Shown here: in pieces, positions 1-64,000 of the stretch
How the letters are laid out: the number at the start of each line of letters is the position of its first letter
How positions within the stretch are numbered: position 1 is the stretch's first letter
Assembly: GCA_037783545.1 (NCBI GenBank)
Contig: JBBELK010000684.1
Location: 372,001-436,000, forward strand
DNA: 64,000 nt
Origin: Henricia sp. BOLD:AAB3569
Taxonomy: Eukaryota; Echinodermata; Asteroidea; Spinulosida; Echinasteridae
Reading direction: 5' to 3'
Program-made: the position numbers and the translations under genes
Notes under the pieces: generated by a model
Seen by the model: only the letters and a program-made list of their open reading frames with translations
Told to the model about the DNA's origin: nothing
Database searches by the model: none

Positions 1-1432
1 CATATATGGTGTTCGGGATGACCTTTGTTAGTGATCGTATATGAAGAAATCACGATCGTATGTCAAACGGTCGAGTTTTTATCGATTTTTAAATATCGAA
101 TTTTATTACATGCCCCTTTAATCTGACATGTAGGGAAGGTCAAAGGTGTTGATATATGTTTGGATACCCCACCCTAGTCGAAATGTAACACAGTTGACCC
201 CATCGTGATATATTGTACCCCTTTCAAATGGCAAGGCAAAATCTGTTTGACCAACAGGAAACGAGGTCAAAGGTCAAGCCGTGTGCGCATCTTAAAGACA
301 TTTGTTAGTGATCGTATATGCAGAAGGAATCAATTTCGTAGGTCAAACGGTAGATTTTGTATTGATTTTTAAATATTTAATTACGTAATCATCTTGTCGC
401 TAGAGGGCGCTATTTCGTACGATGACGTCATCTCTTATATTTTTGGAAAGCTTAAGGGCCTCTGATAATAACACCATTGACCCTATCTCAATACCTCCTA
501 CCACTTTCAAACTAAGGGCCACTTCCGGTTTCGACCGGAAATGAGCAAGGTCAAAGGTCACGACCATATTTTTTGGATACACCACCCTAGGTCTAAGTGT
601 AATACAGTTGACCACATCCAGATATCTTGTACCACTTTCAAATGGCAAGGCAAAATCTGTTTGACCAATAGGAAACGAGGTCCAAGGTCAAGGGGTGTGC
701 GCATCTCAAAGACCCTTGTTAATCATCGTATATGGCGAAGGAATCAAGATCGTAGGTCAAACGGTTGATTTTGTATTGATTTTCCAATATTTCATTACGT
801 AATCATCTTGTCGCTAGAGGGCGCTATTTCGTACGATGACGTCATCACTTATATTTTTGGAAAGCTTAAGGGCCTCTGGTAATAACACCATTGACCCTAT
901 CTCAATACCTCCTTTCACTTTCAAACTAAGGGCCACTTCCTGTTTCGACCGGAAGTGAGCAAGGTCAAAGGTCACCAACATATTTTTTACATACCCCACC
1001 CTAGTCGAAGTGTAACACAAGTGACTTTGTCCAAATATCTTGCACCACTTTCAAATGGCAAGGCAAAATCTGTTTGACCAATAGGAAACAAGGTCAAAGG
1101 TCAAGGCGTGTGCGCATCTTAAAGACTTTTGTTAGTCATCGTATATGGCGAAGGAATCAAGATCGTAGGTCAAACGGTTGAATTTTTATTGATTTTTGAA
1201 TATTTAATTTATTAAACTTCATACCCCTTTAATCTGACACGTGATGACGTCATCATGACGTCATTAGTACTGTGCACAACTTCACATAGTGACCAATGTC
1301 CATGTAAAGTTTAAAGTCAATCATGAATGTGCAAGTGCCCGAAATAGCGTCTGAAAAAAGTGGAAGAAGGAAAAGTAAAAAAAAAAATCTTAACGAAAAC
1401 AAAGGCTGTTCCGACCGTATCGGAACAGCCAA
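1..1432 (-). repeat. Array unit 1 (cut by window edge)
   Basis: The window starts just inside the unit, in the TATATGGTGTTCGGGATGACC stretch that follows the terminal hairpin elsewhere. It contains three to four subrepeats of about 0.4 kb and ends with the hairpin at 1404-1430 (11-bp stem, 5-nt loop). AA and then CTAG at 1433 mark the joint to the next unit. Confidence 0.75.
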
Positions 1433-2521
1433 CTAGAAATGTGTTCGTTGTAAACGAACACATGGCTGTTCCCCTCCTTTTTATAAACATATATGGTGTT
1501 CGGGATGACCTTTGTTAGTGATCGTATATGAAGAAATCACGATCGTACGTCAAACGGTTGAGTTTTTATCGATTTTTAAATATTGAATATTATTACATGC
1601 CCCTTTAATCTGACATGTAGGGAAGGTCAAAGGTGTTGCTATATGTTTGGATACCCCACCCTAGTCGAAGTGTAACACAGTTAACCCCATCGTGATATAT
1701 TGCACCCCTTTCAAATGGCAAGGCAAAATCTGTTTGACCAATAGGAAACGAGGTCCAAGGTCAAGGGGTGTGCGCATCTCAAAGACCTTTGTTAGTCATC
1801 GTATATGGCGAAGGAATCAAGATCGTAGGTCAAACGGTTGATTTTTTATTGATTTTCCAATATTTCATTACGTAATCATCTTGTCGCTAGAGGGCGCTAT
1901 TTCGTACGATGACGTCATCACTTATATTTTTGGAAAGCTTAGGGGCCTCTGGTAATAACACCATTGACCCCATCTCAATACCTCCTTTCACTTTCAAACT
2001 AAGGGCCACTTCCGTTTTCGACCGGAAGTGAGCAAGGTCAAAGGTCACAAAAATATTTTTTAGATACCCCGCCCTAGTCGAAGTGTAACACAAGTGACTT
2101 TGTCCAAATATCTTGCACCACTTTCAAATGGCAAGGCAAAATCTGTTTGACCAATAGGAAACGAGGTCAAAGGTCAAGGGGTGTGCGCATCTCAAAGACC
2201 TTTGTTAGTCATCGTATATGCCGAAGGAATCAAGATCGTAGGTCAAACGGTTGATTTTTTATTGATTTTTGAATATTTAATTTATTAAACTTCATACCCC
2301 TTTAATCTGACACGTGATGACGTCATCATGACGTCATTAGTACTGTGCACAACTTCACATAGTGACCAATGTCCATGTGAAGTTTGAAGTCAATCATGAA
2401 TGTGCAAGTGCCCGAAAAAGCGTCTGAAAAAAGTGGAAGAAGGAAAATAATAAAAAAAAAAAAATAAAAAAAAAATCTTAACGAAAACAAAGGCTGTTCC
2501 CAACCGTGTGGGAACAGCCAA
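1433..2521 (-). repeat. Array unit 2
   Basis: 1089 bp from CTAG at 1433 to the A before CTAG at 2522. It keeps both terminal hairpins: the TGTTCGTTG / AACGAACA hairpin just after 1433, and GGCTGTTCCCA / TGGGAACAGCC at 2492-2519, whose stem differs from most copies at one base pair with both sides changed. Confidence 0.75.
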
Positions 2522-4616
2522 CTAGACCTGTGTTCGTTCTTGACAACGAACACATGGCTGTTCCCCTCCTTTTTATAAACATATATGGTGTTCGGGATGA
2601 CCTTTGTTAGTGATCGTATATGAAGAAATCACGATCGTATGTCAAACGGTTGAGTTTTTATCGATTTTTAAATATTGAATATTATTACATGCCCCTTTAA
2701 TCTGACATGTAGGGAAGGTCAAAGGTGTTGCTATATGTTTGGATACCCCACCCTAGTCGAAGTGTAACACAGTTGACCCCATCGTGATATATTGTACCCC
2801 TTTCAAATGGCAAGGCAAAATCTGTTTGACCAATAGGAAACGAGGTCAAAGGTCAAGCCATGTGCGCATCTTAAAGACATTTGTTAGTGATCGTATATGC
2901 AGAAGGAATCAAATTTGTAGGTCAAACGGTAGATTTTGTATTGATTTTTGAATATTTAATTACGTAATCATCTTGTCGCTAGAGGGCGCTATTTCGTACG
3001 ATGACGTCATCACTTATATTTTTGGAAAGCTTAAGGGCCTCTGGTAATAACACCACTGACCCTATCTCAATACCTCCTTTCACTTTCAAACTAAGGGCCA
3101 CTTCCGTTTTCGACCGGAAGTGAGCAAGGTCAAAGGTCACGGCCATATTTTTTGGATACACCACCCTAGGTCCAAGTGTAATACAGTTGACCACATCCAG
3201 ATATCTTGTACCACTTTCAAATGGCAAGGCAAAATCTGTTAGACCAATAGGAAACGAGGTCAAAGGTCAAGGGGTGTGCGCATCTCAAAGACCCTTGTTA
3301 GTCATCGTATATGGCGAAGGAATCAAGATCGTAGGTCAAACGGTTGATTTTTTAATGATTGTTGAATATTTAATTTATTAAACTTCATGCCCGTTTAATC
3401 TGACACGTGATGACGTCATCATGACGTCATTAGTACTGTGCACAACTTCACATAGTGACCAATGTCCATGTGAAGTTTGAAGTCAACCATTGTTCCTGTT
3501 TCCTTGGAGTGCACAGTCAATAAGACGCCTGTGTATACGCGAAATAATCATTCTCCAGTTTCCTCGCAGTGCACAGTCAATAGGCCATTGCCTGTGTACA
3601 AACAAAATACGTATTATCCAGTTTCCTCGAAGTACACAGTCAATGGGCCATTGCCTGTGTACAACCAAAATACGTATTTTCATGTTTCCTCGCAGTGCAC
3701 AGTCAATAGGCCATTGCCTGTGTACAAACAAAATACGTATTATCCCGTTTCCTCGAAGTACACAGTCAATGGGCCATTGCCTGTGTACAACCAAAATACG
3801 TATTTTCATGTTTCCTCGCAGTGCACAGTCAATAGGCCATTGCCTGTGTACAAACAAAATACGTATTATCCCGTTCCCTCGAAGTACACAGTCAATGGGC
3901 CATTGCCTGTGTACAACCAAAATACGTATTATCCCGTTCCCTTGAAGTACACAGTCAATGGGCCATTGCCTGTGTACAACCAAAATACGTATTATCTCGT
4001 TTCCTCGAAGTACACAGTCAATGGGCATTGCCTGTGTACAACCAAAATACGTATTTTCATGTTTCCTCGAAGTGCACAGTCAATAGGCCATTGCCTGTGT
4101 ACAAGTGAAATACTCAATTTCACGTTTCCCTATTAGTAGTGCACAGTCTATATAGCCCAATTCCGGTTTCAACCGGACGTGAGCAAGGTCAAAGGTCACC
4201 GCCATATTTTTTGGATACCCCACCCTAGTCGAAGTGTAACACAGTTGACCCCATCTTGATATCTTGTACCACTTTCAAATGACAAGGCAAAATCTGTTTG
4301 ACCAATAGGAAACGAGGTCCAAGGTCAAGGGGTGTGCGCATCTCAAAGACCCTTGTTAGTCATCGTATATGGCGAAGGAATCAAGATCGTAGGTCCAACG
4401 GTTGATTTTTTAATGATTTTTGAATATTTAATTTATTAAACTTCATGCCCCTTTAATCTGACACGTGATGACGTCATAATGACGTCATTAGTACTGTGCA
4501 CAACTTCACATAGTGACCAATGTCCATGTGAAGTTTGAAGTCAATCATGAATGGGCAAGTGCCCGAAAAAGCGTCTGAAAAAAGTGGAAGAAGAAAAAGA
4601 AAAAAGAAAAAAAAAA
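2522..4616 (-). repeat. Array unit 3, enlarged by a minisatellite
   Basis: 2095 bp, the longest unit. It has the usual subrepeats, but a 63-bp minisatellite (3480-4140) and a second set of subrepeats have been added after the first CRE block. The GGCTGTTCC hairpin is missing at its end; only an A-rich run precedes CTAG at 4617. Confidence 0.75.
3480..4140. repeat. 63-bp minisatellite with 126-bp higher-order period
   Basis: About ten units of 63 bp (for example, ACGTATT recurs at 3609, 3672 and 3735). Two versions alternate at first: one with TCGAAGTACACAGTCAATGGG, the other with TCGCAGTGCACAGTCAATAGG, giving a 126-bp period; the last units are all of the first type. The unit has no stop codon in several frames on both strands, which explains long open frames here (for example 3477-4136 plus, 3483-4028 minus). 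I see no start context or splice signal that would make them genes. Confidence 0.85.
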
Positions 4617-5643
4617 CTAGAAATGTGTTCGTTGAAAACGAACACATGGCTGTTCCCCTCCTTTTTATAAACATATGTGGTGTTCGGGATGACCTTTGTT
4701 AGTGATTGTATATGAAGAAATCACGATCGTATGTCAAACGGTTGAGTTTTTATCGATTTTTAAATATTGAATATTATTACATGCCACTTTAATCTGACAT
4801 GTAGGGAAGGTCAAAGGTGTTGCTATATGTTTGGATACCCCACCCTAGTCGAAGTGTAACACAGTTGACCCCATCGTGATATATTGTACCCCTTTCAAAT
4901 GGCAAGGCAAAATCTGTTTGACCAATAGGAAACGAGGTCAAAGGTCAAGCCATGTGCGCATCTTAAAGACATTTGTTAGTGATCGTATATGCAGAAGGAA
5001 TCAAATTTGTAGGTCAAACGGTAGATTTTTTATTGATTTTTGAATATTTAATTACGTAATCATCTTGTCGCTAGAGGGCGCTATTTCCTACGATGACGTC
5101 ATCACTTATATTTTTGGAAAGCTTAAGGGCCTCTGGTAATAACACCATTGATCCTATCTCAATACCTCCTTTCACTTTCAAACTAAGGGCCACTTCCGTT
5201 TTCGACCGGAAGTGAGCAAGGTCAAAGGTCACAAAAATATTTTTTAGATACCCCACCCTAGTCGAAGTGTAACACAAGTGACTTTGTCCAAATATCTTGC
5301 ACCACTTTCAAATGGCAAGGCAAAATCTGTTAGACCAATAGGAAACGAGGTCAAAGGTCAAGGGGTGTGCGCATCTCAAAGACCTTTGTTAGTCATCGTA
5401 TATGCCGAAGGAATCAAGATCGTAGGTCAAACGGTTGATTTTTTTATTGATTTCTGAATATTTAATTTATTAAACTTCATGCCCCTTTAATCTGACACGT
5501 GATGACGTCATCATGACGTCATTAGTACTGTGCACTAATTCACATAGTGACCAATGTCCATGTGAAGTTTGAAGTCAATCATGAATGTGCAAGTGCCCGA
5601 AAAAGCGTCTGAAAAAAGTGGAAGAAGGAAAAGAATAAAAAAA
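4617..5643 (-). repeat. Array unit 4
   Basis: 1027 bp between CTAG at 4617 and CTAG at 5644. It is close in sequence to unit 2 and lacks the GGCTGTTCC hairpin at the A-rich end. Confidence 0.75.
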
Positions 5644-7068
5644 CTAGACCTGTGTTCGTTCTTGACAACGAACACATGGCTGTTCCCTTCCTTTTTATGA
5701 ACATGTGTGGTGTTCGAGACGACCTATTATCACCTATGTTGTTATATTTAACTATTTAATCATCTTGTCCCAAGAGAGCGCTATTTTATACGATGACGTC
5801 ATCACTCACATTTTGGAAAGCTTGAGGCCCTTTGACATTAACACCCTTGACCCCGTATTTATACCCTCTACCATTTTCACACTAAAGGCCACTTCCCGTT
5901 TCGACCGGAAGTGAGCAAGGTCAAAGGTCACCAACCTATTTTTTAGATACCCCACCCTAGTTGAAGTGTAACACAACTGACCTCGTCCAAATATCTTGCA
6001 CCACTTTCAAATGGCAAGGCAAGATCTGTTTGACCAATAGGAAACGAGGTCAAGGGTCAAGGCGTGTGCACATTTTAAAGACCTTTGTTAGTCATCGTAT
6101 ATGGCGAAGGAATCAAGATCGTAGGTCAAACGGTTGATTTTGTATTGATTTTTTAATGTCTAATTTATTAAACATCATGCCCCTTTAATCTGACACGTGA
6201 TGACGTCATCATAACGTAATCAGTTAAAGACCTTTGTTAGTTATTGTATATGGCGCAGGAATCAAGATAGTAGCTAAAATGGTTGATTTCTTACGGAATT
6301 TTTATATCCCATTTATTTTATTTGATGCCCCTTTAATCTGACACGTGATGACGTCATTATGACGTCATTAGTGAAAGACCTTTGTTAGTGATCATATTTG
6401 GCGCAGGAATCAAGATCGTAGCTCAAACGGTTGATTTTTTATTGATTTTTTATATTTCATTTATCTGTTTTCATGCCCCTTTAATCTGACATGTGATGAC
6501 GTCGTCCTGACGTCATCATTTAAAGACATTTATTAGTGGTCGTATATGGCGCAGGAATGAAGATCATAGCTCAAACGGTTGATTTGTTATTGATTTTTGA
6601 ACATTTAATTTTATCAAATACCCCTTTAATCTAACACATTGAGCAAGGTCAAAGGTCGCCACCATATTTTTTGGATACCCCACCCTAGTCGAAGTGTAAC
6701 ACAATTGACCCCGTCCAAATATCTTGTACCACTTTCAAATGACAAGGCAACATCTGTTTGACCAATAGGAAACAAGGTCAAAGGTCAAGGCGTGTGCGCA
6801 TCTTAAAGACATTTGTTAGTCATCATATATGGCGAAGGAATCAAGTTCGTATGTCAAACGGTTGATTTTATATTGATTTTTGAATATTTAATTTATTAAA
6901 CTTCATGCCCCTTTAATCTGACACGTGATGACGTCATCATGACGTCATTAGTAGTGTGCACAACTTCACATAGTGACTAATGTCCATGTGAAGTTTGAAG
7001 TCAATCATGAATGTGCAAGTGCCCGAAATAGCGTCTGAAAAAAGTGGAAGAAGGAAAAGAAAAAAAGA
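5644..7068 (-). repeat. Array unit 5, divergent
   Basis: 1425 bp. The middle part (about 5710-6640) is clearly more diverged than the other units and includes short, degenerate subrepeats of about 130 bp, each with a CRE-like TGACGTCA or a mutated form. It looks like an older copy. Confidence 0.7.
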
Positions 7069-7965
7069 CTAGACCTGTGTTCGTTCTTGACAACGAACAC
7101 ATGGCTGTTCCCCTCCTTTTTATAAACATATATGGTGTTCGGGATGACCATTGTTAGTTACGGTATATGAAGAAATCACGATCGTAGGTCAAACGGTTGA
7201 GTTGTTATCGATTTCTAAATATTGAATATTATTACATGCCCCTTTAATCTGACATGTAGGGAAGGTCAAAGGTGTTGCTATATGTTTGGATACCCCACGC
7301 TAGTCGAAGTGTAACACAGTTGACCCCATCGTGATATATTGTACCCCTTTCAAATGGCAAGGCAAAATCTGTTTGACCAATAGGAAACGAGGTCAAAGGT
7401 CAAGCCATGTGCGCATCTTAAAGACATTTGTTAGTGATCGTATATGCAGAAGGAATCAAATTCGTAGGTCAAACGGTTGATTTTTTATTGATTTTCCAAT
7501 ATTTCATTACGTAATCATCTTGTCGCTAGAGGGCGCTATTTCGTACGATGACGTCACCACTTATATTTTTGGAAAGCTTAAGGGCCTCTGATAATAACGC
7601 CATTGACCCCATCTCAATACCTCCTACCACTTTCAAATGGCAAGGCAAAATCTGTTTGACCAATAGGAAACGAGGTCCAAGGTCAAGGGGTGTGCGCATC
7701 TCAAAGACCCTTGTTAATCATCGTATATGGCGAAGGAATTAAGATCGTAGGTTAAACGGTTGATTTTTTATTGATTTTTGAATATTTAATTTATTAAACT
7801 TTATGCCCCTTTAATCTGACACGTGATGACGTCATCATGACGTCATTAGTACTGTGCACTAATTCACATAGTGACCAATGTCTATGTGAAGTTTGAAGTC
7901 AATCATTAATGTGCAAGTGCCCGAAAAAGCGTCTGAAAAAAGTGGAAGAAGAAAAAGAAAAAAAA
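7069..7965 (-). repeat. Array unit 6, shortest
   Basis: 897 bp. It lacks the segment holding the inverted CTTCCGG/CCGGAAG pair, so the CTCF-like/CRE block (7520-7560) is joined directly to the TTTCAAATGGCAAGG block. This is probably an internal deletion by recombination between subrepeats. Confidence 0.7.
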
Positions 7966-8419
7966 CTAGACCTGTGTTCGTTCTTGACAACGAACACATG
8001 GCTGTTCCCCTCCTTTTTATAAACATATGTGGTCTTCGGGATGACCTTTGTTAGTGATTGTATATGAAGAAATCACGATCGTATGTCAAACGGTTGAGTT
8101 TTTATCGATTTTTAAATATTGAATATTATTACATGCCCCTTTAATCTGACATGTAGGGAAGGTCAAAGGTGTTGCTATATGTTTGGATACCCCACCCTAG
8201 TCGAAGTGTAACACAGTTGACCCCATCGTGATATATTGTACCCCTTTCAAATGGCAAGGCAAAATCTGTTTGACCAATAGGAAACGAGGTCAAAGGTCAA
8301 GCCATGTGCGCATCTTAAAGACATTTGTTAGTGATCGTATATGCAGAAGGAATCAAATTTGTAGGTCAAACGGTAGATTTTTTATTGATTTTTGAATATT
8401 TAATTACGTAATCATCTTG

Positions 8420-8433
8420 TCGCTAGAGGGCGC
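8420..8433 (+). promoter_or_regulatory. CTCF-like core (exemplar)
   Basis: TCGCTAGAGGGCGC matches the animal CTCF core CCASYAGRKGGCRS at 12 of 14 positions. It is repeated beside a CRE in nearly every subrepeat of this family. It is a motif match only. Confidence 0.35.
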
Positions 8434-8951
8434 TATTTCGTACGATGACGTCATCACTTATATTTTTGGAAAGCTTAAGGGCCTCTGGTAATAACACCAT
8501 TGACCCTATCTCAATACCTCCTACCACTTTCAAACTAAGGGCAACTTCCGGTTTCGACCGGAAGTGAGCAAGGTCAAAGGTCACGGCCATATTTTTTGGA
8601 TACACCACCCTAGGTCCAAGTGTAATACAGTTGACCACATCCAGATATCTTGTACCACTTTCAATTGGCAAGGCAAAATCTGTTAGACCAATAGGAAACG
8701 AGGTCAAAGGTCAAGCCCTGTGCGCATCTTAAAGACATTTGTTAGTGATCGTATATGCCACAGGAATCAAGATCGTAGGTCAAACAGTTGATTTTTTATT
8801 GATTTTTGAATATTTAATTACGTAATCATCTTGTCGGTAGAGGGCGCTATTTCGTAAGATGACGTCATCACTTATATTTTCGGAAAGCTTAAGGGCCTCT
8901 GGTAACCATTGACCCTATCTCAATACCTCCTACCACTTTCAAACTAAGGGC

Positions 8952-8992
8952 CACTTCCGGTTTCGACCGGAAGTGAGCAAGGTCAAAGGTCA
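8952..8992 (+). promoter_or_regulatory. Inverted ETS-type pair plus AGGTCA DR1 (exemplar)
   Basis: CACTTCCGG and CCGGAAGTG face each other across TTTCGA (8952-8975). Then, after a short spacer, AGGTCA-A-AGGTCA at 8980-8992 is a perfect direct repeat with one-base spacing, the DR1 layout recognised by RXR/HNF4/COUP-type nuclear receptors. The block recurs in most array units and in the 51-54 kb insertion. The motif match is direct; binding is inference. Confidence 0.5.
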
Positions 8993-9262
8993 CCAACATA
9001 TTTTTTAGATACCCCACCCTAGTCGAAGTGTAACACAAGTGACTTTGTCCAAATATCTTGCACCACTTTCAAATGGCAAGGCAAAATCTGTTTGACCAAT
9101 AGGAAACGAGGTCAAAGGTCAAGGGGTGTGCGCATCTCAAAGACCTTTGTTAGTCATCGTATATGCCGAAGGAATCAAGATCGTAGGTCAAACGGTTGAT
9201 TTGTTATTGATTTTTGAATATTTAATTTATTAAACTTCATGCCCCTTTAATCTGACACGTGA

Positions 9263-9281
9263 TGACGTCATCATGACGTCA
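9263..9281 (+). promoter_or_regulatory. Paired CRE palindromes (exemplar)
   Basis: Two perfect TGACGTCA palindromes at 9263-9270 and 9274-9281, eleven bases apart (about one helical turn). The pair recurs at the same place in the units, and a third CRE lies in each GATGACGTCATC block beside the CTCF-like core. TGACGTCA is the CREB/ATF consensus; activity is untested. Confidence 0.5.
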
Positions 9282-9429
9282 TTAGTACTGTGCACAACTT
9301 CACATAGTGACCAATGTCCATGTGAAGTTTGAAGTCAATCATCAATGTGCAAGTGTCCGAAATAGCGTCTGAAAAAAGTGGAAGAAGGAAAAGAATAAAA
9401 AAAAAAAAAAAAATCGTAACGAAAACAAA

Positions 9430-9723
9430 GGCTGTTCCGACCCGAATCGGAACAGCCAAAAAAAATCTTAACGAAAACAAAGGCTGTTCCGACCGTATCG
9501 GAACAGCCAAAAAAATCTTAACGAAAACAAAGGCTGTTCCGACCGAATCGGAACAGCCAAAAAAAAGGAATAAAAATCGTATCGAAAACAAAGGCTGTTC
9601 CAACTCGAGTCGGAACAGCCAAAAAAATCGTAACGAAAACAAAGGCTGTTCCGACCCGAATCGGAACAGCCAAAAAAAATCGTAACGAAAACAAAGGCTG
9701 TTCCGACCCGAATCGGAACAGCC
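9430..9723. repeat. Array of six hairpins
   Basis: Six copies of GGCTGTTCC...GGAACAGCC start at 9430, 9482, 9532, 9593, 9644 and 9696, separated by A-rich spacers containing CGTAACGAAAACAAA or the variant CTTAACGAAAACAAA. Most form an 11-bp stem with a 5-6 nt loop. The copy at 9593 has a different loop (AACTCGAGT). This is the expanded terminal hairpin of the element; single copies sit at 1404 and 2492, and two inverted copies at 51458. Confidence 0.85.
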
Positions 9724-9783
9724 AACAATGAAGTAGTGTACAAAAGGAGGTTATTGACACAAACCTCGTAAACAACTTTTCAT

Positions 9784-9999
9784 CTAGAGGTGAAGGTCGC
9801 CAGCGTGTTCATACACGTTGTATATATACACAGCGTGGCCCGGTGTGGTTATATTAGTTTTAGCTTGCGCTTGTGATCCTAGTCCTAGTATGGCGTAAAC
9901 ATAAGTTCTAAACGATTCGTTGATTCTAATGATTCCTTGTTCGGTAAATTGTCTCAGAACATCTTCGGAGACATAACAGATTTGTCGGGCCACCAGTCA
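9784..9999 (-). CDS. Small open frame of unknown function next to the array
   Basis: A minus-strand frame, open from a TGA near 9999 to a TAG at about 9784, gives about 70 residues with a protein-like composition, including QICYVSEDVLRQF and GHAVYIYNVYEHAGDLHL. It has no ATG; the first possible start is GTG at 9993, and I see no clear splice acceptor, so it could be an exon or a gene remnant. It sits in non-repetitive sequence immediately beyond the array. I do not recognise the family. Confidence 0.25.
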
Positions 10000-10195
10000 A
10001 GAGTGCACAAAAAGGCACAAAAAAGTCTGTATGAAAACTGCATTTTTAACAGGGTGATCGATTTATAAAATCTTGGAGGCAAGTGTGATGTTTTTTTAAA
10101 AACAAAGTAAATACTTTCAAGAAAATGTGTTCAAGGGGGAAAATCAAATTTGTCGAGAACCATACTGTACATCTACATGTACAAGTTAAAGGCAG

Positions 10196-10326
10196 AGGCT
10201 CGTCAGCAATGCGCGCGCGCCAAATTCGTGCCACGAAATACGCAGCTGCTCCATAGCCAAAGCATGGAGCTGCGTATTTCGTGGCACGAATTTGGCACAC
10301 GCGCATTGCCGAGTCTGTGCCTTTAA
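10196..10326. mobile_element. Palindromic MITE with TTAA flanks, copy 1
   Basis: A 123-bp element (10200-10322), bounded by TTAA on both sides, is almost wholly an inverted repeat: arms contain GCGCCAAATTCGTGCCACGA and its complement, with a short loop near CCATAGCCAAAGCATGG. Ends read AGGCAGAGG and CTGTGCCT. TTAA duplication is typical of piggyBac-type transposition. A second copy lies at 20635-20775. Confidence 0.75.
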
Positions 10327-10439
10327 TAGATAATTCAAATCGACTAGATTTCAATTACAGTGCATGACATGGCTTGGGATATAGGTTACAAAATTACCGG
10401 TGCTCTCTTTGGCCTTTTTCCATCCTCTCCCCCTCTATC

Positions 10440-10740
10440 CTTTGCCTCTCCAGCCTCCTCTTCCCTATCCTCGTCCTGCTCCTGCTCGTTTTCCTCGTCC
10501 TGCTCGTCCTGCTCGTCTTCCTCGTCTTCCTCGTCCTACTCGTCCTACTCGTCTTCCTCGTCCTGCTCGTCCTGCTCGTCCTCCTCGTCCTGCTCCATAG
10601 CCTCTTCCGCATCTGCCTCCCTATCATCCACCACAAGGTCTTCCTTTCCTGCCCCTACTACCATGTCTTCCGCATCATCGCCTCCTGCAACTCCTCCCTG
10701 GCTCAACTGATGCAAGAGCCAGGCAGCCTTCATACAAAAA
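10440..10740. repeat. CTCGTCCTG-type simple sequence
   Basis: A pyrimidine-rich stretch made of CTCGTC(CTG/TTC/CTA) nonamers. On the minus strand it reads as an acidic run (DEEDEQDEQDEEDE) preceded by residues beginning MKAAWLLHQLSQGGVAGGDD (start at 10733), interrupted by TAG within the repeat. It could be the end of an acidic protein exon, but simple sequence alone explains it. Confidence 0.6.
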
Positions 10741-12673
10741 AAATAAAATGTAGTTAGTCAACAAAACAGTATGTACAGTACATGTACACTGTACATGGTA
10801 CATGTACGTATATAGTATTTATATCGTCTGAGTTTCCATAAAGTGGCGAATCTACAACACTTCTTAAAAGTTAAATCGGCAGTAGTTTCATCAGAAATAG
10901 TCAATATTTTCAGGTGGCACTTTTAGTATAAGTTAAATGTCATAAAAATAAACTTTCAAAATGTACTAAATGTCTCATTACAACACTTACGCTAAAAACT
11001 TACATGTACAGCTATATACTGTACAAATATTCAATCATTTAAACAGTACATTGTCCATCCATAAAGTACGAATGTGAGAAGAGGGGAGTCAGAGCAATGT
11101 AACTATGCCAATGGATGTAAACAAATGAGCAATTGAAAATACGTACAGGGCAGCTGTCTAAAAGACGGAATTCCATGCATCCTGGTTGTACATTTATGCA
11201 TGGCACCTAATAAATCTTTTACAAGCACACGAGAGCATGGACATTTTCAGGTTTGTTTAGAACTCATGTCTCATTGCAGAAAGTTTAAGACTGTTTGCCT
11301 TCTTTGTAGTGACATTAGTAATGTCTAATGGGGGTTATCTCTGAGTTACTTTGCAGACATTAAATATATACAGTCCGTGGTTCTTATCAAATTTGATCTT
11401 TATATTTTTGTCTTAAAATTTTATAGCATTTCAATGAAAAAGAAAAAGAAAACACCTATTTCGATCTGTAGACATCAGTAACCTGGTGAAAAACGTCAAT
11501 TTTTACATCCTTTTTGTTGTGCCTTGTCTATAGACTTGCCCAAGTCTGACTTTGTATTTGGTCTGTGATCCTCGACTAGTTTCTTCTGTCTCAAAAGACT
11601 TTCCGAGACGGAAGAAATGAGATTGGACAGGCCATCGGTTCGAAAGGCGTGCTGTGTGTTGGGCGCTGCTATGCAGACAAAACACATGACAGACTTGGCC
11701 AAATCTATGCCTTGATTTATTTCGGACAAACAATAATTTGAAAGATTGACAGTAATAGTTTGATAAATAAACATTAATATTGGTCAATTTTCTTTTTATT
11801 TCATTGAAAGTAAATAACTTTCAATGGAAGTGATTTTCCTTCATATTTGAAAGTGAATAACTTTTATGAAAATTATCAATTCAAAAACATTTCATTTTTC
11901 ATGGTACGTGCCACATCCAAAACACACGGACATCTTTAGTCCAATGAGTTAGTTGGCAGATTTCCTACAAAAATCGTACATACCGGTACATGTATTTCCC
12001 TACCTATCCCCACTCAAATTAGAAGATGTAATTGTGCAGATCCTCTAAGTACCGGTATAACGGTGGTATCTGCAAACTAACTCAGTGGACTGAAGATGTA
12101 CTCTAAGGACAGCTCGTGGGTTAATTGCTCAGCAGCACAATGCATTTGATGCATTTCAAACATACATACATACATGTAATGCACACTTACCATACATGTA
12201 CATACATGGACTTGTAACATAACAATAAATACTCACCATCCTGGTATTCGGCATGATTGTCTGTGATAAAAATAAATAAATAAATAAAGTGAACTGTAAT
12301 TTACACCATTTAGGTACATGTATAGAGCTTGTGAATAGGATCAACACTTGTTGCCAGTTGTAATATTTAATAATGACGTAAATTTCTTTAAATCTGTAGG
12401 AGTCCAAAGTCGAGGTACCAGACAACATAAAAACACACATGTAAACAAACCGTAATGTTACGTTTGAATCTGTGGGGGAAAAAGGTTTTATAAACCAAGT
12501 TTAAGTTTATCACTCGTCTGGTACATTTTGTGAAAATTACGGTTTTCCAATTTTTATTTGCAGCACAAACAATTTTTTTTTGATTCACTACCAGCTTGTG
12601 GTAAACGTAGAATAATAACTTATTTTTGTGGGGCAAACCAGGTTTTTAAAAAATGTCTGCTATATTACTACTT
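10741..12673. other. No recognised gene
   Basis: AT-rich sequence with ACATGTAC simple motifs and an (AAAT)n run near 12273. A minus-strand open frame at 11496-11774 (C-terminal part DLGKSIDKAQQKGCKN) overlaps imperfect inverted repeats around GACTTGCCCAAGTC and has no gene-like context. I see nothing else to support. Confidence 0.5.
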
Positions 12674-12970
12674 CAGTGTTTCCCCCAGAAAATTGTTAAA
12701 GCGTAGTGGTAAAATATATTCAAGATGACATACATACATGTTCGTTGTCTGTTCACTTTCGCCATCCGATACTGTGATACTGCCATGATACAAACAGTGA
12801 ATTTCTGGAGAGTTTCTCCTTCGTTTATTGTACATTTGTCAGTTTCATAGCCTTTTGTATAAATGTTCATGTCTGAGAGTTCAGAAAGCTCTGAATGTGA
12901 AAGGGTAGTGGCCATTTGTAAAAGGGTAGTGGCACCACTACTCTATAAGTAACGCTTTGGGGGAACCCTG
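12674..12970. mobile_element. hAT-like MITE
   Basis: About 297 bp with ends CAGTGTTTCCCCCA and TGGGGGAACCCTG, an imperfect terminal inverted repeat of the CAGNGTTNCCCCCA kind seen in hAT elements. A clean 8-bp target duplication is not visible, so the copy is old or the ends are off by a base or two. Confidence 0.55.
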
Positions 12971-13131
12971 TAATTTTTAAAATTTAAAAATTGTTAAAAT
13001 ATTGCATATGTTAAGAATAAAATAATCAGTTGGCAAGGGATTCACGAGTTTTTGGTATAATTCTTTCAATGGCATATTTATGCCTCACATGGTGTACATG
13101 TCGTTTTGTTTAATTTGTTTGTATATCCCCT

Positions 13132-13690
13132 TTAAAGGGCTCCTGAAATGCTCAATAACGTTATGCACAGTTTTTGCTGCATATGAAGGATACTTGTTTA
13201 GAAAGACCATAGGTCTACTGTTCATTTTGATGCCCCATGAATTAAAATTTCTTCACATAAACTCACAGAAAGGGGGCGCTGTTTGGGGAATGTCACTTTA
13301 GGAACACACAGCAGAAAAGCAAAGATAAAACATAAGACTTCAAACTGGAATTGTGGAAAAATGCTGCAGTTTCCAGCCTTAGTTTGTTCATGGTTTGCAA
13401 CAGGCAGCATGTAAAACAAACCCAAACAATAATGGGTTACAAATGTTTCAGCAAGTTGGAGAAAATTGTGAAAACTTTTGTGCACAGTTGAATGAGATTT
13501 TCCTGTGTTTTCCTAATGTGACATCGCCACTTTGCAAATGCATATGTAACTTTCATAAGCATAAAAATCAAAAACCTTTATTTTAACCCCCCACACAACT
13601 TCAAAGTAGGGTTTTTATTATTGTAAATTAATGGACTAGTTTCATAGCTCAGATTTCATTGATAAAAACACCATTTCAGGTGCCCTTGAA
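13132..13690. mobile_element. TTAA-type MITE, degraded
   Basis: Left end TTAA followed by AGGGCTCCTGAAATG; right end CATTTCAGGTGCCCT followed by TTGA. The 15-bp ends are inverted repeats with one mismatch, about 550 bp apart. The right TTAA has decayed to TTGA. No coding content is recognised. Confidence 0.5.
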
Positions 13691-14019
13691 AGTCTGAACA
13701 CATTGTCATTGAGCATTATTTCATTATTTCATTCAACGTATTGACCTACACGTTTAGGAGAGTTATGCTTTGTAGGACTTTGTAGACCCACAAACTGTAA
13801 GGGGCAAACGCCACCGAACCAATTCCTGGATCGACAAAGTCCTAAAATTGGTAACTAGTATATAACCATAGAGCAAGGAACAGTGTAACACAGTCAGACC
13901 TGGTCGCACTGGAGAGAAAGAGGATGAAAGCTAAGCGCAACGGGTTTATATAGCTAACTTTGTCACACCCCAAAAACTCAAGTATAAAAACGCAAACAAA
14001 GGAAACAATGCAAACCTAT

Positions 14020-14101
14020 GCATGCGTATCTTGCATGCTTTCTTTTATTTAGCCTGGGCCACCTGCCCTGGCATGCGTATCTTGCATGCTTTCTTTTATT
14101 T
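14020..14101 (+). repeat. 31-bp direct repeat, two copies
   Basis: GCATGCGTATCTTGCATGCT plus TTCTTTTATTT occurs at 14020-14050 and 14071-14101, separated by 20 bp. It is a short local duplication with an internal GCATGC...GCATGC symmetry. Confidence 0.8.
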
Positions 14102-14442
14102 GCCACGTATGGCATTTTAAAGGAGAATTATATATTCACCCTGCACCAGAAAGGGAGGTATTCACTACACACGTATAGTACAGACTTACACTATCAGTAT
14201 TTTGTTTAAACCAGGTCAAGTACGAAGCTATTTTAAGTATTTACACACGCGGACGTCAATCAAGTCCGAGTGCATTGGCGATGTCACGCACAACTTTAAC
14301 TGTGCCAAGAGTAAATTGCAATTGATTAATATTGTTGGTTTTGTTTTGTTTATTAAATGATCGTCTTACGTATCGAGAGGTACGTACGTAGTAGATACCT
14401 GTTACTACTACTAGAACTTTAGGTTCATACAATCTTCCAACA

Positions 14443-14705
14443 AATTGACATTTCTTTTCGTTATCGAACGAAAGTCTTTGTTTTAAGTGAGATACGTTTA
14501 TAGTATCAAAAGCTGATTTTGAGGAAAAGTATGTGATTGTGCGAATAAAAAGCGAGTTCCTGCACTCGGCCGTATCCCAAGTCAACAAACTTTGGTGTTC
14601 ATTCTCTTGTTATTTTGTTTTCTATAAGGTAGATATAGAAAAGAAATATAATTTCTCACGTAGGAACGTAGGAAGAAATTGACATTTCTTTTCGTTATCG
14701 AACGA
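14443..14705 (+). repeat. 29-bp direct repeats flanking about 200 bp
   Basis: AATTGACATTTCTTTTCGTT continuing to ATCGAACGA occurs at 14443-14471 and 14677-14705. A minus-strand open frame of 110 codons (14256-14588) covers the first copy; its protein is not recognised and the repeat makes a coding role uncertain. Confidence 0.7.
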
Positions 14706-15067
14706 CAGGTGCGCTCATTGAGCGCCTTGCGTAACTCCATTGTTACGCACCAGTGCCCCCGGCTATATAGCCAGTGCACTTCACACGTTTCGTTCTTCTC
14801 GGTTCAAGTAACGGAACCTCGCTTACCCACCCTCCCTTCCCTTTGACTCCACCCTTCCCTCCCCCAGGCAAAGCAACAGCAAGAGTGTGCACTCTCGTTT
14901 GGTATCCTTGGATGCACCCAAGTTTCCTCTTCAAAGAAGGGGATTTTCGTGGCCTCCGAGCGCCAGCTCGCCGCTGGACTGATACCAAACGTCTTGCTTA
15001 CTGCCTGGACCAGTGTTTACAATCTTGTGACGCGATATTAACATCATCAACAATAAGTCTTGGTTTT

Positions 15068-15230
15068 TATAGCCTGACTTCTGCCGACCTTGTCGGCTTT
15101 GTACTTTGCGGGAAAAGTTCGTTTGTGTGTTTCACACCATTGTCAAATTTTGAAATCTGGTTTTTTATAGCCTGACCTCTGCCGACCTTTGTCGGCTTCG
15201 TACTTTGTGGAAAAGTTTGCTGTTTGTGTG
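15068..15230 (+). repeat. Two about 63-bp direct repeats with a CCGAC/GTCGG hairpin
   Basis: TATAGCCTGAC(T/C)TCTGCC starts both copies at about 15068 and 15166. Each contains CCGACCTTGTCGG-like hairpins and ends in GTTTGTGTG. They lie directly upstream of the recombinase fragment and may belong to the same dead element. Confidence 0.6.
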
Positions 15231-15289
15231 CTTTTTGTCTATTGACAGAATTATGGAATCGGTCGAGCCGTACTGTGGAGGACCCCTAA

Positions 15290-15573
15290 TTGCATCGCCT
15301 AGCTACTAATGTTCTACCAACGCTCCTGGCTTCAGCTAAAGCAGACTCCATTGCCGCCAAGTACACCGCAACCTGGAACCATTGGGAGACATGGGCAAAC
15401 TCGCAACCAAGCATCAACTCCTTCCCATAGCAGCAGACCCGTATCATCTCTGCCTCTACATGTCGCATTTGGCCACTTCGTCTGGCGCCAAGACGGCAGC
15501 ATACGCCCTGGCACCAGCAGTCAAATGGGCGCATAACCTCGCCGGCCTACAGTCACCCACCGACAGTGTTTAA
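15290..15573 (+). pseudogene. Tyrosine recombinase N-terminal (SAM-like core-binding) fragment
   Basis: Two frames joined by a one-base shift encode a contiguous homologous stretch. Frame 1 (from 15290) includes LLASAKADSIAAKYTATWNH and WETWANSQPSINSF; frame 2 (from about 15421) includes PIAADPYHLCLYMSHLATSS and AVKWAHNLAGLQSPTDS, then a stop. The pattern S..RKY...W..W..W......P..P......Y...L is that of the N-terminal core-binding domain of XerD-like tyrosine recombinases carried by metazoan DIRS and Crypton elements. The catalytic domain with R..HxxR..Y is absent. The frameshift near 15420 and lack of the C-terminal domain make this a remnant. Confidence 0.65.
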
Positions 15574-18012
15574 GACGGGTTACCAGCGCATCCACGCTTC
15601 GCCCGTCTTCAGAAAGGAGCCGATCACTGCCTCCACCCGTGCCAGTAGCCGCTCGAAATTTCGCCGTTGACCTCCATTCGGAGCAAGGGCCAAAATGTGG
15701 TCGATCCATGGTTTGAGCAGGCCCAAGAGCTGGTCCACGTCGTCCCAGCCGTCCTTGCTCAGGGCGTCGAAAAATGTTGCTGAAATTCTGAAGGCTGAAC
15801 AGAGTCCCTTAAAAGCGGGACTTGCCTGAGACTCCGTGTCCCCATAGGCGTCGGGTTTTTCCTAAAAAAGAGGATTGTCTGAAACTAAAAGGCGAACACT
15901 AAAGGACGATTTCGCATTAAATCGGGAAAACTGCCGTGCTCGGACACCCATGATTTTCCTGATGACGGAAAAGGAGTATCAAATGGCGAAAAGATGAAAG
16001 CGCAAGAGCTTCAATGAAAACTAAATTTAAGGCTGCCCGAAGGGAACGAGAACTAGGGTGTCCGCGTATGGTTACCTTGCCGTTATTAATCTTAATACAG
16101 GGCCGACACCCTACGTAGACCTGCAGCTATTCCCTTTGTTAATACTTTGTTTGTTTTGCTTCGTTTCGTTTTATTTATTTGCTTTTTTGTATTCTCATCG
16201 ATCTTTAATATTTTATTTTACTCTTCTGGCTGCCAGTACACCAAGGCCCAGCTTGGAGTTATCGTTGGCCGAGATCAACCACCCCTACGCCATAACTAAG
16301 TGCTGCCTATGTTGGACTTTACCGAATAATTTGCATCTATAAAATACACCCATTTAGTTTTATATCGATAAATTTTCCTTTCTATATAAGGTTACACCTA
16401 CCTCCACAATATCGTATGCGATGTCCATGTCTCCGGCCGCATACAGAACTCCGAGAGAGTTGAAGAATGTATCGCAAAGGCGCTAAAATTGTCAACGGCC
16501 CCGTAAACGTGCACGTAAAAAGGCGTACTGCGCATGTCCTGTGAGCGCTAATGGATTGAACCAATCAGGCGCACCGCGTCAGACCTTCCAAATCTACGGT
16601 ATGTCGACTGATAATTGGGCAGATACACACGCCCTCAACCGAACCACACGCATTACGGGTAAATCCCAAAACCGCAAACTCTCATAAACAATAGACTGCC
16701 AAAGTAAAACGTCACTCTCAGTGTGTTGCCATGGTTATTTGGTCCAAACCAAAACGTGTGAACCACTTCTCTGCGCTTCACACAAATGGAAGCTTCAGAT
16801 TACCAGCGATTACTTAGACGTAACCACCGTAGCAACGACGTCACACTTTGGCAGTCCACTGGAACGAATTTACCAGTCGGACCCTACACGCATGAGCCAT
16901 CGTGCACCAAACATATAGTGCCACTCAATACAAGCTTCCCTAGACAATCTAGAAAAGCTCCTTACCCAATAAGAAGGGTCTTCATTTGAATTGCTTATGT
17001 CGATACGCAACGAATCATTTATAGGAGAGTAGAGACGTCCGAGAACTGTATTCTTACTGGATTTTAAAACCTTTCTCACTACACCTTACCGGTAAAATCC
17101 TTCGGACAAAATATTTATCCCCGAAATACCATTGACAGTAACCCGTACACTCTCTCGATCTACCGTCCCCCGGCCCCGTGTCTTTCCTTCTTTCATGGTC
17201 CAACCATGCATGAAACGAATTATCGCCAGCACAGCTCACGTCCTACCCAGCTGGCGAGCTGCTAGAATCACGAATCTGTCGCCCTCATCGGCACGGCATG
17301 AGCGATATAAATACTGCACAGACCGTTTTGTATGTTTATCAGGATGACGTCAAAACCCTGTTAATAAACAGACCAAGTGACCTCGAGCGTTTCAGAATTT
17401 CGGGTGAAGAGGGTCGGAACTGCTTTACGTTTTAAGCAAAAGCCTGTCGATTTTTTTGTGAAAAACAAGTTGTGATGGTGTTGTAGACACATACACCTCC
17501 ATGATAAACAGAAAAATTCAAAAATTGTGGAAGGGGGGATTCTAGCTGTTTAACAATTTCCTTGAAAATACTTAAGCTTGTTGTGCCCTGTCTCAGTGGC
17601 GACCAGTGAATGGGATTCATACCGAATTGAGAAATAAATACTTTTTTACGAAGAATTAGTGGCAAACATGTATGGTATTTTTCACTGTAGTCCCCGCCTG
17701 TACTTTGTTTCACTACGGTACCACTTTTCTCATTTCCATTTTCGTCATTGTGTAAGTACACCTTGTTAAAGCATAAGATTAATGTACAAAACATATAAGA
17801 CCAACTTAATATTGATTTTCAGTAAAATCATCTTTTTTTTTCCTACCCTTTTCTGTTTATATCTGCACTTACTGATACTAGTTTTGAGGACAAATAGTGA
17901 TGTCTGACTTGTAAATTCATCCCAACTTGTTCGTAAATGAAAATGCAAACATAAACATATATTAGTTGTCCACAAAATATTACAAAATACTATTTTGTGT
18001 TTTTGACACAGG
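15574..18012. other. No recognised gene
   Basis: Mixed sequence. 15580-16050 resembles continuing decayed element sequence with GC-rich patches. A minus-strand open frame at 17432-17794 (120 codons) has no recognisable domain. CGACCAGTGAATGGGATTCA at about 17600 resembles CGACCAGTAAAGGGAATTCA near 28078, so part of this is an unnamed dispersed repeat. Confidence 0.4.
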
Positions 18013-18830
18013 GGTCAAGATTCCAAAAGAGTAGCTGCTTTTCGAGAAAGCTATGGTATGCTGGCTGAGTTAAGATCATTAGTCCCTGCTTCAGTGCCCA
18101 TGGTCGCCTCACCGCTACATCATCTTTGGCTGTACTTGAACACATTATTAACAGCCTCTCTCTTTAATCTTTAATCGTTGAGTCGCCGGACAGATCCAAC
18201 ATCCACTATAGTGTATTCCTCTCCAGCTTGAAAGAGCACCCCGACATATTCCGAGGCTTAATGACTGAGCTTCAGGACCTGCAGGATGAAACCCCAAAAA
18301 CAGTTGTGTTCTGCAGGACACACCGGCAATGCCGAGAGCTGTATAGTGCATTTGGAAGGTACATGAAATATTTGTCACCTCGTCGATATGCAATGTATCA
18401 TTCAACTACGGAAGAAGATGTCAAAAATGAAGTTCTGAATTCATTTTCAAAAGCTGATGGACATATTCGTGTGCTGTTCTGCACCATAGCATTTGGTATG
18501 GGTTTTAATTGCCAGAAACTAACCCGCGTGTACCATTTTGGACCCTCTGAGGGTATGATTATGTCCAAGAAAGTGGAAGGGTAGGAAGAGGCGGAGAACT
18601 TTGCCACGCTGTTCTAATCAAATATAAGGGTTGTACTCGCCAGAAAGTCAGCAAGGAGATGTTGGAGTACATGACTAGCAGTGAATATTGCAGGAGAATA
18701 CATCTGCTGAAACATTTTGGAGTAGCACCAAGTACATCCCAAGTGTCACATAATATTCCAGTCAATCTAAGCAATATTTTGGCTCAACCCACCACTAATT
18801 GCAACATAATTGTTTTAACTGGTATGTATT
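18013..18830 (+). pseudogene. RecQ-type DNA helicase fragment, frameshifted
   Basis: After a possible acceptor (TTTGACACAG at 18003-18012) the sequence encodes a RecQ-like superfamily 2 helicase, a 3'-5' DNA-unwinding ATPase in intact form. In order: FRESYGMLAELRSLVP; motif III as LTATSS (frame changes near 18106); an in-frame stop near 18162; SPDRSNIHYSVFLSSLKEHP; motif IV TVVFCRTHRQCRELY; motif V RVLFCTIAFGMGFN; then a one-base loss near 18553 before motif VI QESGRVGRGGE; then zinc-binding-side residues including EYCRRIHLLKHFG. ATP-binding motifs I and II are not here. Two frameshifts and a stop indicate a dead copy. Its last coding part (from 18758) belongs to a repeat found inverted at 21.8-22.3 kb, so the helicase may have been carried by a mobile element. 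Confidence 0.75.
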
Positions 18831-19250
18831 TTAGTAAAGTCTCCTGAACACCAAACTAAAAGTCTACCAAAATATATTTGGTGGAAGGGTGTCAAATTTG
18901 CATAATATGCAAATTACCTGCCGTCATTATGAACAATTATATTTTTCACTATAACTATATATGTAGATACCCAATCAAAGTGTCGAAACCTATGTTAGCA
19001 TTGTCACAGTACACGATAAACATGTTTCTGAATTGATAGTGTGAACACAAATATGCAAATTAGGCAAATTAGCGGCCACCATTAGGGAAAAAATGTACAC
19101 TATTTTCGTACGCAAGTATCTACTTAATACGATGTACATGTATTTGTGTAACGTATACCCATGATTTTATGGCCAGAGAACATAAACACGTTTCTCAATT
19201 CATATTGTTCAGATAAATATGCAAATTATGCAAATTAGGTACCGAAATTG
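18758..19250 (+). repeat. Left arm of a 0.5-kb inverted repeat pair
   Basis: From CCAGTCAATCTAAGC through the RecQ 3-prime coding end and several ATGCAAAT/ATTTGCAT octamers, this matches the complement of about 21782-22278 with moderate divergence. Shared marks are GTAGACTTTTAG / CTAAAAGTCTAC, the palindrome TTTGCATAATATGCAAA and TGGCCGCTAATTTGC. Divergence indicates two independent insertions of one family, not a young palindrome. Confidence 0.75.
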
Positions 19251-19789
19251 TTAAAAAAGTGTTTTTCACAAAAAAATCTCTAAACCCCGCTTTTCCTGGT
19301 CAGGAAAATTACGATAAGCACACTTCTACAATAATCCATTTTATGACTTTTGGGACTTTTGGCAAAGGGACTTGCCCCCAACGCCTATACCTGAACACTC
19401 TTCCCTTTTGTTAACGCACCCCCTCCCCCCTAAAAACTGAAAGGAATTCTTTTGAAATTCCTTGGATGTTTGATACACAATGGGGGAACGATGGAAGAGG
19501 GGGTGAGGGAACCCGCTGCCACATATCGTGCTGCATATGCAGCGGTGGAACTGGAAACATCCCCAGCACTGTAGGCAGGCGTGCTGAATAACAACGTCTG
19601 GGGCGTTTTCTTGAAGCCAGGGTGCCCTTTTTGTGGAAAATATAGTAATATAGTACGATATATGTGACAGAGGACAACTCCCCCTTCCCTTTCCCCATTA
19701 GGTCTCACACATCCAAGGGAGTTGAGGTATAGGGGCGGAAGGGGGGAGTGGTCCCTTTGTCACATATCGTGCTGGGTGTAAAGCTATTT

Positions 19790-20425
19790 TTTCTGTGGCA
19801 AGGATGCCAAGGGCTTTGTTTGTGGCAAGCGTCCAAGTACCTTTTGGGGCAAGCGTGCCCTCTTTTGTGACAAATATGCAAGGACCTTTGTGGCAGGAAT
19901 ACCGAGCAATTTTGGACAAGCTGCTTCTGTGGCAAATAAGCCAAGGGCTTTGTTTGTGGAAAGAGTACCATTTACTCTTGGGGCAAGCGTGCCAAGTACT
20001 TTTGAAGCAAGCATGCATGCCCTCTTTTGTGGCAAATATGTCAATTACTTTGTGGCAAGTGTCCAAATTACTTTGTGGCAAGTGTGCAAAGGACTTTGCG
20101 GCAAGTGTGCCAGGTACTTTGTGGCAAGTGTGCCAGGTACTTTGTGGAAAGTGTGCCAGGTACTTTGTGGAAAGTGTGCCAGGTAATTTGTGGAAAGTGT
20201 GCCAGGTACTTTGCGGCAAGTGAGCCAGGTACTTTGCGGCAAGTGAGCCAGGTACTTTGCGGAAAGTGTGCAAGGTACTTTGCGGCAAGTGTGATGTGCC
20301 AAGTACTTTTGGCAAGTGCGCCAAGTACTTTGCGGCAATACTTTGCTGCAAGTGCGCCAGGTATTTTGTGGCAAGTGTGCCCTCTCCTTTTGTGGCAAGT
20401 GTGCCAACGACACTGCGGGCATGCA
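19790..20425. repeat. 23-bp minisatellite
   Basis: About 25 copies of GGTACTTTGTGGCAAGTGTGCCA or variants; spacing is exactly 23 bp between copies at 20113, 20136 and 20159. Copies at the left end (19790-20030) are more diverged, with GGGC/AGCA changes. As 23 is not a multiple of three and the unit has no stops, all frames stay open, producing the long but meaningless minus-strand frame of 242 codons at 19698-20426. Confidence 0.85.
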
Positions 20426-20634
20426 TGCCCGTTTAACCCTTTGCGGACATGTTTTCTTTTGCCGAAAATTAGTCCAACAACCAACACATGGTATTAAGGC
20501 AAGCCGAGGCTAGAGCTGTCGGCTGATTTCAAGGGGTTGACTGGAGTAAATTTCTATTTAATAGACTTATAAAATGACCTCTTGTTTAATTCTTATTTTT
20601 CTATTAGCAATTTGTATGTCTTTTATATTCATAT

Positions 20635-20775
20635 TTAAAGGCACAGGCTCGTCAGCACTGCGTGCGCGCCAAATTCGTGCCACGAAATACGCAGCTCTAT
20701 GCCTTTGCTATGGAGCTGCGTATTTCGTGGCACGAATTTGGCACGCGCGCATTGCTGACGAGCCTGTGTCTTTAA
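20635..20775. mobile_element. Palindromic MITE with TTAA flanks, copy 2
   Basis: The 133-bp element 20639-20771 lies between TTAA at 20635-20638 and 20772-20775. It has the same arms as 10196-10326 (GCGCCAAATTCGTGCCACGA and complement) and cleaner ends, AGGCACAGGCTCGTCAGCA and its near-perfect complement. The loop is around GCTCTATGCCTTTGCTATGG. Confidence 0.8.
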
Positions 20776-20898
20776 ATATTTGTTATTAATGTAAATGTTA
20801 TACCGTATTTGTAAAAATATAATTTGACCCTAAAACCACGAAATTAATTTCATAAATTTGGAATCCGACGTTTACGAGTCACTCCATGAACATTGGGT

Positions 20899-21745
20899 TT
20901 AAAGGTACACACCTTCCTACTGTTTACATGATTTAGTGATGTAGCGGCATTGACAATACTTTTTTGATGGTCGTTGCCAAAAAATTTCATCAAAATATCC
21001 CGTAATTTACTAAAGAAGTACAAAAATAACGAAAACGGTCAAAATATGGGTTATACGCTTTACCGGCCGTTGCAACTACGCGAGAGCCTCACGACTTTGT
21101 CACAAACGATTCGCTCTTCTCCTGCTCAGGATATCTCCAATTTTCTGCTCACGATTTCACTGGACAGCCCGTACGACCGAATAGGAATTTCCGTTTTCTT
21201 TTGAGGAGTTGGCATCATGTTTTTTCTTCACGAACGTACGTGCACCGAAGCAACACGCCCTTCCGTGTACGTGTGTGCACTGGGGCTATTTGCCGTGTAC
21301 TGCGCGGGGCAAATTTCTACACTCCACGGTAGCCTGCCGTAGCACGCGCTCGCTCCCGTTCTTCGGACTCTCGAAACAAACAATTATGTTCGAATTTTCA
21401 TACTAATGTTTAACTTTGTTTCATACCTGTATAAATAGTCTCTCTTTTGTGAATTACTTATAAATATTGGGGGAAAATCAGAGTTGAATTTGGTGCAGTT
21501 CTGCAGTAACAAACTTTTATACGGCTGGAAATACAACTAACTCACAAGACCACTTGACTTTTCGGAACCAGAATTTGGTTCCGAAAAGTCACGTGACTTT
21601 GGATTTTTCAAAAGTGCTCAAAAACGGCTAAATTTGACGGCGTCTTTTCAGGATATATCTAATTTACTCTCGAATGCGCTTCAGAATAATGTATGGGTCT
21701 ATTTCGAGCCCAAAATAGCCCAACAAAGAAGGTGTGTTCCTTTAA
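20899..21745. mobile_element. piggyBac-like non-autonomous element
   Basis: TTAA at 20899-20902, AGGTACACACCTTC at the left end, GAAGGTGTGTTCCT at the right end, TTAA at 21742-21745. The 14-bp ends are inverted repeats with one mismatch. The 839-bp interior has no transposase; it contains a GGTTCCGAAAAGTCACGTGA hairpin region near 21575. TTAA duplication and AGG-type ends point to piggyBac mobilisation. Confidence 0.65.
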
Positions 21746-21781
21746 TCACTCAATTTTTCTTTCCATTTTTGTTTTACAGTG

Positions 21782-22278
21782 ACGGCAGCTAATTTTCATA
21801 ATTTGATATTTATCAGCTAATTTGCATAATTCTCTAAACACTTAATTGAAAAAGATGTTTATCATGTTCTCTGGCCATGGCCATAAAAACGTAATTTACA
21901 CATGTAAATCGCTTTGAACAGATACCTACGTACAAAGTAAAACGGTTTTCCTTATGGTGGCCGCTAATTTGCATAATTTGCATATTTGTGTTAACACTAT
22001 TAATTCAGAAACATGTTTATCGTGTACTGTGACCATGCAAACACGGGTTTAGACATTTTTATGTGCTTTGATTGGGCACCTAAATCTAAAGTTAAATTGA
22101 AAAGTAGAGTTTTCCTAATATCGGCAGGTAATTTGCATATTATGCAAATTTGACACATTTCCACCAAATATATTTTGGTAGACTTTTAGTATGATGTTCA
22201 GGAGACTTTACTGAAATGCATAGCACTTAAAACAATTCTGTTGCAATTAGTGGTGGGTGTAACCCTAATTTGACTGGA
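21782..22278 (-). repeat. Right arm of the 0.5-kb inverted repeat pair
   Basis: Complementary partner of 18758-19250, including a diverged copy of the RecQ 3-prime coding end (minus strand, about 22215-22278). It carries TAATTTGCATAATTTGCATA and TAATTTGCATATTATGCAAA, dense POU-octamer-like motifs. Confidence 0.75.
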
Positions 22279-23447
22279 CTATAAGTGCTGTGAAGTATGT
22301 AAATACAATTTTGGCAACGGGGCGCCTACATATGTGTTCGTAAATTAAGACTAATTTTTTATAAAAACGTATCAAATGATAATGTCGCAACGAATGCTTC
22401 TACTTCAGATAAAACGGTTTGTTTGTCGTTTTTATTGTGTGAGATATATATCTACTGGTTATTTTCGGTGAAACAATTTTTCTATAGTTGTTTCATCAGT
22501 TACTTAGTTAAGCCTTTCTAAGTAAGAGTAAGACTGTGCCCAATTTGCGGACACATCTCATTCTCAGTCATACTAGCAGTAGTACATGTACTAGTCATAG
22601 ATGCCTGTCAGTTTAAATACTTTATAAATTAGATAGACCCCGTAAGCCTTTTTTTGAATTACATCACACAATGTTATCCATGTTAGCGACTTGGAAATCT
22701 GTGACGTAATCACATGAATCAGCGCTGCAGCTGTGGCCCGCGCGCCCGTGCAGTCGTGACTATTAAAATTAAAGTTAGCAAGATTGATGCCAGATGAAGC
22801 GCTAGGCTTACATGTACTACATGTACATGTATAGGCCTGTGTGAAATTGCACTGTAAATCATGCCGCTTTTTGTTTCTGTCATTTAATCAGTTTGACTGA
22901 TTTCTGTTAAATACAGGTAATATTGTGGCTAGTTTTCTTTATATTTGTGCCAAGTAGCTAGGCCTATCACGTAAATCCACCTGTGCAGTCGTGAGGTTTC
23001 CCGCCCCAAAATATCACCGAAATCTGCAGTCGGCGGAGGCACGGTGCCGTCAGCTACCTAGTATTGATTCAAGACACTAGTATGGACATGACCATGGGCA
23101 TATAATAAAGCCTGTACATAGAGTGCACTTGAACTGTGCTTGGCACTGCTGTTGATGGTATCCTGTTTACCGTCAGCTTTTGTAGGACAAGATAATAACG
23201 CTTGAATTTAAGACTAACAAAGAAAAGAAAAAGTGCTGCGTGCCAAAGAGGGAAATTTGTTGTTTATTCGTTTCATTTTCATTGACGATTCCACACGTAA
23301 ATTTGATGCAATTTAACAAGCATAAAACATCAATCGCTTAATGAATGTTTGCAACAAAAGTATTTTTGAAATCTGTTGCAACTTGTCTGTTGTTTGAAAG
23401 TGGTTTTAACTCAAAATATAAATTTTTAATGTTTCTCCAAGTCAAAG
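22279..23447. other. No recognised gene
   Basis: AT-rich non-coding sequence with ACATGTACATGTA motifs near 22810. No open frame, splice pair or repeat that I can support. Confidence 0.4.
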
Positions 23448-23502
23448 TCAAAGGTCAGGTGTAAGAAATCCAGCGCTACGAGTCGGTACACCTGACCTTT
23501 GA
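23448..23502. repeat. 16-bp perfect inverted repeat with AGGTCA half-sites
   Basis: TCAAAGGTCAGGTGTA (23448-23463) and TACACCTGACCTTTGA (23487-23502) are perfect complements around a 23-nt loop. Each arm holds an AGGTCA nuclear-receptor half-site. It could be a small MITE core or a paired regulatory site. Confidence 0.6.
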
Positions 23503-23879
23503 TATGCAGTCATCGTCGTGCGCAGAAAACACCAGAAAGACGTTTTGTTTTAGGTTAGCATTTTGCCCTGTTGGACAACTTGTAGCCCCTGACTGAGGCC
23601 AAATACTACGGCCGTATACATGTATATATAGACCATTCGAGAACACCTCCGACCACGAGTGACAGTTTCAGAAGCTGTAACTACATGTAGCACTAGAACT
23701 GTATTGTTACCTTTATACCGCACGGGTAGAGGTGGGGATTGTCACTTTTTGCGTGACAAAATCCCCACCCCTGGGACAACATTTAGGTGACAAAAATCCC
23801 CACCCTCGGGTGCAAAACATGCGCAAAAATGCACAGATAATGGGGCATGAAAAATGTGACCAAACCCCCGCCTAGTGTG

Positions 23880-23938
23880 GGGGGGGGGGGGGGGGGGGCG
23901 GGGGGGGGGGGGGGGGGGCGGGGAGGGGGGGGGGGGGA
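23880..23938. repeat. Poly(G) tract
   Basis: Nearly uninterrupted G with a few C or A. Such tracts are prone to assembly error. Similar poly(C) runs occur near 25074, 45880, 54598 and 59076. Confidence 0.95.
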
Positions 23939-24483
23939 ACAATAGATATGTGCATAAAGTGGTTAAGCTCCAACGAGGCCCTTGTAATGACCTCTTGTAT
24001 TGACCTTTTGTATTTGTGCACATTTAGTTATAGAGCAAACTGCGTTGTTTTTTCTCATGGCGGGTGAAAATTTTGCCCCACACTTTCACTGAAATTAGAC
24101 ATCGGATTGATGTGTACTATTTGGAATATTTACATGCTTAGGCGAGTGGACCTAAATGAGCAGATATCAGACCCAAGGGACAAAATTCATTTTTTTTGTG
24201 AATTTGCAACAGATTTTAGAGCACATGTGCCAATTAAGTGGAATACAAGCAGTCTATGCAAAGCATTGTCTTGCCTGTAGTAAGATAGCCATGATATTGT
24301 CCCAAATCATACATACCCATCTGCTGTTGTGTACCCTGTTCATGTCTTTAGGTCAAGTGATTGGTGGATCTTGGACAGGCTTTCATAACCAACATATATT
24401 GCAAGGTTCCAAATTTGTATCACACAAATTTCTTTCAAATTTAGTTTTAAAAAACATGTACATTTTTTTCCCAGTGCTTACAG

Positions 24484-24553
24484 CTGTAGTACATTCTGGT
24501 TCGACCAACCCTGCAAGAGATGGAAAAAGATGGGATCGTATCAGTCGAGTAAG
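24484..24553 (+). CDS. Tentative exon of an unknown gene
   Basis: A 70-bp open segment between an acceptor (TGCTTACAG) and a donor (GTGAGA). Read with phase 1 it gives CSTFWFDQPCKRWKKMGSYQ-SSK and leaves at phase 0, compatible with the segment at 27665. No family recognised and no upstream exon found; chance splice-like signals cannot be excluded. Confidence 0.25.
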
Positions 24554-27500
24554 GTGAGAATATGTATATATATATATATTGTTTTTAGATTAGCAGCCTG
24601 TACGTCAAATGTCTTATGCCCTTAATTGTTCCAATGGTCCCAGCTTTTTGTTAAAGGAGCGTGGCCAGATCATGTTTGACTCAACCATTTTTCCCATGGG
24701 TTGTGAGATTTTGATACCTGGTGCTTTTTTTTTGTTTTTACCATCCTGAATTTTTGTGTCCCAAATCCGTATACTTTGAAGGTCAAAAAAACGACCGATG
24801 TTTTGTAAACTAATTTATCTGGTTCTATATGTATCTCGATGTCTTATATAATCTAAATCGCAGTGAAATATTGTGTAAGTGCACTATATAAATGCCCATA
24901 CATACTAACGTACACACACAAATACACACAGTCTCCCCTCCCCCATACACTATGCGGACTTTTGTTTGTTTGCATGTACTGTAGAAAATTTAGCCGAAAA
25001 TCCTTTTTCTCCTAAAAATCAAAACGCATGATTTTGTCCAAACTTTACAATTAGTTTAAGGGCATCGTTACCGCCCCCCCCCCCCCCCCCCCCTCCCCCT
25101 TCCCCTATCCTTTTTTAAATGCTAAGACAACTCGTCTGTGGACCTGTGCAAGTCCACATAGTTACGGTGCTACCTGGATTATGCGGACCTCTTTTGTCCG
25201 AAAAATCGCATAGTGTATGTAATGCTCGCACACGCATACATACACCATTACATGTACAAACGTAAAGCAATGCAGCGCAGTAACTAGTAGTATTATGGGG
25301 AGGTATTTTACATTATTGTTAGGTTAAAACAAAATGCTATTTTGCTAAACACGTCCCGTTAAGGCTTTCCCAACAGATAAGTTACCTACATACCGGGTAT
25401 GCTCAAGAAAATTCACATTCTTTGTGATTGGATTTGCAGTACACTCAATTTGAATATTTGTTATTATTATTCCACCTGAAGATACATCGTTGAAGAGCAC
25501 ATCATAAGTATGACTGCTGGATTGGAAAATAAAGCAGGACAGGTTTATGTGCAGAATCCTCCATGACAGGGTGGTAAGCATTGGATAATTCCGATTTGCA
25601 ATTATGTTGAACACAGTTGATTCAAATATTTCTTATTAGAAATTCTCAGTGATAAGCTGGATCGCCCAAGTTTGTTTTTGCTTAACTGGGAACAAACCTT
25701 GTATAAGTCCGAAAATAATTGATGTTTTCATTGTACTTTTGAAACTTATCATTCTTGTGGCCTCATTTACTGCTTTTGAAGTAAGAATTTCCACAAAATA
25801 GCATGACATGTGCACGTACAATGTATGTTCTCTTCAACAGAAAGTACAATGCTGATGAAAATGAAATAGCGAGCGCGTAGCGCGAAGCACTATAACGGCT
25901 TCTAGATGGATTCTCTGTGGTGCGATCTAGGGCAATATTTAACCACATTAAGCAGGAAAAGTGTGCACAAAAAGTGAATTTTGTTTTGTTTTGTTTAGTT
26001 TGATAAGGGGGGTTGGGCGTCTCTCCCCCCCCCCCATGCCCCTCCCCCCAACCACCCACTGGATCCGCCCCTATACCCCTAGACCCCCAAAATAATCGTT
26101 GAACCTTTATCTAGTCAAAAATTTACTGCAACCCCATGAAAATCTATTTCAATTTTATAGTCATCACAATAACCATCTGAATTTTTCCTGGTTAAACGGT
26201 TAAACGTCTACCGTATCCCTCGTAATTATAAGAATATACTCTTGAAATGAAGGTTACCTGGGTAACGTGGTCTAAACATTCACTTGTAATTAGGTTAAGC
26301 CATTGAGACAGTTCACTGATTTCAGTGTAGACCCAGTAACCTTGGCAACACACGTATCAATGTTAATGTTTTTACTTTGTTCTAAGTTAGTATTAACATT
26401 TTTGTTTTCTCGCTCGAAATCATTAGGAATGCATTTTATTTCGTTTCTGGAAGTATGTATTCAAGTGATTTTGATCACGATGGGCAATACCTGGTTTTTA
26501 TTCATTTTGAAGTTATTTTAATTTATCACATTCGCTCGCAAGACATCCAGGATATAATTTGCGTCATTCAAAAACAAAGCATTGAATCTTCTTTCATTTT
26601 AGCACAAGCTTAAGTGAATTTTAATGATTTTCGCTTGAGTTTTTAAATTGAGCTTAATGCTCTTTTTAAATAATTCAAGGATGATCCCAAACTGCATTCA
26701 AATGTGCGCTAAAATGAATGCACCTGAAACAAACTTCAAAGCCAGAGGTAATTTGTCAAAACTGAGCGAGAAAACCTATAGTAATCAAAATGATACCCGC
26801 AAATTTTCTTTTTTGCAGCTGCATAAATTTCCGAGTGTCAAATACCTTTCTTTTGTAGCCAATTGCTCAGAATTATAGTCAAACTTAAAAGAAAAAAAGG
26901 CTTTTTGCGGCTACTGACATTTTTCATTCAAGGCGGAACAAAAGGAAAGTGCACCAAAAATATTAGTTGGAATTGGTTTTCCTTTTTCTAATAATAGTCC
27001 AGTTACAATTTACGTGGACCCTGACATTTTAGTTAATAACCAAATTGTTGAGTCAAAGTATTTGTATGGACCTTAACTGTCTCAAAAATGTTTTTTTCTC
27101 AAAAATACCCCCTGGGGAAATATGTTAATTAGCTAAAAGTTGGCATCGATGTACATTATGCATTGATAAAGCCCATATTTCCGACACCTACACTAAATCC
27201 ATGTTAACTGCTTAAACGTCGAACAATGGAGTGAAAATGGCATGAAGAAAGTCTGAACTCTGATCATCAGATTTGTGATTTTTACATTCCCATCTCTTCA
27301 GAGGAGTGACGAAAATGCAGTCTATTGTTTTTTCTTCAACGTACCTTTCCATTTTCGTAGTCATGTGCATGTCCGCGAGGCCTATTCAATTTCTAATCCA
27401 GGCCTAGGCTACACTGGCGCTGACCATAGCATAGACCTGGTCATGGAATTATGCTGTTCTTGACAGACTTGGGAATGAGTAGTATATATATATATATATT

Positions 27501-27664
27501 TTAATAATATTTGTGAGATATCTCCCATACTAATATTTTTATTTATTTTTTACTCATCACAAATGAAGGTTGAAGTGGTAAAACCAAATACACATTTTCC
27601 CAGTGTAGGCCTAATGTTTAGAAATTTGTTCTAACATTTTATTTATTTATTTTTGTTTTTCCAG
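24554..27664. other. Intron or intergenic, no gene seen
   Basis: AT-rich, with a short (TA)n run near 24563 and another near 27482, a poly(C) tract at 25074-25092 and a C-rich patch near 26020. If the tentative exons at 24484 and 27665 are real, this is their intron. Confidence 0.4.
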
Positions 27665-27762
27665 AAATGGGGTCTACAACAGTGTGAGGAACAATCAACA
27701 AACGTGATGTCAACTCCACACACGTTATGGCTTTTAAAGGCATCCACAAGGACAGCAAGCAG
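27665..27762 (+). CDS. Tentative exon of an unknown gene
   Basis: Preceded by a good pyrimidine tract and acceptor (TTTTTGTTTTTCCAG) and followed by GTAAAA. The 98-bp segment is open in the frame expected from 24484-24553 and reads KWGLQQCEEQSTNVMSTPHT and more, leaving at phase 2. It is unrecognised. Confidence 0.28.
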
Positions 27763-28179
27763 GTAAAAGCTAGATCTCACAAATTAGGTCTTGCTTCAGT
27801 CTTCACTTCAATGCGATTCTGTAATGTCAACTTGCACGTCATAAAGCAATATTCACATCTTTTTTTTTTGTAAACATACCTGTAGACATTTGCTTTTGTT
27901 TTGATGTGAAGTTGAGCCTATTATACAGCAGGCAGACTGATTTTGTAAAAACGGAAATAATTCCGTTGACTGGTCGCCACTTATTCTTCTCATAAAAACT
28001 TAAAAACCACCAAAACGTGCAAATATTTTAAAGGGAAGTGATTTTTAGAAGTTGCAAACATTCAACAATTTCCTGGCGACCAGTAAAGGGAATTCATACC
28101 GTAAACAGTATCTTTAATGTTTCAATTTAATAGGAGTGAAGTAACCTCTTGTTTTATTTATCACTTGTTTCTCTGACAG

Positions 28180-28231
28180 ATTCCCGACATGTGAAATGAA
28201 GCAGCCAAGGCTTTCCAGGAAATCCAAATAA
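28180..28231 (+). CDS. Tentative terminal exon of the same unknown gene
   Basis: After TTTCTCTGACAG the phase carried from 27762 continues as R-FPTCEMKQPRLSRKSK and stops at TAA 28229-28231. Three consecutive phase-compatible segments are the only support for a gene here. Confidence 0.25.
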
Positions 28232-28589
28232 TTCAGATCAGGCGTTATTCCATGGGCAGTCAGGATGGTTATGCCTTTATGGCAGCAGAGTCGACATTTG
28301 TGAAATGACTGAATTAATTTGAATTTTGTGAATTTATGTACATGTATTGTAACATTGATTTATGCAGCTCAGTCATGTGATGGAAACAAATTGTATGCTC
28401 AAATTATCAATGGTCAAATACTTACACAATTTTCAAAAACAAATACATTTTTTTGCCATTTAATTATTTTATTGAGCTAAAATACTTATTAATTTCCTGT
28501 GTTTACACATTCTAAAATGCTTTTAAAACCAAGCAACTGGCAGGAACATTGAGGACTGTAAATGTACATTGCATGGATATACCAGTACA

Positions 28590-28610
28590 TACACTGACAG
28601 TCAATAGAAA
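28590..28610 (+). repeat. Probable left terminus of the Tc1/mariner copy
   Basis: TA followed by CACTGACAGTCAATAGAAA, a typical Tc1-like end about 290 bp before the transposase start. I could not find the complementary end downstream of 29901, so the right end is lost, diverged, or the element is longer than it looks. Confidence 0.4.
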
Positions 28611-28828
28611 CTTTGCGGTAGAACTGTCTGCATATGTCTACTTGTAGGGGGTTGTAATTATTCCTTGAGGATTTATTGATGACTTAGTGCTCGGGTAGTT
28701 GCGATAATGATGAGTTGTCATGTTGTCACGGTTCATTGCACATGGGTTGGTCTCTTTGCAAAAGTGGACCCAATACACATTGAGCAATACTCAGTGGGTA
28801 TCTGCCCAATTTGAGGATTGGTTTTGGA

Positions 28829-28840
28829 GGCCTGTATAAA
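28829..28840 (+). promoter_or_regulatory. TATA box of the transposase
   Basis: CCTGTATAAAGG about 50 bp upstream of the ATG at 28883, at a distance normal for a core promoter with a short leader. Confidence 0.45.
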
Positions 28841-28882
28841 GGGTCAAAAAAGGCCACCGTGGTTAATCCAGTGAACAGCATC

Positions 28883-29901
28883 ATGCCACGTCTATCACGT
28901 GAACAACGTCTCCGGGCAATGGGTATGGTGAGGCCGGTTTGAGCTACAGTGATATAGCCAGGCGTATGGGCTGTTCCCAACCCACAATCAGAAACCTGGT
29001 TGAACGCCATAACACGACAGGCTCTGTTGACGATAGACCGCGTCCAGGGCGAGAGAGAGTGACGACTCCCGACCAGGATCGCTACATCCGGTTGCAACAC
29101 CTGCGGAATAGGTTTCGCCGTGCCAGTCGTACAGCACGGGAAACACCCGGCAGGAACAACCCCCGGATAAGCAGCCCCACTGTGCGTCGACGCTTGCATG
29201 AAGCCAACCTCCTAGCGCGGAGGCCTTTTCGCGCTAACATCCTGACCATGGATCGACGCCAGACACGACTCCGATGGGCCATGCAACACCTCCGATGGAC
29301 ACAGCAGCGCTGGGAGGGTACCCTTTTCTCAGATGAGAGCCGTTTCTGTCTGGATCATGCGGATGGTCGGGAGCGTGTGTGGCGTCGTCGTGGAGAACGT
29401 TACGCAGAGTGCTGTATCCGGGAGCACAACCCCTTTCTGGTTGCCAGTGTCATGGTGTGCGCAGGGATATCCGGCAATTATCGGACACCGTTGGTGGTCG
29501 TTGATGGCAACATCACTGCTCGTCGCTACATCGACCAGATCCTGCAGCCTCACATGATCCCGTTCATGCAGCAGCACCCCGACGTCACCGTGTTCCAACA
29601 GGACAACGCCCGTCCACATTCGGCGCGAGTGACCCAAGCGTACCTGGAGGCCCAAGGTGTGGATGTCCTACCCTGGCCTGCCTATTCTCCGGATATGAAT
29701 CCGATAGAACACTTGTGGGACTATCTCGGTCGTCAGGTGGCCAATCGGGTTTCCCAGCCGCCAAATAGGCAGCAGCTGATCCAGGCACTACAGCAAGAGT
29801 GGGGTAGGATTCCGCAGGTCACCATCCAACGCCTAGTCCGGAGCATGCGCCAACGGATCGCCGCCTGCATCGACGCAAACGGAGGCCATACCCGGTATTG
29901 A
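28883..29901 (+). pseudogene. Tc1/mariner transposase (DD34E), one frameshift
   Basis: Cut-and-paste transposase that binds its element's inverted ends and integrates at TA. The natural start is ATG at 28883 (MPRLSREQRLRAMGM), 50 bp after a TATAAA. After GTATGGT the frame slips by one missing base at about 28929, and the rest is open from 28930 to TGA 29899-29901. In the 320-residue part starting at 28939: HTH (SYSDIARRMGCSQPTIRNL), GRPR-like linker, second DNA-binding part, then the catalytic triad D132 (LFSDESRF), D222 (FQQDNARPH) and E257 (MNPIEHLWD), with 34 residues between the last two. Length fits the family. Only one lesion and high GC against AT-rich flanks suggest a recent arrival. 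Confidence 0.9.
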
Positions 29902-31432
29902 CTGTTGTGACTTTGTGTTTGGCAGGTGCCATTTTCTGTAGTGAAGTTTTTGGTGTTGAAATTATTCTTGAAACTTCAGATTTTTGTTTCTGTATGCCAA
30001 TATCCTAAACAAATGATTCATATGAAAAAAATCCAGTTTAGGGCTTCAAAATAAAAATTAGGTCGAAAAATATGTGAAGACTGCTAGCTTTTTGTTTTTG
30101 TTTTTGTTTTTGTTTTTCTTCTTCTTCTTTTCTTTATTTCTTAGTCAATAAATTATTAATGTTATGTCAGCTTAAACTTGCCGATAGTCTCAAGTTAACA
30201 ATTGTCATGTTTCTTTTAGCCCCATAATTGATAAGTTGACCATTACATGTACTTGTATTCCTCAAAATGATTTGACAGGCATCAGGACATGCTGATTTGA
30301 TAGAAAACCCAAAATTAGGAGTGGCAAATTGACGGGTGTCTTTTATGTAACTCTTGGAATTTCTTTTTCAGCCAGTCTCATACTGTGTAATGGCCAGCTG
30401 CTCAATTCCGTACACAGCCCTGTCATCAGCAGGTGGTAATTTGAAAACTACATGTAGAAAATTTGAAAGCAATTGCGGAATACCCTGCAACTCAAAACTG
30501 ACGTTGTACATGCTTTTATCGACTCGTTCTCGGACCAAACTTTCCTTCGTAATACAATCCTCCGAAGCCACGTCTACCTAATGCTACACGGACTAAGAAT
30601 TGCAGGGTATTCTGCAATTATGTTGAAAATGAACATTATTTGGTATATATTCTGTGCAGATTTATCATGTACATGTACACTTATATTTATTTGGAGACAG
30701 TTTAAGTCCATACAAATACTTTAACTGAAATGTCAGGGTTAAGCAATTTTCATGTTAATTTTTACTGGACTATTTGTCTGTTTTAATTACATTACAGGCA
30801 TGGAACTGATCAGCTGATTGTCTCGTGTTTGTTTCCTTATCTGTCTTACTGACAATTTTATAAAAAATACAAAGTTCAACATATTTGCATTTACCTCTTT
30901 TTTATGTAATGACTATGTTGTATGCGGATAATTAAGCAAAACTACTGTGAAAATTTAAATATTTTGCGAATTTTACTTCAGTTGTACACAAAGTGCACCC
31001 TTCTGTTTTGTACGCTGTTTTCTCATATTTAATTGCAATAGAACCGCAAAGCACCTACTCATGCATGACACACGGTGACAATGTGACTGCCCTCTGTCAT
31101 GGCCGCCGTGCAAAGGCTCTATTGGTATGTTGTCAATTCTGGATTTCTTTTTTTAAATGATTGTTTTTCACCTATTTCTGTGACAAGGTGTGTCTGTCAA
31201 TCAGATACAATTACAAAAAGACTAATCATATATACAAAATCATTCAATCAAAATGCATACTCTCAATATAAAACATCAGCATATACACCCCACATTACCC
31301 CTAACTTATTGTGAGTATAGTATGACATGTTTTGCCCCAACTGCCCCCATCTGTTCCAGTTACAGTAAAATACTAAGGATGATATTATAGGGTCTCCTTC
31401 ATACCTACTTTAGCACACTCTTCCCTTTTGTT
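29902..31432. other. No recognised gene
   Basis: Transposon 3-prime flank, then AT-rich sequence. A (GTTTTT)n/(CTT)n stretch lies at about 30091-30135. TGCAACTCAAAACTG / ATTGCAGGGTATTC pieces near 30480 and 30600 suggest a small degenerate inverted repeat. No supported gene. Confidence 0.4.
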
Positions 31433-31609
31433 ATTAGCCTTTTTGAAGTATGGCTGACTTTGAAGTGGATATAAAATTGAATAAAATGCAAAACAACTGC
31501 ACTTCTCACTTTGCGCTTACATCATACATGTATTTATAATTCTGTCTATGTATTATAATTGCAACATATAAATCAAGTTTTTGTCCTGCCATACTTCTAA
31601 AAGGCTAAT
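31433..31609. mobile_element. Small MITE with 22-bp inverted ends
   Basis: ATTAGCCTTTTTGAAGTATG at 31433 is complemented, with small differences, by CATACTTCTAAAAGGCTAAT ending at 31609. The 177-bp interior is non-coding. Confidence 0.6.
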
Positions 31610-31681
31610 GCCAAACCCCGGCCCTTCACAACATAATGAAAAGATTCTCTTGAATACCTTGTATGTTTACACAATAGGACC

Positions 31682-31865
31682 TACAATCCTTGACAAAATA
31701 GTTGGGACACTTGAAGTGTGTACCCCCGCTCCCCCGTTCAATGTTGACGCCGACTGGTGCAGATTTCGGTGGCGCGCAGTACCCCAGCGACCCAACATTG
31801 CGCGGGGGCGCGGGGGTTGCACGGGGTTAGCCAGAGTGTCCCAAGCTATTTTGTCCAGGATTGTA
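31682..31865. mobile_element. Mariner-type MITE with TA flanks
   Basis: Between TA at 31682-31683 and TA at 31864-31865 lie 180 bp with inverted ends CAATCCTTGACAAAATAG-TTGGGACACT and its complement (about 30 bp, two or three mismatches). The GC-rich centre contains CCCCCGCTCCCCC and GCGCGGGGGCGCGGGGG. Confidence 0.7.
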
Positions 31866-33500
31866 GCTGGCCCACTGTCACATGACATGCACTAAATCTA
31901 AAAAGCAAGGGATGTAAATGAATCCACTATGAACTGGGCATAACTGTCTGTTTAATCCAATAGTCCTTTCAAACTGTCTCCATTGTACTGGTGTCGGAGT
32001 AGCAATGGTTTGGCTAGTCCCAGAAGATTGTCAGTTGGTCAAGCATTTCCTGCGAGACGAGTTTGGTGTTGTACAAGTGTACATATACCATAATACTGCA
32101 TGACTCGCCTGTGTAACAAAGTGAAAGAAGGGAGAATTTAAGAATTATTTTAAGGCTTTAAGAATTTGGTTATAAGCACATCTTCAACAAGAATTATATC
32201 CATATAAAATGGCAGCCCCCATAGTGCGATGCATCACCAAAATTGCCATACTTTATGAAGTTTGTATTTGCTTTTCACTGGGGAATATTTCTGGTTCTTT
32301 GCATAACGTAATTTATGGGTTGCGTTTGTTTACACAATTCCCCTTTAAAAAGAGGTGGATCTTATCAGTAGTACTTTCATGGATATCCGAGCACAAACAA
32401 ATAATGCTGAGGAACTTAAGATGCCCAAGATTTTTGCTCAAAAACCACACAATGAGCCAATCTCACGGTGCTGTTTGGCACAAAAGTCTGCTTAGAACAT
32501 AATTTGCTTGCCTAAAAAGGAGTTGCCATTTAAAATCATACAAAATGTTGTTGAGAAAATTTATAAAAGGATTTTGTGTGCACAAAATCGGAAGCCATGA
32601 CCACCTACCCAATTCATTCCATGAGGAAGTGGGGTTTTTGACGGCGCGATGAACACGTACGATGTGGTACGAGTACGGTAATCGTGTTTATTGTCCCTGT
32701 TCAAACGAAAACTTTCTTGGAAAACTCCGTCTTCTGGCACAAAAAATATACTACTGGTAATAACGTGTGACAAATCCTATTTCCCGTGAAGCCTCATGCG
32801 TGTGTATATTTTACTGATTTGTTAAATTTTAAAAGTAAATAAACACACTTTTCCTTGGTCGTCGATCTTGCACAAACGTACCAATCACATCTCGCGCGAA
32901 ACGGCACACATAAATTGCGCGAAACACGTGCAAGGTTCCCAGACGCCTCACAACTTAACTGTCATGACCGCTGTGATCATCGCCAGACTATAAAATTTGA
33001 GGCTCATTCAATACAAAAAATACCACAAACTGACGCTGTTTGTCGCTTCTAGCTCATCAACGTGTAAGAGTTGACAAAAAGAACATCCAATAAATCACAA
33101 GAGGTATTATTTTCTGTCAGAAAATGTGAATAGAAAGTAGTCGTGCAAACTGCCCTACGGAAGAAACGATTTTGGGGAATCGGCCCACGGCCTATTAAAT
33201 GCAGTGTGGACTGAGCAGTACACATGTGTACATATAATGCATGGCCACGATCAGACGATGGCGACGCTCGAGGCACAAAAATTAATGTGATCGCGCCCAC
33301 AGACATAAAGAACCTATAGACGCACAATGCCTGTAGAAAAGAACGGCAGGGTACCGTAAGTGAGACGGCACTAGACAAAACTCCAAACCATTGGCGGAAG
33401 TGATTTTGAAATATGCACGACCGTATGGAAAAACGTCGGGACTTTCCAGAAAAACACCGATTTCAGGGCCATTTAGTACACAGTTTTTGACAGTTACCTA
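31866..33500. other. No recognised gene
   Basis: Mixed non-coding sequence; the plus-strand frame at 32209-32502 has no domain or splice context that I can support. Confidence 0.4.
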
Positions 33501-33769
33501 CACTGTAAAAAAAAAATCCGTTATTTTACGGAAAAAGTGCTGGCAGCAAAATTTCCGGAACTTTTTTTTCCATTCTGTTATTTTACGGATTCTCATTTTA
33601 CGGAAAAACAACGCATTTTAACGGATTATCCAAAAATTAATTCCGTAAAAATACGGATTGTTTTAAAAATTCTGTAAACATAAATTGGTAAATTTACGGA
33701 TTGTTGTTTACGGAATTCCGGAATTTACGGATTTGTGTTTACGGAATTCCTAAATTAATGGTTTTTTTG

Positions 33770-33935
33770 TTTACGGAATTCCTGAATTTACGGATTTCTG
33801 TTTACGGAATTCCTGAATTTACGGATTTCTGTTTACGGAATTCCTGCATTTACGGATTTCTGTTGACGGAATTCCTGCATTTACGGATTTCTGTTTACGG
33901 AATTCCTGCATTTACGGATTTCTGTTTAAGGAATT
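33770..33935 (+). repeat. 31-bp tandem repeat in the left end
   Basis: Units of TTACGGAATTCCTGAATTTA plus CGGATTTCTGT recur every 31 bp (for example at 33781 and 33812). They amplify the ACGGA motif that dominates both ends of the CACTG element. Confidence 0.8.
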
Positions 33936-33944
33936 TCCTTCAAA

Positions 33945-34036
33945 CACTATGAACATCTAACAATGGAAATTGGGCACACACCATTGTTGCTAACAATGGG
34001 GTTACAATGAACATGTACATGTTCTTGCTCATAGTG
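33945..34036. mobile_element. MITE with CACTATGA ends, copy 1
   Basis: CACTATGAACATCTAACAAT ... CTTGCTCATAGTG form an inverted pair around GGCACACACCATTGTTGCTA. It is the same family as 42156-42244. Confidence 0.6.
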
Positions 34037-34823
34037 AAAACCCAGCACTTTTCTGTGAAACAACGGAATGGAAAATAAAAAATGTTTCAGAAATTTTGCT
34101 ACCAGCACTGTAAAACAGAATTAATACAACAGCATAATATTTGTAAACAAATTTGAAAATACATAAAATCTGAATATACACAACATCCTCATGTAAAAAG
34201 AAACACCACTAGAATTGAGAATTCTCAATGATGACAACATTTATTCAACTTTAAAAGATTTCCTGTACAGTAAACTAAAAATGACAAAATGAGTTCAACA
34301 GTATAGACTTCTACCACGGCCATAGTACATGTCGGGTATGATCAGTGTGTCTGCGCGATAGGGCATGTATCGTCTCTCTCTTATCTCTCGAATCACTGTC
34401 CCCGCTGTGCACTCTCTTGATCGCGCAACACTTGTGCGATTGTGATGCACACAATGAAAAAATTTAAAACGTGACCAAACTATTTTGTTTTTGCAAGCCT
34501 CGCTTTGGTTACCTTAATTTTAATAGGAGAAAAAGGAAGATGGCTGCACCGTGATAAAGGTCTATACCATGTACATATACCGGTACATGTACAGCACTTA
34601 AGGTTTGCTTGAATGGGGACACAATAAGAAAACAGAAATCTCAAATCTGGATACTAAACAACTTATTAGCAAAATTCCGGAAATCTGAAGAAAACAAAAC
34701 GGGCAAATATCACCCCTGGAGGACAGAACAGAAATCAAGTGCATGTACATCTGGCAAAAAAATTGGCAAATACCACCCATACATGTAGAACACAGAACAG
34801 AAATTTAATGTATACAGTGTATT

Positions 34824-35000
34824 GTTAAGTAAGGTTGTTTTTGCCCGTACCCGACGTAATTATTAACACTGTATACTCAGTGCTTTCCCGAGACACTATG
34901 AAAAACTTCATAGCGTGCTCGGGTGCGACTCGAACCCACGACCTCCTGCTAGTCCTGCATACAAGGCAGATGTCTTAATCACTCGACCACCGACTAGCCT
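34824..35000 (-). mobile_element. tRNA-Ser-like SINE
   Basis: On the minus strand the head (from about 35000) reads GGCTAGTCGGTGGTCGAGTG, with an A box close to TRGYNNARNNG, an anticodon-like arm CTGC-CTTGTAT-GCAG, a long variable region and B box GGGTTCGAGTCG. A body with CTATGAAGTTTTTCATAG and a tail GGGCAAAAACAACC follow. The long variable arm and D-arm resemble tRNA-Ser. It shares B-box region and tail with 42345-42440, so it is a SINE family, not a tRNA gene. Confidence 0.7.
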
Positions 35001-35085
35001 TTGTTGAATGGCCAGTTCGAATAATTTCGCAACGGGAATTGCAATTAGTCAGAAATTGATTTAGACTTGCGTCAGGGAAGTGAAT

Positions 35086-35141
35086 GTTAAGTAAGGTTGT
35101 TTTTGCCCTTACCCGACGTAATTATTAACACTGTATACTCA
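35086..35141 (-). repeat. 56-bp direct copy of the SINE tail
   Basis: Identical to 34824-34879 except for one base (GCCCGTACC against GCCCTTACC). It is either a second SINE truncated at its 5-prime side or a local duplication. Confidence 0.75.
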
Positions 35142-35599
35142 TATACTGTATATACAGTGTACATGTATATCTGCTATTCATTATTTGTATAATTTGACAG
35201 AAAGAATCCATAACTGTTGTTATATACCTTATACATTGATTCTCGTTCACTGATTGGTTAAATGCAGATCACGCGACATGGAATAGTTCAACCATTTCAG
35301 TCGGCAACTGAAAAAAGTACTATTGTTTGACCTTTTGCGTCATAGGTCAAAGGATAGTACTCACCAAAAGTACTATTTAACAGCGCGTACGGAATACGCG
35401 CGAGCGTGTGCCATCACGCGCGCCTGCGACAGCGCGCGGGAGACGCTATAAAAGCAATCAGTGGTGTTCGCGTTCACGCAATGTGCACTTTGGTTTAGCT
35501 CTCTGAAAACTAACTTTTGTCCTGAAATATCAATCATTTGACACAAAAAAATCAATGTATGAGGTATATAAAACAAATATCGACTGCTCTTTATTCGGG

Positions 35600-35745
35600 T
35601 GATGGTGTACAAACTATCGTCCCTCGGTGATCTTAAGAGGGAAGTCCTGCTATTTTCCCGAGGCCGCAGGCCGAGGGAAAATAGCAGGACTGCTGTCTCA
35701 AGATCACATCGGGACGATAGTTTGCACGTACCATCACCCTCATGA
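35600..35745. mobile_element. Near-perfect 146-bp palindrome
   Basis: Arms run from GGGTGATGGTGTACAAACTA to TAGTTTGCACGTACCATCAC with centre GAGGCCGCAGGCCGAGG. Nearly the whole length folds into one hairpin. It is typical of a foldback MITE; a functional transcript hairpin is less likely. Confidence 0.75.
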
Positions 35746-35915
35746 GCAGTCAATATTTGTATACTATTCAATGGGAATTTTAGAACATCTATCATTTTTT
35801 CTGGCGTGGGAGTCAATTTGATCTAATGAAAACATCTACTGGTATACACGAATCCATTTCTTAGTTTATTTAAAATGTATTCTGTATTTAAATATCAATT
35901 GTTACAATCTTTGGT

Positions 35916-36386
35916 GAGGCCAAACAAAATAAATGGTGTTTACGGTAACGGCCTAAAAGAAATCCAGGTAGGTAGGTAGGAAAACTTTTGGGTGTTGTTT
36001 TGCAATGTTTGAAACTTACCATCAACACTATTAACCATGTTCATGTACTTGTACATGTACCATGTATAGAAAATGTTATGTTCGTTTGAAATTATTGCAA
36101 ATAGTGCTCATTTAAAATTATCAACTTGAAAACCGGCAATAAAAAGTTTGAGGTCGTCAGTAGACTGCCGAAGTGAATACGTCACCTTTTGTTGGTTGCC
36201 TAGGCAATTGGCTCTAAACTAAAAATCACCAAACCGCGTCCCTATGCTTTTCCAATGGTACTTTTGCCGACGGCCATGATAGTTTAGAGCCAATTGCCAT
36301 GGCAACCCACGTCACACTTCGGCTGTCTATTTAGCCTCAAATTCCAGGTAGGGTTACAGTAAACACACCATTTATTTTGTTTAGCC
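35916..36386. mobile_element. Non-autonomous element with about 33-bp inverted ends
   Basis: AGGCCAAACAAAATAAATGG at about 35916 and CCATTTATTTTGTTTAGCCT ending near 36386 are inverted repeats. Inside, a second inverted pair (AATTGGCTCTAAACTA and complement, 36208 and 36270) adds symmetry. No coding region. Confidence 0.65.
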
Positions 36387-37619
36387 TGAGTAAGCTGACA
36401 GCTGTTGTACCTATAGTGAAGCCAGGGTAGCTAGTGCAGTTTCCACAGACGTTAAAGACCCTTTGGTGGGATTGCCATGGACTAACCTTACGCGCAAGTG
36501 TGACTTGCACAACTAGAGTTCATTTGTCCAGTCATATAGCGCCATGGAATTTGCAATTGAGAAGACCTTCCCGCTTATTACTTGGCTACCTCTCTGTTTC
36601 CATCTTGCACCCCTCACTTGGGTTCATGCCCATGAAGACTCTGTGTGGAAAATGAAGACAAATAATTCACAAGTGCAATTGGAATACGGAATAATGTAAT
36701 GCGTTTGTGTCCTATATCGGCGAAGTGTGCGTAAACCAATAAGGCGGAGGCCAACTCGGCAACTTTTTACTAACTTTCACGAAAACCAAAAAGAGTTCAA
36801 GAATCGACCTCTCATCACCACTTTTTCTATGATAAATATCAAACATACATTGTACATGTATTGACAAACATTTCCCGAAACAGAAATGTTGCAAATGCGA
36901 GAAATCATCAGGGATTCCCTTTGCGCGTCACGCCGTGGCTGGAAGTCTGTAACATGGACTCGCAGTGCAGCACACTAAATCCGAGTGCGGTATTCGGACT
37001 CTTCCACTTGACTGTGGTTATGTCTTACGTTGGTCGCTGGCAAAATCTGGGCCCGTATGACTAGTAGCTGACCTCTGCCTCATAGGTTTACGCACAGTTG
37101 GCCGTGCAATACTTGTCATCCAATCCCACGATGCAATAAGAACGTTGATAGGTTTTGTTTTACTTTGCGTCACAATTAAATATGGGAATCAATAGCCTGG
37201 ATGATTTTAGAATATTAATACATGTATGTACTAACATACATTTCCGTCACAAATGCTCTGTTTTCGAGAAAAATCAAATGCTTCGTTTTTGATTGCACAT
37301 TTTGTTTTTGGGATTCTGGAAGCACACTATGCAGACAACAACCTTCACGCGCTCAGAACATTGAGTAGTTAACACGCTTCACACACTGCCTCGGCGGCCA
37401 GCAGCATGCAGAGCCCATTGCAACTGCAGTTCTCCATTTCACACACTTTATATGCAAGCGAGCGTGAAAGAAACACAACATTATCTTGAAAATGCAACAT
37501 TTAAATGGTAAAGGTATTTTAGAATCGAGAACTTTCTAAGCTATCGATTCCCATAATTATTTTCCTTAAATTCGAGTTGTGGCGTTAAGTAAAAAAATAC
37601 CCCTAGATAAGGTTTATTG

Positions 37620-37860
37620 GGTCAAGGGGACGAGTAGGCTAGCGGGCGAGTCAGTCAGGGGGCGAGTTGGTTGGGGGGCGAGTCGGTCAGGGGAGACTTG
37701 ACCTGATTCCGGCTAGTCAGCCACCGTAACTGACTTTTCAGTCAGAAAAATGTCAAGTCGCCCCATGACCGAGTCGCCTCTTACCCACTTGCCCCTTCCC
37801 AAGTCGCCCCCTGACTGACTCGCCCCTTATCAAGTCACCCCCTGGTCGACTTGCCACCTG
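37620..37860. repeat. GGGCGAGTCGGTCAGG minisatellite forming an inverted repeat
   Basis: Left side repeats GGCGAGTCAGTCAGGGG forms; right side carries the complements (CCCCTGACTGACTCGCCCC and similar). The same motif reappears at 38065-38130, at the edge of the foldback. Confidence 0.7.
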
Positions 37861-38129
37861 GATGGAAAAGCTTATTATACCAAACTTTTAATCGTTCACT
37901 AAAATTAAAAACCTCATGGAACCTTGGATCTGACGGTTTTTTTTCTGTGTGCAGTTTTGTTTGTCCAATATATTTTTGAAGCCAAGTATTTTTTAAATAT
38001 TGTACTTCGCTGCAGTATTAAATTACACACCAAAAATCTACACTTTCTGTGACGTTTTTCCAGGGGGCGAGTCGGTCAGGCGGCGACTTGGTAACGGGCG
38101 AGTCGGCAAGGGGCGACTTGGAAAGGGGC

Positions 38130-39500
38130 GAGACAACTCATACCTGGGACAACTCGAACCCGAGACAACTCATACCCCTTTTGTTGTCATCATTTTGTTG
38201 TAAATTTGTAAATGTCCTGCGAAACATCTCCCCCCAAAACAGCAAAAGTTTCAGCAAACATCGCAGCAAAAGTTGCGACAGAAATCACGGCAACATTTGA
38301 CAAGTCTTGGTAAAAATCACGGCAAATGTCCCGGCAAAAAGGAAAAGTTGTGGCAGAATGTGGCTGAAATCGGATCAAAAGTCTTCACAAGGGGCCAGCA
38401 AAAGTGGCACTCAACTATCGCCAAAGGGGGTGATACTATATACCGGAAAACACCGGAAAACACCGGAAAATACCGGAAAACACCGGAAAACTCACCGGAA
38501 AACACCGGAAAACACCGGAAAACATACTAAATACCGGAAAACACTAAATTTTTCCGGTATTTAGTATGTTTTCCGGTATTTAGTATGTTTTCCGGTGTTT
38601 TCTGGTGTTTTCCGATGTTTTCCGGTAAATAGTACTACCGGCCAAAGGTCTGAATGTCCCGACAAATGTCCCGGTAAATTCCCAACAAAAGTCACTGCAA
38701 ACTTTACGGCAAAAGTGCCAGGGAAAAGTTCTCTGCAGAAAAGGAAGTCAGTGAAATGCTTTCATAAAGTGACACGGCCGTACACGATCATGACCATGGA
38801 AAGGGTTCGAGTTGTCCCGGGTTCGAGTTGTCCCGGGTACGAGTGGACCAGGGTGTCCTATTTTGGGTGCAAGTGGACCCGGGTTCTAGTTGTCCCGGGT
38901 ACGAGTTGTCCTGTTTCCGCCTACTGCCTCATACATGTACAATCGGAAACGGGACAACCCGTACCCACGACATCTCAAACCCGGGACAACTTGCACCCAA
39001 AATAAAACACCCTGGTCAACTCGTACCCGGGACAACTCGAACCCGGGACAACTCGAACCCTTTCCATCGTCATGATAGCGTACAGGCGTGTCACTTTATA
39101 AAAGCATTTCACCGACTTCCTTTTCTGCAGATAATTTTTCCCCGGCACTTTTGCCCCTACATGTACATGTACATGTACATGGAACGACACTTTACCGTAG
39201 TTTGCAGCGACCATTTGTCGGGTCATTAATACTTTTGGCGAGAGTTTTAGTGCCACTTTTGCCGGCCCCTTGTGAAGATTTTTGACCCCATTTCGGCCAC
39301 ATTTCCTTGGAATTTTGCCGGGATTTTACCAGGACTTTGTCAAAAATGTTGCCGTGATTTCTGTCGCAACTTCGCTGACATTTTGCCTGCGATGTTTGCT
39401 AAAACTTTTGCTGTTTTGGGGAAGAGGTGTTTCGCAGGAAGTTTAAAAATGTACAACAAAATTATAACAACAAAAGGGGTACGAGTTGTCCCGGGTACGA
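38130..39500. repeat. 1.4-kb foldback with GTACGAGTTGTCCCGGG repeats
   Basis: The left half contains GACAACTCATACCCCTTTT (38163) and a stretch up to about 38820; the right half has complements in reverse order to AAAAGGGGTACGAGTTGTC (39473). Matching landmarks: CTTCACAAGGGGCC / GGCCCCTTGTGAAG and TTCTCTGCAGAAAAGGAAGT / ACTTCCTTTTCTGCAG. Centre near 38935, with ten or so GAGTTGTCCCGGGT repeats on both sides. Arms are imperfect. Confidence 0.75.
38445..38635. repeat. CCGGAAAACA tandem repeat with its own inversion
   Basis: Left half repeats CCGGAAAACA (with CCGGAAAATA), right half repeats TTTTCCGGTGT/TTTTCCGGTATTTAGTATG, so the tract can fold on itself at about 38550. It interrupts the left arm of the larger foldback. 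Confidence 0.8.
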
Positions 39501-39556
39501 GTTGTCCCGGGCACGAGTTGTCCAGCATTCCCTACTACAATCAACTAAAACATGTC

Positions 39557-39662
39557 AAGGCACCCGCGTGACCATGGTGACCGTGTCTTTCTGTCTAGTG
39601 TGCCTTTAAACATGTTAAAAATGGCACACAGACAGACAGACACGGTCACGCGGGTGCCTTTG
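39557..39662. repeat. 106-bp palindrome
   Basis: AAGGCACCCGCGTGACC ... GGTCACGCGGGTGCCTTT, with a second inner pair GTGACCGTGTCT...AGACACGGTCAC and a loop near TTTAAACATGTTAAA. Confidence 0.75.
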
Positions 39663-39985
39663 TTTGACCATGGGTTTGACTTGAATTTCTAAAATTGTTG
39701 TACTGTAAAACCAAACACAGACAACTTACCTACCTTACATGTAAGTTGTTGCAATGGCAACTACGCATGGTGTAATATTTTCAGGATTGTACAGCAGTAA
39801 TATAAAGCTGCGCTGCCGCTGCACCTGCACACATATACATAACAACCGGAACCGTGACAACTGAACGAACAAATTGAGAAATTTAACTGTACGAAGACCG
39901 TATACAGAATTAGAAACGTACATTGTATTTCTTCTCGATCCGTGAATTTATGGCATGCTTCCATTTTTTCGTTTTATACGGACAA

Positions 39986-40262
39986 GTTTCTCAGTAAAAA
40001 TACGGATTTGTTATAGTAAATTAACAGAAATTTACCAAATGTCCTGTAAAATAACAGGCCATAAAAAAAATCTCCGTATTTAAAGGACATTTGTCTGGTG
40101 TCCGTAAAATAACGGATATTCCTAGTTTCTCAGTAAAAATACGGATTGTTTCTAGTAAATTAACAGAAATTCACCAAATGGCCTGTAAAATAACAGGCCA
40201 TAAAAAAATCCCCGTAATTTAAAGGACATTTGTCTGGTGTCCGTAAAACAACGGATATTCCC
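39986..40262 (+). repeat. 139-bp tandem duplication in the right end
   Basis: GTTTCTCAGTAAAAATACGG starts copies at 39986 and 40125. Each copy has CTGTAAAATAACAGGCCATA and GGACATTTGTCTGGTGTCCG. It mirrors the tandem amplification in the left end. Confidence 0.8.
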
Positions 40263-40363
40263 AGTATTCCATGTGAATATACGGTCTTTTAGTTGTAAAT
40301 GAACTTAACGGACAAATTCCGTGAAAATTTCTCCGTTATTATACGGACATTTTTTACAGTGTA

Positions 40364-41440
40364 GGTGTTTTTTTTTTTTTCGGAATTGTTTTGTAAGTTT
40401 GTATGGACTCCAATTTTGTATCGTTTCCGTGCGCGATTATTTAGCCGCGGCCGCGTAGACTTGATTTGTGTGCGTGCTTATTGCTAGCCTTGTCCAAGGC
40501 CGTCTGCAGGTTTTTTTTTGCTGTAGGGAATATTTTAGTCTAGCGCATGCAAACTGCACACGGCATCAAAACGAGCCACTTTGAGATAACGACTTCTGTA
40601 GTAAACCCGTACGGCAATACATACTGCGTACTAGCTGCGTACGGCCTGGTCTAGCTCGATGCCGATACATGTACGTGCATGTGTGCATAGTCGTAGCGCG
40701 GCGCGTTGTGAGCCAATATACGTGCAACAGATTCCGTATACCTCGTAAGCGCTTTGTTCAGTTTTATCTTCAGCGGGCCGTCTAGAAGTCAATCCCAAAG
40801 CCTTGGTCAAGGCTAGCTTATTGCAGGATTAATGTGGCTATGCAACCGGCAACCGTGCCGGGGAAATAATTTGTCACTCCAGCTGAAAGATTACCGTGCA
40901 CGGATCTGACAACCACTGGGACCTCACAAACTAAACCTTTATGAGACAACTCTGAACAATTCTAAGTTTTTCCTTAGTAAAATCATGATATTTTCTCCTC
41001 TTAATTTTGTGTTTTTATCATCAAACTAACAAGTTTTTCTTATAGATTATAAAAAGGCAAATCCTGGGTGTCCGTGCATGGTAATCTTTCTGGGGGTAAA
41101 TCCTCTCTAAAGTCGATTAGAAGCCGTTGCGATTCCAATTTGAGAATCAGAATCATAATTCAATTTGTTTTTATTAGTTTCATTATTTTGGCGTTTCCAG
41201 GGAGTACTCAACAATGTTTAATGTTAATGGACGCAGAAATTACAAACTTTGTGTCAAATTTGGAAAACAAAATTAATTTTAGAGACGACTTTTGTTTTGA
41301 AAATGTAATCATAGTCCAATTCCAAAAATTTTGAAATGGCCGCAAGCTTTTACTGTCTATGTTTGGGTGAAAGGATTAAAAATTAATTTACACAAGCGAA
41401 CAAATTTAGAAAACTTACATGTTTCTGTAACGAAAAATAG
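40364..41440. other. No recognised gene
   Basis: Host flank of the CACTG element. 40980-41085 (TTTTTATCATCAAACTAAC ... TGTCCGTGCATGGTAAT) is similar to 59225-59300, a short dispersed repeat. Otherwise nothing supported. Confidence 0.4.
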
Positions 41441-41842
41441 GTATTTTTTCCGCATACATTGAACAAAGATTTGAAGGAAATTACCTCCTGGAATCAACAG
41501 ATAATTGAATTTTAAGATATACTTCCCACTGGCACTTTTGTCGCAAATGTTGCTTCCTGTAGAAAAATCACATTTTCTCCTTCAAAAATTGCATTCGGTT
41601 AATGCACAAGATTATAAGATTCACGCATGCGCGCAGCGCCCTCTGTTGCCGCGCTTATGCACGAACCGCTCGCGCTGTAATTTTGTGCATTACTTTATGC
41701 AGTAATTTTATCATTTATCTCAGAAATGCAACATTTCCGACAGAAGTGCAAGTGGGAAGTATATCTTAAAATTGGATGATCTGTTGATTCCAGGAGGTAA
41801 TTTTTATTCAAATATTTGTTCAATGTATACAGAAAAAAATAC
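41441..41842. mobile_element. Foldback element with about 130-bp arms
   Basis: Left arm from GTATTTTTTCCGCATACATT through TTACCTCCTGGAATCAACAG and AAGATATACTTCCCACTGGC; right arm the complement, ending ATGTATACAGAAAAAAATAC. The centre is GC-rich (GCGCAGCGCCCTCTG). No coding region. Confidence 0.75.
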
Positions 41843-42155
41843 CGAAAAATATTTAAAAAAATGTCTTAAAACCTTCGATTAAAAAGCAGGGCCTGCCTTT
41901 TGATATTTCTTGTTTTTTTATCGAGTGGCATTAATCCTTGACGGAATTTTAAGTTCTTGGTACCAAATGAAAGTTGATAACTTTATCTAATCTAGAAAAA
42001 TAGCAATTTAACTTTTACTTGTAAATATTTGTTTATGCCCCAAATCGGCCTGAACATGGACAGTCCATCGTTAAGCACTAAATTGATTGACAGAAAATGA
42101 AAATGCTATTTCATTCTTGTAAAGTTGTTTAGTTTTGTACCTGAAAAAACAAACA

Positions 42156-42244
42156 CTATGAACTACTAACAATGGAAATTGGGCACACACTATTGTTAAT
42201 AACAATGGCTTGTGCTCAATTTCCATTGTTAGTTGCTCACAGTG
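42156..42244. mobile_element. MITE with CACTATGA ends, copy 2
   Basis: CACTATGAACTACTAACAAT ... ATTGTTAGTTGCTCACAGTG, an 89-bp near-palindrome related to 33945-34036, with AACAATGGAAATTGGGCACA in the left arm. Confidence 0.6.
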
Positions 42245-42344
42245 ACAACCCCTAAATGATGTTGATGCAAGCCAAATCACTTTCATAAGTTGCAGTAGGC
42301 CTACTCGCTGCTGTATGATTTGAACCAGCTACATGTACTCAACA

Positions 42345-42440
42345 CCAACCAGCACAGGAGGTCGTGGGTTCATGTCCCAACTGAATATGCTATAAAGTTT
42401 TTCTCAGTCTCAGGGAGTCGCGTCAAGTAGGGCAAAAAAA
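42345..42440 (+). mobile_element. SINE related to 34824-35000, 5-prime truncated
   Basis: GGAGGTCGTGGGTTCATGTC (decayed B box), then CTATAAAGTTTTTCTCAGTC and a tail TAGGGCAAAAAAAACGC. Same order of blocks as the minus-strand copy at 34.8 kb. Confidence 0.6.
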
Positions 42441-43126
42441 ACGCTAATTTTTATTTATTTTTCCTGATGCAAGCCAAATCGCATTCTCTCGCAAAGTTAA
42501 GAAAACCTCAAATGTTTAATTTTCAAAAGGAATTTCAATATTTTCATAGGATAATCTTACACAAAAGCTAAACACAACATAACATCTCTTTTAATCATAC
42601 AACTACATGTACAGAAAGACCAACAAAATATGTTGCCTGTTTATTGTAACTCTTTTCCAGTTTTAAAATGGAAAAATAAATTACACGGCCAGTCAATGAA
42701 AACGCATCACCCTCATTTTTGAAATATGCATCAGCAATTTGTGATGTGTAATGCATTCAGCTTTTTTCAGTTAGTCTATACACACAATAGTTCGAGTACC
42801 GGTACTCAGATCAGTGAATATTACGCTTCAATGACTTTGTTTTCTATTTTTTGTTTACAAGATCTATTAAAAAATTTCAAATCTTAAGGGTGAATGCATT
42901 TTCATTGCTATTGGTATATTTTGGAGAACTTGCTTACAAACTGCTACGATGCAATTACACAGTAACAAATAACTTAAATTTACAACATGTAATTTGTTTA
43001 TAAAATACACAGTTGTGCAATCACATGTATATGTATATGCATGTCAATGTGTACGTATGCATTATAAAAGATGCAACAAAATGTTTATGAATGTAGCATT
43101 ACTGTCCAATAGTCAAATCAATTCAG

Positions 43127-43340
43127 CACTGCTTTCTGACTTAAGCGAAGGGACAACACTTGCAAAGGGTTGCCTAACTCTGTATGCTTCATGTAAGTCG
43201 CCATCTTTTGCAGTTCGGCGCTCGGACTTGAGAGGGCGTGGGTCAGGATGCAACAGATTTTTACATACTTCACAGCATATGGAAGTCGGGAACCAAGGCA
43301 CCAATCTTGACGTCATCCATGCAATCATGGGGCTGGACAT
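43127..43340 (+). CDS. Possible upstream exon of the conserved gene
   Basis: Open segment between ATTCAG and the strong donor GTAAGT. It reads ALLSDLSEGTTLAKGCLTLY through TNLDVIHAIMGLD and leaves at phase 2. The next exon (44091) must be read from phase 0 to join the rest of the gene, so the phases do not match; joining at phase 2 opens a different frame (KLGIPVEKEDIPLQVIWRKD...) that stops at 44233. Either this exon belongs to another transcript or an exon is missing between them. Confidence 0.3.
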
Positions 43341-44090
43341 GTAAGTTCTTTTTTTTCAATTCAATGAAAAAAGCTCCATGAATACATTGTCATCCAGTTT
43401 AACAGTTTTGCATGCATTATTCATTCCCAGAAGCAAGGTCGGTTAAAGGCCCTGTAGATGATCTGTTTTTGAGCGAATCTGCGAATAAAACCATTATAAA
43501 TCAAAAGAAAGACATCAACAAACTCACCTGAAGAAATTTCATCTTTGTCAAATGTACCACGTACAAAAAAAAAACAATGAAAATCCATATGCATTCTCCT
43601 GGTCTTGGCGGGGTGTTTCAAATATTCGTTCTCAGTTGATCGGGTACTACGTGGCTTGCGTCATGCACTCTGTGGCGCACATACTGCGTAAAAAATGCAT
43701 CGCGTTGGAACACGCACACGCAATACACAGCGCCCATGCATTTTGGACCGCGTAGATGCGAACCAAAAATATGTAAATCGTTTGCAAACGATCGAAATAA
43801 TTTCATCTTTACCGATTATTTTCTGGTAAAATTATATCATTTTCAGTGAAAACCTTTTATTGGATAGTTGCTATTAATTCAATCTTTACTTTCAGAACTT
43901 TTCCCCTGTAAACTCGTCGATTACTTTTTGTGGTGATTGCAAATGATCCACTGGGCCTTTAAATGCAGACTGTGCATTTTCTATTGGTGCAACCTTGATC
44001 TGATTAATTGATTGATTTCATTGATGAATTGCTTGGTTAACCATATTAACACATCAGCATAACAAATAATTCATTTTGTTTGTTAACCAG

Positions 44091-44262
44091 GAAGCTTGGT
44101 ATACCTGTGGAAAAGGAAGACATTCCGCTACAGGTTATTTGGAGGAAAGACTGCGTAATGTACGTAAGAGATCGAAGGACAGAGTGGCTGTTGTTACATC
44201 GCCTATTTCGTCATCCTCTTCGTCCTCTCTAATGAGCACTGTAACATTGAATGTGCCCACAG
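44091..44262 (+). CDS. Exon of uncharacterised conserved gene (Ser-rich linker)
   Basis: Acceptor TTGTTAACCAG, donor CCCACAG/GTAATA. In the frame that fits the next exon it reads EAWYTCGKGRHSATGYLEER, a basic stretch, then SPISSSSSSSLMSTVTLNVP, leaving at phase 1. It is probably the variable, unstructured part before the conserved domain. The left breakpoint of the tandem duplication lies inside it (44218, in the TCATCCTCTTCGTCC serine codons), so the second copy keeps only its last 45 bases. A second frame is also open for nearly all of the exon. Confidence 0.5.
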
Positions 44263-44523
44263 GTAATATCATGAACATTCTGTTTTGATATTATATTTTA
44301 AATTTTAGCAATTTTTATTGTAATGATGGTTAGTTCAGAAAGATTAACAGATTTGGTTTGGCCATACTTCCACCATCAGGCATGATTTTCCAATGTCATT
44401 ACACAACTTTTAGTTTGAAAATCATTCACTTTTAAGATATTCAACTGTTTTTTTTTTTTTTAAACTGTTATTGTCTGACCATCATCTTCACAGTTTAATT
44501 TGTATAATCAATTACATTCTTAG

Positions 44524-44714
44524 CTGATGTTTCTGACGAGGATGCGAACAGCATGATGACCTGGCTAAAGCACAATATGGAACCCCTTACCCAGGTCAAG
44601 GAGTATATGGCCAAGACAGCAAAAGCCAGAGCTGCTTTTGTTCGTGACCACCCAGAGGAGCCTGTCGGAACTGTTTTGAAGGAATACCCCCGCCGTATTG
44701 ATACTCCGGGAATG
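44524..44714 (+). CDS. Exon of uncharacterised conserved gene, copy A (domain start)
   Basis: Acceptor TACATTCTTAG, donor ATG/GTTAGT. It continues phase 1 to A-DVSDEDANSMMTWLKHNMEP, then VKEYMAKTAKARAAFVRDHP, ending EYPRRIDTPGM at phase 0. The pattern WL..N..P...V..YM..TA..R...........L..YPR..DTPGM is one I know from many predicted proteins of unknown function in fish, lancelets, echinoderms and cnidarians. The copy B exon differs by one synonymous base (CCG/CCA proline). Cellular role unknown. Confidence 0.75.
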
Positions 44715-45184
44715 GTTAGTTTGTGTTTATTGGGAAGGGGCGTAATCATACATGCAGATTACGTTTAACAAAAAATTATTAGAACAATTCTCGGTCACAT
44801 GGGAAGGACATTAAATTGAATGACGTGTAATGCTGGGTTATGTGGATTTTTTCCTTTTTTCTGTGAGACTATTAGTTTTTTAAGTTAAGATAAAGTGCTT
44901 TTGCAAGAAAATAGGAATAATCAGTGTTTTTTTATTTTGTATTATTAATCCTAGAGATACATGTAGCAATACTGTGTATGATTCGCCAATGTGTAGACAC
45001 TGCTCTCCATGGAGTTGGTTTCAGGCATTATTTACGTATATTGGCTGGACACAACCCGGGATAACCTGAGGTTTGACATCTTGAGTGCCAATTATTAGTG
45101 GACATGATCGCACACACTTTATAAGTGAACAATTTTTACTACTAATTATTATTAATACATGTTTTGGGTATTTTTTTTTTCCAG

Positions 45185-45318
45185 ATTGAACAAGATTTCC
45201 GTTTGATTCTACCAGAGGCAGCGGACAATTTGTACCATACATGGAACAAATTGTGTGGAGGAATTCTGGAGTATGCCAGCAAACTGGCAACAGTATCTTC
45301 GAGTCGAGGCATGCACAG
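45185..45318 (+). CDS. Exon of uncharacterised conserved gene, copy A (middle)
   Basis: A long pyrimidine tract and CCAG precede it; donor CACAG/GTACAT. Reads IEQDFRLILPEAADNLYHTW and NKLCGGILEYASKLATVSSS, leaving at phase 2. I..DF.......A..L...W is the second conserved block of the family. Twelve bases beyond the donor lies the sequence that is the empty target site (TAATTATG at 45326-45333) of the insertion seen in copy B. Confidence 0.75.
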
Positions 45319-45683
45319 GTACATGTAATTATGTAATTGGGTTTGTCCGCACTATTGGGTACATATTTGTTGCACGGAATGGAAATATGAGATTATGCTT
45401 CAAATTTGTACATTATTAACCCATTGGGGATTGTGCATACCTAAAAATTCAGACAACTGTCTTTGAGTATGCAGATTTGGCTGAATTTATTAATTATATC
45501 ACTATATTCCCGTTGATACTCCTGATCCTGTCTGTCCAAATTACAAACATACAAAGTATGTGATTAAAATTACATTGAGCACCAGCATGTACTAAATATC
45601 TGATCTGTAAATGGTGCAAACCAAAGAATTGATATAAATCTGAATAGTTTTTGTAATTTTTTTTTGGGAGCAGATGATGAGAG

Positions 45684-45804
45684 GGGAAATTTGGCAGTGT
45701 TGGTGCTTCCATGCATTTTCCCAACTGGAGTTAAACGGATCAAAGGAAAGACGAGCAGAACCACTGTGGATGATGCCATCAGGTCCTTCGTTGACTTCCA
45801 GCCA
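45684..45804 (+). CDS. Exon of uncharacterised conserved gene, copy A (penultimate)
   Basis: Reads (R)GNLAVLVLPCIFPTG, then KGKTSRTTVDDAIRSFVDFQ-P and donor GTAAGA at phase 0. The first AG after the T tract (45672-45673) would place the incoming phase-2 codon out of frame; the AG at 45682-45683 restores it, so I start the exon there. D...F..DF.PVGTNL across the junction to 63659 is the family's third block. Alternative: an unseen micro-exon between 45318 and 45684. Confidence 0.65.
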
Positions 45805-46167
45805 GTAAGAAAATAGATTGATTCATTAACCCTTACTTACCTGGTGTGGGGGGAGGAGGGCTAGGCTAAATTAGACCCCCCCCCCCCACCCCCCTCGTCA
45901 TTTTGTGTGATTTATTTGCAACTGCTGGGAATCACACACTATCCTTTCATGTCTTTTTTTGTTAGTCAAGTCTTTAGTACAATTTGATATCATACACATG
46001 TATATAGGACCTACCAATTTACTGTCGCATAACATTTTATTAGTCACGTGTCAAGCTCCCAAATAGCAGGTAAATTAGGGTTAAATACAAATAATTTATA
46101 CTTTCCTATTGTGTAGCAGGAAGTACCTCGTACGTAGTACTCGTTCATATGCATATGAGAAGGTGTC
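45805..46167. other. Intron start, copy A
   Basis: Contains a poly(C) tract at 45879-45896 and AT-rich sequence; no gene seen. Confidence 0.5.
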
Positions 46168-46808
46168 ATGCTTGAGTGGAAGCATGACAACGCGGAAAGG
46201 CGTGTAAAGGCATTGACGGTTTTCACGCAGCCGAGAATGGACGTCCCAAATTTACTCCGCGATCGTTCTACAAGACGGGGCTATTTCTGCCTTTACTATG
46301 GTAGATTTAGAATCCCATTTACTTGCTTTTTAACGATATCCCGCACCGGGGTTACAGCTATAACGGAAAAGGTTATTCCTAGGGCCATTATTGAAATGGT
46401 TGATGTAGTCCAAAGCCCTACGCTGTGGAGAATTAGACGTTCAGATAGCCGAGATCTGCTAAAGGGCGTGGTCTCGACGAACGAGAAATTACTACAGCTG
46501 AAACAGGTTAAAGGTAGATTTCACTTAAAGGCCACAAAATGCTAAAAGAATTCTATACCTAGTTTTTATATAAAACGAATTCAGCTCTTGCTGCCGGAAA
46601 GAGACTGACGTTATTAATTATGACTTGGCTATAACAAAGAAAGATAATTAAATATGTCTATAAGAGATATATCTAAGTTTGATATTTGATAACTGCTAGA
46701 AAGTCATTGACGAGTTTCTTTCAGAAGACCCGACAAGCAAGGAGAGTGCGCATAAGGTTGGCTCAGGTCAGAGCCACTTCTAACAAATATAAAAGCCACA
46801 TCCGTTAG
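46168..46808 (+). CDS. Nested intronic open frame, possibly two exons, copy A
   Basis: ATG at 46168 opens 125 codons to TAA 46545 (MLEWKHDNAERRVKALTVFT, YFCLYYGRFRIPFTCFLTIS). A donor-like CAG/GTTAAA at 46506-46507 and an acceptor TTTCTTTCAG at 46715-46724 would join, in phase 0, a basic tail KTRQARRVRIRLAQVRATSN-KYKSHIR ending at TAG 46806-46808, giving about 140 residues. The one base that differs between copies in the tail is synonymous in this frame (ATA/ATC). No family recognised; it may be a nested gene, a relic of a mobile or viral insertion, or chance. Confidence 0.35.
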
Positions 46809-47486
46809 CCCAAAAGTGGTAGTGAGGCATCTAAGAATGCAGGTAAATCCTTTTCGTAATTTTTTTTAGTGAATCAAGGATAGTATTCCTGTATACAGTT
46901 ACATTTACTCAGAGGATTTGTTTTTGTACCAGAAAACCTCAGATTGGAGTGGAATGGACATACGAGTTTTGAGATACATTTTACATGTATTCAGATAGCT
47001 GAACTATGTTATGCTATAATGTATCAGTGGGCAGTCATTTGTTCATACATGCAGTCCAGCGTTCATGGGCGAATTTTAAGATGCCCGTGTTCTATATGAA
47101 TCGAGTTATATCGATGGTATTTTCTCAGTACGGGTAAGCTAAGCAATACCACTTGCGACGGGCATACATGTATTTGTTCAATGTCGAGGGTTTTTAGCAA
47201 CGAAAACCCTGACCTGTTTACACTTAATTATTCTGAGACAATTTCAATTGGTCTCATACCCTTTATCTACACATGTACTTGCGATCAAGATTAATCAGCA
47301 ACTTTCTGACCATCTGAGAAACAAATTTAGCTCATTGTGCATGTATATCAGATTTTTTCTTTGCTTTATTCAGTTAATCGTTTCACAGTTCCATAAACAA
47401 CGCATGCAATTAAACCTCATCTTGAATATGAGGTAGGTGAACATATTTTTTGGTGATCAAGGATAATGTAAAATTACGTATTACAG

Positions 47487-47793
47487 AACACTCCGGGCAT
47501 GCGGGTGTTCTAATGATTTGTTAAATAATGGTGAGTTGGCGATCATTCATCCAGTATTTTCTTTTCATGTCCTTTTGGAATTATATAATACCTGGCATGA
47601 CATGTCTCCGGCTATTAGAGAAACAAAGTTTCATTGTATGACACAAGCCGTTATAGCAAAGCTGCAAAATTCAGAGAAGTTGATATGGACAGTAGATTCT
47701 GATTCAGGTTCCATTAAAGTGAAGAGCCCAGATTTGATTACCGTAAATCAGAGTACGCTACCGACAGTTATAACTAGACATCTATGCTATTAA
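47487..47793 (+). CDS. Nested intronic open frame 2, copy A
   Basis: After an acceptor-like ACGTATTACAG the frame reads TLRACGCSNDLLNNGELAII, HPVFSFHVLLELYNTWHDMS and SEKLIWTVDSDSGSIKVKSP to TAA at 47791-47793, about 101 residues with globular-looking composition and no ATG at its start. It could be a terminal exon. Not recognised. Confidence 0.3.
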
Positions 47794-47905
47794 ATATTAT
47801 ATAGATAAATAATTGGACCATTTTTGGTTTTCATGTCACGGCATCCTGAGATCGTGAACCGGCTCCCAAGTTAGCGGGGCACTTGGTAAACTATAATTCA
47901 TTGAA

Positions 47906-48274
47906 ATGGTTGTAAAGCCTAAATCCGTATGCATGATTTGCACTGTTTCGAAAATTGGTCAACCATTAATTGACTGGGAAAACCTTTCCCACATGCAATA
48001 TCATGATGTACTAATGGTTCCAACTGTCAGTGGAATTTTGTTTTTTGTTTTTGTTTTTTTGCTTGAATTCTCATCCTCAAGTGAAGATTTCGCTGTTTTT
48101 GTGGCAGTTTTATAATGACGTAATGTCTATCTTTATACAAATGGTATAATTTTGGATTATTCTTTACAGGGTATGTTCTCATGTGTGAGCTACTTAGCCA
48201 TGGAGCTTGAACGGCACACTGAATATGAAGGACTGCAGCTCGGACAAAATTGTTGCCACATGGGCCGCAGATGA
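47906..48274 (+). CDS. Nested intronic open frame 3 with a possible second exon, copy A
   Basis: ATG at 47906 (MVVKPKSVCMICTVSKIGQP, then LIDWENLSHMQYHDVLMVPT) runs 69 codons, the end being low-complexity. At 48169 a good acceptor (TTCTTTACAG) opens GMFSCVSYLAMELERHTEYE-GLQLGQNCCHMGRR to TGA 48272-48274. I cannot identify a matching donor, so their connection is uncertain. CxxC and CC pairs are present in both. Confidence 0.25.
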
Positions 48275-48482
48275 AGTAGGTAAAAGCTAATGTGGTTTGA
48301 ATTACCAAGGTGTAGCACTGGCTTTATAAACTTGAATGACAAGATGATTGGATTACTGTGTTGAAGAAAGTCTAAATGATTTCAGAATTAGTGTGGCATT
48401 TGCCTAACTGGCACTGAATACAACATTTACTTGAACGTATGGGTTCATAGTAAATTCTACATCAGTTGGTCAGAATGATTGG

Positions 48483-49100
48483 TGCGTTTTACCGCTTTGC
48501 TTAACTAAGAACATTGTATCTTGACTGAAAATACATGTATACACGCTGCAGCTATACGTTCAGGATTGTGGCTGTATGCTTTCTCCAAAGTCTGATGTAG
48601 AGAAATTAATGGTTTCCCAATCTCGTTAGTAAGCCGACGGAGTTGTGCAACACAGAGTGCAATACCCAAGCTATACACTTGTAATTCCAGTTTGGCTTTT
48701 TTACTGTTCAAGCCCATTGGCAGATGTGCTTGTAGCAACAAGTGATAAACTTAAATGTACAGTGCGTTCACATGAATGTCTGCATCTTTGAGCGGAAAAT
48801 TATTAGTGCGTTTTACCGCTTTGGGCAGTCAGCTTTTGTGATATTTGGTAACCCTACGCAGGTTGCCAACGATTAAATGCGAACATTGTAATTTTACTAT
48901 AATGTATGTATACACAGCTACTATTGTGGCTGTTATCTTTCTCCCAAGTTTGGCACGGAGAAGTTGGCTCGCTAATAAGCCGAGTTGTGGAACGCATTAA
49001 GAGCGCTCAATGCAAGTTTGGCTTTTGCTCCTAATCTACGCATTTTTATTCATTACATTTAAACCCATAGGCAGATGTGCTTGTAGCAATAAGCGATTGG
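48483..49100 (+). repeat. Two diverged direct repeats of about 280 bp, copy A
   Basis: GTGCGTTTTACCGCTTTG starts units at about 48483 and 48808; each contains ATGTATACAC(G/A), GTGGCTGT, TAAGCCGA...GAGTTGTG, GTTTGGCTTTT and ends at GGCAGATGTGCTTGTAGCAA. Divergence is high, so this duplication predates the 6.1-kb one. Confidence 0.75.
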
Positions 49101-49311
49101 AGGTTCCATACGCTGGAAAGGTAATGACCGAGTACTTTACTGAACATGATTGAACAGAGACTTATAAACACCGAGTATATAGTTTTATGCAAAGCCACTG
49201 GGCACATTTCTGTACGAAGTGCAGACAGGGAGTCGAAAGACCACTGGGTATTCTCCCGACTACAAGGACACACGACTGCGTGTATATAAACATAAACACC
49301 TGTAGCGGGCC

Positions 49312-49410
49312 ATGGTGGTTTACTGTGTTTACTGTGAGAATGGGACCGCGACTGCGTGGATCCATAATTACCCGCAGGGGTGGTCGAAGTGTGACCATTG
49401 CATGCCACAG
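49312..49410 (+). CDS. Small zinc-ribbon-like open frame, copy A
   Basis: GGGCCATGG is a strong initiation context, about 30 bp after GTATATAAAC. It reads MVVYCVYCENGTATAWIHNY-PQGWSKCDHCMPQ, followed by a donor-like CAG/GTACAT; two CxxC pairs 18 residues apart could bind zinc. The open frame goes on to 49521. An overlapping frame at 49187-49429 also has CTKC and follows TTATAAACACC. Not recognised. Confidence 0.3.
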
Positions 49411-49515
49411 GTACATGTGTCAGTATTGATACACCAGCATACTTTAGTCCGCAGGGGCATGTCGTGCCTTACGGAATTACAGAAACCGATGTTGTTTTTA
49501 GAACTTTTAGTACTA

Positions 49516-50343
49516 CACTGAAAAATTACCTGGGTTAAATTTTAACCCAAATGGGTTAAAATTTAACCCATCCACAGGGTGAAAAACGCAACCACCCAAA
49601 TCTGTGTTGAATTAACCCATTGATTTGGGTTGATTTTTTTAACCCAATCTTGGGTTATTTCAGTGTTCGAATTTAGTTATATCAACTAATAAACTGGGTT
49701 ATATCTACCCAGAAACATGTGTTATTGGGCGGTTTTGGGTTGTAATTACTTTATTTTCTGGGTTATTTCAACCAATAATTTTAGAGATGTGAGTTAACTT
49801 TGGGTTATTTTAACTCTGACAACATGGTTAATGCAACCCTTCTTTGTAGTCGATTTAACCCAAACATTATGGCATTGTAGCCCAAATCGGGGGTTAATAT
49901 GCGTTTGTTAAACAATGCACAAAAACAAACATTTTCAGAATGACTGATCAACAACAATTTATTAATACATGTAATCTAATTTTAAAGTATGAATTTCAAA
50001 TTTCAGATGGTGTATATAGGCTTCAACGACTAAAATCTGTTTAATTAAAGTCGAACACTTCTCAGTAAAATTCACTTGTTTAAATACAATACCTTTCAAT
50101 ACAAAACAGAAAGTGTTCAAATTCAAACAATGTCTAGTCCATGTATTTTTGCATGAGTTGACGTAAAAATACAATGCAATTTTTCCATAATCTATAAGTG
50201 TGCGAGTAGGAATATATACATGTTCCCCTTCCACTCCGAATTAATTCCTTTTCAATTTTCCATACATACATACATACATACATGTATAATCAGAGCACAT
50301 CAATTATGCAGTCACAGCGATTAAGGTATATCGTTTTCAAAAA
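49516..50343. mobile_element. Left fragment of the second CACTG element, copy A
   Basis: CACTGAAAAATTACCTGGGT at 49516 begins the element; the tandem-duplication joint at 50343/50344 removes the rest. Subterminal AACCCA/GGGTT motifs repeat many times to about 49910. The minus-strand frame at 49962-50234 is not recognised. Confidence 0.75.
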
Positions 50344-50388
50344 CCTTCGTCCTCTCTAATGAGCACTGTAACATTGAATGTGCCCACA
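50344..50388 (+). pseudogene. Copy B remnant of the Ser-rich exon
   Basis: The last 45 bases of the exon at 44091-44262 with its donor but without acceptor, because the duplication breakpoint fell inside the exon. It cannot be spliced in normally. Confidence 0.8.
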
Positions 50389-50650
50389 GGTAATATCATG
50401 AACATTCTGTTTTGATATTATATTTTAAATTTTAGCAATTTTTATTGTAATGATGGTTAGTTCAGAAAGATTAACAGATTTGGTTTGGCCATACTTCCAC
50501 CATCAGGCATGATTTTCCAATGTCATTACACAACTTTTAGTTTGAAAATCATTCACTTTTAAGATATTCAACTGTTTTTTTTTTTTTTAAACTGTTATTG
50601 TCTGACCTTCATCTTCACAGTTTAATTTGTATAATCAATTACATTCTTAG

Positions 50651-50841
50651 CTGATGTTTCTGACGAGGATGCGAACAGCATGATGACCTGGCTAAAGCAC
50701 AATATGGAACCCCTTACCCAGGTCAAGGAGTATATGGCCAAGACAGCAAAAGCCAGAGCTGCTTTTGTTCGTGACCACCCAGAGGAGCCTGTCGGAACTG
50801 TTTTGAAGGAATACCCCCGCCGTATTGATACTCCAGGAATG
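50651..50841 (+). CDS. Duplicated exon (domain start), copy B
   Basis: Same 191-bp exon as 44524-44714 with intact splice sites and one synonymous change. If spliced after the copy A penultimate exon (phase 0) the phase-1 entry would shift the frame, so a productive mRNA must skip copy B or use copy B instead of copy A. Confidence 0.65.
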
Positions 50842-51311
50842 GTTAGTTTGTGTTTATTGGTAAGGGGCGTAATCATACATGCAGATTACGTTTAACAAAA
50901 AATTATTAGAACAATTCTCGGTCACATGGGAAGGACATTAAATTGAATGACGTGTAATGCTGGGTTATGTGGATTTTTTCCTTTTTTCTGTGAGACTATT
51001 AGTTTTTTAAGTTAAGATAAAGTGCTTTTGCAAGAAAATAGGAATAATCAGTGTTTTTTTATTTTGTATTATTAATCCTAGAGATACATGTAGCAATACT
51101 GTGTATGATTCGCCAATGTGTAGACACTGCTCTCCATGGAGTTGGTTTCAGGCATTATTTACGTATATTGGCTGGACACAACCCGGGATAACCTGAGGTT
51201 TGACATCTTGAGTGCCAATTATTAGTGGACATGATCGCACACACTTTATAAGTGAACAATTTTTACTACTAATTATTATTAATACATGTTTTGGGTATTT
51301 TTTTTTTCCAG

Positions 51312-51445
51312 ATTGAACAAGATTTCCGTTTGATTCTACCAGAGGCAGCGGACAATTTGTACCATACATGGAACAAATTGTGTGGAGGAATTCTGGAGTA
51401 TGCCAGCAAACTGGCAACAGTATCTTCGAGTCGAGGCATGCACAG
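51312..51445 (+). CDS. Duplicated exon (middle), copy B
   Basis: Same 134-bp exon as 45185-45318. The mobile insertion begins 12 bases downstream of its donor, so its intron start now carries hairpins and long T tracts. Confidence 0.65.
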
Positions 51446-51457
51446 GTACATGTAATT

Positions 51458-52610
51458 GGCTGTTCCAACACGGTTGGGAACAGCCTTTGTTTTCGTTACG
51501 ATTTTTTTTTTTTTTATTTTTGGCTGTTCCAACACGGTTGGGAACAGCCTTTGTTTTCGTTACGATTTTTTTTTTTTTTTTTTTTTTTTTTATTCTTTTA
51601 CTTCTTCCACTTTTTTCAGACGCTATTTCGGACACTTGCACATTGATGATTGACTTCAAACTTTACATGGACATTGGTCACTATGTGAATTAGTGCATAG
51701 TACTAATGACGTAATCATGACGTCATCACGTGTCAGATTAAAGGGGTATGAAGTTTAATAAATTAAATATTCAAAAATCAATAAAAATTCAACCGTTTGA
51801 CCTACGATCTTGATTCCTTCGCCATATACGATGACTAACAAAAGTCTTTAAGATGCGCACACGCCTTGACCTTTGACCTCGTTTCCTATTGGTCAAACAG
51901 ATTTTGCCTTGCCATTTGAAAGTGGTGCAAGATATTTGGACAAAGTCACTTGTGTTACACTTCGACTAGGGTGGGGTATCTAAAAAAAAAATTTGTGACC
52001 TTTGACCTTGCTCACTTCCGGTCGAAACCGGAAGTGGCCCTTATTTTGAAAGTGAAAGGAGGTATTGAGATTGGGTCAATGGTGTTATTACCAGAGGCCC
52101 TTAAGCTTTCCAAAAATATAAGTGATGACGTCATCGTACGAAATAGCGCCCTCTACCGACAAGATGATTACGTAATTAAATATTCAAAAATCAATAAAAA
52201 ATCAACTGTTTGACCTACGATCTTGATTCCTGTGGCATATACGATCACTAACAAATGTCTTTAAGATGCGCACAGGGCTTGACCTTTGACCTCGTTTCCT
52301 ATTGGTCAAACAGATTTTGCCTTGCCATTTGAAAGGGGTACAATATATCACGATGGGGTCAACTGTGTTACACTTCGACTAGGGTGGGGTATCCAAACAT
52401 ATAGCAACACCTTTGACCTTCCCTACATGTCAGATTAAAGTGGCATGTAATAATATTCAATATTTAAAAATCGATAAAAACTCAACCGTTTGACATACGA
52501 TCGTGATTTCTTCATATACAATCACTAACAAAGGTCATCCCGAACACCACATATGTTTATAAAAAGGAGGGGAACAGCCATGTGTTCGTTTTCAACGAAC
52601 ACATTTCTAG
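51458..52610 (+). repeat. First monomer of the dimer
   Basis: Starts with two GGCTGTTCC hairpins separated by a T tract (51458 and 51528), then the body with CRE, DR1 and CTCF-like blocks, and ends at CTAG 52607-52610. 1153 bp. Confidence 0.85.
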
Positions 52611-54049
52611 TTTTTTTTCTTTTCCTTCTTCCACTTTTTTTCGCACGCTATTTCGGGCACTTGCACATTCATGATTGACTTCAAACTTCACATGGACATT
52701 GGTCACTATGTTAGGTTGTGCACAGTACTAATGACGTCATGATGACGTCATCACGTGTCAGATTAAAGGGGCATGAAGTTTAATAAATTAAATATTCAAA
52801 AATCAATAAAAAATCAACCGTTTGACCTACGATCTTGATTTCTTCGGCATATACGATGACTAACAAAGGTCTTTGAGATGCGCACACCCCTTGACCTTTG
52901 ACCTCGTTTCCTATTGGTCTAACAGATTTTGCCTTGCCATTTGAAAGTGGTGCAAGATATTTGGACAAAGTCACTTGTGTTACACTTCGACTAGGGTGGG
53001 GTATCTAAAAAATATTTTTGTGACCTTTGACCTTGCTCACTTCCGGTCGAAACCGGAAGTGGCCCTTAGTTTGAAAGTGAAAGGAGGTATTGAGATAGGG
53101 TCAATGGTGTTATTACCAGAGGCCCTTAAGCTTTCCAAAAATATAAGTGATGACGTCATCGTACGAAATAGCGCCCTCTACCGACAAGATGATTACGTAA
53201 TTAAATATTCAAAAATCAATAAAAAATCAACTGTTTGACCTACGATCTTGATTCCTGTGGCATATACGATCACTAACAAATGTCTTTAAGATGCGCACAG
53301 GGCTTGACCTTTGACCTCGTTTCCTATTGGTCTAACAGATTTTGCCTTGCCATTTGAAAGTGGTACAAGATATCTGGATGTGGTCAACTGTATTACACTT
53401 GGACCTAGGGTGGTGTATCCAAAAAATATGGCCGTGACCTTTGACCTTGCTCACTTCCGGTCGAAACCGGAAGTGGCCCTTAGTTTGAAAGTGAAAGGAG
53501 GTATTGAGATAGGGTCAATGGTGTTATTACCAGAGGCCCTTAAGCTTTCCAAAAATATAAGTGATGACGTCATCGTAGGAAATAGCGCCCTCTAGCGACA
53601 AGATGATTACGTAATTAAATATTCAAAAATCAATAAAAAATCTACCGTTTGACCTACAAATTTGATTCCTTCTGCATATACGATCACTAACAAATGTCTT
53701 TAAGATGCGCACATGGCTTGACCTTTGACCTCGTTTCCTATTGGTCAAACAGATTTTGCCTTGCCATTTGAAAGGGGTACAATATATCACGATGGGGTCA
53801 ACTGTGTTACACTTCGACTAGGGTGGGGTATCCAAACATATAGCAACACCTTTGACCTTCCCTACATGTCAGATTAAAGTGGCATGTAATAATATTCAAT
53901 ATTTAAAAATCGATAAAAACTCAACCGTTTGACATACGATCGTGATTTCTTCATATACAATCACTAACAAAGGTCATCCCGAACACCACATATGTTTATA
54001 AAAAGGAGGGGAACAGCCATGTGTTCGTTTTCAACGAACACATTTCTAG
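52611..54049 (+). repeat. Second monomer of the dimer
   Basis: Starts directly with TTTTTTTTCTTTTCC and no hairpin, has one subrepeat more than the first monomer, and ends at CTAG 54046-54049. 1439 bp. Monomers also lacking the leading hairpin make up units 3 to 6 of the left array. Confidence 0.85.
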
Positions 54050-54404
54050 TTATGTAATTGGGTTTGTCCGCACTATTGGGTACATATTTGTTGCACGGAA
54101 TGGAAATATGAGATTATGCTTCAAATTTGTACATTATTAACCCATTGGGGATTGTGCATACCTAAAAATTCAGACAACTGTCTTTGAGTATGCAGATTTG
54201 GCTGAATTTATTAATTATATCACTATATTCCCGTTGATACTCCTGATCCTGTCTGTCCAAATTACAAACATACAAAGTATGTGATTAAAATTACATTGAG
54301 CACCAGCATGTACTAAATATCTGATCTGTAAATGGTGCAAACCAAAGAATTGATATAAATCTGAATAGTTTTTGTAATTTTTTTTTGGGAGCAGATGATG
54401 AGAG

Positions 54405-54525
54405 GGGAAATTTGGCAGTGTTGGTGCTTCCATGCATTTTCCCAACTGGAGTTAAACGGATCAAAGGAAAGACGAGCAGAACCACTGTGGATGATGCCAT
54501 CAGGTCCTTCGTTGACTTCCAGCCA
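54405..54525 (+). CDS. Duplicated exon (penultimate), copy B
   Basis: Same exon as 45684-45804, reading (R)GNLAVLVLPCIFPTG to VDFQP with donor GTAAGA at phase 0, the phase required by the final exon at 63659. Start chosen as in copy A for phase. Confidence 0.6.
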
Positions 54526-54889
54526 GTAAGAAAATAGATTGATTCATTAACCCTTACTTACCTGGTGTGGGGGGAGGAGGGCTAGGCTAAATTAGCCCCC
54601 CCCCCCCCCACCCCCCTCGTCATTTTGTGTGATTTATTTGCAACTGCTGGGAATCACACACTATCCTTTCATGTATTTTTTTGTTAGTCAAGTCTTTAGT
54701 ACAATTTGATATCATACACATGTATATAGGACCTACCAATTTACTGTCGCATAACATTTTATTAGTCACGTGTCAAGCTCCCAAATAGCAGGTAAATTAG
54801 GGTTAAATACAAATAATTTATACTTTCCTATTGTGTAGCAGGAAGTACCTCGTACGTAGTACTCGTTCATATGCATATGAGAAGGTGTC

Positions 54890-55530
54890 ATGCTTGAGTG
54901 GAAGCATGACAACGCGGAAAGGCGTGTAAAGGCATTGACGGTTTTCACGCAGCCGAGAATGGACGTCCCAAATTTACTCCGCGATCGTTCTACAAGACGG
55001 GGCTATTTCTGCCTTTACTATGGTAGATTTAGAATCCCATTTACTTGCTTTTTAACGATATCCCGCACCGGGGTTACAGCTATAACGGAAAAGGTTATTC
55101 CTAGGGCCATTATTGAAATGGTTGATGTAGTCCAAAGCCCTACGCTGTGGAGAATTAGACGTTCAGATAGCCGAGATCTGCTAAAGGGCGTGGTCTCGAC
55201 GAACGAGAAATTACTACAGCTGAAACAGGTTAAAGGTAGATTTCACTTAAAGGCCACAAAATGCTAAAAGAATTCTATACCTAGTTTTTATATAAAACGA
55301 ATTCAGCTCTTGCTGCCGGAAAGAGACTGACGTTATTAATTATGACTTGGCTATAACAAAGAAAGATAATTAAATATGTCTATAAGAGATATATCTAAGT
55401 TTGATATTTGATAACTGCTAGAAAGTCATTGACGAGTTTCTTTCAGAAGACCCGACAAGCAAGGAGAGTGCGCATCAGGTTGGCTCAGGTCAGAGCCACT
55501 TCTAACAAATATAAAAGCCACATCCGTTAG
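54890..55530 (+). CDS. Nested intronic open frame, copy B
   Basis: Counterpart of 46168-46808; the reading frame, donor-like and acceptor-like sites and stop are retained. See copy A for content. Confidence 0.35.
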
Positions 55531-56208
55531 CCCAAAAGTGGTAGTGAGGCATCTAAGAATGCAGGTAAATCCTTTTCGTAATTTTTTTTAGTGAATCAAG
55601 GATAGTATTCCTGTATACAGTTACATTTACTCAGAGGATTTGTTTTTGTACCAGAAAACCTCAGATTGGAGTGGAATGGACATACGAGTTTTGAGATACA
55701 TTTTACATGTATTCAGATAGCTGAACTATGTTATGCTATAATGTATTAGTGGGCAGTCATTTGTTCATACATGCAGTCCAGCGTTCATGGGCGAATTTTA
55801 AGATGCCCGTGTTCTATATGAATCGAGTTATATCGATGGTATTTTCTCAGTACGGGTAAGCTAAGCAATACCACTTGCGACGGGCATACATGTATTTGTT
55901 CAATGTCGAGGGTTTTTAGCAACGAAAACCCTGACCTGTTTACACTTAATTATTCTGAGACAATTTCAATTGGTCTCATACCCTTTATCTACACATGTAC
56001 TTGCGATCAAGATTAATCAGCAACTTTCTGACCATCTGAGAAACAAATTTAGCTCATTGTGCATGTATATCAGATTTTTTCTTTGCTTTATTCAGTTAAT
56101 CGTTTCACAGTTCCATAAACAACGCATGCAATTAAACCTCATCTTGAATATGAGGTAGGTGAACATATTTTTTGGTGATCAAGGATAATGTAAAATTACG
56201 TATTACAG

Positions 56209-56515
56209 AACACTCCGGGCATGCGGGTGTTCTAATGATTTGTTAAATAATGGTGAGTTGGCGATCATTCATCCAGTATTTTCTTTTCATGTCCTTTTGG
56301 AATTATATAATACCTGGCATGACATGTCTCCGGCTATTAGAGAAACAAAGTTTCATTGTATGACACAAGCCGTTATAGCAAAGCTGCAAAATTCAGAGAA
56401 GTTGATATGGACAGTAGATTCTGATTCAGGTTCCATTAAAGTGAAGAGCCCAGATTTGATTACCGTAAATCAGAGTACGCTACCGACAGTTATAACTAGA
56501 CATCTATGCTATTAA
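56209..56515 (+). CDS. Nested intronic open frame 2, copy B
   Basis: Counterpart of 47487-47793, identical as far as I can see. Confidence 0.3.
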
Positions 56516-56627
56516 ATATTATATAGATAAATAATTGGACCATTTTTGGTTTTCATGTCACGGCATCCTGAGATCGTGAACCGGCTCCCAAGTTAGCTGG
56601 GCACTTGGTAAACTATAATTCATTGAA

Positions 56628-56996
56628 ATGGTTGTAAAGCCTAAATCCGTATGCATGATTTGCACTGTTTCGAAAATTGGTCAACCATTAATTGACTGGG
56701 AAAACCTTTCCCACATGCAATATCATGATGTACTAATGGTTCCAACTGTCAGTGGAATTTTGTTTTTTGTTTTTGTTTTTTTGCTTGAATTCTCATCCTC
56801 AAGTGAAGATTTCGCTGTTTTTGTGGCAGTTTTATAATGACGTAATGTCTATCTTTATACAAATGGTATAATTTTGGATTATTCTTTACAGGGTATGTTC
56901 TCATGTGTGAGCTACTTAGCCATGGAGCTTGAACGGCACACTGAATATGAAGGACTGCAGCTCGGACAAAATTGTTGCCACATGGGCCGCAGATGA
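56628..56996 (+). CDS. Nested intronic open frame 3 with possible second exon, copy B
   Basis: Counterpart of 47906-48274; frame and TTCTTTACAG acceptor retained. Confidence 0.25.
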
Positions 56997-57204
56997 AGTA
57001 GGTAAAAGCTAATGTGGTTTGAATTACCAAGGTGTAGCACTGGCTTTATAAACTTGAATGACAAGATGATTGGATTACTGTGTTGAAGAAAGTCTAAATG
57101 ATTTCAGAATTAGTGTGGCATTTGCCTAACTGGCACTGAATACAACATTTACTTGAACGTATGGGTTCATAGTAAATTCTACATCAGTTGGTCAGAATGA
57201 TTGG

Positions 57205-57822
57205 TGCGTTTTACCGCTTTGCTTAACTAAGAACATTGTATCTTGACTGAAAATACATGTATACACGCTGCAGCTATACGTTCAGGATTGTGGCTGTATG
57301 CTTTCTCCAAAGTCTGATGTAGAGAAATTAATGGTTTCCCAATCTCGTTAGTAAGCCGACGGAGTTGTGCAACACAGAGTGCAATACCCAAGCTATACAC
57401 TTGTAATTCCAGTTTGGCTTTTTTACTGTTCAAGCCCATTGGCAGATGTGCTTGTAGCAACAAGTGATAAACTTAAATGTACAGTGCGTTCACATGAATG
57501 TCTGCATCTTTGAGCGGAAAATTATTAGTGCGTTTTACCGCTTTGGGCAGTCAGCTTTTGTGATATTTGGTAACCCTACGCAGGTTGCCAACGATTAAAT
57601 GCGAACATTGTAATTTTACTATAATGTATGTATACACAGCTACTATTGTGGCTGTTATCTTTCTCCCAAGTTTGGCACGGAGAAGTTGGCTCGCTAATAA
57701 GCCGAGTTGTGGAACGCATTAAGAGCGCTCAATGCAAGTTTGGCTTTTGCTCCTAATCTACGCATTTTTATTCATTACATTTAAACCCATAGGCAGATGT
57801 GCTTGTAGCAATAAGCGATTGG
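57205..57822 (+). repeat. Two diverged direct repeats of about 280 bp, copy B
   Basis: Counterpart of 48483-49100. Confidence 0.7.
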
Positions 57823-58033
57823 AGGTTCCATACGCTGGAAAGGTAATGACCGAGTACTTTACTGAACATGATTGAACAGAGACTTATAAACACCGAGTAT
57901 ATAGTTTTATGCAAAGCCACTGGGCACATTTCTGTACGAAGTGCAGACAGGGAGTCGAAAGACCACTGGGTATTCTCCCGACTACAAGGACACACGACTG
58001 CGTGTATATAAACATAAACACCTGTAGTGGGCC

Positions 58034-58132
58034 ATGGTGGTTTACTGTGTTTACTGTGAGAATGGGACCGCGACTGCGTGGATCCATAATTACCCGCAGG
58101 GGTGGTCGAAGTGTGACCATTGCATGCCACAG
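58034..58132 (+). CDS. Small zinc-ribbon-like open frame, copy B
   Basis: Counterpart of 49312-49410; the nearby C-to-T difference (AGCGGG/AGTGGG) lies just before the ATG and leaves the frame unchanged. Confidence 0.3.
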
Positions 58133-59391
58133 GTACATGTGTCAGTATTGATACACCAGCATACTTTAGTCCGCAGGGGCATGTCGTGCCTTACGGAATT
58201 ACAGAAACCGATGTTGTTTTTAGAACTTTTAGTACTACACTGAAAAATTACCTGGGTTAAATTTTAACCCAAATGGGTTAAAATTTAACCCATCCACAGG
58301 GTGAAAAACGCAACCACCCAAATCTGTGTTGAATTAACCCATTGATTTGGGTTGATTTTTAAAAGTTTTTTTAACCCAATCTTGGGTTATTTCAGTGTTC
58401 GAATTTAGTTATATCAACTAATAAACTGGGTTATATCTACCCAGAAACATGTGTTATTGGGCGGTTTTGGGTTGTAATTACTTTATTTTCTGGGTTATTT
58501 CAACCAATAATTTTAGAGATGTGAGTTACTTTGGGTTATTTTAACTCTGACAACATGGTTAATGCAACCCTTCTTTGTAGTCAATTTAACCCAAACATTA
58601 TGGCATTGTAGCCCAAATCGGGGGTTAATATGCGTTTGTTAAACAATGCACAAAAACAAACATTTTCAGAATGACTGATCAACAACAATTTATTAATACA
58701 TGTAATCTAATTTTAAAGTATGAATTTCAAATTTCAGATGGTGTATATAGGCTTCAACGACTAAAATCTGTTTAATTAAAGTCGAACACTTCTCAGTAAA
58801 ATTCACTTGTTTAAATACAATACCTTTCAATACAAAACAGAAAGTGTTCAAATTCAAACAATGTCTAGTCCATGTATTTTTGCATGAGTTGACGTAAAAA
58901 TACAATGCAATTTTTCCATAATCTATAAGTGTGCGAGTAGGAATATATACATGTTCCCCTTCCACTCCTAATTAATTCCTTTTCAATTTTCCATACATAC
59001 ATACATACATGTATAATCAGAGCACATCAATTATGCAGTCACAGCGATTAAGGTATATCGTTTTCAAAAACCTTTCCCCCCCCCCCCCCCCCCACACTTT
59101 TTCTTGCCTTTTTCAGGGCAATACATATATCAGGATGTTGTTTGTGGGGGAGGAGGCACCTTGGGGGTAGACACTGAAAAGGGAAGGCACGTGCGCCCCC
59201 TCCCCCCAACCCCCTCTTATTTTTGTGTTTTTACCATCAAACTAACCATTTTCATGGTATATTATAAAAAGGCAAATCCCGCATGTCCGTGCATGGTAAT
59301 GTACCTATTGGGGGTTTCATTTCAATGAATAGTGCAACACAGGGGAAACCACAAGTTTGTATGTAAAACCTGAGGGAGTACACAATTAACT

Positions 59392-59475
59392 GCCTCGTAG
59401 CTCAACTGGTACAGCATCTTCAAGGACAGTCAGAGCTCGGGTTTAAATCCCGACGAGGGTTGAAATCCCGACTGG
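59392..59475 (+). mobile_element. tRNA-derived SINE head
   Basis: GCCTCGTAGCTCAACTGGTA holds a full A box (TAGCTCAACTG fits TRGYNNARNNG), and CGGGTTTAAATCCCG a near B box (GGTTTAAATCC). The CCCGACGAGGGTTGAAATCCC segment looks like a duplicated T arm. No cloverleaf anticodon stem is convincing, so it is a SINE or tRNA relic. Confidence 0.55.
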
Positions 59476-61600
59476 TGAATTATGTGCCCTCTTTGTTTCC
59501 TCCTTCACATCCCTCTCAAGTTGGAGCTGTCTGGAACAACAACCTGTAAAATACACATAAATAACTTAAAAAGTACAGAAAGTCATTTGTGCAATGTTGG
59601 CCTACGGTCTATACCGACATCAAATTATAGTAGGGCCTACTGGCTATAACTTAAAGTATAATCCCTAGTTGGCTGTGCGTGGACTCAAAACAATTGGAAC
59701 AAAGAAAATTCAAACTCACCAATGGGTGTTGACTGTTTGCTAAGACAATGGCGGGGTTGTATATCCCAGGTTTCAGTAAGCAGGTGAAGTCGGATAAGAA
59801 GAAAAACTCCAGTCATCAGATCTTTGTGACTTCAGTTCGAATGTTTACGTAAAGGACAAACCCTGAAAAGATGATAAATTTCATATGTTGTGGACTTTGT
59901 GGGCATGTACACATACACTTTAGGCAGGCTTAATAATACTTCATGTAATTAGTACCTAGGCAGTACATAATCATTTAATCTTTAATAACTTTACATAATC
60001 CAAAAACACGCTTTAAAATTAAAGTAGCATGTCAAGCCTCTTTACTTTTATGATACTCTGATAGTGTAGGCCTAGGCCTACATGTACCGGTAATATTAAT
60101 AATGCTCACCCAACACTAGTCGTCGAGCCACTGGCTTCATGCAAGACCCTGGTGGTCGATGTTCTCAAGTCAAGCAAGTTTGGCTTTCTGCTTCTATAAT
60201 TTATAAAATAAATCATAACACACACATTTTCATATACAAATCATAGACTTTTTTGTAGTATTATCTCTCAGGCCTAGCCCTAGGCCACAATTCCTCCACG
60301 ATTCATGCCATTCGATTTGGCGTCTGTTCCGGGCAATTAATGTTCAGAGGAATTAGCTCTAGCCTAAAACTTAACGTGTAAACTATGCCCGTAAAAATGC
60401 TCTTTGCTATGCACAGCGCGCGATACACTCGTTAATACAATACGCCTACATGTTGTGTAGGCCTGCGCCTATATACACGTATTCTCTTATCATGCACATG
60501 ACACGGTGACAATGCATGCAATGCCAATGACATGTAATGCATGTAATGTAGGCTAGCTACACTGTACAATGACACAGAATCACATTGAATTTGTTGTCCA
60601 TCGCCTGGAATTATATTCATGAAACTGAAAACCCAGGATCTATATAATATGATGGAACTTCTGAGACACAAGTAGCATCCAATCAATAGGTTATTTATAT
60701 AAAAATTGTACAAAATCTGTCCCTCACCGTGAGATTCGGTCCGCTGGCATAACTTGTGGTGTGTGGTGAAGCGACGCTAAAAGAGACCGCATCTCCGACC
60801 GAACTCTAATATTCATGTGCCCCACGGGTGTTATAGACTCTCAGTTTTATCCTTATTTAAGTGAATTAACTCGGACAATAATTCTAGAAGGGTGCTTTTT
60901 ACAAAATGAATCACTTGTAAATGAATTTTACAATATATAAAGAACAGAATGTTAACGGAATATCTGGGCCTATATTTTGATTTGCGAAGGGCGATTACCG
61001 TACTTGTCGCTATATGCGGCATACGCAGTGCGTACTCCTCATTGCATGCATTATGTGTACGCGGTGTACAGTCACCAGTTAATGCAAACAACCGCGAGGT
61101 ACCAGTGACAGTCTGGAACTTTCCATTTCGTGCGCATTATTAAATGGGTGAAATACTTTACACATATTTGAATAATTGTAAAAGCAAGCAGGCTTTAAAC
61201 AACTTTTCCGACCATTTTATTTTTGCAAACGTTTTGGACGAGGCAGCATGTTACTGTGACTACTGCTGTGAGTTAACAACGGGTAGTGCCTGGAGCCAAT
61301 TTCTTAAAGCTGATTTTTGCAGAAAAATTTGCTTAATCCAAAATTTGTATGCTTTATAAAAATGGGTTTTCAGTCAAAAAAGTTATGCTGTGTATTACAA
61401 TTGACTGATGTTCTGCTATGCTAAAAACACAAGTAAACAGCTTTATGAAATTGGCCCCTGTTCATTCACAGTAACTTTGTTGTTATCCATTAAAAAACAA
61501 CTTTGCCGTTAAAACAACAAAATTTAATAACAGAAAGGCCGTTGTAGACTGGTGTTAAACAACAATTTTTTACAGTGAATAAAGCCATATTTAACTCTGA
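59476..61600. other. Interior of the CACTG element, no gene
   Basis: AT-rich with TAGGCCTA-type motifs near 60070 and CATGTAATGCATGTAATG near 60532. Open frames at 60432-60713 (minus) and 60949-61143 (plus) show no domain. Confidence 0.45.
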
Positions 61601-61814
61601 ATTGGGTTATTCCAAAATCATTTAACCCAGAAATATAACCCAAATATTGTTACCCAGGAATAGTACTAGTCATTTTTAACCAAAAAATTCAACCCAGAAA
61701 AAAATCCCAATTTAACCCAAACTGGGTTGTTTTTGATACATTTAACCCAAAATTTAACCCAAACGCCGTTACCCAAAATTTGGGTTAAAATTTAACCCAG
61801 GCAATTTTTCAGTG

Positions 61815-62899
61815 TAGTGTGACTAAATGAATCACAAGACATTTTCAACCTGGAGTGTCATATGATGTGTTCTATACAATGGGCCAGCCGAGTTCGCTCC
61901 CCGAAGTGCATGATGGCTAATCAAAGTACCTCATTACTTATACAGGAAATTATGGACAATTCCAGCCTTTTTAAGTCATGAACTTACGTACTGATCGTTC
62001 GATTACAGCTAATTCACAATTCTTGTGATCGTGATAAGAATGCTGTCGGACAGCTTTGATCATACTTATTGCCACATGGCGATGCGCAAGAATCAATAAC
62101 TGTATTCTTCCTCCATGTATTGTTTAGACAAAGCTATCAGTGTGATGGGCTTTGATGAAGAGTTCCGGCTCTTCCTGAGCCTGTGCGATACGAGATACAT
62201 GTACTATCGTCGTTTCGTGTTCAATTTGACGTTATACGCAAAGTCAGATCAGTACCGCACGGAAATAGAATAACGGTAACGACATTTGATGGGCCACATG
62301 CTCAGCTGTTGAAATGTTGAGAAAGTAAACGTATATAGATTTCTTGGACCGTTTTAAAAACCATACGGTTGTTCAAATCAACAGTTAAGTTTTTTTCGAA
62401 CAGAAATGGAGGTTTTCCTATTTTTGAGCGTGCTCGCAAGGCTTCCGAGGAGGATCCAACCAAGTTGAGACTTCACATTGTATGGGCCATTGGAGCAACA
62501 GCGGCAACTGCTGTTTGGTTTCCAGATCACTGATTAAACAGCAAGGTCGCCGCAGACTGGTCAGAAGCAGATATGTGAGTGAAAGTTTGTTGTACCATTT
62601 CAAAGTTTTAAATAATCCAGGATTGTAAATGTTGCACGGAGGTGAAAATATACAGAAACTGCTCTGAGGAATGAACGCACGGTGTTGCGCAAACGTTGAA
62701 ATGTTAGCACGTTACGTATACTTGTCTTTAAGGGTTCAAAGCTACAGAATCTCTAAGTGTTCAGTAATTGTCAGATGTAAATGTCACACTAAGGTGAACA
62801 CCTACAGAAATTGCCTTTCCCTGAGAAAATAGAACTAATATGGTGTCTGGTCACCATGAAGATGAGATTGGTGATCGTGTGATGACAGGTATCATATGG
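61815..62899. other. Intron of the conserved gene, no gene seen
   Basis: Host sequence resumes after the TA at 61815. No exon with supported splice sites was found. Confidence 0.4.
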
Positions 62900-62999
62900 T
62901 TCCCATTGGACTTCGAACCCAATGCCTCTGGTAGACCATGGAGGAAGGATGGGTAGACTCAGCGGACATAGACTCTGCCAGCTGAGCTGCGAGGCACGG
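62900..62999 (-). mobile_element. tRNA-like SINE head, minus strand
   Basis: Complement reads GTGCCTCGCAGCTCAGCTGG (A-box-like, first T is C) and then GGGTTCGAAGTCC (B-box-like with one extra base). It resembles 59392-59475 at the 5-prime end (GCCTCGYAGCTCARCTGG), so both may belong to one SINE family. Confidence 0.5.
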
Positions 63000-63658
63000 T
63001 GGTACACTGTATACTTCAGGTTTAAGAAAACAACCTTTAAGCCCAGTTTTATCTTGGTACTACACGATTAGTAAATGAAATGTGCAAGTAACGCACGCAA
63101 TACTTGGTATGGTTCAATTAGACGACATCCTCATATTCGTACAACTGCTGATATATATCAGAACGAACACGGCACTAAATGAAATTGTTTGCAATAAATG
63201 AACTACAATGCTTGGCCCGTTCTTTAATCCTTGAAAATGGGAGCACGGACGTTATCGGCCTAGCGCTGAAGAACTGTGCTCCCCATAAAATTGGTGTATT
63301 TTATGTTTTTGTTGCAGGTACATAGGGACGCCAGGCGCAATAGGAAATATTTTATTTACGTTTGAGCTTGCGAATTAGAAAATAATCATAAATTCTCTCA
63401 TCTCTTTTTAAAGAGGTATATCTTTCCAAATTTTTAGAATTAACATATTTATATTTTTTTCCAGGAGGTATTTTGTGGAAAGTACAATGTATGTAGCGTT
63501 TTTAAATAAGTGGAATCACAAACTTGCAGCTACAATGTATTAGTTTCATGCTTTTTTGATAAAAAAAATCCAAAATTAGCCGCTAATTCTCTTCAGTCCT
63601 TTTCTATTTGAGTATTTTGGTTTTTCAAAGGTTTTCTTTTCTTTTCACTTTCACTTAG
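63000..63658. other. Intron of the conserved gene
   Basis: AT-rich non-coding sequence ending in a pyrimidine tract and CACTTTCACTTAG, the acceptor of the last exon. Confidence 0.5.
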
Positions 63659-63976
63659 GTTGGAACAAACCTACCGACGTACCTTGAAAATGTCAAACTG
63701 GACCAACCATTTATCTTGCTGCTTGGTGAGAAGTTGTCACCAGAGCAGGTATTTGTAGTTGTTGAGCGTCAAGCCGTGCTTGTTAACTCCCTCCTCAAAG
63801 GTGTTGACCTATGTTTTAAGCTGTTCTACATTCTCGATCTTTCGTATCCTTGGCAGTGTGGCACTACTTGGGAATTTTTCCAAAAGGTAATATACCAATT
63901 AGGCGAGGGAAAGGGGAATCCACAAACTTCAGGTTGTGTTACAACTCTGAGGGCTTACTTAAGTAATAAACAGTAG
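63659..63976 (+). CDS. Terminal exon of uncharacterised conserved gene
   Basis: Acceptor CTTTCACTTAG, phase 0, joining FQP from 45804 or 54525 to VGTNLPTYLENVKLDQPFIL. Then LLGEKLSPEQVFVVVERQAV, LLKGVDLCFKLFYILDLSYP and WQCGTTWEFFQKVIYQLGEG, ending TLRAYLSNKQ and TAG at 63974-63976. The PVGTN...QPF.L..G......F.V.......C....AVD...K.FFV....YP......W.F.Q...Y pattern is the C-terminal signature of the same unknown-function family as the exons at 44.5-45.8 kb. It is single-copy here, so both duplicated exon sets would have to splice to it. Confidence 0.8.
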   Translation, partial: VGTNLPTYLENVKLDQPFILLLGEKLSPEQVFVVVERQAVLVNSLLKGVDLCFKLFYILDLSYPWQCGTTWEFFQKVIYQLGEGKGNPQTSGCVTTLRAYLSNKQ

Positions 63977-64000
63977 TGATGTACATATACAGTTGACTCT

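Follow-up and report, generated by a model that had tools for sequence, protein, structure and literature searches.

The closest described relatives of the insert analysed here are HINE / DINE-1 elements. In the portion of PMC4067079 drawn on here, these are described as non-coding elements with palindromic subterminal inverted repeats and a 3' palindrome, which insert at TT without target modification and display tandem repeats in some copies. In mite families, the partner of the subterminal repeat lies about 38–60 bp from the 3' end according to the same source. Cg_HINE of the Pacific oyster, as far as described in the part of PMC7492417 considered, likewise combines HINE ends flanking satellite-like repeats with insertion at TT and empty sites. 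Helitron self-insertion, and arrays ascribed to terminator bypass, are already published. For FoHeli of Fusarium, self-insertion was put forward to explain elements that have multiple 5' termini but a single 3' terminus, and the relevant part of PMC5148889 left undecided whether a tandem triplet arose by double insertion into the 5' end or by rolling-circle replication. Tandem Helitron arrays of the rolling-circle type were described in plants (Xiong et al. 2016, as summarised in part of PMC12628747), many of them with multiple 5' and single 3' ends. The origin of tandem Helitron arrays, whether by self-insertion, rolling-circle read-through or unequal exchange, has been left undecided in print.

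The insert of the present study shares the features listed for HINE / DINE-1 and differs from that partial description in its CTAG 3' end, which resembles Helitrons and the proto-Helentron of the same paper, and in the stacked hairpins and multi-CTAG arrays of its family (names such as Helitron2 and proto-Helentron follow the usage of the cited papers). Compared by description, the 138–181 bp central repeats of Cg_HINE belong to one element, whereas the insert family repeats whole bodies too. In contrast to the plant arrays as summarised, the internal units of the insert keep the 3' end and have no 5' hairpin. Relative to the FoHeli account, the family combines four forms (with one or two hairpins, h, and one or two bodies, B: hB, hhB, hBB and hhBB), a bookkeeping of T-tract lengths and an apparently heterozygous insertion. 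No report of such bookkeeping, or of all four forms in one family, was recognised in the portions of the literature drawn on here. With more than 1000 3' ends, and T-tracts that record insertion points, the family makes this question of origin countable in one genome. The apparently heterozygous composite, with empty copies for comparison, offers a snapshot of how elements may pile into arrays.

Empty and filled sites in a tandem duplication

The window, i.e. the whole stretch of 64,000 nucleotides from Henricia sp. that was analysed, contains a tandem duplication (no strand assigned) with an empty site in copy A (44218..50347) and the same site filled in copy B (50345..59074). The original observation of an unoccupied site at 45330/45331 and of 2592 bp plus TT in copy B was borne out, as the flanks matched exactly: the 100 bases to the left and the 98 bases to the right of 51458–54049 are identical to those of 45330/45331. 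Copy A reads GTAATT/ATG at this point, and copy B is identical apart from the added 2592 bases and an additional TT on the right side. On the + strand, the TT of the empty target is located at 45329..45330, and those at the 5' and 3' edges of the insert at 51456..51457 and 54050..54051, respectively. Outside of the insert, the two copies differ by 11 substitutions over 6125 aligned bases and by 4 small indels.

A query of 801 bases across the empty site gave 8 matches in the assembly of 740.7 Mb. Copy A was matched whole and copy B in two halves, while contig C809 was matched twice as a whole, 6130 bases apart; three paralogues (C411, C189 and C907; 85–86%) likewise span the site uninterrupted. 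The period of the duplication is 6130 on C809 versus 6127 in the window, and on C809 the right flank is found 5545 bases beyond the second copy, compared with 5549 for the window once the insert is subtracted. Genome-wide, 78 exact array-terminal ends were found, which include the window's own end and none on C809. Judged from the match positions, C809 very likely represents the alternative haplotype, in which neither site is occupied. Since C809 is colinear and carries the same duplication with both sites empty, the 6.1-kb tandem duplication is very likely genuine; the insertion very likely came after it and is probably heterozygous. Another difference between the presumed haplotypes was observed at window position ~59640, where C809 (305047–321807) contains about 16.8 kb of additional DNA.

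Anatomy and class of the insert

All features of the insert lie on the + strand, in the order TT-h1-linker-T14AT5-h2-linker-T26ATT-body 1-CTAG-T8-body 2-CTAG-TT. The 5' hairpin h1 (51458..51485; GGCTGTTCC...GGAACAGCC) is followed by T14AT5 (51502..51521), which we interpret as the left-hand piece of a split T-tract, and by the second hairpin h2 (51522..51549), identical to h1 in sequence, linkers included. The tract T26ATT (51566..51594) precedes body 1 (51595..52610), which ends in the 3' subterminal repeat, a palindrome (52580..52604) and CTAG. This internal CTAG was found at 52607–52610, in agreement with the internal CTAG joint noted originally. Both 5' hairpins precede body 1. The T8 joint (52611..52618), read as the right part of the split tract, has no hairpin, and the second unit begins with T8-CTTTTCC at 52611; body 2 itself (52619..54049) carries its 3' palindrome at 54019..54043 and the terminal CTAG at 54046–54049. 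From body start to CTAG, body 1 measures 1016 bp and body 2 1431 bp; a 414-bp repeat is contained in both, with one more copy in body 2. Both bodies end alike, with GGAACAGCC, a palindrome with an 11-bp stem, and TTCTAG. The 5' hairpin (z -4.57) and the 3' palindrome (z -6.09) fold better than 200/200 shuffles.

As read from its sequence, the insert is a composite (hairpin-hairpin-body-CTAG-T8-body-CTAG) and not a plain head-to-tail dimer. The simple dimer originally proposed is not supported, as the joint lacks a 5' hairpin, the two hairpins are both placed ahead of body 1, and the units differ in length (1016 and 1431 bp). A plain rolling-circle concatemer was rejected for the same locus: its joint should carry the 5' hairpin (CTAG-TT-GGCTG), which is missing here, the 3' end being joined by CTAG-T8-body and not to a complete 5' end. 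The two units had been suggested to have arrived together or to result from a duplication after arrival. The first option is plausible, with both units probably arriving as one piece whose inner terminator had been passed. The second was rejected, since the units differ by ~4–5% and the surrounding duplication by 0.2%; with ~95% (BLASTN) or 96.4% (multiple alignment) identity between them, neither body is a local copy of the other.

In its sequence features, the insert is built like a HINE (non-autonomous Helentron). A 5' subterminal inverted repeat (GGCTGTTCC) immediately follows the 5' TT, and its partner (GGAACAGCC) ends 31 bp short of the 3' end. The 3' palindrome with its 11-bp stem is located 6 nt from the element end, and insertion took place in TT with no longer target duplication. 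TT was found before the hairpin at 14/14 of the 5' flanks examined and after CTAG at 23/23 of the 3' flanks (24 rows, one degenerate body start omitted), of which 8 were retrieved by a pattern containing TT, leaving an independent count of 15/15. Three ORFs of at least 80 aa (87–94 aa) lie fully within the bodies; a Pfam search of these three at 0.01 gave no match, so that no gene was detected in them.

Two other classes were considered and rejected. A canonical Helitron agrees with the 3' CTAG, but the 5' end reads TT-GG (not TC) and the base preceding TT is A, G or T. A TIR transposon is not supported, as neither a target duplication of 5–8 bp nor terminal inverted repeats were found.

As candidates for an autonomous Rep/Helicase partner, the assembly contains 150 matches to the Helitron_like_N domain, many of them in frames of more than 3000 aa. 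Equal-scoring matches were observed in open frames of ~3400–3800 aa on C303, C741 and C517, among others. These equal-scoring frames suggest the presence of recently active autonomous rolling-circle elements.

T-tract lengths and recurrent forms of the family

The 41-base 3' end occurs at 1332 places in the assembly (at most 3 mismatches) versus 0 for the reversed control at the same stringency, and the matches are thus not due to chance. Hairpin tails (2622, possibly including relatives that carry other bodies) and body starts (2935) were counted genome-wide with 29 bases and at most 3 mismatches (controls 0), and CTAG followed by a body start within 30 bases was found in 680 exact cases. Three sets of loci were sampled. 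L001–L030 were picked by similarity to the dimer and are biased to bodies over hairpins, L031–L060 are the first 30 places, by contig number, of the 3'-end pattern, and L061–L064 and L067–L071 represent 9 of the 78 array-terminal ends, chosen down the contig order. Contig C1488 is approximately a duplicate of C793 (99.9% over 6836 bp); it was excluded from the T-tract means, the bootstrap, the 51-pair shuffles and the first block tally, and kept in the tallies of 3' flanks and tract strings. Eleven complete insertions were sampled with both flanks (4 with one body, 4 with two, and one each with three, four and six), three of which (window, C874 and C103) originate from the dimer-similarity search. 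The opposite outcome considered originally, mostly monomers with target duplications of 5–8 bp, did not appear: no such duplication was seen, and one-body insertions made up 4/11. Upstream of 95 readable hairpins in the sampled loci, which are array-rich, another hairpin was found in 51 cases, CTAG in 27 and other sequence in 17. In 12 of 28 hairpins following CTAG in these loci, exactly TT lies between the two; such joints also arise from insertion at TT behind CTAG.

An insertion at TT inside a T-tract splits the tract with TT counted twice, so that the split parts minus 2 should equal the intact tract. In the sampled loci, the mean lengths were 17.1 nt between two hairpins (n=45), 11.5 nt between CTAG and body (n=91) and 26.8 nt for intact tracts between hairpin and body (n=45). 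The sum, 17.1+11.5-2 = 26.6 nt, compares to 26.8 nt, and a bootstrap over 38 loci placed the difference between split and intact tracts at -3.4 to 2.7. These lengths are in line with one element having inserted into another's T-tract. For the window, joining T14AT5 to T8 and subtracting TT yields T14AT11, a match that was spotted post hoc. Among the eight bodies most similar to body 2, four are hairpin-led, and their intact tracts are T14AT11 (C162 and C5), T13AT11 (C121) and T20AT11 (one on C1). When T8 was added to the left parts, 12/45 yielded some intact tract and 2/45, one of which is the window's own, T14AT11. The other hhBB insertion, on C154, shows a left part of T20, equal in length to that of the window, and T8. 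In loop and linker, the outer hairpin of this insertion agrees with C5, C162 and C121, whereas the inner one shows a different loop, which is the pattern expected from nesting. The two bodies on C154 come from different subfamilies. In the window itself, h1 may simply have arisen by duplication of h2: the two hairpins and their linkers are identical, and C5, C162 and C121, the relatives of body 2, carry a linker (GTTAAGA) that is one base away from that of h1 (GTTACGA).

The spacers between CTAG and body are clustered (60/91 at 8–9 nt), which points to a small number of ancestral joints or to unequal exchange. Among 96 left parts starting with T14A, T5 follows in 26, T7 in 28 and T2 in 13. Such a pattern of spacers and left parts is not what random insertion into a homopolymer would produce. 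The numbers of hairpins and bodies per block are often unequal. Pure self-insertion as the sole process was rejected on the existence of blocks with 8 hairpins and 3 bodies, 1 and 4, 2 and 5, or 14 and 2. Linkage between neighbouring bodies was assessed by permutation with bodies >900 bp only: 166/500 shuffles reached the observed value (57/61 pairs, the 4 led by C1488 bodies being omitted), and 148, 43 and 200 of 500 did so in three comparisons of 51 pairs (C1488 and the divergent 1420–1424 subfamily omitted). Neighbouring bodies are not clearly linked across loci, although the two halves of one body are (0/500 shuffles). The tests on neighbouring bodies lent no support to one fixed dimer inherited everywhere, a candidate that was also rejected. 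Our reading of these patterns is that a limited number of self-insertions may have been followed by spread and shuffling.

The forms observed were hB on C5, C24, C121 and C216, hBB on C874 and C119, and hhBB in the window and on C154; hhB was seen only as the first block in two arrays of C8. The two-hairpin head h-T14AT5-h was found 26 times on 21 contigs and h-T14AT7-h 28 times on 23 contigs, some contigs being alternative haplotypes so that these counts overstate the number of sites. The recurrence of such heads on more than 20 contigs each suggests that composites are mobile as units, and they probably move past the inner CTAG. The array on C103 has the T14AT5 head of the window and terminates in T8 and a body that shares 99.6% identity with body 2. 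On C126, the terminal T8 is likewise followed by a body, here with 99.8% identity to body 2, and a T14AT5 pair lies 0.8 kb upstream of the stretch compared. The hairpin-led pair of C119 and the hairpin-led block of the C103 array are 99.2% identical over 2318 bp. It is for the hBB forms that passing an internal terminator is most needed; the loss of a hairpin from hhBB would look alike. From coordinates only, C346 may hold another insertion with two hairpins and two bodies (distance 2521 versus 2519 in the window).

Origin of the composite and competing explanations

With moderate confidence, we propose that the insert is a composite HINE formed by nested self-insertion, which was copied as a unit and landed in copy B on one haplotype. 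Initially, an element consisting of h2 and body 1 would have landed at TT within a T14AT11 tract between h1 and body 2, leaving both hairpins in front and CTAG-T8 between the bodies. Rolling-circle copying that starts at the outer or inner hairpin and stops at the inner or outer CTAG would then give the hB, hhB, hBB and hhBB forms. Finally, on one haplotype the hhBB composite would have inserted at TT in copy B of the pre-existing duplication, with the site staying unoccupied in copy A and in both C809 copies; this end state is seen in the assembly, and its place in the order of events is part of the proposal.

A broader version is advanced more tentatively: the element may make its own landing pad, where the T-tract behind the 5' hairpin and the TT behind CTAG receive copies, and composites are then mobilised as units. 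Transposition may begin at any one of the stacked hairpins and continue through internal CTAG ends. If true, the cycle would feed itself and give rise to dispersed arrays resembling satellites, and the site in copy B would show one of its two-body products at a stage when it is still heterozygous.

It is rather unlikely, in our estimation, that the insert arose as a head-to-tail dimer, by reading past CTAG into a neighbouring array copy or round a circle, with the hairpin stacks produced by separate hairpin duplication. Units with a single hairpin and several bodies do exist at unique sites (C874 and C119), h1 and h2 are identical in the window, CTAG-TT-hairpin joints occur (12/28 in the sampled loci), and terminator bypass was published for tandem Helitrons (as described in the part of PMC4067079 drawn on here). 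However, the joint of the window has no hairpin and its bodies differ by ~4–5%, so that a prior source of hairpin-less joints would be required. Of the rolling-circle read-through originally invoked, the rolling-circle type of the ends (3' hairpin, CTAG and TT target) was retained and bypass is plausible, while the plain dimer as its product was not.

Unequal exchange or slippage in older arrays, generating hairpin stacks and hairpin-less body repeats from which a two-body piece running from hairpin to CTAG was then mobilised, is considered doubtful. Clustered spacer lengths, mosaic bodies with unlinked neighbours and hairpin stacks reaching 14 all agree with it, yet it gives no reason why split tracts sum to intact lengths, nor for the near-equal totals of hairpins and bodies (2622 and 2935).

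The anatomy of hhBB and the T-tract sum would equally result from two separate insertions at the site, a one-body element in copy B and later a second one in its T-tract, and the body 2 subfamily does include one-body insertions (C5 and C121). This is improbable, as two events would be needed within a short time at a single heterozygous site, and the same head type on 21 contigs indicates that ready-made composites exist. Finally, an assembly artefact, either a spurious tandem duplication or a longer array that was collapsed, is conceivable as the evidence consists of assembled contigs rather than reads, but this objection, of which the collapse was raised from the outset, is made very unlikely by the presence of the same duplication with a matching period (6130 and 6127) on a second contig, C809, and by the exact ends of the insert.

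Nested self-insertion, the preferred origin, also bears on the related array at the left edge of the window (1..9723, - strand), which runs off the edge. It displays six stacked hairpins at 9413–9723, then six body starts before the next hairpin, and two CTAG-TT-hairpin joints. The array is in keeping with the process proposed for the insert. It had been suggested to be a larger product of the same process with seven units: the six hairpins and six body starts fit a related process, while sampled hairpins and bodies are shuffled, and the number seven is approximate, with 8 body starts and 6 CTAG ends in the window.

One body of this array is interrupted at 3494–4104 by an array of 63/126-bp tandem repeats. 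Elsewhere in the window, an almost unbroken G run of 59 bases was observed at 23879–23937, and an inverted-repeat region with repeats of 10–16 bp (GGGTACGAGTTGTCCC and ACCGGAAAAC types) at 38132–39522, within which 38708–39155 is 86% self-complementary. On C47, three arrays (6872–16697, 842678–852904 and 1023428–1031595) have common joint spacings of 1439 and then 1024 bp and share a hairpin spacing of 121 bp, as if they had been block-copied or segmentally duplicated.
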